A DNA stretch of 47,606 nucleotides, from contig JALHQW010000059.1 in assembly GCA_022841745.1 (NCBI GenBank), positions 1 through 47,606 of the forward strand, written 5' to 3'. Positions 1-47,606 of this stretch are shown here, piece by piece (position 1 is the stretch's first letter; the number at the start of each line of letters is the position of its first letter). This DNA comes from Saprospiraceae bacterium. GTDB taxonomy: Bacteria; Bacteroidota; Bacteroidia; Chitinophagales; Saprospiraceae. The notes under the pieces were generated by a model. That model saw only the letters and a list, made by a program, of their open reading frames with translations. It had not been told where the DNA came from and did not search any database. Made by a program: the position numbers and the translations under genes.

Positions 1-107
1 CATTGTACTATTTTTTAATGGTGAAACAATCCTCAAGTGTAACGCTCTTCCTTAACTTTGACTTGGGCAGGATTTGGGGGGGTGGGCTGGCGGTTGCCGA
101 AGGCTTA

Positions 108-195
108 GTTCAACAAAGGCTTGCTGTCCATGCCGCCGAACAGTCAGCCCGCAAACCCAACGCACGGCGGCACGGCAGCAAGCCAACCGTTAAAT
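108..195 (-). other. attC-like bulged hairpin, left copy
   Basis: Read on the minus strand this 88-nt segment starts ATTTAAC (195-189) and ends GTTGAAC (114-108), fitting the integron attC R boxes RYYYAAC and GTTRRRY. Inside are a short unpaired spacer (4 and 3 nt) and a 20-bp stem made of 118-126 with 176-184, 128-132 with 171-175 and 133-138 with 165-170. One base, the A opposite position 127, is extrahelical. The terminal loop is 139-164. One wobble pair forms on the minus strand and would be an A-C mismatch on the plus strand, so the minus strand folds better. A second hairpin of nearly equal length and the same plan lies at 47227-47313. No integron integrase is visible, so attC is a structural inference; a terminator or an insertion-sequence end is the main alternative. 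Confidence 0.42.
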
Positions 196-263
196 AACCA
201 TGAAACTCCTCTCCCTTCTATTTCCCTGCCTCCCCCGTAAAAACCCGCAAAAACCCCACCCAC

Positions 264-449
264 CGAGTCCCCCAACCCCAAATTGAGGTTCCCCAACCCC
301 ACCGTCGGGTTCCCCGACCCGAACTTGAGGTCCCCCAACCCGAAATTCAGGGTCATACAACCCCAAATTCAGGTTGATAGACCCGAATTTGAGGTTCACC
401 GACCCCACCGTGGGGTTCACCGACCCGAAATTCGGCCTTTTTTGAAATC
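264..449 (-). repeat. 21-bp-period array of 15-bp dyads, left copy
   Basis: About eight units follow each other every 21 bp (one unit is 22). On the minus strand each unit is a 15-16 nt imperfect palindrome of form ACC-N9-GGT, for example ACCCCACGGTGGGGT, separated by 6-nt spacers such as CGGTGA, CTATCA, TGTATG or TTGGGGG. Units differ mainly in their centre while the ACC and GGT ends stay fixed. Because 21 is divisible by three, reading frames stay open on both strands across the array, which makes spurious ORFs with a heptapeptide period. Twenty-one bp is about two helical turns, so all dyads would lie on one face of the DNA. Function unknown. Confidence 0.85.
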
Positions 450-481
450 AGGATTTTTACAAGCAACTGATAATCAGCTTT

Positions 482-530
482 TTATAAAAAAGAGGGGGGT
501 TTTTCGGACAGTTGCCGAAAAATCCCCCTT
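482..530 (-). terminator. Rho-independent terminator of the 555-1064 gene
   Basis: On the minus strand, 25 bases after the stop codon, a 15-bp stem (529-515 with 507-493, one G-U pair) with loop CAACTGT is followed by TCTTTTTTATAAA. The hairpin is retained in the inverted repeat copy at 46889-46932. Confidence 0.85.
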
Positions 531-554
531 TCTGAAGCTGCTGCGTTGGCGCCA

Positions 555-1064
555 TCACCCTGCCGGAGGAGGGGTAGGAGGAGGTGTGCCGCCCGTGGCA
601 TCGCCGCTGCTGCTGGGGCGCTTGAAGAACTGGGCCAGTTCCTGCCGCTTCACGCTGTAACCGTCCTCCTCGGTGTCGTCCATGTACTGCGTGTACTTGT
701 AATCCACGAGGCCGTTCTGGTAATTGTCGAAGTCGTGCAGGATTTTGGTGTTCTGCAATTTGCCCACCATGCTCATCAGGCGGTTAATCCAGCCTTCGAT
801 GGTGACCCGGTCGGCATAGTCGGCCTCGAACTCCGCCCAGTCCACTTGGGGGCTGCTGAGGTTCGGCTCCGACTTGCGGTAGTCCATGACCTTGTTGGCG
901 AAGAGCTTGTTGCCTTCGTCAATACTGCCATACTTCTGGCGCTCTTCGGGGCTGAGGTTTACCACATAATTTTCAAGTACCGTGTCAATGTCGTCAATTT
1001 GCTTGCTGACGTTGTCCTTGTGTTCAGCGGTGATGTGTTTTACGATTAGGTTGTGTAAAGGCAT
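555..1064 (-). CDS. Conserved hypothetical protein with proline-rich tail
   Basis: A protein of about 169 residues, mostly charged and predicted helical, without signal peptide or membrane segment. It resembles a family of small unannotated Bacteroidota proteins that I cannot name or assign a function. The last 11 or so residues are a low-complexity tail (GGTPPPTPPPAG), and that same tail is what survives in the inverted copy at the other end of the window. The ATG at 1064 is chosen because an upstream in-frame ATG at 1127 is less likely: a good promoter (1145-1175) places transcription start near 1139 and the extra residues look unlike protein. The gene is followed by a terminator, a palindrome array and an attC-like hairpin, the order expected of an integron gene cassette. 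That reading is inference. Confidence 0.75.
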   Translation of the reverse strand: MPLHNLIVKHITAEHKDNVSKQIDDIDTVLENYVVNLSPEERQKYGSIDEGNKLFANKVMDYRKSEPNLSSPQVDWAEFEADYADRVTIEGWINRLMSMVGKLQNTKILHDFDNYQNGLVDYKYTQYMDDTEEDGYSVKRQELAQFFKRPSSSGDATGGTPPPTPPPAG

Positions 1065-1144
1065 GTTGTTTGAATTGTTTGGTTTGATAAAATTGAATCG
1101 CTGCTTGCCTTTTTGGCGGGGAGCCAACAGGGGAAGCAGTGCTA

Positions 1145-1175
1145 CAAATATAATACAATCTTAATGTATAACAAA
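1145..1175 (-). promoter_or_regulatory. Bacteroidota-type promoter for 555-1064
   Basis: On the minus strand a -33 element TTTG (1175-1172), a 19-nt spacer and a -7 element TATATTTG (1152-1145) match the Bacteroidota consensus TTTG-N19-21-TANNTTTG. Predicted start of transcription is near 1139. Confidence 0.7.
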
Positions 1176-1430
1176 TAGCTTGGGCTATCTCGTTGAAATT
1201 TTTCATTGAGGTCGTGATGATATTTATGGTAAGCATGAATGCAAGCTAGCGAATTTGGCGGAATTCGTGCATGCAATAACAGCGGGATTCATGCCCTGCT
1301 TCACAGGAATAGTGGGGGACGTGGTGCCTTTTCCAGACCGCATTTGGCTTCAAATGGTGACCGCACAGCCTTAAATGGCCGGAAACTCCAAAGGGTTTAG
1401 GCATGGCATGTAAAGCCCGAATTTATTTTC

Positions 1431-1444
1431 AGCGAAAATTCGCT
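1431..1444. promoter_or_regulatory. Palindromic operator, copy 1
   Basis: AGCGAAAATTCGCT has 6-bp inverted arms around a 2-bp centre. The identical 14-mer recurs at 1497-1510. Position upstream of the promoter suggests a dimeric repressor such as a TetR-family fatty-acid regulator; the regulator gene is not in view. Confidence 0.65.
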
Positions 1445-1463
1445 AAAAAAATAACCCAACATC

Positions 1464-1494
1464 TTGCACAGCCGCAAAACTGCCCGTACCTTCG
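1464..1494 (+). promoter_or_regulatory. Promoter of the acyl-CoA dehydrogenase gene
   Basis: TTG (1464-1466), a 20-nt spacer and TACCTTCG (1487-1494), one mismatch from TANNTTTG. Predicted transcription start near 1501 falls inside operator copy 2, so a bound repressor would block it. Confidence 0.55.
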
Positions 1495-1496
1495 CC

Positions 1497-1510
1497 AGCG
1501 AAAATTCGCT
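1497..1510. promoter_or_regulatory. Palindromic operator, copy 2
   Basis: A second exact AGCGAAAATTCGCT, 66 bp from copy 1 and overlapping the predicted transcription start of the dehydrogenase gene, with flanking bases (CAGCG..CTAAAA) also shared. The exact duplication argues for a real binding site. Confidence 0.68.
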
Positions 1511-1542
1511 AAAATTCATCCATCACAAATCCATCATCCATC

Positions 1543-3330
1543 ATGCAAGACACACTTGTCAAGTCGAACGTCCTTAAAGGCGGCGCATTCATCATCAAGG
1601 AAAGCGACGCTGCCGATACCTTCATCCCCGAAGACATCAACGAAGAACAGGCCATGGCCCGCCAGATGGTGCGGGACTTTGCTACCGAAGCAGGAGAAAA
1701 GGCACACAAACTTGAATACCAGGTAGAGCTAATGGAAAAAGCGGGCGAACTCGGCCTGCTCGGCTGCCACATACCCGAAGAATACGGCGGCACCCTGCTC
1801 GATACCAATGCCAACACCTTCATCAGCGAGGAACTTGGGCGCATGGGTGGCGGCTTTGCCACTACCATTGCAGCGCACACGGGCATCGGCATGTTGCCCA
1901 TCCTTTATTTCGGCACAGAGGAACTGAAGCTGAAATACCTCCCAAGGCTTGCTTCTGGAGAATGGAAAGCTGCCTACTGCCTCACCGAACCCGGCAGCGG
2001 TTCGGATGCCCTCGCAGCCAAGACCCGTGCCGACCTCAGCGCCGACGGTTCCCACTACGTTATCAACGGACAGAAGATGTGGATTTCCAATGCCGGCTTT
2101 GCCAATATGTTCATCGTCTTTGCACAGATTGACGGCGACAAGTTCACGGGCTTCGTGGTAGAGGCCACAACGCCGGGCATCACGCTCGGTGCCGAAGAAC
2201 AGAAAATGGGCATCAAGGGCAGCAGCACTCGTCAAGTATTTTTTGAAAACGTACAGGTGCCCGCCTCCAACGTGCTCGGCCAAATTGGCAAGGGCCACCT
2301 CATCGCCTTCAACGCCCTGAACATCGGGCGTTTCAAGCTCGGCCTCATGTGCATGGGTGGCGCCAAAAAGGCCATTGCCGCCAGCGTGAAGTATGCCAAC
2401 GAGCGCAAGCAGTTCGGCGAGACCATCGGCAGCTTCGGGGCCATCAAGCACAAGCTGGCAGAGCAGACCATCCGCAACTTTGCGGTGGAAAGTGCCTGCT
2501 ACCGCATCTCCGACCTGATGGAAGACAAGAAGAACGCCCTCATGGAACAGGGTGACAGCTATGCCGATGCCACCCTCAAGGCAGCCGAGGAGTATGCCAT
2601 CGAATGCGCCATCATCAAGGTGTATGGCTCCGAGGTAACCGACTACGTGGTGGACGAAATGGTACAAATCCACGGCGGATTGGGCTTCTCCGAGGAAATG
2701 GGCGCTGCCCGTGCGTACCGGGATGCCCGCATCAACCGCATTTACGAAGGCACCAACGAAATCAACAGGATGCTCATGGTTTCGCAGTTGCTGAAGCGGG
2801 CCATGAAGGGTCAGCTGGACATGGTCGGCCCGGCTTGGGAAGTGCAGAAGGAGCTTGCGTCCATGCCCTCGTTCGAGAGCGTGAGCGGCCTCTATGCCGA
2901 AGAGAAAAAAGCGTTGAAGGATTTCAAGAAAATCGTCTTGATGACCGCAGGTGCCGCTGTTAAGATGCAGATGGAGGGCCAGCTCGACATCAAGGAAGAG
3001 CAGGAAATCGTGATGAACGTGGCTGATATGATGATTGATGTCTATGCCGCCGAGTCGCTACTGCTGCGGACAGAGCGCCTGAACGACATGCCTGGCAAGG
3101 CGCAAGACCAAGCTATTTACGAGGCCATGCTCAAGGTATTCTTCAATGATGCCACCAGCCGCATCACCAAGGCTGCCACCGACGCTATTGCTTCTTTCGC
3201 CGAAGGCGACCTGCTAAAGACCTTCCTCATGGGCATTAAGCGCTTTACGAAGTATCCGCCCGTGAACGTGAAAGTCGCCCGCCGCCTTGTGGCTGATACG
3301 CTCCTTGCGGCTGACGATTATTGCTTTTGA
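1543..3330 (+). CDS. Acyl-CoA dehydrogenase, long form
   Basis: FAD-dependent enzyme that removes two hydrogens from an acyl-CoA, the first step of fatty-acid beta-oxidation, passing electrons to electron-transfer flavoprotein. It shows the N-terminal helical domain, the substrate/FAD signature YCLTEPGSGSDA, and a C-terminal domain with RIYEGTNEINRM in which Glu402 is the expected catalytic base. At 595 residues it is about 200 longer than short- and medium-chain enzymes, the extra part being a C-terminal helical domain as in VLCAD/ACAD9-type proteins, so a long-chain or membrane-associated substrate is likely. It stands alone, with no thiolase or hydratase beside it. Two operators cover its promoter, and a strong terminator follows. 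The ATG at 1543 sits downstream of a run of ATCCATC words, a spacer type common in this genome. Confidence 0.93.
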   Translation: MQDTLVKSNVLKGGAFIIKESDAADTFIPEDINEEQAMARQMVRDFATEAGEKAHKLEYQVELMEKAGELGLLGCHIPEEYGGTLLDTNANTFISEELGRMGGGFATTIAAHTGIGMLPILYFGTEELKLKYLPRLASGEWKAAYCLTEPGSGSDALAAKTRADLSADGSHYVINGQKMWISNAGFANMFIVFAQIDGDKFTGFVVEATTPGITLGAEEQKMGIKGSSTRQVFFENVQVPASNVLGQIGKGHLIAFNALNIGRFKLGLMCMGGAKKAIAASVKYANERKQFGETIGSFGAIKHKLAEQTIRNFAVESACYRISDLMEDKKNALMEQGDSYADATLKAAEEYAIECAIIKVYGSEVTDYVVDEMVQIHGGLGFSEEMGAARAYRDARINRIYEGTNEINRMLMVSQLLKRAMKGQLDMVGPAWEVQKELASMPSFESVSGLYAEEKKALKDFKKIVLMTAGAAVKMQMEGQLDIKEEQEIVMNVADMMIDVYAAESLLLRTERLNDMPGKAQDQAIYEAMLKVFFNDATSRITKAATDAIASFAEGDLLKTFLMGIKRFTKYPPVNVKVARRLVADTLLAADDYCF

Positions 3331-3354
3331 AAAAAATTAGGTTAGTGTATAGCA

Positions 3355-3399
3355 ACAGGGGTTCTCGGCGACTTGGCCGGGAACCCCTGTTTTTTTTTT
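3355..3399 (+). terminator. Terminator of the acyl-CoA dehydrogenase gene
   Basis: Stem ACAGGGGTTCTCGGC with GCCGGGAACCCCTGT (one wobble pair), loop GACTTG, then ten T. In the opposite direction there is no T run after the stem, so it should act mainly rightward. Confidence 0.9.
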
Positions 3400-3426
3400 C
3401 CATAAAGGCAGTCGCAACCGTTGCAC

Positions 3427-6400
3427 TCAAAAGTCCATGCCAATGGAGAAATAGAGCTTGGGGTCTTGTACTACCCTTGTCTCTACGCCCCAGGCATAAT
3501 CCAGGCGCACCATATAGCCGAACAGCAGCGTCCTGAGTCCCGTGCCATAGCCAAAGATGAGCGGGTCTCGGAAGTAGTTGACCTTGATGCTCACGTTGTT
3601 GCCGTTAACTTCGTATGTGTTGAGTGGACTTTGCTCGTTAAAGGGGTTGAGGCCCTGCCAAGCCGTGCCAATGTCGAAGAAGCCCACGATTTGGAAATTG
3701 CGGACGAAATTGCTCTGGCTGCGTGGAAACAAGTAGCGGAACACGGGCACCCTTAATTCGCCATTGAACATGGCGTAAGAATTGCCGTTCCGGGCATTCA
3801 TCTTGAAGCCACGGGCGTTGGTGGCCACCGTTCGGAAAGCGAAGCTTTCGGCGTCAGGAAGGGAGATATTGTTGTCGAACTGCGGAAACATCCAATTGTC
3901 CGTGCCGCCAAGCATGTACAGGATTTTTTCCTTTCCAAAAGAAGTTGCGCCAGCAAAGCGGCCTGCCAGCACCGACCATTTCATCAGCCGCTGGTAGTGC
4001 CTGAAATCGGCACCCAATATTGTCATGAAGCCGTTGTTCAGCTTGAACTCGGGGTTTTCTCCCAAATTGACCCGCAATCCTTTAATCACCTCCGCAAATA
4101 CCTTGTAGCGGGTGCCGTTCTTGACGTTCAGCGCTATGTCGAGGGTATTGTCGAAGACATACTCGCCTTTCAGTCCAAGGCGCTGGGTACGAAGGGGATC
4201 AGCCAAAAGCGAGATAGCGTCCGAGGCGAGGTAGTTCGAGTTGTCCATCCTGAAAGTAGCCGTGCCCCGTAGGCTTGTGAAAACATCCAATGGATAGCGA
4301 ACTTGGTATTGTGTCAGGAAAATCCGGTTTTCATATTTATAGGGCGAATCGGAAAACGCTGCGGATGGCGGAAAAGGAGAAGGCAGTGGCGTCGTTGGCA
4401 ATGGTATGCCAGATTGGGGCTGGTTCGGGTCGTCGGAAAAGCGCAGGCGACGGTAGTACGTGTTGATGCGCTTGTCCATCCGCTTCTTTTTGTTGTTGAA
4501 TGTGAGGAAATATTCAGCACCATTGAAAGAGGTAGGCACCCGCACACCTCCTTCAAACTCATAATCTTCAAATAAGTCCTTAAAATTGGCTTTCAACAAG
4601 ATGCCCGGTGGCGGATAGCCAAAGTCTTGTGGCACGCCAGCATAAGAGTTCAGCCCGTCGAACAAGATGCCGTTGTCGAGTTGCGTGGTCACGTAGTCCG
4701 TCCGGAACTTCAAGCGATAGGGAATGATGCGGCTGGAGCGGAACTCCTGCATTTTGGGCTTTGCTGAGGTTTCATCCGGGATGACCGGGAGATAGACCAA
4801 TGGCTGCACGATTTCCGGGGCAATTTCACCGGGGTCTGTAGTGGGCTGTTTGGGGGCTGGGCTGGTGCGGGTAGGCACCTCTTCATCGTCAAACTCGCTT
4901 TGGAAAAGGTAATTGTCAATGTCAATCTTGCCTGTGTCCTGCTTTTCGGGCGGGAAGTTTGACGTGTCAATGGGTTTGTCGTCCACCTCATCCAATACTT
5001 TTTTTTGCGGTGGTTCAATTTTGGGCGTAGGCTTTTCTTGTACGACCTGTACCCGCTTTCGTTGGAACATGGTCAGTTTTGTAGCGGCCATTTCATCGGG
5101 TTTTGTCTCCCCGACATAAACTTGGTAGCGCCCCTCCCGCTGTTGCAACTCCGCAAAGCGCCCGGCCCTGCGGGCCTTGCTCTGTTCCACGATGTTCCGG
5201 TCGTAGTTGCTGGAAAAATGGTTCACCGCCCTTTGTTTGATGATGGCCTCCTGCCAAACGGAATCCACCTGTGCCAAGGCCACACTGTCGAGAACGCTGG
5301 TAATCAGTGTGTCGGCGTGTAGGCGCACGATATTGCCGTCCTTGTAGCGGATGGCGTTCACGTAGTGGTGGATATAGTCTTCAAGCAAACCTGTTTTGCG
5401 ATTGAAAACGCCAGTTTCGTCCGAGATAAAGCTAAACCAAGTCGAATCAATGGTGACAGGGTTCCGCTCATCGGCATGTGGAGTATGGGTCACTTGTACC
5501 AGTTCACCCGTGGAGCCGAAGCCTATGGAGTCAAGGTTGAGGTAGAAAATATCGAAATGCTGGATGGGCAGCACCGAATCGAGCGCAACGAGGGTATTGA
5601 GCGAATCGGGGCGGTTGGAGGCGAAGATTATGCCCCGCTGGCCACGTATTTGCGTGAAGCAGGCATCGAGATCGTCCCAAATATCCGTTGTCAGGCGTTG
5701 CGCTTGGCGGTTCAGCAGGTAATAGACGAAAAGGTCTGATTGCCCCCGTATGGCTGCCGATAGCACGAGGTCGTTCGGGCTGCCAAAGTCCATGCTATAG
5801 ATCCGCTGGAACTGGTTGGGCATCTCGTCCAACGTGTGCTTCTTCGTCAAAACGTCGTAACGCAACAGCTTGATGACGTCCCTTTTCTCGTACATCACTG
5901 CCAGTTCCGCGTTTGTGGGACTCCATGCAATGAGCGGATAATTGTAATCAGTAGCCTGTATGGGGTTGCGGGAGCCGCTTCTGAATACCAGCTTCCGCTC
6001 GCCCGAATTCAGGTCTTGCACCCAGACCCGCTGGCGGCCAATTTCGTTGGTCACGTAGGCAATGCGCTGCCCATCTGGGCTGATTTTCAACTGGCTGATG
6101 GGCAAGTTTCGCTTGTTCTTGATGGGGATTTCCTTGCCTGTTGGCTTTACAAACTCCTTGGCCTCGGCATCGTAGCGGGCCTTGAAACTTTTGTACCAAC
6201 CATCAACCGTCTTGTAGTAGGTATTGCCAAGCACATATAGAAACCCGCTCTCGATGCTGCGGTTGATGCGGGTAAGGTAAAGCAGGTTGGACACCGTTGA
6301 ATGGCCATACTGCTGTCCGATATAATACCAAAGGGAATGACCCGCCAATTTTGGGTTTGCTTCGGCCATGTCCTCAAAATCTTCGTATTTGCCAGAAAGG

Positions 6401-6999
6401 AACATGTCCCGAAGCTGGTTGTCAAGGTCGGTGTTCCATTCGTTCCCAACATAAGAAATCAGGCCGTCTTTAAACCATTCAGGCAGGTTCATCATCACGG
6501 CGTTCTGCACGATTTCCTGTAAGTTGGAGCCAAATAGCATGGCATTCAGGTAAACGCTGGCAACGCCCTCCCGAATCTGGCGGCGGAGGTCGTTGTGGTC
6601 GCCGTTGAAAAAGACGAACATCTTGTTGCCCACAATCTTCGTCTGGCCGCCTGTATTCACGAATGCCTCCTCGCTGCCAATATTGCTCTGCTTCAGGTCG
6701 GTGATGTCCTTATAGACGATGATTTCAATCTTGTCGTTCATTCGGTGCTCCAAGATGCCCTGTATTTCAAAGAAATCATACTCGGCCATCTGCACCACGG
6801 CCTGCCCAATGAGGCGCCCCTCCCCATACCAGTAGGTGATGAAATTGCGGCTCTCGTACTGGGACCACTCGGCGAAATCCTGATGGAACTGTACCCGGTT
6901 CTTGCCGAACTCGGTCTGGGTCGTCTGGCTGCTCGCATATTGGGCGAAGCCCAATAAAACGAGTAGGAATAAGAGGCGGATTGGGTAAATCTTGCGCAT
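3427..6999 (-). CDS. Envelope protein: peptidase_MA-like, TolB-like propeller and beta-barrel
   Basis: A 1190-residue exported protein. Residues 1-24 are a signal peptide (hydrophobic run then ASS). Residues 30-285 look like a gluzincin (peptidase_MA-type) domain: LPEWFKDGL fits the family's second motif, but where HExxH is expected the sequence reads RRQIREGVA, so the zinc site appears lost. Residues 290-580 carry repeats such as ISPDGQRIAYVTNE typical of TolB/WD40-like beta-propellers. A proline- and charge-rich linker (about 650-770) leads to a C-terminal region of alternating strands ending in Phe (LYFSIGMDF), as in outer-membrane barrels. The whole may be a periplasmic propeller tethered by its own barrel. 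A possible -7 element TATTTTTG lies near 7098-7105. Exact role unknown. Confidence 0.8.
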   Translation of the reverse strand: MRKIYPIRLLFLLVLLGFAQYASSQTTQTEFGKNRVQFHQDFAEWSQYESRNFITYWYGEGRLIGQAVVQMAEYDFFEIQGILEHRMNDKIEIIVYKDITDLKQSNIGSEEAFVNTGGQTKIVGNKMFVFFNGDHNDLRRQIREGVASVYLNAMLFGSNLQEIVQNAVMMNLPEWFKDGLISYVGNEWNTDLDNQLRDMFLSGKYEDFEDMAEANPKLAGHSLWYYIGQQYGHSTVSNLLYLTRINRSIESGFLYVLGNTYYKTVDGWYKSFKARYDAEAKEFVKPTGKEIPIKNKRNLPISQLKISPDGQRIAYVTNEIGRQRVWVQDLNSGERKLVFRSGSRNPIQATDYNYPLIAWSPTNAELAVMYEKRDVIKLLRYDVLTKKHTLDEMPNQFQRIYSMDFGSPNDLVLSAAIRGQSDLFVYYLLNRQAQRLTTDIWDDLDACFTQIRGQRGIIFASNRPDSLNTLVALDSVLPIQHFDIFYLNLDSIGFGSTGELVQVTHTPHADERNPVTIDSTWFSFISDETGVFNRKTGLLEDYIHHYVNAIRYKDGNIVRLHADTLITSVLDSVALAQVDSVWQEAIIKQRAVNHFSSNYDRNIVEQSKARRAGRFAELQQREGRYQVYVGETKPDEMAATKLTMFQRKRVQVVQEKPTPKIEPPQKKVLDEVDDKPIDTSNFPPEKQDTGKIDIDNYLFQSEFDDEEVPTRTSPAPKQPTTDPGEIAPEIVQPLVYLPVIPDETSAKPKMQEFRSSRIIPYRLKFRTDYVTTQLDNGILFDGLNSYAGVPQDFGYPPPGILLKANFKDLFEDYEFEGGVRVPTSFNGAEYFLTFNNKKKRMDKRINTYYRRLRFSDDPNQPQSGIPLPTTPLPSPFPPSAAFSDSPYKYENRIFLTQYQVRYPLDVFTSLRGTATFRMDNSNYLASDAISLLADPLRTQRLGLKGEYVFDNTLDIALNVKNGTRYKVFAEVIKGLRVNLGENPEFKLNNGFMTILGADFRHYQRLMKWSVLAGRFAGATSFGKEKILYMLGGTDNWMFPQFDNNISLPDAESFAFRTVATNARGFKMNARNGNSYAMFNGELRVPVFRYLFPRSQSNFVRNFQIVGFFDIGTAWQGLNPFNEQSPLNTYEVNGNNVSIKVNYFRDPLIFGYGTGLRTLLFGYMVRLDYAWGVETRVVQDPKLYFSIGMDF

Positions 7000-7174
7000 A
7001 AGGCAATTTTTATAATTTGGCAGTCAGCCTTTTGGGGTTGGCAGCCCAGTATTGGTCAGTAAGAACAACGCTTTGTTGGTGCAATCTCAGCGCTTGCTAT
7101 CAAAAATACAACTGTGAGGGAAAATGTTTTGATGACAATTGACAAATATGGTTTTTGATGCCCTATAATGTCAA

Positions 7175-7210
7175 AACGCCACGGCAGCGCAATCTTACTG
7201 CCGTGGCGTT
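7175..7210 (-). terminator. Terminator of the HtrA-type protease gene
   Basis: Perfect 13-bp stem AACGCCACGGCAG / CTGCCGTGGCGTT, 10-nt loop, followed on the minus strand by TTTTGACATT, 26 bases past the protease stop codon. Confidence 0.85.
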
Positions 7211-7235
7211 CCCTATTATTAGGCTTTGAAAAACG

Positions 7236-8354
7236 TCAGTCCCCATCGCTCATGCCCCGCAGCGTCACGTCATCTTTACGGATCTTGCGGCCATCGCGGA
7301 TGATGTCCAGCGCCACGGTATCGCCAGGGCGGAAACGGGCAATCTGCTCTTGCAGCTCTGGCACAGAAGCAGTTTTAGTGCCATTCACGCCAATGATGAT
7401 GTCGTTCATCTGTACTCCAGCTTCTTCAGCTCCGCTACCAGGGTCAACCGTGCGTACCAACACGCCCTCCACGTTGCCAAGGTCGAAGTCAGCAGCGATT
7501 TCATTGTCAACGTCCTTTATGCGGACGCCGAGCAATGCCCTTTGCGCAATGCCAAACTCCTTTAGGTCGGCCATGATTTTGCGCACAAGATTGGACGGAA
7601 TGGCAAAGGAATAGCCCTCGTATGACCCAGTTTCGCTCATGATGGCCGCATTGATGCCCACGAGTTCGCCCTTCATGTTCACGAGGGCGCCACCGCTATT
7701 GCCGGGGTTCACCACGGCATCGGTCTGGATGAAGCTCTCGATGGTGTACATGCCCTGCAGTATATTGATATTTCGCCCCTTGGCACTAACGATGCCCGCC
7801 GTCACGGTGCTGGTCAGGTTGAACGGGTTGCCAACGGCCAATACCCATTCGCCGACCTGTACGTTGTCGGAGTTGGCGTAAACGAGCGGTCGCAGGCCGT
7901 CGGCTTCAATCTTGAGCAGGGCAAGGTCGGTGTAGGGGTCTTTGCCAACAATTTTGGCCTTGTACTTACGCTTGTTGTTCAGGGAAACCTCCACCTTGCC
8001 ACCCCCGTCAATGACGTGGTTATTGGTGATGATATAACCATCGGGAGATACGATGACACCGGAGCCACCCGAAGAAGGCTCAGTGGCGCTGCGGCTTGTG
8101 ACCGTGATGTTCACCACAGCCTGCGTCACGGTGTTGGCCGTTCCCACAAAATCCTCCGGGATGTAAAAATTACCACTGGGCTTGGCATTGATGGCTGGCG
8201 AGCCATGCTCATAGCTGGCGAGCTTGACCTTTGGGTTCGTGGCTTGCTCGCTAAGTTCCGAATGGAGGGACGCTTTGAGGCCATCAAAAAGGAACAGGGT
8301 AAAGGCGGCGTTCAGTAGCAGCGTGGCTGCTATGGCGATTCCTACTTTTTTCAT
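7236..8354 (-). CDS. HtrA/Deg-type periplasmic serine protease
   Basis: A 372-residue trypsin-like protease that degrades or processes misfolded envelope proteins. An N-terminal hydrophobic segment (residues 4-24) is a signal peptide or single membrane anchor. The triad is clear: His113 in TNNHVIDG, Asp143 in YTDLALLKI and Ser220 in NPGNSGGAL. One PDZ domain follows (about 270-360), so the architecture is that of DegS or HhoA, not the two-PDZ DegP. The start at 8354 (MKKVGIAIAATLLL) is preferred over an in-frame ATG at 8414 because it begins directly at the signal sequence. The gene ends at a strong hairpin terminator, while the M1 peptidase gene upstream has its own, so the two are separate units. 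Confidence 0.93.
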   Translation of the reverse strand: MKKVGIAIAATLLLNAAFTLFLFDGLKASLHSELSEQATNPKVKLASYEHGSPAINAKPSGNFYIPEDFVGTANTVTQAVVNITVTSRSATEPSSGGSGVIVSPDGYIITNNHVIDGGGKVEVSLNNKRKYKAKIVGKDPYTDLALLKIEADGLRPLVYANSDNVQVGEWVLAVGNPFNLTSTVTAGIVSAKGRNINILQGMYTIESFIQTDAVVNPGNSGGALVNMKGELVGINAAIMSETGSYEGYSFAIPSNLVRKIMADLKEFGIAQRALLGVRIKDVDNEIAADFDLGNVEGVLVRTVDPGSGAEEAGVQMNDIIIGVNGTKTASVPELQEQIARFRPGDTVALDIIRDGRKIRKDDVTLRGMSDGD

Positions 8355-8607
8355 AAAAGGCACAAAGTTTCGGGTGATTAACAGGTGATTCGATTGGCTT
8401 GGCCGTTTGGGCAAAATATTGGCGCAAGTAAGAGGCGAGCGTTGATTAGTCAGTTTGGAACCTATACTAAACCGCTTTATTCCCCAAAAAATTTTAGCCC
8501 AAAGAACAAAACCGAAAGCAAGTGAGGTTTTTTATACAAATAAGCCAATCTTTTTTGAATAATGCTCGGTATTGGCGGACGAACACATGATTTTTTTTGC
8601 CCAGCGA

Positions 8608-8658
8608 CAAAAACGACAAAGGGCATCGTGCATTTAAGCAGCCCGATGCCCTTTGTCG
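8608..8658 (-). terminator. Terminator of the M1 aminopeptidase gene
   Basis: Perfect 15-bp stem CGACAAAGGGCATCG (8614-8628) with CGATGCCCTTTGTCG (8644-8658); on the minus strand it is followed by TTTTTG. It starts 16 bases past the peptidase stop codon and fills a short ORF seen here, which is not a gene. Confidence 0.9.
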
Positions 8659-8673
8659 CATTTCCAATAGCCA

Positions 8674-10326
8674 CTACCGCTTCACCCTTACATAAAACCG
8701 CTTGTCCACCTCGAACGCCTCAAGGCTATCGAGTTTGAACTCAGTCGCTTGGCGTTTGGTAGTTGGCCTTATCCAGGCCCATTTGCCCGGCTCAAGCTGT
8801 ACTCTCAAAGGTAGGTCGAAGCCAGGCACGCATTTCGTCCATCGGTAATGCAATTCTTTTTCACGAACGCCCCGTTTCTTTTCCTTTTCTACCAAGCTAA
8901 CTTCCAGCACGGGGATGTCCGTCTTGCGGAGGTATTGGTCGAAGACCCTCGAAAAGTCAATGCCGGATTGTTTGCACACAAAATCTTCCACTTGCTTGGT
9001 CGTGACGGTCTGGTGCCAGAAGGTTTTGTTCAGGCCACGAAGTAGCTGTCGGAATTTTTCATCGTCATCAATCACCGCCCGGATGGTGTGCAGCAGGCTG
9101 CCACCTTTATAGTACATATCGCCGCTGCCTTCGTTGTTTACGTCATAATGGCCGATGATGTTCTCCCGGTTACCGATGAGTGCCCTGCACCCGACATTGT
9201 AGGTTGTGGCGGCATCCTCGCCCATCGTACAGCCCGTGTAAAGGGTTTCCGAGTAATTGGTAAAGCCCTCGTGTACCCACATATCGGCGATGTCCTTGGT
9301 GGTGATATTGTTGCCGAACCACTCGTGGCCGGACTCGTGCACAAGGATGAAGTCCCAGTTCAAGCCCACGCCTGTTGCGGAGAGGTCACGCCCCCGGTAG
9401 CCGTTTTGGTAGCCATTGCCGTAGGCGATGGCGCTCTGGTGCTCCATGCCGAGGTGCGGCGATTCCACCAATTTGAAGCCATCCTCATAAAAGGGAAAGG
9501 GGCCGAACCAATGCTCGAAGCAGTCCAGCATCTTTGGGGTTTCGGTCAGAAAGCGGGACTTGGCCTTATCCAGGTTATAGTCAATGACCCAAAAATCGAG
9601 GTCGAGTGAGCCAGCCTCGCCTTGGTATTTTTCCTTGAAATGGACATAATGCCCGATGTACGGGATGATATTGTAGTTGTTGATAGGGTTGGTGACGGCC
9701 CAAGTGTAGGTCATTGTGCCATCGTTGTTCTCTTGTGTGCTGCGCAAACGGCCATTTCCCACGCCCACGAGCGGCTTGGGGCAGGTAATGTGAAGGGAGG
9801 CGCTGTCCGGCTCGTCGTATTGGTGGTCTTTGTTGGGGTACCAGATGCTCGGCCCCACGCCCTGGCAGGCCACTGAAATCCAAGGGCGGCCTTGTTGGTC
9901 CTTGGCCCAAACAGTGCCGCCATCCCAAGGTGGCCGAATGGCCTCTATGGGGTTGCCGTGGTAGTACAAGCTGATTTTTTGAAAGGATTTCTCAGGTTGC
10001 AGGGCAACCAATTGGATAAAATAGGCATTGCCATCTTGCTTCCAAGTCAACCGCTGGCCGTCCTGTACGGCGCTGTCGAGTTGGAGCGGGGCCATGAGGT
10101 CAATCTGCATTTTGTCCGTCTTGCTTTGCAAGACCTCGTAGGTAATGGTGTTCCAACCGCTAAGACTTTTACTATTGTAATCAAATGCAACATGCAGGTC
10201 GTAATGCTGGGCATCCCACCATACACGTTCTGGGGTAATGGAGCCACGCAGGGTGTCGGCGTGGGTAAAGCTTTGTGCGAACAAATAGCAAGGAATCAGC
10301 AATGCCACGATGGCCAGTAACCTCAT
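8674..10326 (-). CDS. M1-family metallo-aminopeptidase, secreted
   Basis: Zinc aminopeptidase of 550 residues that removes N-terminal residues from peptides. A signal peptide covers residues 1-18 (cleavage after CYLFAQ). The substrate-recognition motif appears as LGMEHQSAI (GxMEN-type, residues 292-300). The zinc site is HESGH (330-334) with the third ligand Glu353 in WVHEGFTNYSE, exactly the HExxH-x18-E spacing of M1 enzymes. The C-terminal helical domain of the large M1 proteins is absent, as in many Bacteroidota members, so it is a compact form acting in the periplasm or outside the cell. It lies on the same strand as the HtrA-type protease but has its own terminator. Confidence 0.93.
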   Translation of the reverse strand: MRLLAIVALLIPCYLFAQSFTHADTLRGSITPERVWWDAQHYDLHVAFDYNSKSLSGWNTITYEVLQSKTDKMQIDLMAPLQLDSAVQDGQRLTWKQDGNAYFIQLVALQPEKSFQKISLYYHGNPIEAIRPPWDGGTVWAKDQQGRPWISVACQGVGPSIWYPNKDHQYDEPDSASLHITCPKPLVGVGNGRLRSTQENNDGTMTYTWAVTNPINNYNIIPYIGHYVHFKEKYQGEAGSLDLDFWVIDYNLDKAKSRFLTETPKMLDCFEHWFGPFPFYEDGFKLVESPHLGMEHQSAIAYGNGYQNGYRGRDLSATGVGLNWDFILVHESGHEWFGNNITTKDIADMWVHEGFTNYSETLYTGCTMGEDAATTYNVGCRALIGNRENIIGHYDVNNEGSGDMYYKGGSLLHTIRAVIDDDEKFRQLLRGLNKTFWHQTVTTKQVEDFVCKQSGIDFSRVFDQYLRKTDIPVLEVSLVEKEKKRGVREKELHYRWTKCVPGFDLPLRVQLEPGKWAWIRPTTKRQATEFKLDSLEAFEVDKRFYVRVKR

Positions 10327-10578
10327 TATATGATTGATTTAAGGTGCAAAAAAATGGTGCAAAATTGGTTTGAACGGCAGCTTACCGCAACAAAGCCCAA
10401 TAGACAACCAAAGGTAGCAAGCGTTGCCAAATCCTAAGAGGCTAAAGGGCTGCAACTCGCATATCCAGCGCTACATTCAAGCATATTTTTATAATTAAAA
10501 CAAATATTTAACGGGCAGTGCGGCATTGTTGGTACATGGAGCTAACTTAGCCCTTGCTTCACCTAAAAACACGAAACT

Positions 10579-11280
10579 ATGAGAAACTTGCTCCGTCCAT
10601 TCGAGGACTTGCTTTGCTTGTTCTTCCCGCACCTTTGCCTTGCCTGCGAGCACAATGCACCGCCCTATGGAGAGCATATCTGCACTTCTTGCAGGCTCAC
10701 TTTGCCCGAATCCAACTTCCACACAAGAAAGGACAACCCCTTCACCGAGAAGTTCTGGGGCAGGATAGACCTCCATGCGGGTACAGCCATTTACCTGTTC
10801 ACCAAGGAAAGCCGGGTACAGCACCTGATACACAACCTAAAGTATAAGCGGAAACAAGAAGTAGGCACTATCCTTGGCCGCAAGCTCGGAACCACACTGC
10901 GACAGGCTCCCCTCTTTGCCGATGTGGACGTGATGGTGCCAGTCCCGTTGCACCTCCGAAAACTGCGAATCCGGGGCTACAACCAAAGCGAGGTATTTGC
11001 CGAAGGTATATCCGAAACCTTTGGAAGGCCCTGTATCGGGGATGGAATGCGGAGAGTTGTCCATTCTGCTTCGCAAACAAAGCAGTCGAGGGAGGCCCGT
11101 TTGCAAAACGTGGGCGAGGTCTTTGAGATCAACAAACCAAAATCATTGGAAGGGAAACATATACTGCTGGTGGACGATGTGCTTACGACAGGCGCCACTT
11201 TGGAGACTTGCGCCAGTAGGTTATTGGAGTTGCCCGGCACGAGGGTGAGCATGGCGACGATTGCGATTGCGATGCATTGA
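10579..11280 (+). CDS. ComF-family phosphoribosyltransferase-like protein
   Basis: A 233-residue ComF protein, linked to DNA uptake and competence in other bacteria. The N-terminus has a zinc-ribbon cysteine set (CLAC at about 22-25, then CTSC at 37-40). The C-terminal half is a type I phosphoribosyltransferase fold with the PRPP-binding loop LLVDDVLTTGAT near residue 200, and the family hallmark RGYNQSE sits at about 133. ComF helps single-stranded DNA cross the inner membrane in naturally competent species; whether this cell is competent is not shown here. A TAACTTAG element (10543-10550) resembling a -7 box lies 28 bp before the start. Confidence 0.93.
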   Translation: MRNLLRPFEDLLCLFFPHLCLACEHNAPPYGEHICTSCRLTLPESNFHTRKDNPFTEKFWGRIDLHAGTAIYLFTKESRVQHLIHNLKYKRKQEVGTILGRKLGTTLRQAPLFADVDVMVPVPLHLRKLRIRGYNQSEVFAEGISETFGRPCIGDGMRRVVHSASQTKQSREARLQNVGEVFEINKPKSLEGKHILLVDDVLTTGATLETCASRLLELPGTRVSMATIAIAMH

Positions 11281-11429
11281 TTTAAGTGGGCAGCTTGTCC
11301 GCCTTTGGCGGGTTCGACAGGTGGCAGTGAGCAGTCAGTCACCAGTTGATTAGTCCTTCAGTCAGTGTAGGCTGTGACATCGTTGCTTACTATCGACTTT
11401 AAGACTACAAACTGACTGCCCACTCAATT
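11281..11429. repeat. Word-repeat spacer between convergent comF and pyrH
   Basis: Built from degenerate GGCAGT and CAGTCAGT words. The ends are inverted repeats (GTGGGCAG near 11286, CTGCCCAC near 11418), and a smaller hairpin TGTCCGCCTTTGGCGGGTTCGACA sits inside at about 11298-11321. It probably serves as a bidirectional terminator for the two convergent genes. Confidence 0.6.
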
Positions 11430-12146
11430 TCAACCTACCTCCACCAGTGTCCCCACCCGCTCGCCCTGCACAATTCGTCTGAGATTGTCCGCATTGCTAA
11501 CGTCAAAAACAATGATGGGCACGTTGTTCTCTTGGCAGATGGTGAAGGCCGTCATATCCATGACACCGAGGCCCATGCTAATGGCTTGACTAAAGGTAAG
11601 GTGGTCAAATTTGGTGGCCGTTGGGTCTTTCTCCGGGTCAGCGGAATAGATGCCGTCCACACGAGTGCCTTTCAGGATGACATCGGCACTGACCTCGTTG
11701 GCACGAAGCGCTGCAGCAGAGTCGGTGGTGAAATAGGGGTTGCCAGTGCCGCCTGAGAACAAGACGACCCGCCCTTTTTCCAAGTGCCGGATGGCCCTCC
11801 GGCGGATATATGGCTCGGCAATTTGGTCCATTTTGATGGCGGAGATGAGGCGGGTGAAAACGCCAACAGTTTCCAAGGCACTTTGAAGCGCCATGCCATT
11901 GATGACGGTGGCCAACATGCCCATATAGTCGCCCTGTACCCGGTCTATGCCAGACTGGGCAGCCTGCAAGCCTCGAAATATATTTCCTCCGCCGATAACA
12001 ACGGCCACTTCCACGTCCATTGCCACCAAATCTTTGATCTGATTGGCATAATGAAACAACATCGAAGCCTCGATGCCGTATTTCTGGGTACCCATGAGCG
12101 ACTCGCCGCTCAGTTTCAGTAGGATTCTTTTGTATTTGAGTGCCAT
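11430..12146 (-). CDS. pyrH: UMP kinase
   Basis: Bacterial-type uridylate kinase of 238 residues, making UDP from UMP and ATP in pyrimidine nucleotide synthesis; active as a cytosolic hexamer. The start [15 protein letters not shown] is the family's first phosphate-binding motif, [11 protein letters not shown] the second, and the region [18 protein letters not shown] is diagnostic. Length is standard. The gene follows the rplM-rpsI-rpsB-tsf cluster as in many bacteria, but a strong terminator lies between tsf and pyrH, so it probably also has its own promoter. The upstream spacer (12147-12190) is a run of GGAAAAAG words, in which TACTTTTC could serve as a weak -7 element. Confidence 0.97.
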
Positions 12147-12190
12147 AGTCGCGAAGGAAAAAGGAAAAAGTGAAAAGGAAAAGTAGGGGC

Positions 12191-12226
12191 ATAAAAAAAG
12201 GCGAATTAATTGCTTAATTCGCCTTT
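12191..12226 (-). terminator. Terminator after tsf
   Basis: Perfect 13-bp stem AAAGGCGAATTAA / TTAATTCGCCTTT with a 4-nt loop, followed by T on the minus strand. It lies between the tsf stop (12242) and the pyrH start (12146) and closes the ribosomal protein operon. Confidence 0.92.
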
Positions 12227-12241
12227 CATGGCTTCAGGCGA

Positions 12242-13090
12242 TTAGCCCAGTTCAACATGTTTGAACGCAGTGACCGTCAGGTCTTTGTGCAAGCTTTTCA
12301 AGTATTCGGCCACTGTCATCTTGCCATCCTTCACATAGGTCTGGTTGAGCAGTGTGCTTTCTTGGTAGAACTTGTTCAGTTTACCGATGGCAATCTTTTC
12401 CAGCATCGCTTCCGGCTTACCTTCTTGGCGAGCCTGCTCCTTGCCGATTTCGATTTCCTTTTCGATCATTTCGGCAGATACACCGTCCTTGTCAACGGCG
12501 ACAGGGCGCATGGCTGCGATTTGCATCGCCACGTTTTTCCCTGGCTCAACATACTCTGGGCCTTCTTGGTTCAGGGCTACGATTACACCGGCACGGTTGC
12601 CCATGTGGATATAAGGAAGCACTTGGCCTTGGCCAGCAGCCGTTTCCAGCTTAGCATAGTAGCTGACTTCCATTTTCTCACCCGTTACGCCCGTTTGTTC
12701 GATGATCTTCTCACCGACGCTGATGCCACCGTCAAAAGGCAGTCCCATCAGGCCTTCGAGGTTCTCTGGCAGGTGTTTGAGGGCAATTTCAGCGATGCCC
12801 CTTGCGAACTTCACGAAGTCTTCGTTCTTGGCCACGAAGTCGGTCTCGCAGCCGAGGCGAATGATGACGCCATTGTTGCGGTTGGCAGAGGTAAGTGCGA
12901 TAACGGCACCTTCCTTGGCTTCACGGTCAGCCCTTTTCAGGGAGAGTTTCTGGCCTTGTTTGCGCAGCACTTCTACTGCTTTATCGAAATCGCCATTGGC
13001 TTCTTCCAAGGCTTTTTTGCAATCCATCATGCCGGCACCCGTCATGTCACGGAGCTTTTTTACGTCGGCAGCTGATAATGTAGCGGACAT
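12242..13090 (-). CDS. tsf: Translation elongation factor Ts
   Basis: EF-Ts of 282 residues, the nucleotide exchange factor that releases GDP from EF-Tu. The N-terminal UBA-like domain (VKKLRDMTGAGMMDCKKAL) and the signature CETDFVAKN (about 80-88) that contacts EF-Tu are both intact. The length matches other members. It follows rpsB on the same strand, 271 bp downstream, the conserved order. The spacer holds a long hairpin (13184-13220) that could reduce or tune read-through from rpsB into tsf. Confidence 0.98.
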   Translation of the reverse strand: MSATLSAADVKKLRDMTGAGMMDCKKALEEANGDFDKAVEVLRKQGQKLSLKRADREAKEGAVIALTSANRNNGVIIRLGCETDFVAKNEDFVKFARGIAEIALKHLPENLEGLMGLPFDGGISVGEKIIEQTGVTGEKMEVSYYAKLETAAGQGQVLPYIHMGNRAGVIVALNQEGPEYVEPGKNVAMQIAAMRPVAVDKDGVSAEMIEKEIEIGKEQARQEGKPEAMLEKIAIGKLNKFYQESTLLNQTYVKDGKMTVAEYLKSLHKDLTVTAFKHVELG

Positions 13091-13183
13091 TTTGATTGAA
13101 TTTAATGGTTAAGAGTAACTGGGTTAGTAGGGGGTGTTTAAGGATAAAATTTTCAAATTTTACCCAAAAACGCCTCAAAACGT

Positions 13184-13220
13184 GGGAAGAGAGGGAAAAT
13201 TTCATTTTTCCTCTCTTCCC
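13184..13220 (-). terminator. Intercistronic hairpin between rpsB and tsf
   Basis: Sixteen-base arms (GGGAAGAGAGGGAAAA / TTTTTCCTCTCTTCCC) pair with one wobble and a 5-nt loop. On the minus strand the next bases are ACGTTTTGAGGCGTTTTT, so it may be a partial terminator, an RNA-processing site or a 3'-end stabiliser inside the operon. Confidence 0.55.
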
Positions 13221-13361
13221 GTTCCCTCCTAAATAGTTACGTTTAAGAATTTGATTGGCGCAATTGTACGCTTAATCAAATGGGATGTTTGGAGGAATTG
13301 GATGAAGATTATGTGAATTATCCGATGTACGGGAATTCAGCACCAATTTCCAAGGACGGGA

Positions 13362-14087
13362 TTAAGCCTCCACCTCGGCTTCCTTTTCCTCAGGCTTTGA
13401 GGCACGCTCACCCAAGCCCTCACGGATGGCTTCCACCAAGTAGCCGGTAATGATACCGATTGACTTGGAGGCATCGTCGTTGGAAGGGATAGCGAAGTCC
13501 ACCTTGTTGGGGTCGGAGTTGGTATCCACCATGGCGAAGGTGCGGATGCCCAAGCGGTTTGCTTCGGCAAGTGCGAGGTGCTCATGCTGGATGTCCACCA
13601 CGAAGATGGCTGCTGGGAGACGGCCCAGGCTCTCTATACCGCCAAACACCTTGTCCAATTTTTGACGCTCACGGTCAAGTGTGAGGCGCTCCTTCTTGGT
13701 CATATTTGCAGCGGTACCATCGGCGAGCATGCGCTCGATGTTCTGCATTTTCTTTACCGAACGCTTGATGGTAGCGAAGTTGGTCATCATGCCACCGAGC
13801 CAACGGTCGGTCACAAAAGGCATCCCAACGGATTGCGCTGCGTTGGCAACGATATCGCGGGCTTGCTTCTTCGTGGCCACGAACAGGATTTTGCGGCCAG
13901 ACTTGGCAATGGCGCGCATGGCGTTAGCGGCACGATCCAGTCCCTCCAAAGTGCGGTTAAGGTCAATGATGTGGATGCCTTTGCGCTCCATGAAGATATA
14001 GGGCGCCATTTTCGGGTTCCATTTCTTGCGCATGTGGCCAAAGTGAACCCCTGCATCGAGCAAGTCTTGATATGTAGGCTTTGCCAT
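13362..14087 (-). CDS. rpsB: 30S ribosomal protein S2
   Basis: Ribosomal protein S2 of 241 residues, needed for S1 binding and start-codon selection on the small subunit. The N-terminal signature LLDAGVHFGHMRKKWNPKM and the central DRWLGGMMTNF are typical. The C-terminus is an acidic tail (KPEEKEAEVEA), common in this phylum. It is the third gene of the rplM-rpsI-rpsB-tsf run, separated from rpsI by a 76-bp spacer that folds into a word-repeat hairpin. Confidence 0.98.
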   Translation of the reverse strand: MAKPTYQDLLDAGVHFGHMRKKWNPKMAPYIFMERKGIHIIDLNRTLEGLDRAANAMRAIAKSGRKILFVATKKQARDIVANAAQSVGMPFVTDRWLGGMMTNFATIKRSVKKMQNIERMLADGTAANMTKKERLTLDRERQKLDKVFGGIESLGRLPAAIFVVDIQHEHLALAEANRLGIRTFAMVDTNSDPNKVDFAIPSNDDASKSIGIITGYLVEAIREGLGERASKPEEKEAEVEA

Positions 14088-14163
14088 TTTTTAATTTTGC
14101 TTTTAGCTATTGGCCATTGGCCATTGGCTGCCAACAGCCAATAGCAAACGGCCAAAGGCCGAA
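14088..14163. repeat. Word-repeat hairpin between rpsI and rpsB
   Basis: The word ATTGGCC is repeated and folds back: GCTATTGGC (14106-14114) pairs with GCCAATAGC (14137-14145), and inside TTGGC pairs with GCCAA. The second half ends in GGCCAAAGGCC. It sits inside an operon, so it may modulate RNA stability and not fully terminate. Confidence 0.7.
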
Positions 14164-14553
14164 TTAACGTTTGGAGAACTGGAAGCTCTTTCTTGCTTTT
14201 GGTTTACCGTATTTCTTGCGCTCCACTTCGCGGGCATCGCGGGTCAGCAACTTCTTGTCCTTCAACGGCTTGCGGAAGTCGGCATTCAACTTCACCAGCG
14301 CACGGCTGATGCCCATGCGGGTAGCTTCTGCCTGGCCTTTGTAGCCACCACCGTCCACGTTGACCTTCAGGTCGTAGAGGTTGCTTTCAATGTTTACGGT
14401 AAAGAAAGGCTCAGTGATGGCGCCCTGTACGTGTATTTGCGGAAAGTACTCTTTATAGTCCTTGCCGTTCACGCTGATTTTGCCTTCACCTTTGGTAAGA
14501 TAAACCCTCGCAACAGAGGCTTTCCTTCTCCCTATGGCATTTATCATTTCCAT
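14164..14553 (-). CDS. rpsI: 30S ribosomal protein S9
   Basis: Ribosomal protein S9 of 129 residues, whose C-terminal arginine contacts P-site tRNA. The start INAIGRRKASVARVYL and the end GKPKARKSFQFSKR are family signatures, and the terminal KR is intact. It follows rplM by 18 bp, as in nearly all bacteria. The first ATG at 14553 gives MEMINAIG; the internal ATG two codons later would also fit. Confidence 0.98.
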   Translation of the reverse strand: MEMINAIGRRKASVARVYLTKGEGKISVNGKDYKEYFPQIHVQGAITEPFFTVNIESNLYDLKVNVDGGGYKGQAEATRMGISRALVKLNADFRKPLKDKKLLTRDAREVERKKYGKPKARKSFQFSKR

Positions 14554-14571
14554 GTTTGAAATATTTCCTGA

Positions 14572-15015
14572 TTAAAAGTTAAATGGTTGGGGCTTCTGCG
14601 CCTGGTGAGGGTGCTCCCCGCCAGCATAGACAAATAGCTTCTTTATCATGGCATTGCCCAGCTTGGTGTGCGGCAACATGCCACGAACGCCAATCTCTAT
14701 GACCGACTCAGGCTTGCGGCTAAGGAGGTTGCGGGCAGTTTCCCGCTTGAGACCACCAGGGTATCCTGTATAGCGAAGGAACTCCTTCTGGTCCAATTTC
14801 TTGCCGGTAAAGCGAATCTTGTCGGCATTGATGACGACGATGTTGTCCCCTGTGTCAACGTGCGGGGTAAAGTCAGGCTTGTGCTTGCCCCTCAGTACCG
14901 CAGCGATGCGGGAGAACAGGCGACCTGCCGTCTGGTTGGTGGCATCCACCAAGTACCAGTCACGCTTCACCTCTTCCTTCTTCGCCGACACGGTGTTGTA
15001 ACTCCGAGTATTCAC
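14572..15015 (-). CDS. rplM: 50S ribosomal protein L13
   Basis: Ribosomal protein L13 of 147 residues, an early assembly protein of the large subunit. Motifs WYLVDATNQTAGRLFSRIA, GDNIVVINADKIRFTGKK and VRGMLPHTKLGNAM are intact. It is the first gene of the operon; a promoter with TACCTTTG lies 60-95 bp upstream. The C-terminus (HPHQAQKPQPF) is the usual family ending. Confidence 0.98.
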   Translation of the reverse strand: MNTRSYNTVSAKKEEVKRDWYLVDATNQTAGRLFSRIAAVLRGKHKPDFTPHVDTGDNIVVINADKIRFTGKKLDQKEFLRYTGYPGGLKRETARNLLSRKPESVIEIGVRGMLPHTKLGNAMIKKLFVYAGGEHPHQAQKPQPFNF

Positions 15016-15076
15016 GATTTTATGCGTTTAAACTGTGATGAAAATTTTGCTTGTCAAATGCCTTTTTTCAAGGCGG

Positions 15077-15110
15077 GTGCAAAGGTAATTCCGTTTGATT
15101 GATTTACAAC
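15077..15110 (-). promoter_or_regulatory. Promoter of the rplM-rpsI-rpsB-tsf operon
   Basis: On the minus strand TTG, an approximately 18-20 nt spacer and TACCTTTG (rc of CAAAGGTA at 15080-15087) match the Bacteroidota promoter consensus. The leader would be about 60 nt. Confidence 0.65.
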
Positions 15111-15268
15111 GCCAATTTTTGATTTTTTTCAAAAAAAATTTTCATAACTGATTGAATTTCAGTCCAATTTTTGACTTGCAATTTCAAAGCACAGATAATC
15201 AAGCTGCTACGCAACGACCAACACAGCGCAAACTGCCAGCGTTTCGTTCTATTGACCTGTATTTCAAC

Positions 15269-15276
15269 TAACTTTG
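15269..15276 (+). promoter_or_regulatory. -7 element before the FKBP gene
   Basis: TAACTTTG matches TANNTTTG and lies 21 bp before the start codon at 15298. A -33 TTG at the ideal distance was not clear. Confidence 0.5.
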
Positions 15277-15297
15277 TGTCAAAAAAACAAGTAGTGC

Positions 15298-15768
15298 ATG
15301 CGTAAAATTTTTCATTTCTCCATTCTAATGGCCGCTTTCGGCCTTGTTGCTGGCTGTATTCCAGATCCCATCTCGGCTGAGGACCAATTAGCCAAGGACA
15401 TCAAGAAGATTGAAGAGTACCTTGACGAAAACAACCTCACGGCCGAGTCCACGGCTTCTGGCCTACATTATATAATAGAAGAGCCAGGCACCGGCGGCCA
15501 CCCCAGCCTTGGCAACAATGACGAGGTGACGGTGCATTACAAAGGCTACCTGCTCGATGGCAGCGTATTTGATCAGACCAACGGCTCTCCCATCAGCTTT
15601 GGCCTGCAACAAGTGATTGTTGGCTGGCAAGAAGGCATCCCGCTTTTCCAAAAGGGCGGCAAGGGACAGCTTTTCATCCCTTCTGGCTTGGGTTATGGCG
15701 CCAACCCGCCCCCGGGCATCCCTTCCAGGGCCGTTTTGGTCTTCGATGTGGAACTGGTTGATTTTTGA
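15298..15768 (+). CDS. FKBP-type peptidyl-prolyl isomerase, lipoprotein
   Basis: A 156-residue isomerase that speeds cis-trans isomerisation of proline bonds in envelope proteins. A lipobox LVAGC puts the acylated cysteine at residue 20, so the mature protein is membrane-anchored in the periplasm or at the surface. A short helical linker (27-45) leads to one FKBP domain with VTVHYKGYLLDGSVFD, VIVGWQEGIPL and FIPSGLGYGANPPPGIPSRAVLVFDVEL, in which the usual drug- and substrate-pocket aromatics (Tyr, Phe-Asp, Trp) are present. Its stop overlaps the start of hemW (TGATG), suggesting translational coupling. Confidence 0.95.
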   Translation: MRKIFHFSILMAAFGLVAGCIPDPISAEDQLAKDIKKIEEYLDENNLTAESTASGLHYIIEEPGTGGHPSLGNNDEVTVHYKGYLLDGSVFDQTNGSPISFGLQQVIVGWQEGIPLFQKGGKGQLFIPSGLGYGANPPPGIPSRAVLVFDVELVDF

Positions 15769-16889
15769 TGGCCGGTCTTTACCTACATATCCCCTTCTGC
15801 AAACAGGCTTGCCACTATTGCAATTTCCACTTCTCGACCTCCCTCAAGAACAAGGATGCAATGGTGGCAGCCCTGCTACAGGAACTCCGACTGCAAAGGG
15901 AATACCTCGAAGGGGAGCCGCTCGAAACAATCTACTTTGGCGGGGGCACACCTTCGTTGCTTTCCCAGCTTGAACTGGATGCTATTTTCGAGGCAATTTT
16001 CAAGCATTATTCCGTTGCCCCCCAAAACTTAGAAGTCACCTTGGAGGCCAATCCAGACGACCTAGCGGTGCTGAAAATCAATGAATTGCGCAACACCCCT
16101 ATCAACCGTCTAAGCATCGGGGTGCAATCCTTCTCCGAGGCCGACCTCCGTTTCATGAACCGGGCACATGATGCCTCCGAAGCACATGCCTGCATCCAAA
16201 ATGCCCAGCATGCAGGCTTCGAAAACCTCACCGTTGACCTGATTTATGGCTCACCGACTACCTCGCACCAGCAGTGGGCCGCCAACCTTTCCACCCTGAT
16301 TTCACTTAGGATTCCTCACCTCTCTTGCTACTGCCTGACGATAGAGCCTAAGACCGCATTGGCACACCAAGTAAAAAAAGGCAGTGCCCAGCCAGTGGAC
16401 GACGAACATGCCGCCCAGCAGTTCGAGCATTTGATGGAGGCCACCGAACGGGCTGGTTACGAGCATTACGAAATCAGCAATTTCGCTTTGCCCGGCTGGT
16501 ACTCCCGCCACAATGCTTCCTATTGGCAAGGAAAAAAATACCTCGGCATTGGCCCATCGGCGCATTCCTACAATGGCCACAGCCGCCAGTGGAACGTGGC
16601 AAACAATGCCAATTACATCCGCTCCATCCAGGCTGGAGACGTTCCTTTTGAATTGGAACTATTGACGCCCGTACAGCGCTACAACGAATACGTGATGACC
16701 GGCCTTCGAACGGCTTGGGGCTGTAGCCTTTTGAAAATCAAAGACTTAGGGTTTGAAACGCATTTTGCCGAAGGAGCAAAAGTTTTTTTGGAAGATGGCA
16801 CGATGCAGGTGGTTGGCAATACCTATCGTTTGACAAAAGCGGGCAGGTTCTTGGCAGATGGCATCGCTGCGGAGTTATTTGCAGGGTAG
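15768..16889 (+). CDS. hemW: Radical SAM haem chaperone HemW
   Basis: HemW of 373 residues, a radical-SAM protein formerly annotated as oxygen-independent coproporphyrinogen oxidase, that binds haem and hands it to membrane respiratory proteins. The iron-sulfur motif is CKQACHYCNF at residues 10-19 (CxxxCxxC); the fourth cysteine of true HemN (CxC) is replaced by Phe, which favours HemW. The GGGTPS motif follows near residue 58 and the C-terminal HemN-type domain is present. The ATG at 15768 overlaps the FKBP stop by one base (TGATG); a TTG one codon earlier is not needed. Confidence 0.93.
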   Translation: MAGLYLHIPFCKQACHYCNFHFSTSLKNKDAMVAALLQELRLQREYLEGEPLETIYFGGGTPSLLSQLELDAIFEAIFKHYSVAPQNLEVTLEANPDDLAVLKINELRNTPINRLSIGVQSFSEADLRFMNRAHDASEAHACIQNAQHAGFENLTVDLIYGSPTTSHQQWAANLSTLISLRIPHLSCYCLTIEPKTALAHQVKKGSAQPVDDEHAAQQFEHLMEATERAGYEHYEISNFALPGWYSRHNASYWQGKKYLGIGPSAHSYNGHSRQWNVANNANYIRSIQAGDVPFELELLTPVQRYNEYVMTGLRTAWGCSLLKIKDLGFETHFAEGAKVFLEDGTMQVVGNTYRLTKAGRFLADGIAAELFAG

Positions 16890-17589
16890 TGATTTAGGGG
16901 AAATTCGGAAATTCGGAAATCGAAGATTCACGCCAGTCAATTGGTTGAATAGTGATGGCCAGCAGCCCAATTTACAAAATCAAGTAGTTCTACCGGTTTC
17001 ACAAAAAAAAGCAGCCGAAAGCAAGCCTGGGGGCAGCGCTTCCGACCACTTTCCGGGAATAATAAAACAGGGGGCGTCCGGTTTTTGGGTTCATTCTCTT
17101 TTTTCCAAGGCAGGGCACTGGTCCAGTAGCTTGGAAAAAAGTGCAGGGTCACTATATTGCATAGTGCCTGCACCGAATTTGAAACCGACTAAAAAATCTT
17201 TGATACTGGGGTCGTGATGTAAGGCTCAAACAGGTCTATCTGATTCGTAATATTCGACGATCAAAAGCCAGTTCGACCAAGTTCGTTGCTGATGAAAGGG
17301 TAATTAAGTATGCGACCTCGTAGGCAATTGGCACAAGGCAATCGCTGAGGCTTTAGGTGTGCAAAGTGTGGAGTGAAAACGATACGTGATGCCTGCCTTC
17401 TAAAACTGTGGAAGTGAAAATATTGGGAAGTGTGTGGGAGATGGTGGCCTAATTATCGGCTCACGTTGTTCACAGTTTCTCTAGTAGGTTTAATCACCTA
17501 AAAAAACGAAAATAAAAGTCCCTTCCGGGTTGCTCTTCCTTCGGATGTTCGGTGAAAAATTTGCAAGAACCGTGCCAAGTATTTAAAAA
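16890..17589. other. 700-bp intergenic region with a possible gene relic
   Basis: No intact gene. The short direct repeat AAATTCGGAAATTCGGAAAT is near 16901. A 12-bp inverted repeat CTTTTTTCCAAG / CTTGGAAAAAAG at 17098-17141 forms a hairpin with T runs on both sides. On the minus strand 17094-17300 reads like protein with one stop (listed separately). The rest up to the response regulator stop shows nothing recognisable. Confidence 0.6.
17094..17300 (-). pseudogene. Possible gene relic
   Basis: On the minus strand one frame reads HQQRTWSNWLLIVEYYESD, then after an internal TGA continues as DPSIKDFLVGFKFGAG and SDPALFSKLLDQCPALEK, and stops near 17094. Composition and hydrophobic pattern are protein-like, and no frame before or after extends it. 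I do not recognise the family. The hairpin at 17098-17141 overlaps the last codons, so the match could be chance. Confidence 0.3.
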
Positions 17590-18273
17590 TCACATATTAA
17601 ATCTAAATCCGACCCCGTGAATGTTTTCGACCTTGAGGTTTTCGTCGTGGCGCAGGTATTTGCGCAGGCGGGAAATGAACACATCGAGGCTGCGGCCCAT
17701 GAAATAGTCGTCTTCGCCCCATAGTTTTTCAAGGATGTCGGAGCGCTTGACGACTTGGTTGGGGTTATCGAGGAAGTACTTGAGCAGGTCGGCCTCCCGT
17801 TGAGTGAGGGTTTCGGTAGCACCATTGCAGGTAAGCCCAAGGTTCTTGTAGTCAAATTCGTAGCAGCCAAAGCGATAGACCGTAGGCTTTACGACGCCTC
17901 CCATTATGCTCCTGCGGCGGAGGAATATTTCCACCTTCAATATAAGTTCTTCGATGCTAAACGGCTTGGTGATATAGTCGTCGCCGCCAAGGCGCAGGCC
18001 TTTTATTTTATCCTCTTTCAGCGATTTTGCCGTGAGGAAAATGATGGGAATATCGGTATTGAACCGGCGTATTTCCTCGGCCACTGCAAAGCCATCCATC
18101 TCCGGCAGCATCACGTCAAGGATGCAAAGGTCGAAATTGCCCTGTTTGGCGGCATCAAGGGCGGATTTCCCGTCGGTGCAATGGGTGATTTCATAGCCTT
18201 GCATCTCAAGGTTGTCCTTCGTCACGAAGCCAAGGCTTTCGTCGTCTTCCACGTAGAGCAGGTGTGGTTTCAT
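17590..18273 (-). CDS. OmpR-family response regulator, RprY-like
   Basis: Two-component response regulator of 227 residues. The receiver domain (1-118) has the acidic pair Glu9-Asp10-Asp11, the phosphoacceptor Asp53 in CILDVMLPEMDG, and Lys in ITKPFS. The C-terminal winged helix (about 130-227) ends RLRKYLRHDENLKVENIHGVGFRF, typical of OmpR/PhoB DNA-binding domains. It resembles Bacteroides RprY. It lies 58 bp downstream of its probable kinase on the same strand; the spacer is a run of GGATTGA words. Confidence 0.93.
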   Translation of the reverse strand: MKPHLLYVEDDESLGFVTKDNLEMQGYEITHCTDGKSALDAAKQGNFDLCILDVMLPEMDGFAVAEEIRRFNTDIPIIFLTAKSLKEDKIKGLRLGGDDYITKPFSIEELILKVEIFLRRRSIMGGVVKPTVYRFGCYEFDYKNLGLTCNGATETLTQREADLLKYFLDNPNQVVKRSDILEKLWGEDDYFMGRSLDVFISRLRKYLRHDENLKVENIHGVGFRFNM

Positions 18274-18331
18274 TTTTTAAGGATTGATGGATTGAAGGGT
18301 TGAAGGATTGATTTCATCGCTATGTACTGGG

Positions 18332-19609
18332 TTACTGGATAATGATACTTACGGTGGTTCCTTTGCCGGGTTCACTGTCCATGCTGATTTTCCAGCCGTG
18401 GGCCTCACAAATGTTCTTGGTATAGAACAGGCCAAGCCCAAAGCCTTTTACGTTGTGGACATCACCCGTTGGCACCCGGTAGAACTTCTCGAACACTTTT
18501 CCCAGGTCTTCCTTTGAAATACCGATGCCGTTGTCAATGACCTGCAATTGGATTTTTCCGCCCGCCACATCCTGCGTTCTCAGGAGGATATTTGGTGCAC
18601 CCAAGCAGTATTTCGTTGCATTGTCCACGAGGTTGTGCAGGATATTGGTCAGGTGCAGTCGATCTGATTTAATGATGGGCGACTTGGCCAACAGTTCACA
18701 GTGCAATGCACCACCTTGTTTTTCAACTTGCACCCTCATGCCTTCCAGTACGCTCGTTACCAAACCGTGCAGGTCGGTTTCTTCGAGGTTCAGCTTGAAA
18801 TTATCCCGTTCTATTTTGGCCAATTGGAGCACTTTTTCTACTTGGTTGTTCAGCCTCGTGTTCTGCTCTTGGATGATGTTGGCATATTGCGTCAGCCTTG
18901 GGCTTGCGTTGATTTCCGGGCTTTTCAGAAACACGTCGGTTGAGATACGGATGGTCGAAATCGGCGTCTTGAACTCGTGCGTCATGTTGTTGATGAAGTC
19001 CTTCTGCATCTCCGATAGTCGCTTCTGCCGTAGGATGATGGCCATTGCATACACAAAGAAAAGGATGGTAACGAACAAGATGCCAGATAAAATCAGTGCC
19101 AAGCGCATGTTGCTCACTATCTGTGAGTTGCGATGGGGGAACCTTACCCCAAAATAATAGAGGTACGAATCATGTACAGGGAGTTGTTCCTTTACGACAG
19201 GTGAGGGATCTGGCTTTTCGTCAATCGGGCTTTGAAAGCTGATATACTTGCCATAGGCCATTTTCTTCGAGTCGCAGTTGTAGATTCCATACTCGAAGTC
19301 TTCCGTAAGCCGCACGGCCTCCAACTCGCTCCTAAGGAAGTGCTCCAGGTTCTTGGGATTTATGAAATCGTTGATATTGACCACCCAGTAATTGGAGGTC
19401 ACCTGGCTGATGATGTCAAATGCGGGCGGCGTGCTGCCGAGTTTTTCAAAGCCCTTAACCACATTTTGCAACGCAATGGTTACTTTCTCTTGGTACTCCT
19501 TCTCTTCGTTGTCCCAAGTGGTGACGAGCAGGTAGCTCTGTATGGCAATGATGCCAATGATGGCCAAAGCACCCAAAATCACCACTCTGTTGATCGCCGT
19601 ATTCTTCAT
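18332..19609 (-). CDS. Two-component sensor histidine kinase, RprX-like
   Basis: A 425-residue membrane kinase. Two transmembrane segments (about 8-29 and 169-193) enclose a periplasmic sensor domain of roughly 140 residues with no recognised ligand motif. The HisKA domain has the phosphorylated His211 in NNMTHEFKTPISTI. The HATPase_c domain follows with N-box NLVDNATKYC, G1 VIDNGIGI and G2 KGFGLGLFYTK. The start at 19609 (MKNTAINRVVILG) begins directly at the first membrane segment; two upstream in-frame ATGs add a poorly supported 52 residues. It is transcribed before the response regulator at 17590-18273, and the pair resembles RprX/RprY. Confidence 0.92.
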   Translation of the reverse strand: MKNTAINRVVILGALAIIGIIAIQSYLLVTTWDNEEKEYQEKVTIALQNVVKGFEKLGSTPPAFDIISQVTSNYWVVNINDFINPKNLEHFLRSELEAVRLTEDFEYGIYNCDSKKMAYGKYISFQSPIDEKPDPSPVVKEQLPVHDSYLYYFGVRFPHRNSQIVSNMRLALILSGILFVTILFFVYAMAIILRQKRLSEMQKDFINNMTHEFKTPISTIRISTDVFLKSPEINASPRLTQYANIIQEQNTRLNNQVEKVLQLAKIERDNFKLNLEETDLHGLVTSVLEGMRVQVEKQGGALHCELLAKSPIIKSDRLHLTNILHNLVDNATKYCLGAPNILLRTQDVAGGKIQLQVIDNGIGISKEDLGKVFEKFYRVPTGDVHNVKGFGLGLFYTKNICEAHGWKISMDSEPGKGTTVSIIIQ

Positions 19610-19769
19610 CGAAAAAGGAAGGTTGCACCTTGAAACGCCATTGGTCGCCATTTGTTTTTTGCGGAGCAAAAGCAGCGGCCATTCTTCCAAGTTGCGCAAA
19701 ATAGGTGCTTGGTTTTTGTTTCGTGAAACGATTAACACCTCTTTAACAAGGAATGGAGGCCACAAAAAA

Positions 19770-19803
19770 TGAAAAAGGGAGAAGCGTTTTAAACCTCTCC
19801 CTT
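19770..19803 (-). terminator. Terminator after atpC
   Basis: On the minus strand AAGGGAGA ... TCTCCCTT (19803-19796 with 19782-19775) is followed by TTTTCATTTTTTG. It separates atpDC from the histidine kinase gene. Confidence 0.75.
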
Positions 19804-19830
19804 AAACAACAGCGAAATAAAAATAAAAAA

Positions 19831-20136
19831 CTATTTCTTCAAGCCCCTGGCTAACAGGGATACTTCATTGTTCAGCACTTCAATAAATCCACCAGAAATC
19901 TGGAAGGTCAGGGTCTTGTCCTTTTCCGTTCCGGTCATGATGGTGCTGGACTCTTGGTCGTAGTAGCGGTGCTCGCCGCCAGCGGTCACCACGGTCACAG
20001 TACCCTTCCCCAACGATGAAACGATGGGGGCGTGGTTCTTCAGCACCTGGAACTCGCCCAAAGTGCCCGGCACTTTCACCGACACCACAGCTCCGTGGAA
20101 AATCTCCTTATCAGGCGTTAAGATGGTAATGTTCAT
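19831..20136 (-). CDS. atpC: F1 ATP synthase epsilon subunit, short form
   Basis: Central-stalk subunit of the F1Fo ATP synthase, 101 residues. The whole protein is the N-terminal beta-sandwich (ITILTPDKEIFHGAVVSVKVPG, GEFQVLKNHAP, ISGGFIEVLNNEVSLLA). The C-terminal two-helix domain that inhibits ATP hydrolysis in E. coli and Bacillus is missing, as is usual in this phylum. It follows atpD by 77 bp; that spacer is a word-repeat hairpin. The other ATP synthase genes are not in the window, so atpDC is a separate cluster. Confidence 0.95.
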   Translation of the reverse strand: MNITILTPDKEIFHGAVVSVKVPGTLGEFQVLKNHAPIVSSLGKGTVTVVTAGGEHRYYDQESSTIMTGTEKDKTLTFQISGGFIEVLNNEVSLLARGLKK

Positions 20137-20213
20137 CTTTATGGTAATTGGTAATTAGTGATTGGTGATTAGCAATGGGGCTTACCCAATCACTAATCAC
20201 CAGTCGCCAATCA
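20137..20213. repeat. Word-repeat hairpin between atpD and atpC
   Basis: Words of the form ATTGGTGATTAG fold back: AGTGATTGG (20157-20165) pairs with CCAATCACT (20207-20215) and GGTGATTAG (20164-20172) with CTAATCACC (20193-20201). The last bases of the hairpin overlap the atpD stop codon. Confidence 0.75.
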
Positions 20214-22188
<1,975 letters not shown>

Positions 22189-23682
22189 TTACCTCGAAAT
22201 GATTAGTTTTCCACTTCCCAAGCCAATGCCGTCTCCCTCCAATTTCCAATAGTACAGCCCCTCTCCTAGCCCTTGCAGCGAAAACGACTGCCGCCCCGCC
22301 GACACTGGCCACCGCTTTACCACCTGCCCTACTGCATTGAAAAGCCAAAGCTTGGCGTGCTTGTCAACAGGAATGTCAACTTCCATATTGAGTTCCTCAG
22401 TCGCCGGGTTCGGCCACACCCTCACCGCCTCCTCTTCCGGCGGCGGCACATACCCGCTCGACACGTACACAATGCTGCTGTCGCAAACAGGGTAGCCCGT
22501 GCCGAGGCGGTAGTGCGGGAAGTTGGGGATGGAGTAGTTGGCGGAACAGGGCAGATCGATGCCCCGCTGCACGAAGCCACAGGCGAGGCCGGGTTCGTCA
22601 GGGTGGTTGATGACATGAAGGAAAGGGACAGGGCCATGCGGCGTTATGTATATCTTGCAGTCAGGACCGAGTTGCATGCGCTCAAAATAGGTGTCAGGCA
22701 CCAATCCATCATATTCGCCTACCAAGACCTTTGAGCCTAAAATATCGGATGCTTCAAGGTCAAGCTGATACACCTTTTCATAAGACGAAACATACAAAAA
22801 CCTCCCGCTTGGAGAAAAAGATAGGCCATTTGGGAAATAAAATGGTGTATCTACCACCAAGTGCTGGTAATTGCTCAACTCGCCTGAGCTACGGTTAAAA
22901 TCGAATAATAACAGTTGATTGTTGTGGTCAAAGTGAGCGAATTTTTCACCGTTGGGGCTAAATGACATTTGGCCTATCCCGCTTATGTTCAACTCATCTC
23001 CAATTGCTTGAGAATCGGTTGTGATAATATCATTTGGCGAAAGTAAGGTTTTATAAAAGTTGTTGCCAGTCTTGCTAAATGTGATTACCCACCATTTATT
23101 TCCATCCGAGTGCCTTACTGCTTGTAACCCAGTATGCAATTGGCTATTAAGAATTACCTTATTTTTTTCCACCACGTCGCCTAGTCCACTGTTCAGTGAC
23201 ATATCAATTTTTGAAAAGTACAACCGATTGATTCTGATGAATGGTGATTCGTCAAATGCTTCATATGCTTGATGGAAAACTGAATATATATTTTTATCAC
23301 CAGGTGAATTAAGAATAATTATTCCTCCCGGCGAAGTATATCCATAGTCGGGGCAATTGTCATCATAAATAACTCCAGGGTTTAAATGCTCTCCATTGGG
23401 CATTATTTCATGGTTCTTATTCTTGATGTAACACCCATTTGAGTAGAACAACAAATTGCCTTGCTCGTCGGAAAAGCTTGCATTGGCAACGAACATTTCA
23501 GTATTGATGGATTCCCTGTCAATGGTAAGCTCGCCGTTGTTGAAGCGAAGCAGGTTCATACAGTTGTTCGGATAGCTCGGCCCATCATCCTCCAAGCCAA
23601 TCAGCCATGTATAATCGTGTTTGTACTGTGCTGATAGGTTGAAACTTGATAATAGCAAACTAAAAAAGAAGAAGTATTTCAT
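22189..23682 (-). CDS. Secreted propeller-like protein with T9SS sorting domain, copy B
   Basis: A 497-residue exported protein with a signal peptide (MKYFFFFSLLLSSFNLSA, then Q). The body has repeated strands such as MSFSPNGEKFAHFDHNNQLLLFDFNRSSGEL and LSFSPSGRFLYVSSYEKVYQLDLE, consistent with a beta-propeller of YncE/WD40-like type. The last 80 or so residues (VRVWPNPATEELNMEVDI ... LGSGKLIISR) are a type A T9SS sorting domain, so it should be released or anchored at the cell surface. It is a clear paralogue of the gene at 25352-26878, sharing the start KHDYTWLIGLE and the block DLPCSANYSIPNFPHYRLG. The start at 23682 begins at the signal peptide. Role unknown. Confidence 0.85.
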   Translation of the reverse strand: MKYFFFFSLLLSSFNLSAQYKHDYTWLIGLEDDGPSYPNNCMNLLRFNNGELTIDRESINTEMFVANASFSDEQGNLLFYSNGCYIKNKNHEIMPNGEHLNPGVIYDDNCPDYGYTSPGGIIILNSPGDKNIYSVFHQAYEAFDESPFIRINRLYFSKIDMSLNSGLGDVVEKNKVILNSQLHTGLQAVRHSDGNKWWVITFSKTGNNFYKTLLSPNDIITTDSQAIGDELNISGIGQMSFSPNGEKFAHFDHNNQLLLFDFNRSSGELSNYQHLVVDTPFYFPNGLSFSPSGRFLYVSSYEKVYQLDLEASDILGSKVLVGEYDGLVPDTYFERMQLGPDCKIYITPHGPVPFLHVINHPDEPGLACGFVQRGIDLPCSANYSIPNFPHYRLGTGYPVCDSSIVYVSSGYVPPPEEEAVRVWPNPATEELNMEVDIPVDKHAKLWLFNAVGQVVKRWPVSAGRQSFSLQGLGEGLYYWKLEGDGIGLGSGKLIISR

Positions 23683-23719
23683 GGCTTTGAATTTTATGCT
23701 GCCCATAAGGACAAAAGAT

Positions 23720-23747
23720 GCCCCCTACAAAAATATCTGTAGGGGGC
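23720..23747 (-). terminator. Terminator of the truncated beta-helix gene
   Basis: Perfect 10-bp stem GCCCCCTACA / TGTAGGGGGC followed on the minus strand by ATCTTTTG. It lies 16 bases past the stop at 23763. Confidence 0.75.
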
Positions 23748-23762
23748 GTTCTGCAAATTGTG

Positions 23763-25355
23763 TTACTTGGAAATCACCAAGACTTGTGTCTGGTTTCCAG
23801 TGCTGGATTTCAAGGTCAAGAAATAAGTGCCAGCGGGAATTTTCCCTGTATCCACGGGAATTGCTTCCGTACCTTCCATGATTGTTTCAGCAAGAACCTG
23901 GACACCGAACGCATTGGTCAGGGTAAGCAATCCTTCCCCCTTCGATTTATCCACCAGTTCCACCACCAAATACTGGTTGGCCGGGTTGGGGTACATCCTG
24001 AAAGAAGGCTCGACCACCTTATCCTCGTCATTTGGCCTTGCAATTGGCTGTGGTGCTGCAAGGCCGCACAATGCCAAATCGTTGTATATGGCTTCATTGC
24101 CCAGCAATGCACGGGCCATGTACACGCCTTCCCCGCCCGAATAGGGGCACTGGTTGGCGATTGGCGTCAAATCCGAGATTTGCGTTGCCGTCAGTTCCGT
24201 TTGGTTGTTGGCAATCAGCTCCAGATATACCCGGTTGGCCGTGCGTTGGTTCGCCTCGAAGTTGGTAGTCGTTGAGACTGCCGCATTGGTGCCCAACAGT
24301 TGGGCTGCCGCTACCGTGCGGGCCGACAACATGGTTTGCTCCAAGGCTTGGGACTGAATTGCCAAAGTCTCCATTTCAGCCTTTTTCGCATCTCGTTGGG
24401 CAATCAGGCCTGCGTTGTTTGGCTGAACGGAAAGCGCATCCATGATGCTGCGCATTTCACCCATTTTGGTGGACATGCTGGTTTGTTGGCTTGCCAAGCT
24501 CGCCCTTGTGCCCGCATCCCCTGTCAACACGCTTTCTATGCTGGCCTTGATTGCCTCGAACCTGCCCACCGTACTGTTCTTCTCAGTGCCGAGGAAGCTC
24601 GCATAAACCGAACCTTGAGGGGCCAAAGTGGGGTCGGCCAACAATCGGCGGTACAACTGCCGCCTTGCCGTCCAGCCTTCTGCTGCGAACACGCCGATAT
24701 TAAAAGCCCCGGTAGCGATGCCATATTCCGTGCTGCTCAAGCTACCGCCGCCGTCTCCACCAATGGCAGCACTCGAACAGGCAGCCGTATTGCCGGCTTC
24801 CTGCCTAAAGTACCTTTGGCCATTGATATAGGTCCTTTCGGTGGAAATCAGATTGCCCCCATCAATGGTGTCAACGAATAACCGGGAGTTTGTCAATTCA
24901 AATGACTCTGTCGTATAATGAATCGCCCCATACCCCGTCGCCACGGGCGCCGTCAGCCACATATTCCCCCGGTGGCTCTGAACCCCGGTCAGGCCACCTA
25001 CGCCCTCGCTGCCGACCCTAAGCCCATGGAAGAAATTGGAGAAATTGTTCCCGGCGATGTCGGACGATAGGTTGCTGCTCTGGAACCACAGCCCAGTCCG
25101 GATATTGTCCATGATATTGCAGCTGTACTCCCCTTGGTCGGACGAACCCACTTTGATGCCGTACTGCAAGTTCACGAACCCGGTACCGCTAAAATCGTTA
25201 CCGAGCAACTCATTCGAGCCGCCCCCATCCACCGAGATGCCGTAGCCACCAGTTGTGTCAAGTCTCCCAACACCACAAAAAACCACCGTTCTGGAAAGTT
25301 TGCAACTTTCCAGGCTCCGCATTTCCCAAGTACCGATGACTTCATGCTCGTTCAT
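23763..25355 (-). pseudogene. 5'-truncated beta-helix/T9SS paralogue
   Basis: About 530 codons that match the C-terminal half of the 1064-residue protein at 26947-30141: the same last beta-helix turns (GYGISVDGGGSNELLGNDF), the same QSHRGN motif, the same helical region (ENWTAKRQLYR-like, QPNNAGLIAQRDAKK) and a type A T9SS domain. The signal peptide and about 500 N-terminal residues are missing. The only available start, ATG at 25355, overlaps the stop of the upstream gene as ATGA and reads through a perfect palindrome (25291-25313) unrelated to the family. It could be translated by coupling, but without a signal peptide it could not be exported, so I treat it as a relic. Confidence 0.75.
25291..25313. 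repeat. Perfect palindrome at the truncation junction
   Basis: CTGGAAAGTT, TGC, AACTTTCCAG: 10-bp arms around a 3-nt loop. It lies exactly where homology of the truncated gene to its full-length paralogue begins, so it may mark the recombination or insertion point. Confidence 0.7.
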
Positions 25356-26878
25356 TTTGCAATGATTAGCTTGCCATTCCCCACGCCCCTCCCCTCGCTC
25401 TCCACCCGCCAAAAATACATCCCAGTTGACAGTCCTTCCAGCAGAAAATTATGTCCAACCTGCCCCGCCGATATTTCCCAATGCCGCACTGGCTGCCCCG
25501 TTGCATTGAAAAGCCACAGCGTTGCTGGCTTTATTGAAGGTGCAATGTTTTCCAGGTGCAACTCGCAACTCGCCGGGTTCGGCCACACCCTCACTTCCTC
25601 CTCTTCCGGCGGCGGCACATACCCGCTCGATACATTCACGATACTGCTGTCACAAACAGGATACCCCGAGCCAAGGCGGTAGTGCGGGAAGTTGGGGATG
25701 GAGTAGTTCACCGAACAGGGCAGGGGCAGCCCCCGCTGCTCGAAGTTGCAGGCCGTGCCCAGTTCGTTGGGGTTGTGGATGACGTGCATGTACGCCACAG
25801 GGCCATGCGAGGTCATGTATATCTTGCAGTCGGGGCCAAGCTGCATGCGCTGGAAGGCAACGGCAAACTGAAGGCCAAAGAACTCATACACTAAGCCGTC
25901 GTATTCTCCCACTAACGTCTTGGACGACAGTAGGTCTGGTACCTCCAAGTCCAACTGCCAAAGTTTGGTCTGCGTTGAAGCATAAAGACGCTTGGAGTTG
26001 GGGGAAAATGCAAGGCCACTAAAATTAAATAATGGCGTGTCAAGTTCAATTTTCTGGTAATTGCTCAACTGCCCCGTGCTTCTGTCAAAATCAAATAAAA
26101 TCAGTTGGTCCATGAAGTCGTACTTGGCGAACTTTGTGCCGTCAGGGGAAAATGTAATTTGTCCACCACCGTTGATTGCCAACTCATCACCAATTATTTG
26201 AGAGTCTATTTCGCTGATGCCATTTTCGGTTAATAATACCTTGTAATATTTGTTGCCATTTTCTTTTATTGTCATTACCCACCAGTCTTTGTTGTTTGAA
26301 TGCTTGACAGCCTGCAACCCGGTATAAAAGGTGTTGCTCAATACAACCTGATTTTTTACTGTAACATCACCAAGCCCATTGTTTAATTCCATATCAACAA
26401 CAGAGTAGTAAAGCCTGTTGACCCTAACAAAAGGAGATTCATTATAGTATGCGAATGCTTGGTGGAACAAATAATACTTGTTGTCATCGTTTGGCATCGG
26501 CAATGCTATAATCCCGCCAACCGTCGCATAACCGCCATCAGGGCAACTGTTTTCATGTGAATCACCAGGATTAAGCGGTGAGCCATTTGGCATTATTTCA
26601 TGGTTGGCGTTTTTTACATCGCACCCATTTGAATAAAAGAGCAAATTACCTTCGCTATCTGACATGCTGACATTGGCAACATACATTGGATAATCAACCG
26701 ATAATTTCTCAATCGAAAGTTCTCCTTGTTCAAAACTTAACAAGTTCATGCAATTAATTGGATAGACATCAGGATTTGGGTCTTGCTCTACACCAATCAA
26801 CCAATTGTAGTCATTCTTATGTTGTGCATGAGAATAAAAAGTATAAAACAATAAAACAGCAGATAATAAATGCCTCAT
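25352..26878 (-). CDS. Secreted propeller-like protein with T9SS sorting domain, copy A
   Basis: A 508-residue protein with signal peptide (MRHLLSAVLLFYTFYSHA, then Q), a propeller-like body (ITFSPDGTKFAKYDFMDQLILFDFDRS, LAFSPNSKRLYASTQTKLWQLDLE) and a C-terminal type A T9SS domain beginning VRVWPNPASCELHLE and ending NGKLIIAK. It is paralogous to 22189-23682 along its whole length. In the direction of transcription it follows the full-length beta-helix gene, and the truncated beta-helix copy follows it through an ATGA overlap. The order helix, propeller, truncated helix, propeller points to tandem duplication of a two-gene module. Ligand and role are unknown. Confidence 0.85.
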   Translation of the reverse strand: MRHLLSAVLLFYTFYSHAQHKNDYNWLIGVEQDPNPDVYPINCMNLLSFEQGELSIEKLSVDYPMYVANVSMSDSEGNLLFYSNGCDVKNANHEIMPNGSPLNPGDSHENSCPDGGYATVGGIIALPMPNDDNKYYLFHQAFAYYNESPFVRVNRLYYSVVDMELNNGLGDVTVKNQVVLSNTFYTGLQAVKHSNNKDWWVMTIKENGNKYYKVLLTENGISEIDSQIIGDELAINGGGQITFSPDGTKFAKYDFMDQLILFDFDRSTGQLSNYQKIELDTPLFNFSGLAFSPNSKRLYASTQTKLWQLDLEVPDLLSSKTLVGEYDGLVYEFFGLQFAVAFQRMQLGPDCKIYMTSHGPVAYMHVIHNPNELGTACNFEQRGLPLPCSVNYSIPNFPHYRLGSGYPVCDSSIVNVSSGYVPPPEEEEVRVWPNPASCELHLENIAPSIKPATLWLFNATGQPVRHWEISAGQVGHNFLLEGLSTGMYFWRVESEGRGVGNGKLIIAK

Positions 26879-26903
26879 TGAATTAAGGGTTTTTTAAAGG
26901 TGG

Positions 26904-26935
26904 AAGCCCTTGCAGGTATGAACCTGCAAGGGCTT
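26904..26935 (-). terminator. Hairpin after the beta-helix gene
   Basis: Perfect 14-bp stem AAGCCCTTGCAGGT / ACCTGCAAGGGCTT with a 4-nt loop between the beta-helix stop (26947) and the start of propeller copy A (26878). The following bases are not a clean T run, so some read-through is possible. Confidence 0.7.
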
Positions 26936-26946
26936 TGCCTAAATTG

Positions 26947-29900
26947 TTATTTGGCAATCAAAAGGACTTGAGACCTGACTCCTGTACCTGAGCGCAGCGT
27001 GAGGTAATAAGTGCCCGCTGTGAGGCCGTCCGTGAACATTATGGCAGAATTGCTACCTTTTGACAATGTTTCCTTCCGTACCTGAACACCAAGCACATTG
27101 GTCAGCACAAAACTGGCATCGCCTTCCAGTTTATCCAGCAATTGAATGGCAATGTAGTCACTGGCAGGGTTCGGATAAATGGTAAACATTGGCAAAGTTG
27201 GTCCACCCTCATCGGGTGACTTGATTTGCTGGCCACCACCCGTGCTCATGCCACAGGCCGTAAAGTCATTGTAAACCACCTCGTTCCCCAAAATGGCACG
27301 GGCTGCATACACGCCCTCGCCACCAGTATATGGGCATTGAACGGCGATAGGCGTCAAATCCGCAACCTGTTGCTGTGTCAGTTCGGCCTGTCCGTTGGCG
27401 ATGACCTCCAAGCGAACCCGGTTGGCCGTCTTTTGGTTGGCCTCGTGTGTGGCATTGGCCACAATAGCAGCATTGTTGGCCAGCAACTGGTTTGCCGCCG
27501 ATACCCTTGCGCTTTGCATGGACTGCTCCACCGATTGCAACTGCGCCGATACGTTGGCAATCTCCACCCGTTTAGCATCACGCTGTGCCAACAGGTTCGG
27601 GTCGTTTGGCTGCGTCGAAAGCCCGTCCATTATCATCTTCATTTCACCAAACTTTGTTTCCATGCTGGCCGCATAATTGCCCAACTGCTGCCTTGCATTG
27701 GCATCACCTGCCAGCATGGCGTCAATGGCAGACTGCAAGTCCTCGAACTTACCCACGGTGCTGATGGCCTCGTTGCTCAAATATGTTGCGTACACCGAGC
27801 CTTGCGGGGCAAGGCTGGGGTTCTCCTTCAGATGGCGGTAGAGTTGTCGCTTGGCCGTCCAGTTTTCGCCAGCCGAAGTGCCCACTGTTATGGTGCCGGA
27901 TGCTATGCCATAGGCAATTGTACCAAGTGCAGTATTGCCGATGCTGCCCTGCAAATTGGAGGGGCATGTATAAGTGTCGCCTGACTCAGGGTCGAAAAAA
28001 GGCATGGGTTGTCCAGGAATAATTTCAGCATAGGTTCTCTGAGTAGTAATATAGCTTGCACCATCGTTTACGTCAACCTCATGCTGAGATTCTGACACTT
28101 CATTAGGTATTTGACTATAATGAATCGCCCCCCATCCCGTGGCGGCAGCAGCCGTACTCCAGGTGTTCCCCCGGTGACTCTGCCTGCCCGTGAAGCCGCC
28201 TTGATTCTGGCTGCCTGGTGCCGCTAAATTGCCGATTTGAAGCCCGTGGAGGAACCCGTTGAAGTCGTTGCCCTTGATGTCGGAGAAGTCGTTCGGCCCG
28301 GAGAACCAAAGCCCGGTGCGGGTGCCGTTGAAGTGGTTGCAGCCGTACTCGCCGTTGCCGGACTGCCCTACGGCGATGCCGTACTGTAAATTATAGGACC
28401 CAGCCGCATTGAGGAAGTTGCCCAGTAAATCGTTCGAGCCGCCGCCGCCCACGGCGATGCCGTAGCCCTCCTGCGGGTTCATCAGCGTCACCACGTTCCC
28501 GCTGGTCTCCACCTCGTTGTTGTTCAGCATGTCAATGCCATAGGTGGCGTCCATCACGTCAATGATGTTGCCGTTCATGCGCAGCCAAGTGGCCCCGCCC
28601 TTGGAGCTGTTGATGGAGTTGATGCCCCGCCCGTTGGGGTTCTGGTCCATCGTGATGGTGTTGTCGCTGATGCTGGAGCGGGTCAGCGGGCGCAGGCCGG
28701 ACACCAGTATGCCGTCGTTCTTGGCGGAGATGGCGTTGCCGGTGATGAACGCTTCCCGGTTGTTCAGGGAGAGGGACCTATAGCCGGAGTTGACGCTCCT
28801 CATGCCGTTGGAGAACGAGGTGACGTTCATGCCAAAGGTGACCACGCCCGTTGGCACATTGTGGAACGTGGGCGTGGCGAGGGTCTTGCCCTTGCCCACC
28901 TGGTAGAGGAGGTGACCGTTGCCCACCATGCGTATGCCCACGTTGTTGAGGTTGCCGAACTCGTCGTAGGAGGTGAACAGGTTGGAGCTGATACCGTAGA
29001 TGCCGTAGTCCATCTTTTTGTAGGTGTTGGAAGTCACCACGGCCACGTTCAGGTTTCGGAGGTCAAGCCCCGCAAAGCCGTTGCCCGACAGCGGCTTCTT
29101 GAGCTTGTCCACCTCGAAGCTGTTGTAGCCGACGTTGAACCCCACGTTGTTGGTGCCGCCCAGTGCCGGCACCTTGATGCCCGTCTTGTTGTTGATGAAC
29201 CGGGTGTTGGTGGCGTTGACGGTGCTGCCGTTCTTGGCGGTGACGCCCACCTCGGCGTCCTCAAAGATAGAGGTGGCCTGGCTGCCACCCGTAATGGTCA
29301 GTGTGGCGCCCGCCTCCACGGTGATGCCCTTCCAGGCCTGCTCGCAGCCATAGACGTGCTCGTTGGTGAACTTGAGATGCCCTGATTCCACGATGATCTT
29401 GGCATCGGGGTGGCCCAGCAGGAAGTTATTGGCGAAGAACTCATAGTCGGTGTCTGCTATAAGGATGCCCTTCAAGAGGTACTGGCCGGACGTGGCCGTG
29501 CCAGTCGAAAGTACGTTGCCTATCAGCTGTGAGATGCGCTTCGTCTCCCCCACGTCGGCCAGCACGAGTGCAGGGCTTGGGAAAAAGTTACCTATGACCT
29601 CCCTGAAGGGGGAGCAAACGACCGTGTTGGTGCAGGTACGGAAGTAGGCGGGGGCGGTGCCCGTTATGAATTGGGAAATGCTGACCCCGAACAGGAATTT
29701 CCGTGTTTCGCCCGCAGGTATGGTCAAACCCGTTATGCTCCAGCGGTCCGCCACCACATTGGTGTTGCCATTGATCGTGAAACTGAAGTTGGAGGTTACG
29801 AAAGAGAATTGGCCGGGGTCGGTAACGGTCATGAAGACAGGCAGCACGAACAGGTCGAGGCTGACGTCCACCATGTCCTCATTTATTTCGTTCTTCACAG

Positions 29901-30141
29901 TGTACTCAATCTGGAACTGGGTACAGCCAGCAATAGGATTATTGTTGGTGTAGCGCGCCTCGTGGAAAATCCCAAATGGCTGCGCCAAGGCCGACGGGGC
30001 TGTTGCACAAAGAAGTAACATGGCAAGTAACAGTTTTTGCAGCACAGGCTTAATGGAAAACCTGTGCGTGGACAGGGAGCTTATGGACGGTTCCCACGTC
30101 AAAGCTAAACTTTTGGGTTCAATGTTCTTTCGAGAATTCAT
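26947..30141 (-). CDS. Secreted right-handed beta-helix protein with T9SS sorting domain
   Basis: A 1064-residue surface or secreted protein. An N-terminal extension of about 33 residues precedes a signal sequence (LQKLLLAMLLLCATAPSALA, then Q). Residues 50-190 look like an all-beta domain. About 220-650 show parallel beta-helix turns with N-rich, G-rich repeats (ITGGSQATSIFEDAEVGVTAKNG, LDLRNLNVAVVTSNTYKKM, GILVSGLRPLTRSSISDNTI), as in NosD/pectate-lyase-like proteins. About 720-900 is an Ala/Gln-rich, probably helical or coiled-coil stretch. The last 80 or so residues form a type A T9SS domain (FTIYPNPASDYIAIQLLD). No catalytic residues could be identified; adhesion or polysaccharide binding is possible. 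Confidence 0.85.
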   Translation of the reverse strand: MNSRKNIEPKSLALTWEPSISSLSTHRFSIKPVLQKLLLAMLLLCATAPSALAQPFGIFHEARYTNNNPIAGCTQFQIEYTVKNEINEDMVDVSLDLFVLPVFMTVTDPGQFSFVTSNFSFTINGNTNVVADRWSITGLTIPAGETRKFLFGVSISQFITGTAPAYFRTCTNTVVCSPFREVIGNFFPSPALVLADVGETKRISQLIGNVLSTGTATSGQYLLKGILIADTDYEFFANNFLLGHPDAKIIVESGHLKFTNEHVYGCEQAWKGITVEAGATLTITGGSQATSIFEDAEVGVTAKNGSTVNATNTRFINNKTGIKVPALGGTNNVGFNVGYNSFEVDKLKKPLSGNGFAGLDLRNLNVAVVTSNTYKKMDYGIYGISSNLFTSYDEFGNLNNVGIRMVGNGHLLYQVGKGKTLATPTFHNVPTGVVTFGMNVTSFSNGMRSVNSGYRSLSLNNREAFITGNAISAKNDGILVSGLRPLTRSSISDNTITMDQNPNGRGINSINSSKGGATWLRMNGNIIDVMDATYGIDMLNNNEVETSGNVVTLMNPQEGYGIAVGGGGSNDLLGNFLNAAGSYNLQYGIAVGQSGNGEYGCNHFNGTRTGLWFSGPNDFSDIKGNDFNGFLHGLQIGNLAAPGSQNQGGFTGRQSHRGNTWSTAAAATGWGAIHYSQIPNEVSESQHEVDVNDGASYITTQRTYAEIIPGQPMPFFDPESGDTYTCPSNLQGSIGNTALGTIAYGIASGTITVGTSAGENWTAKRQLYRHLKENPSLAPQGSVYATYLSNEAISTVGKFEDLQSAIDAMLAGDANARQQLGNYAASMETKFGEMKMIMDGLSTQPNDPNLLAQRDAKRVEIANVSAQLQSVEQSMQSARVSAANQLLANNAAIVANATHEANQKTANRVRLEVIANGQAELTQQQVADLTPIAVQCPYTGGEGVYAARAILGNEVVYNDFTACGMSTGGGQQIKSPDEGGPTLPMFTIYPNPASDYIAIQLLDKLEGDASFVLTNVLGVQVRKETLSKGSNSAIMFTDGLTAGTYYLTLRSGTGVRSQVLLIAK

Positions 30142-30608
30142 GGCTTTGTATTTTGGCCGATAAAGGCCGTTAGGACTTTCCCCGGTTTTTCAGGCGGCCG
30201 GGGGTTCCCGCCAATATGTGGGCTGAAGCAAATACCAACTGCCTAACCATTGGGCACTAAGTAGGAGGTTCCGAAAGCCGGATTGCCTGCCAAATGGCAT
30301 TGAATGAGCTTTGTTCCAGTCATATTCTATTCGCAAATGGAGCAATCTTGGGCAATGAACGACCCATCGGCGGCATTGCCCTCCGTTGCCCCCGCACCAA
30401 AATGGACATGAAGCACCTGCCAAGGCGCACCATGCGCCAGGACTATTTCATTTTTTGGATTCCGATTCTAAAGAGAATTTGTAGCTTTGTAGCTTATGTA
30501 GGCCAACGAATGATAATTACAAAAGTCCAGTAAATAGTCTCAACAACAAATAATAAACATGCATAAATTATGCAATTCGACGCATAAATTATGCAAAAAT
30601 GGCAAGCT
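30142..30608. other. Intergenic region upstream of the XRE gene
   Basis: No credible gene. It contains a -7-like element TAGCTTTG (30482-30489) and two palindromic operators (30561-30594) that belong to the XRE gene. The left part, 30142-30460, shows nothing recognisable. Confidence 0.6.
30561..30594. promoter_or_regulatory. Paired palindromic operators before the XRE gene
   Basis: GCATAAATTATGC occurs at 30561-30573 and again at 30582-30594, each with 6-bp arms, 21 bp centre to centre (two helical turns). Lying 15 bp before the start of a XRE-type regulator, they are good candidates for autoregulatory sites. A weaker relative, GCATTTTATGC, lies at 45553-45563 before the AAA_14 gene. Confidence 0.7.
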
Positions 30609-31036
30609 ATGAATATTGGCCCTAAAATCAGGAAACTAAGGGAGCTGTTTGGCTACAAACAAGACTTTGTGGCCAAATGGATAAAGTTGCACCAAAGCAC
30701 TTATTGCAGGATGGAAAAATTCAAATTGAAGGAAAAATGAAAGGAGATACCTTGGAGAAATTGGCAGACCTGTACAAGGTCGAGCCTGAAGATATTTTGA
30801 ATATTGATGAGAAATTCTTCGTCAATATCCACGAACAGAATGGAAATCAATCAGGAGGTATTGTAATCAATAAACAATCTGATGAGTTGTTTGCTGCCCA
30901 AGAGGCGAGCCGCAAGGCACTGGAAGCAACCGTGGAGGCACAGGCGCTCACCTTAAAAGTGTTGGAGGCCAAAATCAAGGCGCTGGAAGAAGAGAACATG
31001 GCACTGAAGGCCTTGTCGAACAAAAGCGGCCATTAA
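30609..31036 (+). pseudogene. XRE-family regulator with frameshift in an A run
   Basis: Frame 1 starts MNIGPKIRKLRELFGYKQDF (ATG at 30609), a helix-turn-helix start, and runs HQSTYCRMEK before stopping at 30738. From the A5 run at 30715-30719 the -1 frame continues in register: IQIEGKMKGDTLEKLADLY, then KVEPEDILNIDE, a spacer, and a C-terminal coiled coil (ALTLKVLEAKIKALEEEN) to the stop at 31036. The joined product would be about 142 residues and a normal XRE DNA-binding protein. One missing A would explain it, so an assembly error or mutation is most likely; slippage of tRNA-Lys from AAA to AAA is also possible. A good terminator follows, and paired operators precede it, so the gene may be functional. 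An ATG at 30677 in the second frame cuts the helix-turn-helix. Confidence 0.72.
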
Positions 31037-31053
31037 TAAGGCTGAAAAAGCAG

Positions 31054-31094
31054 AACGGCTGTGTTGAAGTGAATTCAATACAGCCGTTTTGTTT
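31054..31094 (+). terminator. Terminator of the XRE gene
   Basis: AACGGCTGT (31054-31062) pairs with ACAGCCGTT (31080-31088), extended by TTGAA/TTCAA inside with a 5-nt loop, then TTGTTTG. Confidence 0.88.
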
Positions 31095-31099
31095 GAGCA

Positions 31100-31250
31100 T
31101 CACCGCCCCACCACCACCCACTCCGAGCGCCTCAGGTAATCGCTCCAAAACTAGAGGAAATACACGCCCGACAGCAGCCCCGACCCGTCCACGGTGCCTT
31201 GCCTATTTTGAACGGTAGAGCCCGCCCTGACCGCCCACAACCAAATCCTT
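31100..31250 (-). pseudogene. Relic of a T9SS C-terminal sorting domain
   Basis: On the minus strand one frame reads IWLWAVRAGSTVQNRQGTVD then GSGLLSGVYFL, a TAG stop, and FWSDYLRRSEWVVVGR followed by TGA at 31102-31100. L-S-G-V-Y-F-L and the final VVVGR are the hallmark of a type A T9SS domain. The rest of the gene is gone; the promoter region of the GH3 gene (31274) begins within it. One in-frame stop and the missing body mark it as decayed. Confidence 0.7.
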
Positions 31251-31273
31251 TTTTAACTTAGCCCCTTCAAATT

Positions 31274-34200
31274 ATGCAAACGTTGAAAAAAACCTTCGCC
31301 CTGCTGCTCGTCGCCCTTGCGTACATCGTGCTTTCCGCCGCCAGTTTTACCCGTCGGCCAGCGCAGCCCATACCCAGCTTCAAGGAGCATTTGGAAGAAA
31401 ACGCCTGGGTGGACAGCACCTATGCCGCCCTCAGCCCTGACGAGCGGCTCGGCCAGCTCTTTTGGCTGCGGGCCCATACCGACAAGGATGCCGCCTACGA
31501 AGCTGCCGTGGAGGAACAGGTGAAAAAATACCGCCCCGGCGGCCTCTGCTTCTTCAACCCCACAGCCAAAGGTACACCCGAAAAGCAGGTGGAACTCACC
31601 AACCGCTATCAAGCCCATGCCCCAAAGCTGCCCATGTTCATCACCATTGACGGCGAATGGGGCCTCGGTATGCGCATGCGGGGCACGGCCATGAGTTTCC
31701 CCCGACAACTCATGCTCGGCGCCATTCAGGACAATACTTTGATTTATAAAATGGGCGAACAGATTGCGAAGCACTGCAAGCGGGTCGGCGTCAACTTCAA
31801 CTTCGCCCCTGTGGCCGACGTAAATAACAATGCCGCCAACCCCGTCATCGGCTTCCGCAGCTTTGGCGAAGACCCCTACAACGTGGCCGCCAAAGCCTAC
31901 CAATACATGCTCGGCATGCAGGACAACGGCGTGCTCGCCTCGGCCAAGCACTTCCCAGGCCACGGCGACACGGGCACCGACAGCCACTACGATTTGCCCC
32001 TCATCAACCACGATCTGTCACGGCTAGACACCGTGGAGCTTTTCCCCTTCAAAATCCTCATCAGGCAAGGAGTGGGCAGCATCATGGTCGCCCACTTGAA
32101 CATCCCTGCGATGGACAACACCCCCAACCTGGCATCGTCGCTTTCGCCAAAAATCGTAACAGATTTACTGCGCAATCAATTGAATTACAAAGGACTGGTA
32201 CTGACCGACGGCTTGGAGATGCATGCCGTCACCAAGCACTTCGGAAAGGGCGAGGTAGAAGCCCGTGCCCTCGCCGCAGGCAACGACGTACTGCTCCTCC
32301 CTGCCGACTTGGACGCCGCTTGGCGCACCGTGAAGCAGTGGATTTCCGATGGCAGGATTGCCTACAGCAGCATAACGGCAAGTGTGAAAAACGTGCTGCG
32401 ATGGAAGTACCGAATGGGCGTCCAGTTCACCAAACCATTGGCCATTGAAGGAGTACGGGCCGATGTGAACGATCCAGCGGCGCTGGCCGTGAAGCGGGAG
32501 CTGATTGCGAATGCGCTGACGCTGGTGAAAAATGAAGGAAACGTTATTCCAGTTGGCAGTTCGGCAGTGGGCAGTGGGCAGTCAGGGGCTGCGAAATTGG
32601 CCGCCCTCGCCATTGGTGCTGGCAGTGGCAATACGTTTCATAAACGCCTTTCTTCCTTCCCCATAGGGGCAGGCGGAAAAATAGAGACGTTCACCTCCGG
32701 CAAAGACGTTTCCAACTCCTTGATAACCAAGCTGAAAGGCAAGGACGCCGTCATCGTCAGCCTGCACGACATGAGCCAGTTTGCCTCCAAGGGCTACGGC
32801 CTGACGCAGGAGACAAAGGACTTCATCGAGGCGCTACGCAAAGAGACGAGGGTCATTTTGGTGCTGTTCGGCAACCCGTACGCCGCCAAGTTTTTTGAAA
32901 ACGTGCAGAACCTGCTCGTCTGCTACGAAGAAGACGACGAGGTGCAAGACCTCGCTGCGCAGGCGCTTTTTGGGGTGTTCCCCCTGCGGGGAAAACTGCC
33001 AGTGACTGCCTCGCCCGCCCTGCCGTCTGGCACTGGCATCACCACGACGGCGGTAGAGCGGCTCGGCTACGGCGTACCCGAAGAGGTGGGCATGAGCAGC
33101 AGCAAATTGGAAAAAGTGGATGAACTGATGACAGAAGCTATTACCGAAGGCGCTACCCCCGGCGGTGTGGTGCTCGTTGCCCGCAAGGGCAAAATCGTGT
33201 GGCGCAAAGCCTACGGCCACCATACCTACGACCCCAAAGCCCGCCCCACCGAACCTGACGACATCTGGGATTTGGCGAGCATCACAAAGATTGCGGCCAG
33301 CACCATCTCGCTCATGCGCTTGCAGGAGGACGGCAAGTTCGACCCGAAAGACCCCGTGGAAAAGTACTTGCCGGAGTTCGCCAGCACGAACAAAAAGGGC
33401 ATCCCGCTAGTGGACATGATGACCCACCGGGGCCGATTGATGCCCTGGATTAAGTTCTACGAAAAAACCATCACCCCAGCGGCAAAGCCTTCGTCGAGTT
33501 TTTACCAAAGCAAACGGAGCGACGCCTACTCGCTGCCAGTGGCGAAGGATTTGTGGCTAAAAACCGGCTACGAAAAAGAAATCTGGCAGCAGATAATGGA
33601 CAGCCCGCTGGAGCCGTCGAAGGAGTACAAATACAGCGACCTCGGCTTTTACATCGCCAGCGAAATCATCAAGCGGCAGTCGGGGCAGCCCATCGAGGAG
33701 TTTGCGAAAAGGACTTTCTACGAGCCGCTCGGCCTCGGTACGATGGGCTACCGACCCTACGAGCGCTTCCCCTTGGAGCGCATCCCACCGACCGAAAACG
33801 ACGATTATTTCCGTGACCGCCGCATTCAAGGCTATGTACACGACATGGGCGCTGCCATGCTCAACCAAGCCACGGGCCATGCTGGCCTTTTCAGCACCGC
33901 CGAAGACCTCGCCGTGCTGATGCAACTGCTGCTGAACAAAGGGAGCTATGGCGGGATGCAATACCTGAAACCGGAGACAATCAACTACTACACGACCCGC
34001 TGCCAAGGCTGCACCCGCCGGGGCATCGGCTTTGATATGTTCCAAAAAAACACCAGCTACGAGAACAACCTGAGCAAACTGGCGAGCGACGGCACTTTCG
34101 GCCACCTCGGCTTCACGGGCACGGCGGTCTGGGTTGACCCGGAGCAGGAGTTGATTTATATCTTCCTATCGAACCGGACGTTCCCGAGCATGAAGAACAA

Positions 34201-34285
34201 TAAATTGGCGAAGTTGAATACGAGGGTGAAGGTACAGGATGCGGTTTATGAGGCGATTTTGGATGAAAAAAATAGAAAAGATTAA
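31274..34285 (+). CDS. GH3 beta-N-acetylhexosaminidase fused to a beta-lactamase-type hydrolase
   Basis: A 1003-residue exported fusion. Residues 1-25 are a signal peptide. The GH3 domain (about 45-380) has the NagZ-type motif AKHFPGHGDTGTDSHYDLP with His226 and His230, and the nucleophile Asp312 in LTDGLEMHAV. A middle GH3 C-terminal-like domain (about 405-590) follows. The C-terminal part (about 610-1000) is a serine beta-lactamase/esterase-type domain with nucleophile Ser669 in SITK, a YSD motif (KYSDLGFY) and HLGFTG near the end. It probably trims muropeptides or chitin-like glycans, with the second domain acting on the peptide. A run of GGCAGT words (32553-32585) encodes a low-complexity VGSSAVGSGQSG. 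The stop overlaps the convergent gene by three bases. A TAACTTAG element at 31254-31261 could be its -7 box. Confidence 0.9.
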   Translation: MQTLKKTFALLLVALAYIVLSAASFTRRPAQPIPSFKEHLEENAWVDSTYAALSPDERLGQLFWLRAHTDKDAAYEAAVEEQVKKYRPGGLCFFNPTAKGTPEKQVELTNRYQAHAPKLPMFITIDGEWGLGMRMRGTAMSFPRQLMLGAIQDNTLIYKMGEQIAKHCKRVGVNFNFAPVADVNNNAANPVIGFRSFGEDPYNVAAKAYQYMLGMQDNGVLASAKHFPGHGDTGTDSHYDLPLINHDLSRLDTVELFPFKILIRQGVGSIMVAHLNIPAMDNTPNLASSLSPKIVTDLLRNQLNYKGLVLTDGLEMHAVTKHFGKGEVEARALAAGNDVLLLPADLDAAWRTVKQWISDGRIAYSSITASVKNVLRWKYRMGVQFTKPLAIEGVRADVNDPAALAVKRELIANALTLVKNEGNVIPVGSSAVGSGQSGAAKLAALAIGAGSGNTFHKRLSSFPIGAGGKIETFTSGKDVSNSLITKLKGKDAVIVSLHDMSQFASKGYGLTQETKDFIEALRKETRVILVLFGNPYAAKFFENVQNLLVCYEEDDEVQDLAAQALFGVFPLRGKLPVTASPALPSGTGITTTAVERLGYGVPEEVGMSSSKLEKVDELMTEAITEGATPGGVVLVARKGKIVWRKAYGHHTYDPKARPTEPDDIWDLASITKIAASTISLMRLQEDGKFDPKDPVEKYLPEFASTNKKGIPLVDMMTHRGRLMPWIKFYEKTITPAAKPSSSFYQSKRSDAYSLPVAKDLWLKTGYEKEIWQQIMDSPLEPSKEYKYSDLGFYIASEIIKRQSGQPIEEFAKRTFYEPLGLGTMGYRPYERFPLERIPPTENDDYFRDRRIQGYVHDMGAAMLNQATGHAGLFSTAEDLAVLMQLLLNKGSYGGMQYLKPETINYYTTRCQGCTRRGIGFDMFQKNTSYENNLSKLASDGTFGHLGFTGTAVWVDPEQELIYIFLSNRTFPSMKNNKLAKLNTRVKVQDAVYEAILDEKNRKD

Positions 34286-35007
34286 GCTGTAACAAAGGAT
34301 TTGGCAACTGGCATTTCACTGTAAGTTTTTCCATTTAATAATCGCCCAGTTTTCTTTTTGTTAGTACCACCCCATTGTTTAAAAAAGAATGCAACGCCAT
34401 GTATTTCGCATTTCTGATGAATTTCTTCTACCCATGCCTGCTTTATGGGCCTTGGCTTCCTACCGCTCTCACCACCAACGATAACCCAATCTATACCTGT
34501 TATATCCAAATTGTTGAGTGGGCCTATCAAAGGCTCGCAAGAAAGGAATTTTACCTTTGCATTCGTACCACGAAGAAAATCAACCCTTTCCAACACCCTA
34601 TCATCCTCCACTGAAACGCCCATCCAGATATTTTCCGTCCAATTTAATTCTTTGTGATACTCGTAAAGCAAATGCGCCCTTTTGGTCAATACCTGAAAAA
34701 TGTGCTGAGGATTGTCATTCATTACCTCAAACACCTGTTGAATATAACTTAGTGGTACCTTCTCATGGAAAAGGTCGCTCATGGAGTTCACAAAGACGAT
34801 TTGTGGTTTTTTCCAAGTGTAAGGAATCTTAAGGGTATCTGGATGGAGGGTTAACTCAAATCCATTGGCATATTTTTCCAAGCCCATTGCCTTCAAGCGG
34901 CGAGACATCACCTCTGCATAGCAATACTTGCAGCCTTGCGAAACCTTGTTGCACCCTGTAGTGGGGTTCCAAGTCATTTCTGTCCATTCTATTGATGATT
35001 GAGCCAT
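34282..35007 (-). CDS. Three-Cys-motif protein, Gp37/Gp68-like (DUF5131)
   Basis: A 241-residue protein of the phage Gp37/Gp68-like family. The three cysteines that give the family its name are C19, C26 and C29 in NPTTGCNKVSQGCKYCYAEV, a layout like a radical-SAM iron-sulfur site. Other family blocks are FVNSMSDLFHEKVP, FQVLTKR, WMGVSVED, FLSCEPLIGPL, DWVIVGGESG and FFFKQWGG. The gene starts two bases after the TcmP stop and is thus second in a two-gene operon. The family is known from phages, plasmids and accessory islands and its reaction is not established. The base composition is clearly more AT-rich than flanking housekeeping genes, suggesting transfer. It converges on the GH3 gene with overlapping stops. 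Confidence 0.9.
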   Translation of the reverse strand: MAQSSIEWTEMTWNPTTGCNKVSQGCKYCYAEVMSRRLKAMGLEKYANGFELTLHPDTLKIPYTWKKPQIVFVNSMSDLFHEKVPLSYIQQVFEVMNDNPQHIFQVLTKRAHLLYEYHKELNWTENIWMGVSVEDDRVLERVDFLRGTNAKVKFLSCEPLIGPLNNLDITGIDWVIVGGESGRKPRPIKQAWVEEIHQKCEIHGVAFFFKQWGGTNKKKTGRLLNGKTYSEMPVAKSFVTA

Positions 35008-35009
35008 TC

Positions 35010-35915
35010 TTACAATTTTGAAATTATTTGACTTGCAATTTTCAGAGCACTTGCATTATTTGAAGCAAAAACAAAATGAAATATTGGACATCCTTTGGTA
35101 TTATCTAACCTCAATGGTTTCTTGGTCACATACTTCCATGCTTTTTGCATGTTCTCAATATAGATTTGAGCTATTTTGTTTATTGGATCTGATATTTTCT
35201 GCACGATTTCCCTTTCCTCAAATAGAGTGGTTTCAATTTTTGATTGGTAAAAATGTTTTCTTATCTCTTCTTCGGACATGCCAAAAAAACTTTCAAGTTT
35301 ATTGATGTACTTGAGTTGCCCTTTTCTGTCAAGCAACCTATTCACAATTACACCAGTTGGTAAAAGTATCCACACATCTGACCTAGTTTCTGCAAATTGA
35401 GCAATAGACTTCCAATCAACCTGCATACCAAAAGGGTCAATAAATGCTAAAGCTGCCAACTCCTTCGATCGGCTTTTAAGGGCATTAGCAAGCTTAGTTA
35501 ATTCAACATTGCAGTCCTTATCCCGAAATTCTAACCTTTTATCCCCTTTCTCTTTTAAGGCACCCAATCTTGCTTTTAGTTTCTCTATGTTATTAGGGTC
35601 TTTGTCAATGAAATAGTAATAGTCAAAATCGTATGGTTTTTGTAATCTGACGACTCTCTCTGCTGCTCCATGATAGACGTTTTCTTCTTCTTCAGAAATA
35701 TCAAATTCGCTCCAAAGCTTTAGTTCAGTTTCATCATGTGGCTTAGCCTTCCTCTCACCACTTCCAGCAAAACCATCGAAGTAGATTACTTTCCAATGAT
35801 ATTTTTTCATTATAGTCAAATACGCCTGAACATACTTAATGAAAGCGTCAAGTTTCTTTTCAGTCCATGGCCCACCCCAGCCACCTTCAATTGATTCTTT
35901 GTTATTATTTGTCAT
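35010..35915 (-). CDS. Three-Cys-motif partner protein TcmP
   Basis: A protein of about 301 residues with the TcmP signature: an N-terminal GGWGGPWTEKKLDAFIKYVQAYLTIM and VIYFDGFAGSGE, resembling the SAM-binding region of a Rossmann methyltransferase, and a central LAALAFIDPFGMQVDWKSI. TcmP is described as occurring next to a three-Cys-motif gene, and here that gene follows directly. The start at 35915 (MTNNNKESIEGG) is preferred; an ATG at 35936 lies inside the promoter's -7 element. The genes are AT-rich and flanked by unrelated housekeeping genes, so this looks like a transferred two-gene module. Its biological role is not settled. Confidence 0.85.
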   Translation of the reverse strand: MTNNNKESIEGGWGGPWTEKKLDAFIKYVQAYLTIMKKYHWKVIYFDGFAGSGERKAKPHDETELKLWSEFDISEEEENVYHGAAERVVRLQKPYDFDYYYFIDKDPNNIEKLKARLGALKEKGDKRLEFRDKDCNVELTKLANALKSRSKELAALAFIDPFGMQVDWKSIAQFAETRSDVWILLPTGVIVNRLLDRKGQLKYINKLESFFGMSEEEIRKHFYQSKIETTLFEEREIVQKISDPINKIAQIYIENMQKAWKYVTKKPLRLDNTKGCPIFHFVFASNNASALKIASQIISKL

Positions 35916-35933
35916 TTTGTAATTATTTGTTTG

Positions 35934-35965
35934 CAAACATACAATTATTTGTTTTAACTTACAAA
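35934..35965 (-). promoter_or_regulatory. Promoter of the TcmP operon
   Basis: On the minus strand TTTG (35965-35962), a 20-nt spacer and TATGTTTG (35941-35934), a full match to the Bacteroidota consensus. The leader would be only about 12 nt. Confidence 0.75.
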
Positions 35966-35968
35966 TTT

Positions 35969-37510
<1,542 letters not shown>

Positions 37511-37564
37511 AAGAATGAAATTGGGCGGTAAAGGTATTCACAAATCAGGAGAGTTCTTTCGTGA

Positions 37565-37595
37565 TTGGCTGCGACTGAACAGGTGGTTATATTTG
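37565..37595 (+). promoter_or_regulatory. Possible promoter upstream of the Plug gene
   Basis: TTG (37565-37567), a 20-nt spacer and TATATTTG (37588-37595). The leader to the start at 37810 would be about 200 nt, so a second promoter nearer the gene is possible. Confidence 0.5.
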
Positions 37596-37809
37596 TTCCG
37601 TTGGCAGCTTGCGCCCCTGCATCTTGTCGTTGTTGTTTTGGAGAGGCAGCTGCCAAACAAGGGCCATCCCTGTTTGTTGCGGAGCAAAATGATAGTGCTG
37701 CTTTTGCGTTAATGCGCTGCAAAGGTTCACCAAACTTGCCGATTCGTTGTAGAATTACGGCAGGTTTGCGCTCATTTGCGTGGACTGGTTGTAACTGAAA
37801 TCTTTTGAA

Positions 37810-39282
37810 ATGAAAAATAAGCTCTTTTTGCTCGCCTTGCTGCTGCCCGTGCTTGCCCACTCGCAAGACGACGACTTGGTCTATTTCGATTATGTCTATT
37901 TGGACAATATTAAGACCATCAAGTTCCATGTGGACGGCTACCCGACCAGCATGCCCATCATCGAGCTGACCAGTGCGGATCAGTTGCTGCTTTCCTTCGA
38001 CGACCTGAATGGCGACACAAAGAACTACGTCTATACCATCGAGCATTGCGATGCCAACTGGAACCCCTCGAACATCCCAGAATTCGACTATGTTGAGGGA
38101 TTTTCGGAGGCAATGGTCAGGGACTTCGATTTTTCCTTCAGGGTTCAGACAAAATATACGCACTACTGGCTGAGCTTCCCGAACCAAGACATGCGGCCCC
38201 GCCTCAGCGGCAATTACCTGTTGAAGGTCTATGAAGACGAGGACGAAAAGCAGTTGGCGCTCACCCGAAGGTTCATGGTGCTGGATACCAAGGTGAAGGT
38301 GAACGGCAGGGCAGTGCGGCCAGCGAGGGTGGACAAGATTATGACGCACCAGGAGATTGATTTCACAGTGCTGCACGAAAAACTCGACTTCCGAAGCCCG
38401 CAGCAGGAACTGAACGCCACAGTGATTCAGAATGGCCGTTGGGACAATGCGTTTGCTGGCCTTAAGCCCCTGTTCAGCAAGCCCGGCCAGCAGCTTTTCG
38501 ACTACCAGGACAAAATCGTGTTCCCAGCGGGCAAGGAGTTCCGCTACCTTGACGCACGGGGGGTGAGGTACCCCGACCCCCGCATTATTTCCATCAGCAA
38601 CAAGGATGGCAAGTACGAGTCGGTGCTGGAAAAAGACCTGAAACGGGGCGAGATGCCCTATTTCGAATGGCGGGACATCAACGGCAGTTTCGTCATACAA
38701 AACACCGATTTCCAGAACCAAGTGACCGGCGCAGGCGGGCGGCCAGCGACTGGCAATCTCAGCCTCGGCCTCACGCCGCAGGAGGAGCGGGAATTCCAGC
38801 AGCGCACGGCCCGTGCCTCCTCCGCCGAGGAGCGGGCCGCCATCCAGCAGGAGCGCATCAACCTGCAGAATGAGCGGGGCATCCTGAGCAACCAGCCCGC
38901 TTTCAACAACGAGTTTGAAATCAACAACCTCCAGTGCGAGTACCTCGATGTGCTCTTCCAGCTTTCCAGCATCGGTGAAATGGAGGACGAGGATGTTTAC
39001 CTCTTCGGTGCCTTCACCGACTGGCAACTGAAGCCGGAGTACAAGATGGTCTTCAACCCCGCCACCAATGCCTACGTGGCCAAGGCGACGCTCAAGCAGG
39101 GCTATTATGAATATATGTACGCCGAATTGCCGCATGGCAGCAGCACTCCCAACTTCGAGGTGACCGAGGGCAACTGGCACGAGACCGACAACTACTACAC
39201 GATTTTGGTCTATCAGCGCCCCTTCGGTGGCCGGTACGACCAGTTGATTGGGGCATCGTCGTTTTCGGCGAGAGAGCAGTAG
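37810..39282 (+). CDS. T9SS Plug protein (DUF5103)
   Basis: A 490-residue exported protein with a signal peptide (MKNKLFLLALLLPVLAHS). It matches the DUF5103 family, whose Flavobacterium member, called Plug, gates the channel of the type IX secretion translocon on the periplasmic side. Blocks seen include IKTIKFHVDGYPTSMPIIEL, YTIEHCDANWNPSNIPEFDY, NYLLKVYEDEDEKQLALTRRF and the C-terminal VYLFGAFTDWQLKPEYKM. The adjoining T9SS cargo proteins in this window fit this role. It is not in a larger T9SS cluster here. The spacer before the start carries a possible promoter. Confidence 0.87.
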   Translation: MKNKLFLLALLLPVLAHSQDDDLVYFDYVYLDNIKTIKFHVDGYPTSMPIIELTSADQLLLSFDDLNGDTKNYVYTIEHCDANWNPSNIPEFDYVEGFSEAMVRDFDFSFRVQTKYTHYWLSFPNQDMRPRLSGNYLLKVYEDEDEKQLALTRRFMVLDTKVKVNGRAVRPARVDKIMTHQEIDFTVLHEKLDFRSPQQELNATVIQNGRWDNAFAGLKPLFSKPGQQLFDYQDKIVFPAGKEFRYLDARGVRYPDPRIISISNKDGKYESVLEKDLKRGEMPYFEWRDINGSFVIQNTDFQNQVTGAGGRPATGNLSLGLTPQEEREFQQRTARASSAEERAAIQQERINLQNERGILSNQPAFNNEFEINNLQCEYLDVLFQLSSIGEMEDEDVYLFGAFTDWQLKPEYKMVFNPATNAYVAKATLKQGYYEYMYAELPHGSSTPNFEVTEGNWHETDNYYTILVYQRPFGGRYDQLIGASSFSAREQ

Positions 39283-39296
39283 TGCCTTATTTTTTG

Positions 39297-39304
39297 TAAG
39301 TTTG
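39297..39304 (+). promoter_or_regulatory. -7 element of the ATPase-nuclease pair
   Basis: TAAGTTTG matches TANNTTTG and lies 19 bp before the start at 39324, placing transcription start near 39311. No clear -33 element was found. Confidence 0.5.
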
Positions 39305-39323
39305 CCCACTAAAACGACAACGC

Positions 39324-40358
39324 ATGGCCGAAGAATTTGCCAATAAAATAAAGCGCCTGGAACTGGAAAACTTCACCTGCTTCGGCAAGGTGGCAATGGA
39401 TTTTTCGCCGGGCATCAACGTCTTCATCGGGGAGAACGGGACGGGGAAGACGCATTTGTTGAAGGTGTTGTATGGGCTTTCTTCAGGAGCAGATATAAAA
39501 TCCACCCTTTTAGAAAGGGTGTTTAAGGTATTCTCAGACTCAGAATTAGTTAAAAGAGGAAAATATAAATCCCACATTGTTTTAACCTATAAAAACGAGA
39601 TTATCACTAATGAGATTTTTGAAAAACCAATAACAGGAGTACTGGTAGCCGAACCAATGGCTATGTATATGAATAATAATAGGCTTTTTGTGCCAACTCT
39701 AGAGTTATTATCGTGGTTTAAAGGCTTTATAGCTTCTTATGAAAATAGAGAAAGTTATATTGATGAAACATATTATTACTTGGCTAAAGCAATTGACCCA
39801 CTCCCTTTAAAAAGCAACGCATTGGAAGAACAGAAACCATTGATGCTGGAACTTGAAGAGGCTATTAATGCGAAAGTGATAAGAAGGGGAAATGATTTTT
39901 TTATAGCATTTATTGATGAAAACAAAGAATATCCCGTTCAAACCGTCGCCACCGGCATCAACAAGCTCGCCCAACTTATCTACCTCATCATGAACGGCTC
40001 GCTCACCAAGGACACCATCCTTTTCTGGGACGAGCCAGAGGCGAATTTGAACCCGAAATATATCCTCGTGGTGTCCAAATTCCTGCAAACGCTGGCGAAG
40101 GCGGGCTGCCAGATTTTCGTTGCCACGCATGACTACCTGCTACCCTATGATTTATCGCTTTCCAAAGAATACCAAGATGTGGAAGGTGGGGCACCCGATA
40201 TGAAGTTCTTTTCCTTGTACAAGGGCGAGAACGGTACAGCGGTCGAAGAAGGTGCTACCATGTCCGACCTCAACCACGACCCCATCCATGAAGGGCTTTC
40301 GCAGCACAACAACCGGGAGGATGCGCTTTTCAGAAAATCCCTCAATCCGCAAGCATGA
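39324..40358 (+). CDS. AAA (ABC-type) ATPase of a putative defence or DNA-processing pair
   Basis: A 344-residue ATPase of the SMC/OLD-like AAA_15/AAA_21 group. The N-terminus ANKIKRLELENFTCF is the typical entry to the fold; Walker A is GENGTGKT at about 36-43, an LSGG-like turn is ATGINKLAQ, Walker B is TILFWDEPEANLNP, and the following H-loop IFVATHDYLL is intact. The region 39484-39930, covering residues 54-202, is markedly AT-rich against GC-rich ends that carry the ATPase motifs; this suggests that the central, probably partner- or target-specific, segment was exchanged. The gene overlaps the next one by four bases (ATGA). Pairs of this kind occur in anti-phage systems; no specific named system is matched. 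Confidence 0.85.
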   Translation: MAEEFANKIKRLELENFTCFGKVAMDFSPGINVFIGENGTGKTHLLKVLYGLSSGADIKSTLLERVFKVFSDSELVKRGKYKSHIVLTYKNEIITNEIFEKPITGVLVAEPMAMYMNNNRLFVPTLELLSWFKGFIASYENRESYIDETYYYLAKAIDPLPLKSNALEEQKPLMLELEEAINAKVIRRGNDFFIAFIDENKEYPVQTVATGINKLAQLIYLIMNGSLTKDTILFWDEPEANLNPKYILVVSKFLQTLAKAGCQIFVATHDYLLPYDLSLSKEYQDVEGGAPDMKFFSLYKGENGTAVEEGATMSDLNHDPIHEGLSQHNNREDALFRKSLNPQA

Positions 40359-40912
40359 AATCCTTCAAGGAAAGTGACCTTATTTTTGAGTTTAGCGACG
40401 CAGCTTGGTCAGATGTGCTCGAATTTGACAAAACCACGGACTACCAAAATGCCAAAAATGCCTTGCCCGGCACGAAAGGTGTTGATTTCACTGGCATTTT
40501 GGGCAATGAGGCTTTGGTATTCATTGAAGCAAAAAACTTTCGAGGGCACAGAATCAAAAGTAAGCCAAGGGTAGAAAATGGCGAAGACCCGATTTGGTTG
40601 GAAGCTGCCCAAAAGATGAGGGATTCGGTATCAGTTGTGGTAGGCAGTGCTCGAAACTCGACCCATTTGAAGGCGGTTTGGCAAAACTATCTGGAATACT
40701 TAGGCTACGAGCATAAATTCATACATTTCGTTCTGTGGCTGGAGCAGGATTTGCCACCAAATAATGCGGTGGCAAAGCGCAAATGGGAAAAGAATGAAAT
40801 TGACAATCGCCGCCATTTGAAAAGATGCCTGCGCTGGCTCACAAACAAAGTGGATATTGCCAGCATACAAAACAACCCCTTTCCCGACTCCCTGACCATC
40901 ACTTACCTGTAG
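40355..40912 (+). CDS. Putative PD-(D/E)XK nuclease partner of the ATPase
   Basis: A 185-residue protein without signal peptide. KGVDFTGILGNEALVFIEAKNF at about 46-67 fits a PD-(D/E)XK nuclease core: Asp49, then Glu63-Ala-Lys65 after a hydrophobic strand. A helix with Arg and Lys residues follows, and the C-terminal third is basic (KRKWEKNEIDNRRHLKRCLRW). It starts in the last four bases of the ATPase gene, so the two are likely made together and may form one complex in which the ATPase senses and the nuclease cuts. The family is unknown to me; the assignment rests on the motif and the context. It is followed by a word-repeat spacer before the receptor gene. Confidence 0.65.
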   Translation: MKSFKESDLIFEFSDAAWSDVLEFDKTTDYQNAKNALPGTKGVDFTGILGNEALVFIEAKNFRGHRIKSKPRVENGEDPIWLEAAQKMRDSVSVVVGSARNSTHLKAVWQNYLEYLGYEHKFIHFVLWLEQDLPPNNAVAKRKWEKNEIDNRRHLKRCLRWLTNKVDIASIQNNPFPDSLTITYL

Positions 40913-41067
40913 GGCATACAATTCATCCTTCCCCATCTACAATTCATCTTTTTCTTCTGGCCTTTCAAGCGCCCGACGCCCATTTTTGCCCCATCAAAAA
41001 GAGGACGCACAAAGCAGCACCCCACTTTGTACTTTGTACTTTCTCCTTTTTACTTAAAAAAATCATC
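40913..41067. repeat. Word-repeat spacer before the receptor gene
   Basis: Tracts such as ATACAATTCATCC / CTACAATTCATCTTT and CACTTTGTACTTTGTACTTT are degenerate short-word repeats like others in this genome. No clear promoter or gene was found. Confidence 0.5.
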
Positions 41068-43443
41068 ATGAAAATCACCCGACTGTTTACAATCACATTT
41101 CTTTCGCTGCTCTTCGCAGCAATGGGCCATGCCCAAAACGCCACGCAAAATATCCGTGGCATCGTAATAGACCAGCAATCCGAAGTGCCGCTGATCGGCG
41201 TGACGGTGGAACTGCTGGATGCCGCCACTGCCACAGGAACCGTCACCGAACCCGATGGCTCTTTCGCCATTGAAAAAGTGGCCGTAGGCAGGCAGACACT
41301 GCGGTTCAGCTATGTAGGCTACGAGAGCGTTACCATCCCGAACGTCGTAGTGACGGCGGGCAAGGAGTCGTACCTCGAAGTGAAAATGGCCGAATCCTTC
41401 ACCCAACTGAACGAGGTGGTGGTGACGGCCCAAGTGGACAAGGACAAGGCGGGCAACGAACTGGCCACCATCAGCGCCCGACAGTTCTCGCTGGAGGAAG
41501 TGACCCGCTACTCCGGTGCCCGCAACGATGCCGCCCGCATGGCCGCCAATTTCGCAGGGGTGAACATCGCCGACGACAGCCGCAACGACATCGTGGTGCG
41601 GGGCAACTCCCCGACGGGCCTGCTCTGGCGAATGGAGGGCATTCCAATCCCGAACCCCAACCACTATTCCACCCTTGGCACCACGGGCGGACCCGTGAGC
41701 GCCCTGAACACCAACCTGCTGAAAAACAGCGACTTCCTCACCTCGGCCTTTCCTGCTGAATACGGCAATGCGCTTTCGGGCGTGTTCGACATCCAATTGC
41801 GGAGCGGCAACAAAGAGAACCACGAGTTCACAGCGCAGTTGGCGGCGTTCAGCGGCTTGGAGGCGATGGCCGAAGGCCCCATCAACAAAGAGAAAAATAG
41901 CTCTTACTTGGTGAGCTACCGCCACTCCTTTGTAGAGCTGGCCGACCAGGCAGGCTTGGATTTTGGCACTTCGGCCCTGCCACGGTACAAAGACCTCTCC
42001 TTCAAGGTGGACTTGCCAAAATCGAAACTGGGCAATATCAGCCTGTTCGGCATCGGCGGCCTGAGCAATATCGAATTCCTCGGAAAGGATTTGGCTGCCG
42101 ATGACTTCTACGGCGAGACCGACCAGAACAGCTATGTAAACTCGCAGTTCGGCGTCATTGGCCTCAACCAACGCTTGCTGCTCAACGAGAGCACCTATCT
42201 CCGCACCACCATTGCGGCCAGCAACTCCGCCAATACCTACGAAGAGGAGCGGGTACTTTCCGATGCCAGCATCCGCCGCCACTTGGAGGTGGACGATGCC
42301 GTGAACCGTTACACGGTCTCCAGTTTTTTGAACAAAAAATACAGCGCCCGCCACACGCTGCGGGTGGGCTTCATCGGCGAACTTTTCAACGTGAAAAATA
42401 GCGTACGTGACCGGGAGACTCGCCCCGATTGGGCAACGCTGCGTGACTTCGACGGCAACTTGGGCCTGCTGCAAGCTTACGCCCAGTCGCAGTATCGCCT
42501 CAGCGAAAAACTGACGCTGAACACGGGACTGCACACCCAATACCTGACCTTTAACGACACCTGGGCCGTGGAGCCTCGCCTCGCCCTCAATTTCCACCTG
42601 ACCGAAAACCAGCGCCTCAACCTCGGCTACGGCCTGCACAGCCAGATGCAGCCGCTGCCGATGTACTTCCTGCAAGTGCCGCAGGCTGATGGCAGCTATG
42701 TGCGCACCAACGAGGACATGGAGTTTAGCCGCAGCCACCAGTTCGTGCTCGGCTATGACGTGAAGGTGGGCGGCGACTGGCGCATCAAGGCGGAGACCTA
42801 CTACCAAGCACTGGGCAACGTGCCCGTGGAGAGCCAACCCAGCAGCTTTTCGATGCTGAACGCCGGGGCCGACTTCGCTTTCCCGGAAAAGCATTTCCTC
42901 GTGAACGACGGCACGGGCAAAAACTATGGCTTCGAGCTGACAGTGGAGAAGTTTTTCAGCAAGGGCTACTACGTGCTGGTGACCGGCTCCGTTTTCGATA
43001 GCAAATACAAAGGCAGCGACGACGTGGAGCGCAACACGGCCTTCAACAACAAATACACCCTGAACTTCTTGGCTGGCAAGGAGATAAAAATCGGCAAGGA
43101 CAAGCGCAACGCCCTTACCTTTGACACTAAGTTCACCACGGCGGGCGGGCGCTACTACACGCCGATTGACCTCGCAGCGAGCATTGAAAAAGGGGAGCAG
43201 GTTTTCTTGGATGACCAGGCGTACAGCGAGCGCATTGACCCCTACCTGCGCTGGGACGTGAAGTTCGGCTACCGCCTCAACAGCAAGAAGCGCAAGCTCT
43301 CGCAGCAGTTCTTCCTCGACTTCCAGAACGTGACGAACCACGAGAACGTCTTCACTTACCGCTTCAACCGCCAGCGTGGCGAGGTGCAGCAGGTAAACCA
43401 AATCGGCTTCTTCCCGGATTTGCTGTGGAGGGTGCAGTTTTGA
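41068..43443 (+). CDS. TonB-dependent outer-membrane receptor
   Basis: A 791-residue receptor. A signal peptide (MKITRLFTITFLSLLFAAMGHA, then Q) is followed by a carboxypeptidase-regulatory-like domain (NIRGIVIDQQSEVPLIGVTVEL, residues 28-105), a plug domain (about 110-250; IVVRGNSPTGLLWRMEGIPIPNPNHY) and a long beta-barrel ending in Phe (PDLLWRVQF). It takes up an unknown ligand across the outer membrane using TonB energy; no SusD partner is next to it, which argues against a classical polysaccharide locus. The start at 41068 begins at the signal peptide; the upstream reading frame reaching 40825 is not coding. It is followed by a two-component system of LytS/LytTR type on the same strand, likely related in regulation. 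Confidence 0.93.
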   Translation: MKITRLFTITFLSLLFAAMGHAQNATQNIRGIVIDQQSEVPLIGVTVELLDAATATGTVTEPDGSFAIEKVAVGRQTLRFSYVGYESVTIPNVVVTAGKESYLEVKMAESFTQLNEVVVTAQVDKDKAGNELATISARQFSLEEVTRYSGARNDAARMAANFAGVNIADDSRNDIVVRGNSPTGLLWRMEGIPIPNPNHYSTLGTTGGPVSALNTNLLKNSDFLTSAFPAEYGNALSGVFDIQLRSGNKENHEFTAQLAAFSGLEAMAEGPINKEKNSSYLVSYRHSFVELADQAGLDFGTSALPRYKDLSFKVDLPKSKLGNISLFGIGGLSNIEFLGKDLAADDFYGETDQNSYVNSQFGVIGLNQRLLLNESTYLRTTIAASNSANTYEEERVLSDASIRRHLEVDDAVNRYTVSSFLNKKYSARHTLRVGFIGELFNVKNSVRDRETRPDWATLRDFDGNLGLLQAYAQSQYRLSEKLTLNTGLHTQYLTFNDTWAVEPRLALNFHLTENQRLNLGYGLHSQMQPLPMYFLQVPQADGSYVRTNEDMEFSRSHQFVLGYDVKVGGDWRIKAETYYQALGNVPVESQPSSFSMLNAGADFAFPEKHFLVNDGTGKNYGFELTVEKFFSKGYYVLVTGSVFDSKYKGSDDVERNTAFNNKYTLNFLAGKEIKIGKDKRNALTFDTKFTTAGGRYYTPIDLAASIEKGEQVFLDDQAYSERIDPYLRWDVKFGYRLNSKKRKLSQQFFLDFQNVTNHENVFTYRFNRQRGEVQQVNQIGFFPDLLWRVQF

Positions 43444-43568
43444 TATTGGTTTGATGAGTTTGAATGGTTTGATGGGTTTGAGTTGTTCGAGGCGCAATTC
43501 AAACGCCTCAAACCATTCAAACGCCTCAAACTATTCAAACCCATCAAACTCCTCAAACCCATCAAACA
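43444..43568. repeat. Long word-repeat hairpin between receptor and kinase
   Basis: About 120 bp of degenerate GTTTGATGG words. The left arm (GGTTTGATGAGTTTGAATGG, then GTTTGATGGGTTTGAG) is the reverse complement of the right arm (CCTCAAACCATTCAAACG, CCCATCAAACTCCTCAAACC), so the spacer folds into one large imperfect hairpin right before the kinase start. Confidence 0.8.
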
Positions 43569-44615
43569 ATGAACAAAGCTTCCGAAATACTCGGCTTCAA
43601 CGACCGCTGGTTGGTCATCATCGGGGTGCCGGTGGTGGCAATGCTGACGGGGCTGCTGATGTTCGCCGACGTGCTGGTGGCGTCGCCACGGGTTTTCTTC
43701 ACCACTTGCTTTTTGGTGGGACTGGCCTATACGGCAATATACTGGCTGGTATTTCGGTACGCTTGCGTCTATTGGCGAAGCAAATACCCGAAATTAGAGC
43801 AGAGCGGCAAACGCATTGTTTACCTGGTGCTGACGGTGGTCATTGGTTATTTCTTGTTAAAATTAGTGCTCGACCCCTTTTTGCACAAGCCTTTTGAGAA
43901 TGAATTGGGCGTTGCAAAATTGGAGCATGAAATCGCCATGTCCGTCGCTTCGTTGCTCGTCACCTTCCTTGTGCTGGGCATCTATGAGGGCGTCGGGCTG
44001 TTCAACCTGCTGAAAACTGCCCAATTGGAAAAAGAGCGCCTGCTGAAGGAAAACATGCAGAGCCAGCTCGAAAGCCTGCGCAACCAAGTGAACCCCCATT
44101 TCTTCTTCAACAGTCTGAACACGCTGGCCTACCTCATCCCGGAGGACAGTGGAAAGGCCGTCAATTTCGTGCGAAAGCTCTCGCAGACCTACCGCTACAT
44201 CCTCGACGTGCGGGAGCGGGAACTGGTGAGTTTGGAGGAAGAATTGAATTTCTTGAAAGCGTTTGTCTCCTTGCTCAAAGAGCGCTTCGGCGAAAACCTC
44301 CAGGTCGAAATTGCGGTGCAACCGCAGCTGATGCAGCACCAAACCCTGCCGCTGGCGCTGCAAATGCTGATGGAGAACGCCATCAAGCACAATATCGTGT
44401 CGGCGCAGCACCCCCTGCACATTCATATCGGCACCGAGTCCGACGACCGGCTGGTGGTGCGGAACCACCTCCAGCGCAAGCCCCACCCCGAACCCGGCAC
44501 GGGCACCGGCCTCGACAATATCCGCAACCGCAGCCGCCTCTTGATGAACCGGGAAGTGGAAGTGATGGAGACGGAGGGGGAGTTTGTGGTGGTGCTGCCG
44601 TTGTTGAAAGTTTGA
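43569..44615 (+). CDS. LytS-type sensor histidine kinase
   Basis: A 348-residue membrane kinase of the His_kinase (PF06580) family. Four membrane segments are likely (about 15-35, 42-63, 84-102 and 124-146). After a coiled segment the H-box is LRNQVNPHFFFNSLNTLAYL with His177, and the ATPase domain has the N-box LQMLMENAIKHN and GTGLDNIRNR. No extracellular sensing domain is present, as in YehU/LytS-like kinases, so the input probably acts through the membrane. The partner regulator lies downstream after a 120-bp hairpin spacer. Confidence 0.93.
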   Translation: MNKASEILGFNDRWLVIIGVPVVAMLTGLLMFADVLVASPRVFFTTCFLVGLAYTAIYWLVFRYACVYWRSKYPKLEQSGKRIVYLVLTVVIGYFLLKLVLDPFLHKPFENELGVAKLEHEIAMSVASLLVTFLVLGIYEGVGLFNLLKTAQLEKERLLKENMQSQLESLRNQVNPHFFFNSLNTLAYLIPEDSGKAVNFVRKLSQTYRYILDVRERELVSLEEELNFLKAFVSLLKERFGENLQVEIAVQPQLMQHQTLPLALQMLMENAIKHNIVSAQHPLHIHIGTESDDRLVVRNHLQRKPHPEPGTGTGLDNIRNRSRLLMNREVEVMETEGEFVVVLPLLKV

Positions 44616-44735
44616 TATTGATTTGCTGTTCAAAAAATCAAAAATCATACATCTTATATCTGAAATCTTAAATCAGATAAATGTGGATTTAAGATGTATG
44701 ATATAAGATGTATGATTTCAGATTGAAACACCCAC
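44616..44735. repeat. AT-rich nested hairpin between kinase and regulator
   Basis: AAATCATACATCTTATATC (44642-44660) is perfectly complementary to 44700-44718. Inside, ATCTTAAATC (44665-44674) pairs with GATTTAAGAT (44686-44695). It consists of variants of the word ATACATCTTA. Confidence 0.85.
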
Positions 44736-45506
44736 ATGAATATCCTCCTCATCGAAGACGAACTCCCCGCCGCCCGGCTCCTTGCCAAGCTACTGGCCGA
44801 GCATTGCCCGCAGGGCAATATCATGGCCACGCTCGACTCCGTGGAGGCTGCTTCGCAATGGCTGCAAAAGCCGCCGACCGAGCCTGACCTTATCTTCATG
44901 GACATCCAACTGGCGGACGGCCTCAGTTTCGACATTTTCAACCAGACCGAGGTGCGCTCGCCCGTCATTTTTACCACCGCCTTCGACCAGTACATGCTCA
45001 AGGCGTTCAAGGTACACAGCATTGACTACCTGCTGAAGCCCGTGGAACCAGAGGAACTGGTGCGGGCGCTGGAGAAATATGAGCGTTTTTTCAAGCAACA
45101 GGCCGCCTTCGACTTTGGCAGCATCCAGCAAATGCTACAGGCCGCCGTGCAGCGCCCCCAGTACAAGGAGCGCTTCCTCGTCAAGTCCGGCCAGCACCTC
45201 ATCCACCTGCCCATCGCCGACATCGCCTATTTTTTCTCGGAAGACAAACTGGCCTTTGCCAAGGGCAACGATGGCCGCAAGCACATCATCGAATACACCC
45301 TCGACCAGTTGGAGGGCTGCCTCGACCCCCGCCAGTTCTTCCGCATCAACCGCCAGACACTGGTGCGCCCCGAGGCCATCGGCAAAATATCGCAGTGGTT
45401 CAACAGCCGCCTGAAAGTGGAACTGCTGCCCCCCGGCAACGAAGCCGAAGTGGTGAGCCGGGAGCGGGTGGCGGAGTTTAAGAAGTGGTTGAATGGGGAG
45501 GTATAG
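44736..45506 (+). CDS. LytTR-family response regulator
   Basis: A 256-residue regulator. The receiver domain (1-120) has Glu7-Asp8-Glu9, phosphoacceptor Asp56 in LIFMDIQLADG, and Lys in LLKPVEPEEL. The C-terminal LytTR domain (about 150-253; YKERFLVKSGQHLIHLPIADIAYFFSEDKLAFA, FFRINRQTLVRPEAI) binds direct-repeat DNA sites. It follows the LytS-type kinase and would be its partner. Candidate targets are not identified; the neighbouring receptor gene is an obvious guess, which is inference. Confidence 0.94.
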   Translation: MNILLIEDELPAARLLAKLLAEHCPQGNIMATLDSVEAASQWLQKPPTEPDLIFMDIQLADGLSFDIFNQTEVRSPVIFTTAFDQYMLKAFKVHSIDYLLKPVEPEELVRALEKYERFFKQQAAFDFGSIQQMLQAAVQRPQYKERFLVKSGQHLIHLPIADIAYFFSEDKLAFAKGNDGRKHIIEYTLDQLEGCLDPRQFFRINRQTLVRPEAIGKISQWFNSRLKVELLPPGNEAEVVSRERVAEFKKWLNGEV

Positions 45507-45552
45507 CGAATGTCCCGTCTTGTCCCCTAATTTTTGAATGAGTTAATTGTAT

Positions 45553-45589
45553 GCATTTTATGCAAATTGGCTTTTTAAACATAAGTTTG
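45553..45589 (+). promoter_or_regulatory. Operator-like palindrome and -7 element
   Basis: GCATTTTATGC (45553-45563) resembles the paired XRE operators at 30561-30594, and TAAGTTTG (45582-45589) matches the -7 consensus. Both lie before the AAA_14 gene at 45618. Confidence 0.45.
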
Positions 45590-45617
45590 CAAAAACGATT
45601 TGTAAATTTATGTTCTG

Positions 45618-46775
45618 ATGATAACTCGCAATCTAGCCGAACACATAAAGGCTGCCCAGGAAAAATACCCAGTAGTCACCGTCACAGGCCCTCGACAGGG
45701 TGGTAAAACCACGCTGATAAAGTCCCTCTTTCCTGATATTCCTTATTTTTCAATGGAAACGCCCGATATGCGCCAGCAGGTGAGCGAAAATCCGAGGGAA
45801 TTGTTTGCCCGGCATGGCCACCGCATGGTGCTTGACGAAGTACAACGGACGCCAGAGGTTTTGTCCTATATCCAAACCATTGTGGATGAAGACCCCAATG
45901 CATTTTTCGTCTTATCGGGATCGCATAATATGCTCATGATGGAAAACGTGAGCCAGACACTTGCTGGTAGAACGGCCATTTTTTATCTATTGCCTTTCTC
46001 CATGACAGAGCTGGGCACAGCGGGGGTTGTGCCTGAGAAATACGAAGAACTATTATTCAAAGGCGCTTATCCACGGCTTTATGACAAGGGCCTTGACCCT
46101 GTCGGTTTCTATCAAAGTTATATCGAAACCTACGTACAGCGGGATGTGAGGCAACTCAAAAACATCGGTAATCTCAATCTATTCAATCGGTTTCTCTCCA
46201 TGTGTGCAGGGCATATCGGTCAGATAGTCAACTACTCTACGCTGGCGAACCAAGTGGGCATCAGTGTAAGTACGGCTCAAAGCTGGCTCTCCATTTTAGA
46301 GACTTCCTTTATTGTTTATCAACTAAACCCCTACTTCAGAAACTTCAACAAGCGCATCGTGAAATCGCCAAAACTCTATTTTTATGACACGGGCCTGGCT
46401 TGCTCCCTGCTGCGCATTACTAGCTTGGATGCATTGGAAAACTACTATCAAAAAGGCAGCCTGTTCGAGAATTTTGTCATCAATGAAATATCAAAAGCAT
46501 ACTATAACAAAGGCTCCCGCCCCCCCATCTACTACTGGCGGGACAGCACAGGCCGGGAAATAGACCTCGTGCTTGACCTCGGCGGGCGGCTCTTGCCCAT
46601 TGAGGTGAAATCTGGCAGAACCTTCAATTCCGATTTTTTCAAGAACATCGAGTGGTGGGAGGGCATTGCTGACATGCCCTTGGAAAACGGCGTGGCCATT
46701 TATGGCGGCGACACCGATTGGGAGACGGCGCATGGCAAGTTGGTTTCATGGAAGCATATGCAAAGCTTGTTTTGA
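45618..46775 (+). CDS. AAA_14/DUF4143 ATP-binding protein
   Basis: A 385-residue ATPase of the AAA_14 plus DUF4143 type, very common in Bacteroidota. Walker A is GPRQGGKTTLIKSL (residues 24-37), Walker B MVLDEVQRTPEVL and a sensor LSGSHNMLM; a winged-helix region follows (YSTLANQVGISVSTAQSWLSIL). The C-terminal DUF4143 domain ends with a PD-(D/E)XK-like core (GREIDLVLDLGGRLLPIEVKSG). Such proteins are abundant in accessory regions, and their role is not known; a defensive or toxin-antitoxin-like function has been suggested by context only. It lies directly before the right inverted repeat. Confidence 0.9.
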   Translation: MITRNLAEHIKAAQEKYPVVTVTGPRQGGKTTLIKSLFPDIPYFSMETPDMRQQVSENPRELFARHGHRMVLDEVQRTPEVLSYIQTIVDEDPNAFFVLSGSHNMLMMENVSQTLAGRTAIFYLLPFSMTELGTAGVVPEKYEELLFKGAYPRLYDKGLDPVGFYQSYIETYVQRDVRQLKNIGNLNLFNRFLSMCAGHIGQIVNYSTLANQVGISVSTAQSWLSILETSFIVYQLNPYFRNFNKRIVKSPKLYFYDTGLACSLLRITSLDALENYYQKGSLFENFVINEISKAYYNKGSRPPIYYWRDSTGREIDLVLDLGGRLLPIEVKSGRTFNSDFFKNIEWWEGIADMPLENGVAIYGGDTDWETAHGKLVSWKHMQSLF

Positions 46776-46825
46776 ATGGCAGCAACGGCCAAGTATAAAA
46801 GTTATTGAATCAATCCCTGAAAGTC

Positions 46826-46862
46826 GGGCGGCACCCCTCCTACTCCTCCTCCGGCAGGGTGA
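46826..46862 (+). pseudogene. Relic of the proline-rich gene tail
   Basis: The plus frame reads GGTPPTPPPAG then TGA (46860-46862). The last 11 residues and stop match the end of the gene at 555-1064; nothing upstream is homologous to that gene, so only its 3' tip survives. It is followed by the same terminator. Confidence 0.8.
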
Positions 46863-46888
46863 CGGAGCCAACGCAGTAGTTACAAAAA

Positions 46889-46932
46889 GGGGGATTTTTC
46901 GGCAACTGTCCGAAAAATCCCTCTCTTTTTTA
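46889..46932 (+). terminator. Terminator, right copy
   Basis: GGGGGATTTTTCGG pairs with CCGAAAAATCCC and is followed by TTTTTT. It may now terminate transcription from the AAA_14 gene. Confidence 0.8.
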
Positions 46933-46980
46933 TAAACACCTGATTATCAGTTGCTTGCAAAAATTCCTGATTTCAAAAAA

Positions 46981-47156
46981 GGCCGGATTTCGGGTCGGTG
47001 AACCCCACGGTGGGGTCGGTGGACCTCAAATCCGGGTCTATCAACCTGAAATTGGGGTTGTATGACCCGAAATTTCGGGTTGGGGGACCTCAAGTTCGGG
47101 TCGGGGAACCCGACGGTGGGGTTGGGAAACCTCAATTTGGGGTTGGGGGACTCGGT
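46981..47156 (+). repeat. 21-bp-period array of 15-bp dyads, right copy
   Basis: Units in order (plus strand) include ACCCCACGGTGGGGT, ACCTCAAATCCGGGT, ACCTGAAATTGGGGT, ACCCGAAATTTCGGGT, ACCTCAAGTTCGGGT, ACCCGACGGTGGGGT and ACCTCAATTTGGGGT, with 6-nt spacers; a half unit precedes them. Compared with the left copy some unit centres have changed while the ACC and GGT ends are kept. Confidence 0.85.
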
Positions 47157-47226
47157 GGGTGGGGTTTTTTGTTTTTTTTTCGGGGGAGGCAGGGAAATAG
47201 AAGGGAAAGGTGTTTCATTCATGCTT

Positions 47227-47313
47227 ATTTAACGATGACATGAGCGCAGGCGGGGTGGCGGTTTGGCTTTGCGCTTAGATTCACCCCGCTTGACGCTCAT
47301 GAGCCTGTTGGTG
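47227..47313 (+). other. attC-like bulged hairpin, right copy
   Basis: An 87-nt hairpin: R-box-like ATTTAAC (47227-47233), unpaired GATGA, a stem of 8+4+7 bp (47239-47257 with 47282-47292 and 47294-47301), single extrahelical A at 47293, 24-nt loop, unpaired AGCCT, and GTTGGTG (47307-47313). The last two bases of that box do not fit GTTRRRY, so this copy may be degraded. The stem shares almost no sequence with the left hairpin at 108-195, but size, bulge position and loop type agree. Confidence 0.42.
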
Positions 47314-47428
47314 GTATTTATTTTTCATTTTACAAAATTTATAAGTATTTCAACTAATTTATCAACATTTACGCTACTGGACACTTTAATGTAAGTGCCT
47401 GAAAAAGAAGGAATTAGGAAAGTCATAG

Positions 47429-47436
47429 TATCTTTG
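47429..47436 (+). promoter_or_regulatory. -7 element of the transposase gene
   Basis: TATCTTTG matches TANNTTTG and lies 23 bp before the start at 47460. Confidence 0.5.
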
Positions 47437-47459
47437 GATTGACTAAAAAACAATTCACT

Positions 47460-47606
47460 ATGACGACCCAACTCCTTCAAGTTGACAAAATTAAGCAGTT
47501 TTTCCCAGGTTGGCGCAAGGACGTGCTGAAAAATTTCCTGCTGATAGTCCACTGCATCATCCGCTGCCGCACGGTCTGCCTTTACAAGTGCCGAGCGGAG
47601 GCCGGG
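47460..47606 (+). CDS. Transposase, N-terminus (cut by the window edge)
   Basis: The last 147 bases encode 49 residues starting MTTQLLQVDKIKQFFPGWRK and continuing NFLLIVHCIIRCRTVCLYKC. This resembles the N-terminus of IS4-like transposases found in many copies in this phylum; the catalytic DDE residues lie beyond the window. A -7 element and a 60-90 bp AT-rich leader precede it, so the insertion sequence likely begins near 47370. The exact end was not determined because no terminal repeat can be compared. Confidence 0.6.
   Translation, partial: MTTQLLQVDKIKQFFPGWRKDVLKNFLLIVHCIIRCRTVCLYKCRAEAG

What the first reader, a model, noticed from the sequence alone, without database searches (positions are those of the whole stretch)
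39324..40912. ATPase-nuclease pair with an exchanged middle segment
Genes overlap by ATGA; one carries all ATPase motifs, the other a PD-(D/E)XK core. The base composition of 39484-39930 drops sharply while the motif-bearing ends stay like the host. A variable centre between constant ends is what arms-race selection or cassette swapping would produce. I know no named system with this exact pair.
Basis: partly seen in the sequence, partly recalled or inferred. Interest (0 to 1): 0.75.

Follow-up and report, generated by a model that had tools for sequence, protein, structure and literature searches.

The report
Mosaic ATPase-nuclease phage-defence pair (HEC-02)
This two-gene pair belongs to a predicted but little-studied bacterial phage-defence family, and comparison with relatives indicates that its nuclease, together with the last piece of the partner ATPase, is exchanged between otherwise different versions like a plug-in module.

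Summary
The sequence facts hold: ATGA overlap, ATPase plus PD-(D/E)XK-like nuclease, sharp GC drop (32% against 51%). The pair is not nameless: PADLOC's candidate system HEC-02 matches both genes (4.6e-77, 2.8e-20).

The low-GC centre occurs in all seven full-length same-genus copies measured and is 83-94% identical per 100 bp to G011, so it is not a recent private exchange. What switches in G011 is the ATPase tail plus nuclease: nuclease 24% identical, next-door TonB protein 95%. Body and tail+nuclease trees reject each other; all four combinations occur. Across 68 copies, given the rest of the ATPase, nuclease similarity tracks mainly the part from residue 261 on. Mosaic signals: 77 of 336 triples, against 0 (RecF) and 1 (RecN).

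Most likely: an ABC-ATPase sensor body holds a nuclease effector through its C-terminal tail, and recombination in the Walker B block swaps effector modules. Mosaicism is shown; docking, sensing and defence are inferred.

The parts
39287..39323 (+). conserved upstream stretch with a TAnnTTTG-like box (39297-39304); probable 5' edge of the element
   Evidence: DNA similarity to G001, G010, G007 and G009 begins at 39282-39290 although their upstream sequences differ; G011 stays similar further upstream (same site), G012 matches only from the start codon. Promoter consensus is recalled; 5 of 8 aligned copies fit it exactly
39324..40358 (+). HEC-02 ATPase (AAA_15/AAA_21, Rad50/PtuA-like ABC head), 344 aa
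   Evidence: PADLOC PDLC04213 4.6e-77; Pfam AAA_15 2.7e-21; AlphaFold2 pLDDT 90; Foldseek top hits Rad50, PtuA and SMC heads
39324..39473 (+). N block (res 1-50) with Walker A 39429-39452; host-like GC3
   Evidence: 78-99% DNA identity to six same-genus copies; GC3 0.74
   Evidence: GC3 0.28; lowest-GC stretch of the window; same dip in all seven full-length same-genus copies measured
39945..40139 (+). B block (res 208-272): Walker B 40020-40034, H-loop His 40128-40130; recombination block
   Evidence: recurrent DNA-similarity borders; in one significant triple G007 takes 39944-40139 from the window type
40140..40355 (+). ATPase C-terminal tail (res 273-344), inherited with the nuclease
   Evidence: r 0.79 with nuclease identity over 68 copies, other segments 0.33-0.60; step in partial correlation at about residue 261; AU test on the tail alone rejects the body tree, p 5e-6
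40355..40912 (+). HEC-02 nuclease, PD-(D/E)XK-like, 185 aa; D44 40484-40486, E58 40526-40528, K60 40532-40534
   Evidence: PADLOC PDLC04228 2.8e-20; D44 51/52, E58 52/52, K60 51/52; AlphaFold2 pLDDT 94; no Foldseek hit at E<=0.001, Shedu nuclease domain among the weak ones

Best explanation
The pair is a HEC-02-type candidate anti-phage system built from exchangeable modules. The ABC-type ATPase body (res 1-272) most likely forms an ATP-bound dimer or oligomer that senses infection, with the variable stretch (about res 51-120) the likeliest sensing surface. Its C-terminal tail (helix, two beta strands and a long last helix, res 272-340 in the model) holds the small PD-(D/E)XK nuclease until the trigger lets it cut nucleic acid. 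Homologous recombination in the conserved Walker B block joins a body to a new effector module made of cognate tail plus nuclease; N block and B block are themselves patchily shared among alleles. Shown here: match to the HEC-02 models, operon, motifs, mosaicism, module border, tail-nuclease co-inheritance. Inferred: tail-nuclease docking, oligomer, trigger, nuclease activity, phage defence.
For: HEC-02 models hit both genes and both genes of the three relatives scanned, G011, G009 and G007. Of 80 homologous loci, 72 have an ORF directly downstream, 65 of these with a PD-(D/E)XK-like motif (loose pattern), 22 with the same 4-base overlap. Window against G011: 83-98% DNA identity per 100 bp from 39301 to 40100, 62-64% from 40101 to 40300, 39-43% to 40900, then 75-97% in the TonB gene; the ATPase frame stays open, and TonB, LytS and LytR proteins are 94-98% identical. 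Body tree: window+G011+G001+G010, G009+G012. Module tree: window+G001+G010+G012, G011+G009. AU rejections 6e-10 and 4e-5. Triples: HEC-02 77 of 336 (23 without G011), RecF 0 of 336, RecN 1 of 336. Standardised coefficient for nuclease identity: tail 0.70, others at most 0.08, 0 of 999 permutations (68 copies); in a 14-copy subset tail 0.71, N 0.24. Partial r 0.39-0.45 from residue 261 on, at most 0.21 before.
Against: No experiment. The string HEC-02 occurs in one held paper only, as an unrelated label; the source preprint is not held. Many relatives are draft or metagenome genomes; G011's junction was not checked against reads. Physical linkage alone could give the tail-nuclease correlation. 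The tail tree by itself does not group G011 with G009 (low support); nuclease and tail+nuclease do. Shared high GC3 may inflate B-block similarity, and HEC-02 copies are more divergent than RecF or RecN, so the control has less power. In six loci of five same-genus genomes the neighbours look mostly like housekeeping genes (ORFs judged by eye). The nuclease model has no significant PDB match.
Confidence: 0.7

Rival explanations
1. Pure functional constraint: Walker motifs are conserved, the part between them evolves fast, and nothing was exchanged.
For: RecN of the same genomes has its lowest synonymous divergence in the Walker A segment in 7 of 9 comparisons (0.11-0.71 there, 0.28-0.93 elsewhere); across 68 family copies the stretch behind Walker A is the most variable part.
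Against: Nearest-relative order changes along the locus: 77 of 336 triples against 0 and 1 in RecF and RecN; body and module trees reject each other; no RecF or RecN segment has GC3 below 0.37, while the HEC-02 centre is at 0.24-0.35.
Confidence: 0.1
2. One reading: the middle segment 39484-39930 alone is a swapped cassette between constant ends.
For: Some triple-test borders fall at 39473-39513 and 39934-39971; the N block of G012 is 89% identical to the window while its centre is 42%.
Against: The centre is 83-94% identical per 100 bp to G011 and goes with the N block there; its composition is shared by all seven full-length same-genus copies measured; no second copy or cassette found in the own genome with the whole ATPase as query (three weak ATPase hits besides itself).
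Confidence: 0.2
3. A toxin-antitoxin-like or DNA-repair pair rather than phage defence.
For: Rad50/SMC-like fold; in several relatives it sits among genes that look like housekeeping genes.
Against: Patchy: 8 of 14 genus genomes (E<=1e-20) and 8 of 298 sampled family genomes; different chromosomal sites; HEC-02 models score far above RecF or other repair models; PDC-M41 and PDC-S01 candidates lie within 5 kb in the window.
Confidence: 0.15

Closest known systems
HEC-02 (Hma-embedded candidate, PADLOC-DB 2.0.0; preprint 10.1101/2024.01.29.577857 not held, seen only as a citation)
   Same: Both genes match its models; ATPase followed by a small PD-(D/E)XK-like partner
   Different: No Hma gene was identified among the neighbours that were annotated (no Hma search was run); the tail+nuclease exchange was not found described in the papers searched
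PARIS (AriA/AriB)
   Same: ABC-type ATPase with a nuclease effector; AriA models are the best non-HEC hits (7.4e-23)
   Different: AriB is a Toprim nuclease (abstract of PMC12409363 in a search listing); here PD-(D/E)XK-like. Release on trigger is borrowed by analogy (recalled)
Septu (PtuA/PtuB)
   Same: ATPase of the Rad50/PtuA fold with a nuclease partner
   Different: PtuB is an HNH nuclease (recalled); PtuA models match far more weakly than HEC-02 (2.5e-11 against 4.6e-77)
Type I restriction specificity subunit HsdS (recalled)
   Same: Conserved DNA blocks let variable parts be exchanged by recombination
   Different: Here the exchanged unit is an effector gene plus a piece of its partner, not a DNA-recognition domain; inverted repeats or an invertase were not sought

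Membership tests
HEC-02 | ATPase matches an HEC-02 ATPase model | tested here: met
   PDLC04213 4.6e-77; best non-HEC family AriA 7.4e-23
HEC-02 | adjacent small protein matches an HEC-02 nuclease model | tested here: met
   PDLC04228 2.8e-20; 4-base overlap
HEC-02 | found within an Hma locus (origin of the name) | not tested
   no Hma search was run; annotated neighbours are T9SS plug, TonB-type receptor and a histidine kinase
HEC-02 | anti-phage activity | not testable with these tools
   several HECs are said to be active (passages of PMC12988326 and PMC12409356); nothing held on HEC-02
PD-(D/E)XK nucleases | D...ExK core | tested here: met
   D44 51/52, E58 52/52, K60 51/52
PD-(D/E)XK nucleases | fold match to a solved member | tested here: inconclusive
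   no Foldseek hit at E<=0.001; Shedu, BstEII and Hef among hits at E 0.19-1.3
PARIS | Toprim nuclease AriB partner | tested here: not met
   all 7 PADLOC families hit by the partner at E<=1 are HEC-02 models; it carries a D...ExK core
Septu | HNH nuclease PtuB partner | tested here: not met
   partner hits only HEC-02 models in PADLOC and one sub-threshold DUF6661 match in Pfam
HsdS-like shuffling | phylogenetic incongruence between parts of one locus | tested here: met
   AU 6e-10 and 4e-5; 77 of 336 triples
HsdS-like shuffling | local reservoir of silent cassettes or inversion | tested here: inconclusive
   no cassette found in the own genome with the whole ATPase; inverted repeats not searched

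The most novel reading that the evidence does not exclude
HEC-02 is a combinatorial immune system. Conserved N and B blocks act as recombination adaptors, kept similar and host-like in composition because they are repeatedly exchanged, so that sensor bodies and effector modules (cognate ATPase tail plus nuclease) are reassorted in place within populations, changing what is sensed and what is cut independently.
Probability: 0.3. Interest if true: 0.7.

Novelty: new member of a known kind. Interest (0 to 1): 0.45.

Why it matters
HEC-02 is a predicted system that I found described in no paper of the held library under that name. The border found here, just behind the ATPase H-loop, says which piece of the ATPase should hold the nuclease and makes the sensor/effector split directly testable by co-purification and chimeras. 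It also shows how a defence system can change effector without losing its sensor.

Tried and rejected
Low synonymous divergence of the N block as evidence of exchange: dropped after the RecN control. Codon choice for accuracy at conserved sites as cause of the GC3 pattern: not favoured, because conserved residues 129-154 have GC3 0.19-0.42 in seven same-genus copies and B-block residues 208-240 of G010, G009 and G012 only 0.39-0.48. A family-wide GC dip: weak, mean ends minus centre 0.079, positive in 63 of 80 copies scored. Polarity of substitutions in the centre: too few sites. Positive selection: pN stays below pS in the close pairs looked at. Triples WIN/G011/G001 between res 1-207 and 208-272 (p 0.078) and G010/G009/WIN between N and B blocks (p 0.22) gave no significant switch. 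G011-type nuclease elsewhere in 298 family genomes: nearest is G009, 41% over the match. Mobile carriers: 3 viral contigs, 4 plasmids (E<=1e-25) and 2 phage records (E<=1e-15), all at 33% identity or less, so no vehicle is known.

Rows dropped: in the 68-copy test ten loci were removed by name, others for lacking a downstream ORF or for nuclease length outside 160-225. Eight of 80 loci had no downstream ORF found; four of these (L036, L070, L074, L080) end within 1 kb. The structure alignments used 60 of 80 ATPase loci and 51 of the downstream ORFs besides the window. For RecF the script dropped G003; G003 and, for RecN, G006 were left out, and G008 stood in for the second G010 copy.

Correction: I gave the TonB gene a start one base off, so its identities there (54-75%) are wrong; one search gives 94.6% (G011), 88.4% (G006), 83.8% (G001) and 83.1% (G013).

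Full report
What is there. The ATPase (39324-40358) and the nuclease (40355-40912) overlap by ATGA. The nearest named records are Saprospiraceae (titles). GC of 39484-39930 is 0.324 in a window averaging 0.514, and the lowest 447-bp stretch of the window lies in this dip. The dip is at third codon positions (0.28 against 0.74 and 0.82 on either side), so amino acid content does not explain it.

What it is. PADLOC's HEC-02 models match both genes (4.6e-77 and 2.8e-20), well ahead of PARIS, Gabija or Septu ATPases. Pfam gives AAA_15 and AAA_21 for the ATPase and only a sub-threshold match for the nuclease. Of the 80 best loci kept from 505 candidates, whose titles span several phyla, 72 have an ORF immediately downstream and 65 of these carry a PD-(D/E)XK-like motif by a loose pattern. 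E58 is identical in 52 of 52 aligned nucleases, D44 and K60 in 51; the Walker A lysine, Walker B DE and H-loop histidine in 61 of 61 aligned ATPases. Structure models are confident (pLDDT 90 and 94). The ATPase resembles Rad50, PtuA and SMC heads; the nuclease has no significant solved match.

Along the family the stretch behind Walker A is the most variable part (mean identity 35%, 24% and 15% for residues 41-70, 61-90 and 81-110, against 57% for 21-50 and 64% for 221-250; the tail has 28-32%). But ATPases of this kind show this anyway: RecN of the same genomes has its lowest synonymous divergence in the Walker A segment in 7 of 9 comparisons. So a variable centre between constant ends does not by itself show exchange.

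The low-GC centre is old in this genus. Seven full-length same-genus copies (window, G001, G011, G010, G007, G009, G012) all have centre GC3 of 0.24-0.35 between N blocks of 0.46-0.74 and B blocks of 0.54-0.83; the second G010 copy was not measured. RecF and RecN show no segment below 0.37. Over 80 family copies the contrast is small (0.079; 63 of 80 positive). I cannot say why the centre stays AT-rich; import from an AT-rich pool, or GC gain in blocks that recombine more, both fit.

Where exchange is visible. Window and G011 share the chromosomal site. Per 100 bp they are 83-98% alike from 39301 to 40100, 62-64% from 40101 to 40300, 39-43% from there to 40900, and 75-97% in the TonB gene. Protein identities: ATPase 81% overall but 38% in the tail, nuclease 24%, TonB 94.6%, LytS 94%, LytR 98%, upstream T9SS plug protein 63%. 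Window and G001 keep the module instead: tail 86% and nuclease 71% alike. Counting sites, body versus tail in this triple gives p 1e-19; G012 and G007 exchange rank between N and B blocks, p 2e-8; two other triples gave p 0.078 and 0.22.

Controls and trees. A permutation test for segment switches over all 336 ordered triples of eight copies finds 77 after Bonferroni correction, 23 without G011; RecF gives 0 of 336, RecN 1 of 336. RecF and RecN are less divergent, so the control has somewhat less power. Without G011, many borders lie near 39473-39513, 39934-39971, 40112-40140 and 40229-40433, others elsewhere. Trees of body (res 51-260) and module (tail+nuclease) for 15 copies reject each other (AU 6e-10 and 4e-5); nuclease alone and tail alone also reject the body tree (1e-6 and 5e-6). 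Nuclease and module trees group G011 with G009 (99 and 100); the tail alone does not resolve this. Body type I (window, G011) and type II (G012, G009) each occur with module type alpha (window, G012) and beta (G011, G009): all four combinations, as recombination would produce.

A module border in the ATPase. Over 68 copies, nuclease identity correlates with the tail at 0.79, with N, centre and B at 0.33, 0.52 and 0.60; in joint regression the tail keeps 0.70 and the others at most 0.08, 0 of 999 permutations; in a 14-copy subset tail 0.71, N 0.24, centre -0.21. In a sliding scan raw correlations are 0.22-0.57 in windows up to 241-270 and 0.65-0.67 from 261 on; partial correlations, given the rest of the ATPase, run from -0.29 to 0.21 before and 0.39-0.45 after. 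For the 2033 pairs at or below 45% identity they are 0.38-0.46 from 261 on, with a smaller peak of 0.27 at 141-170. The tail is therefore inherited with the nuclease. Contact between them is the simplest reason, but linkage alone could produce it.

Setting. In the window, G011, G001 and G006 the pair sits beside the same TonB gene; G007 and the second G010 copy share another site, judged by matching neighbour ORFs; the rest differ. It is present in 8 of 14 genus genomes (E<=1e-20) and 8 of 298 sampled family genomes. A short upstream stretch is conserved in copies at different sites. Two further PADLOC candidates, PDC-M41 and PDC-S01, lie within 5 kb.

Literature. HEC means Hma-embedded candidate; several HECs are reported active (passages of PMC12988326, PMC12409356 and PMC12111858; the last concerns HEC-04, an ATPase fused to Toprim). 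Searches for HEC-02 showed no paper describing it; the source preprint is not held. Searches on modular exchange in related systems (listings and abstract beginnings only) returned nothing on this pair. One listed abstract (PMC12799240) reports recurrent acquisition of nuclease-protease pairs by unrelated immune systems, so effector acquisition as such is known.

Verdict. A member of a named candidate family whose evolution is the interesting part: a mosaic with a sharp sensor/effector border inside the ATPase gene. Interest 0.45.

Noticed in passing
window 34282-35915 (-): A low-GC two-gene pair (GC 0.36 and 0.42; the second is DUF5131) matching PADLOC candidate PDC-M41 A and B (2.1e-111, 5.9e-128), 3.4 kb from HEC-02.
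   Followed up: partly
window 45618-46775 (+): AAA_14/DUF4143 protein matching PADLOC candidate PDC-S01 (5.2e-98); a 46% relative lies about 7 kb from HEC-02 in G007.
   Followed up: partly
window 37810-39282 against 41068-45506: Between window and G011 the T9SS plug protein is 63% identical but TonB, LytS and LytR 94-98%: a possible recent transfer block that begins near the HEC-02 5' edge.
   Followed up: no
L155 and L156 (genome G010): A second, divergent HEC-02 copy split over two contigs with 54 identical end bases; neighbour ORFs resemble those of the G007 copy.
   Followed up: partly
L160:13795-15806: One gene away from HEC-02 in G009, an ATPase matching AriA models (2.8e-30) with a small partner matching PDC-M29B weakly (9e-5).
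   Followed up: no
window 22189-23706 and 25352-26878 (-): Two proteins of 505 and 508 aa with Por_Secre_tail sorting domains, alike N-termini and GC 0.46, either side of another ORF; possible duplication.
   Followed up: no
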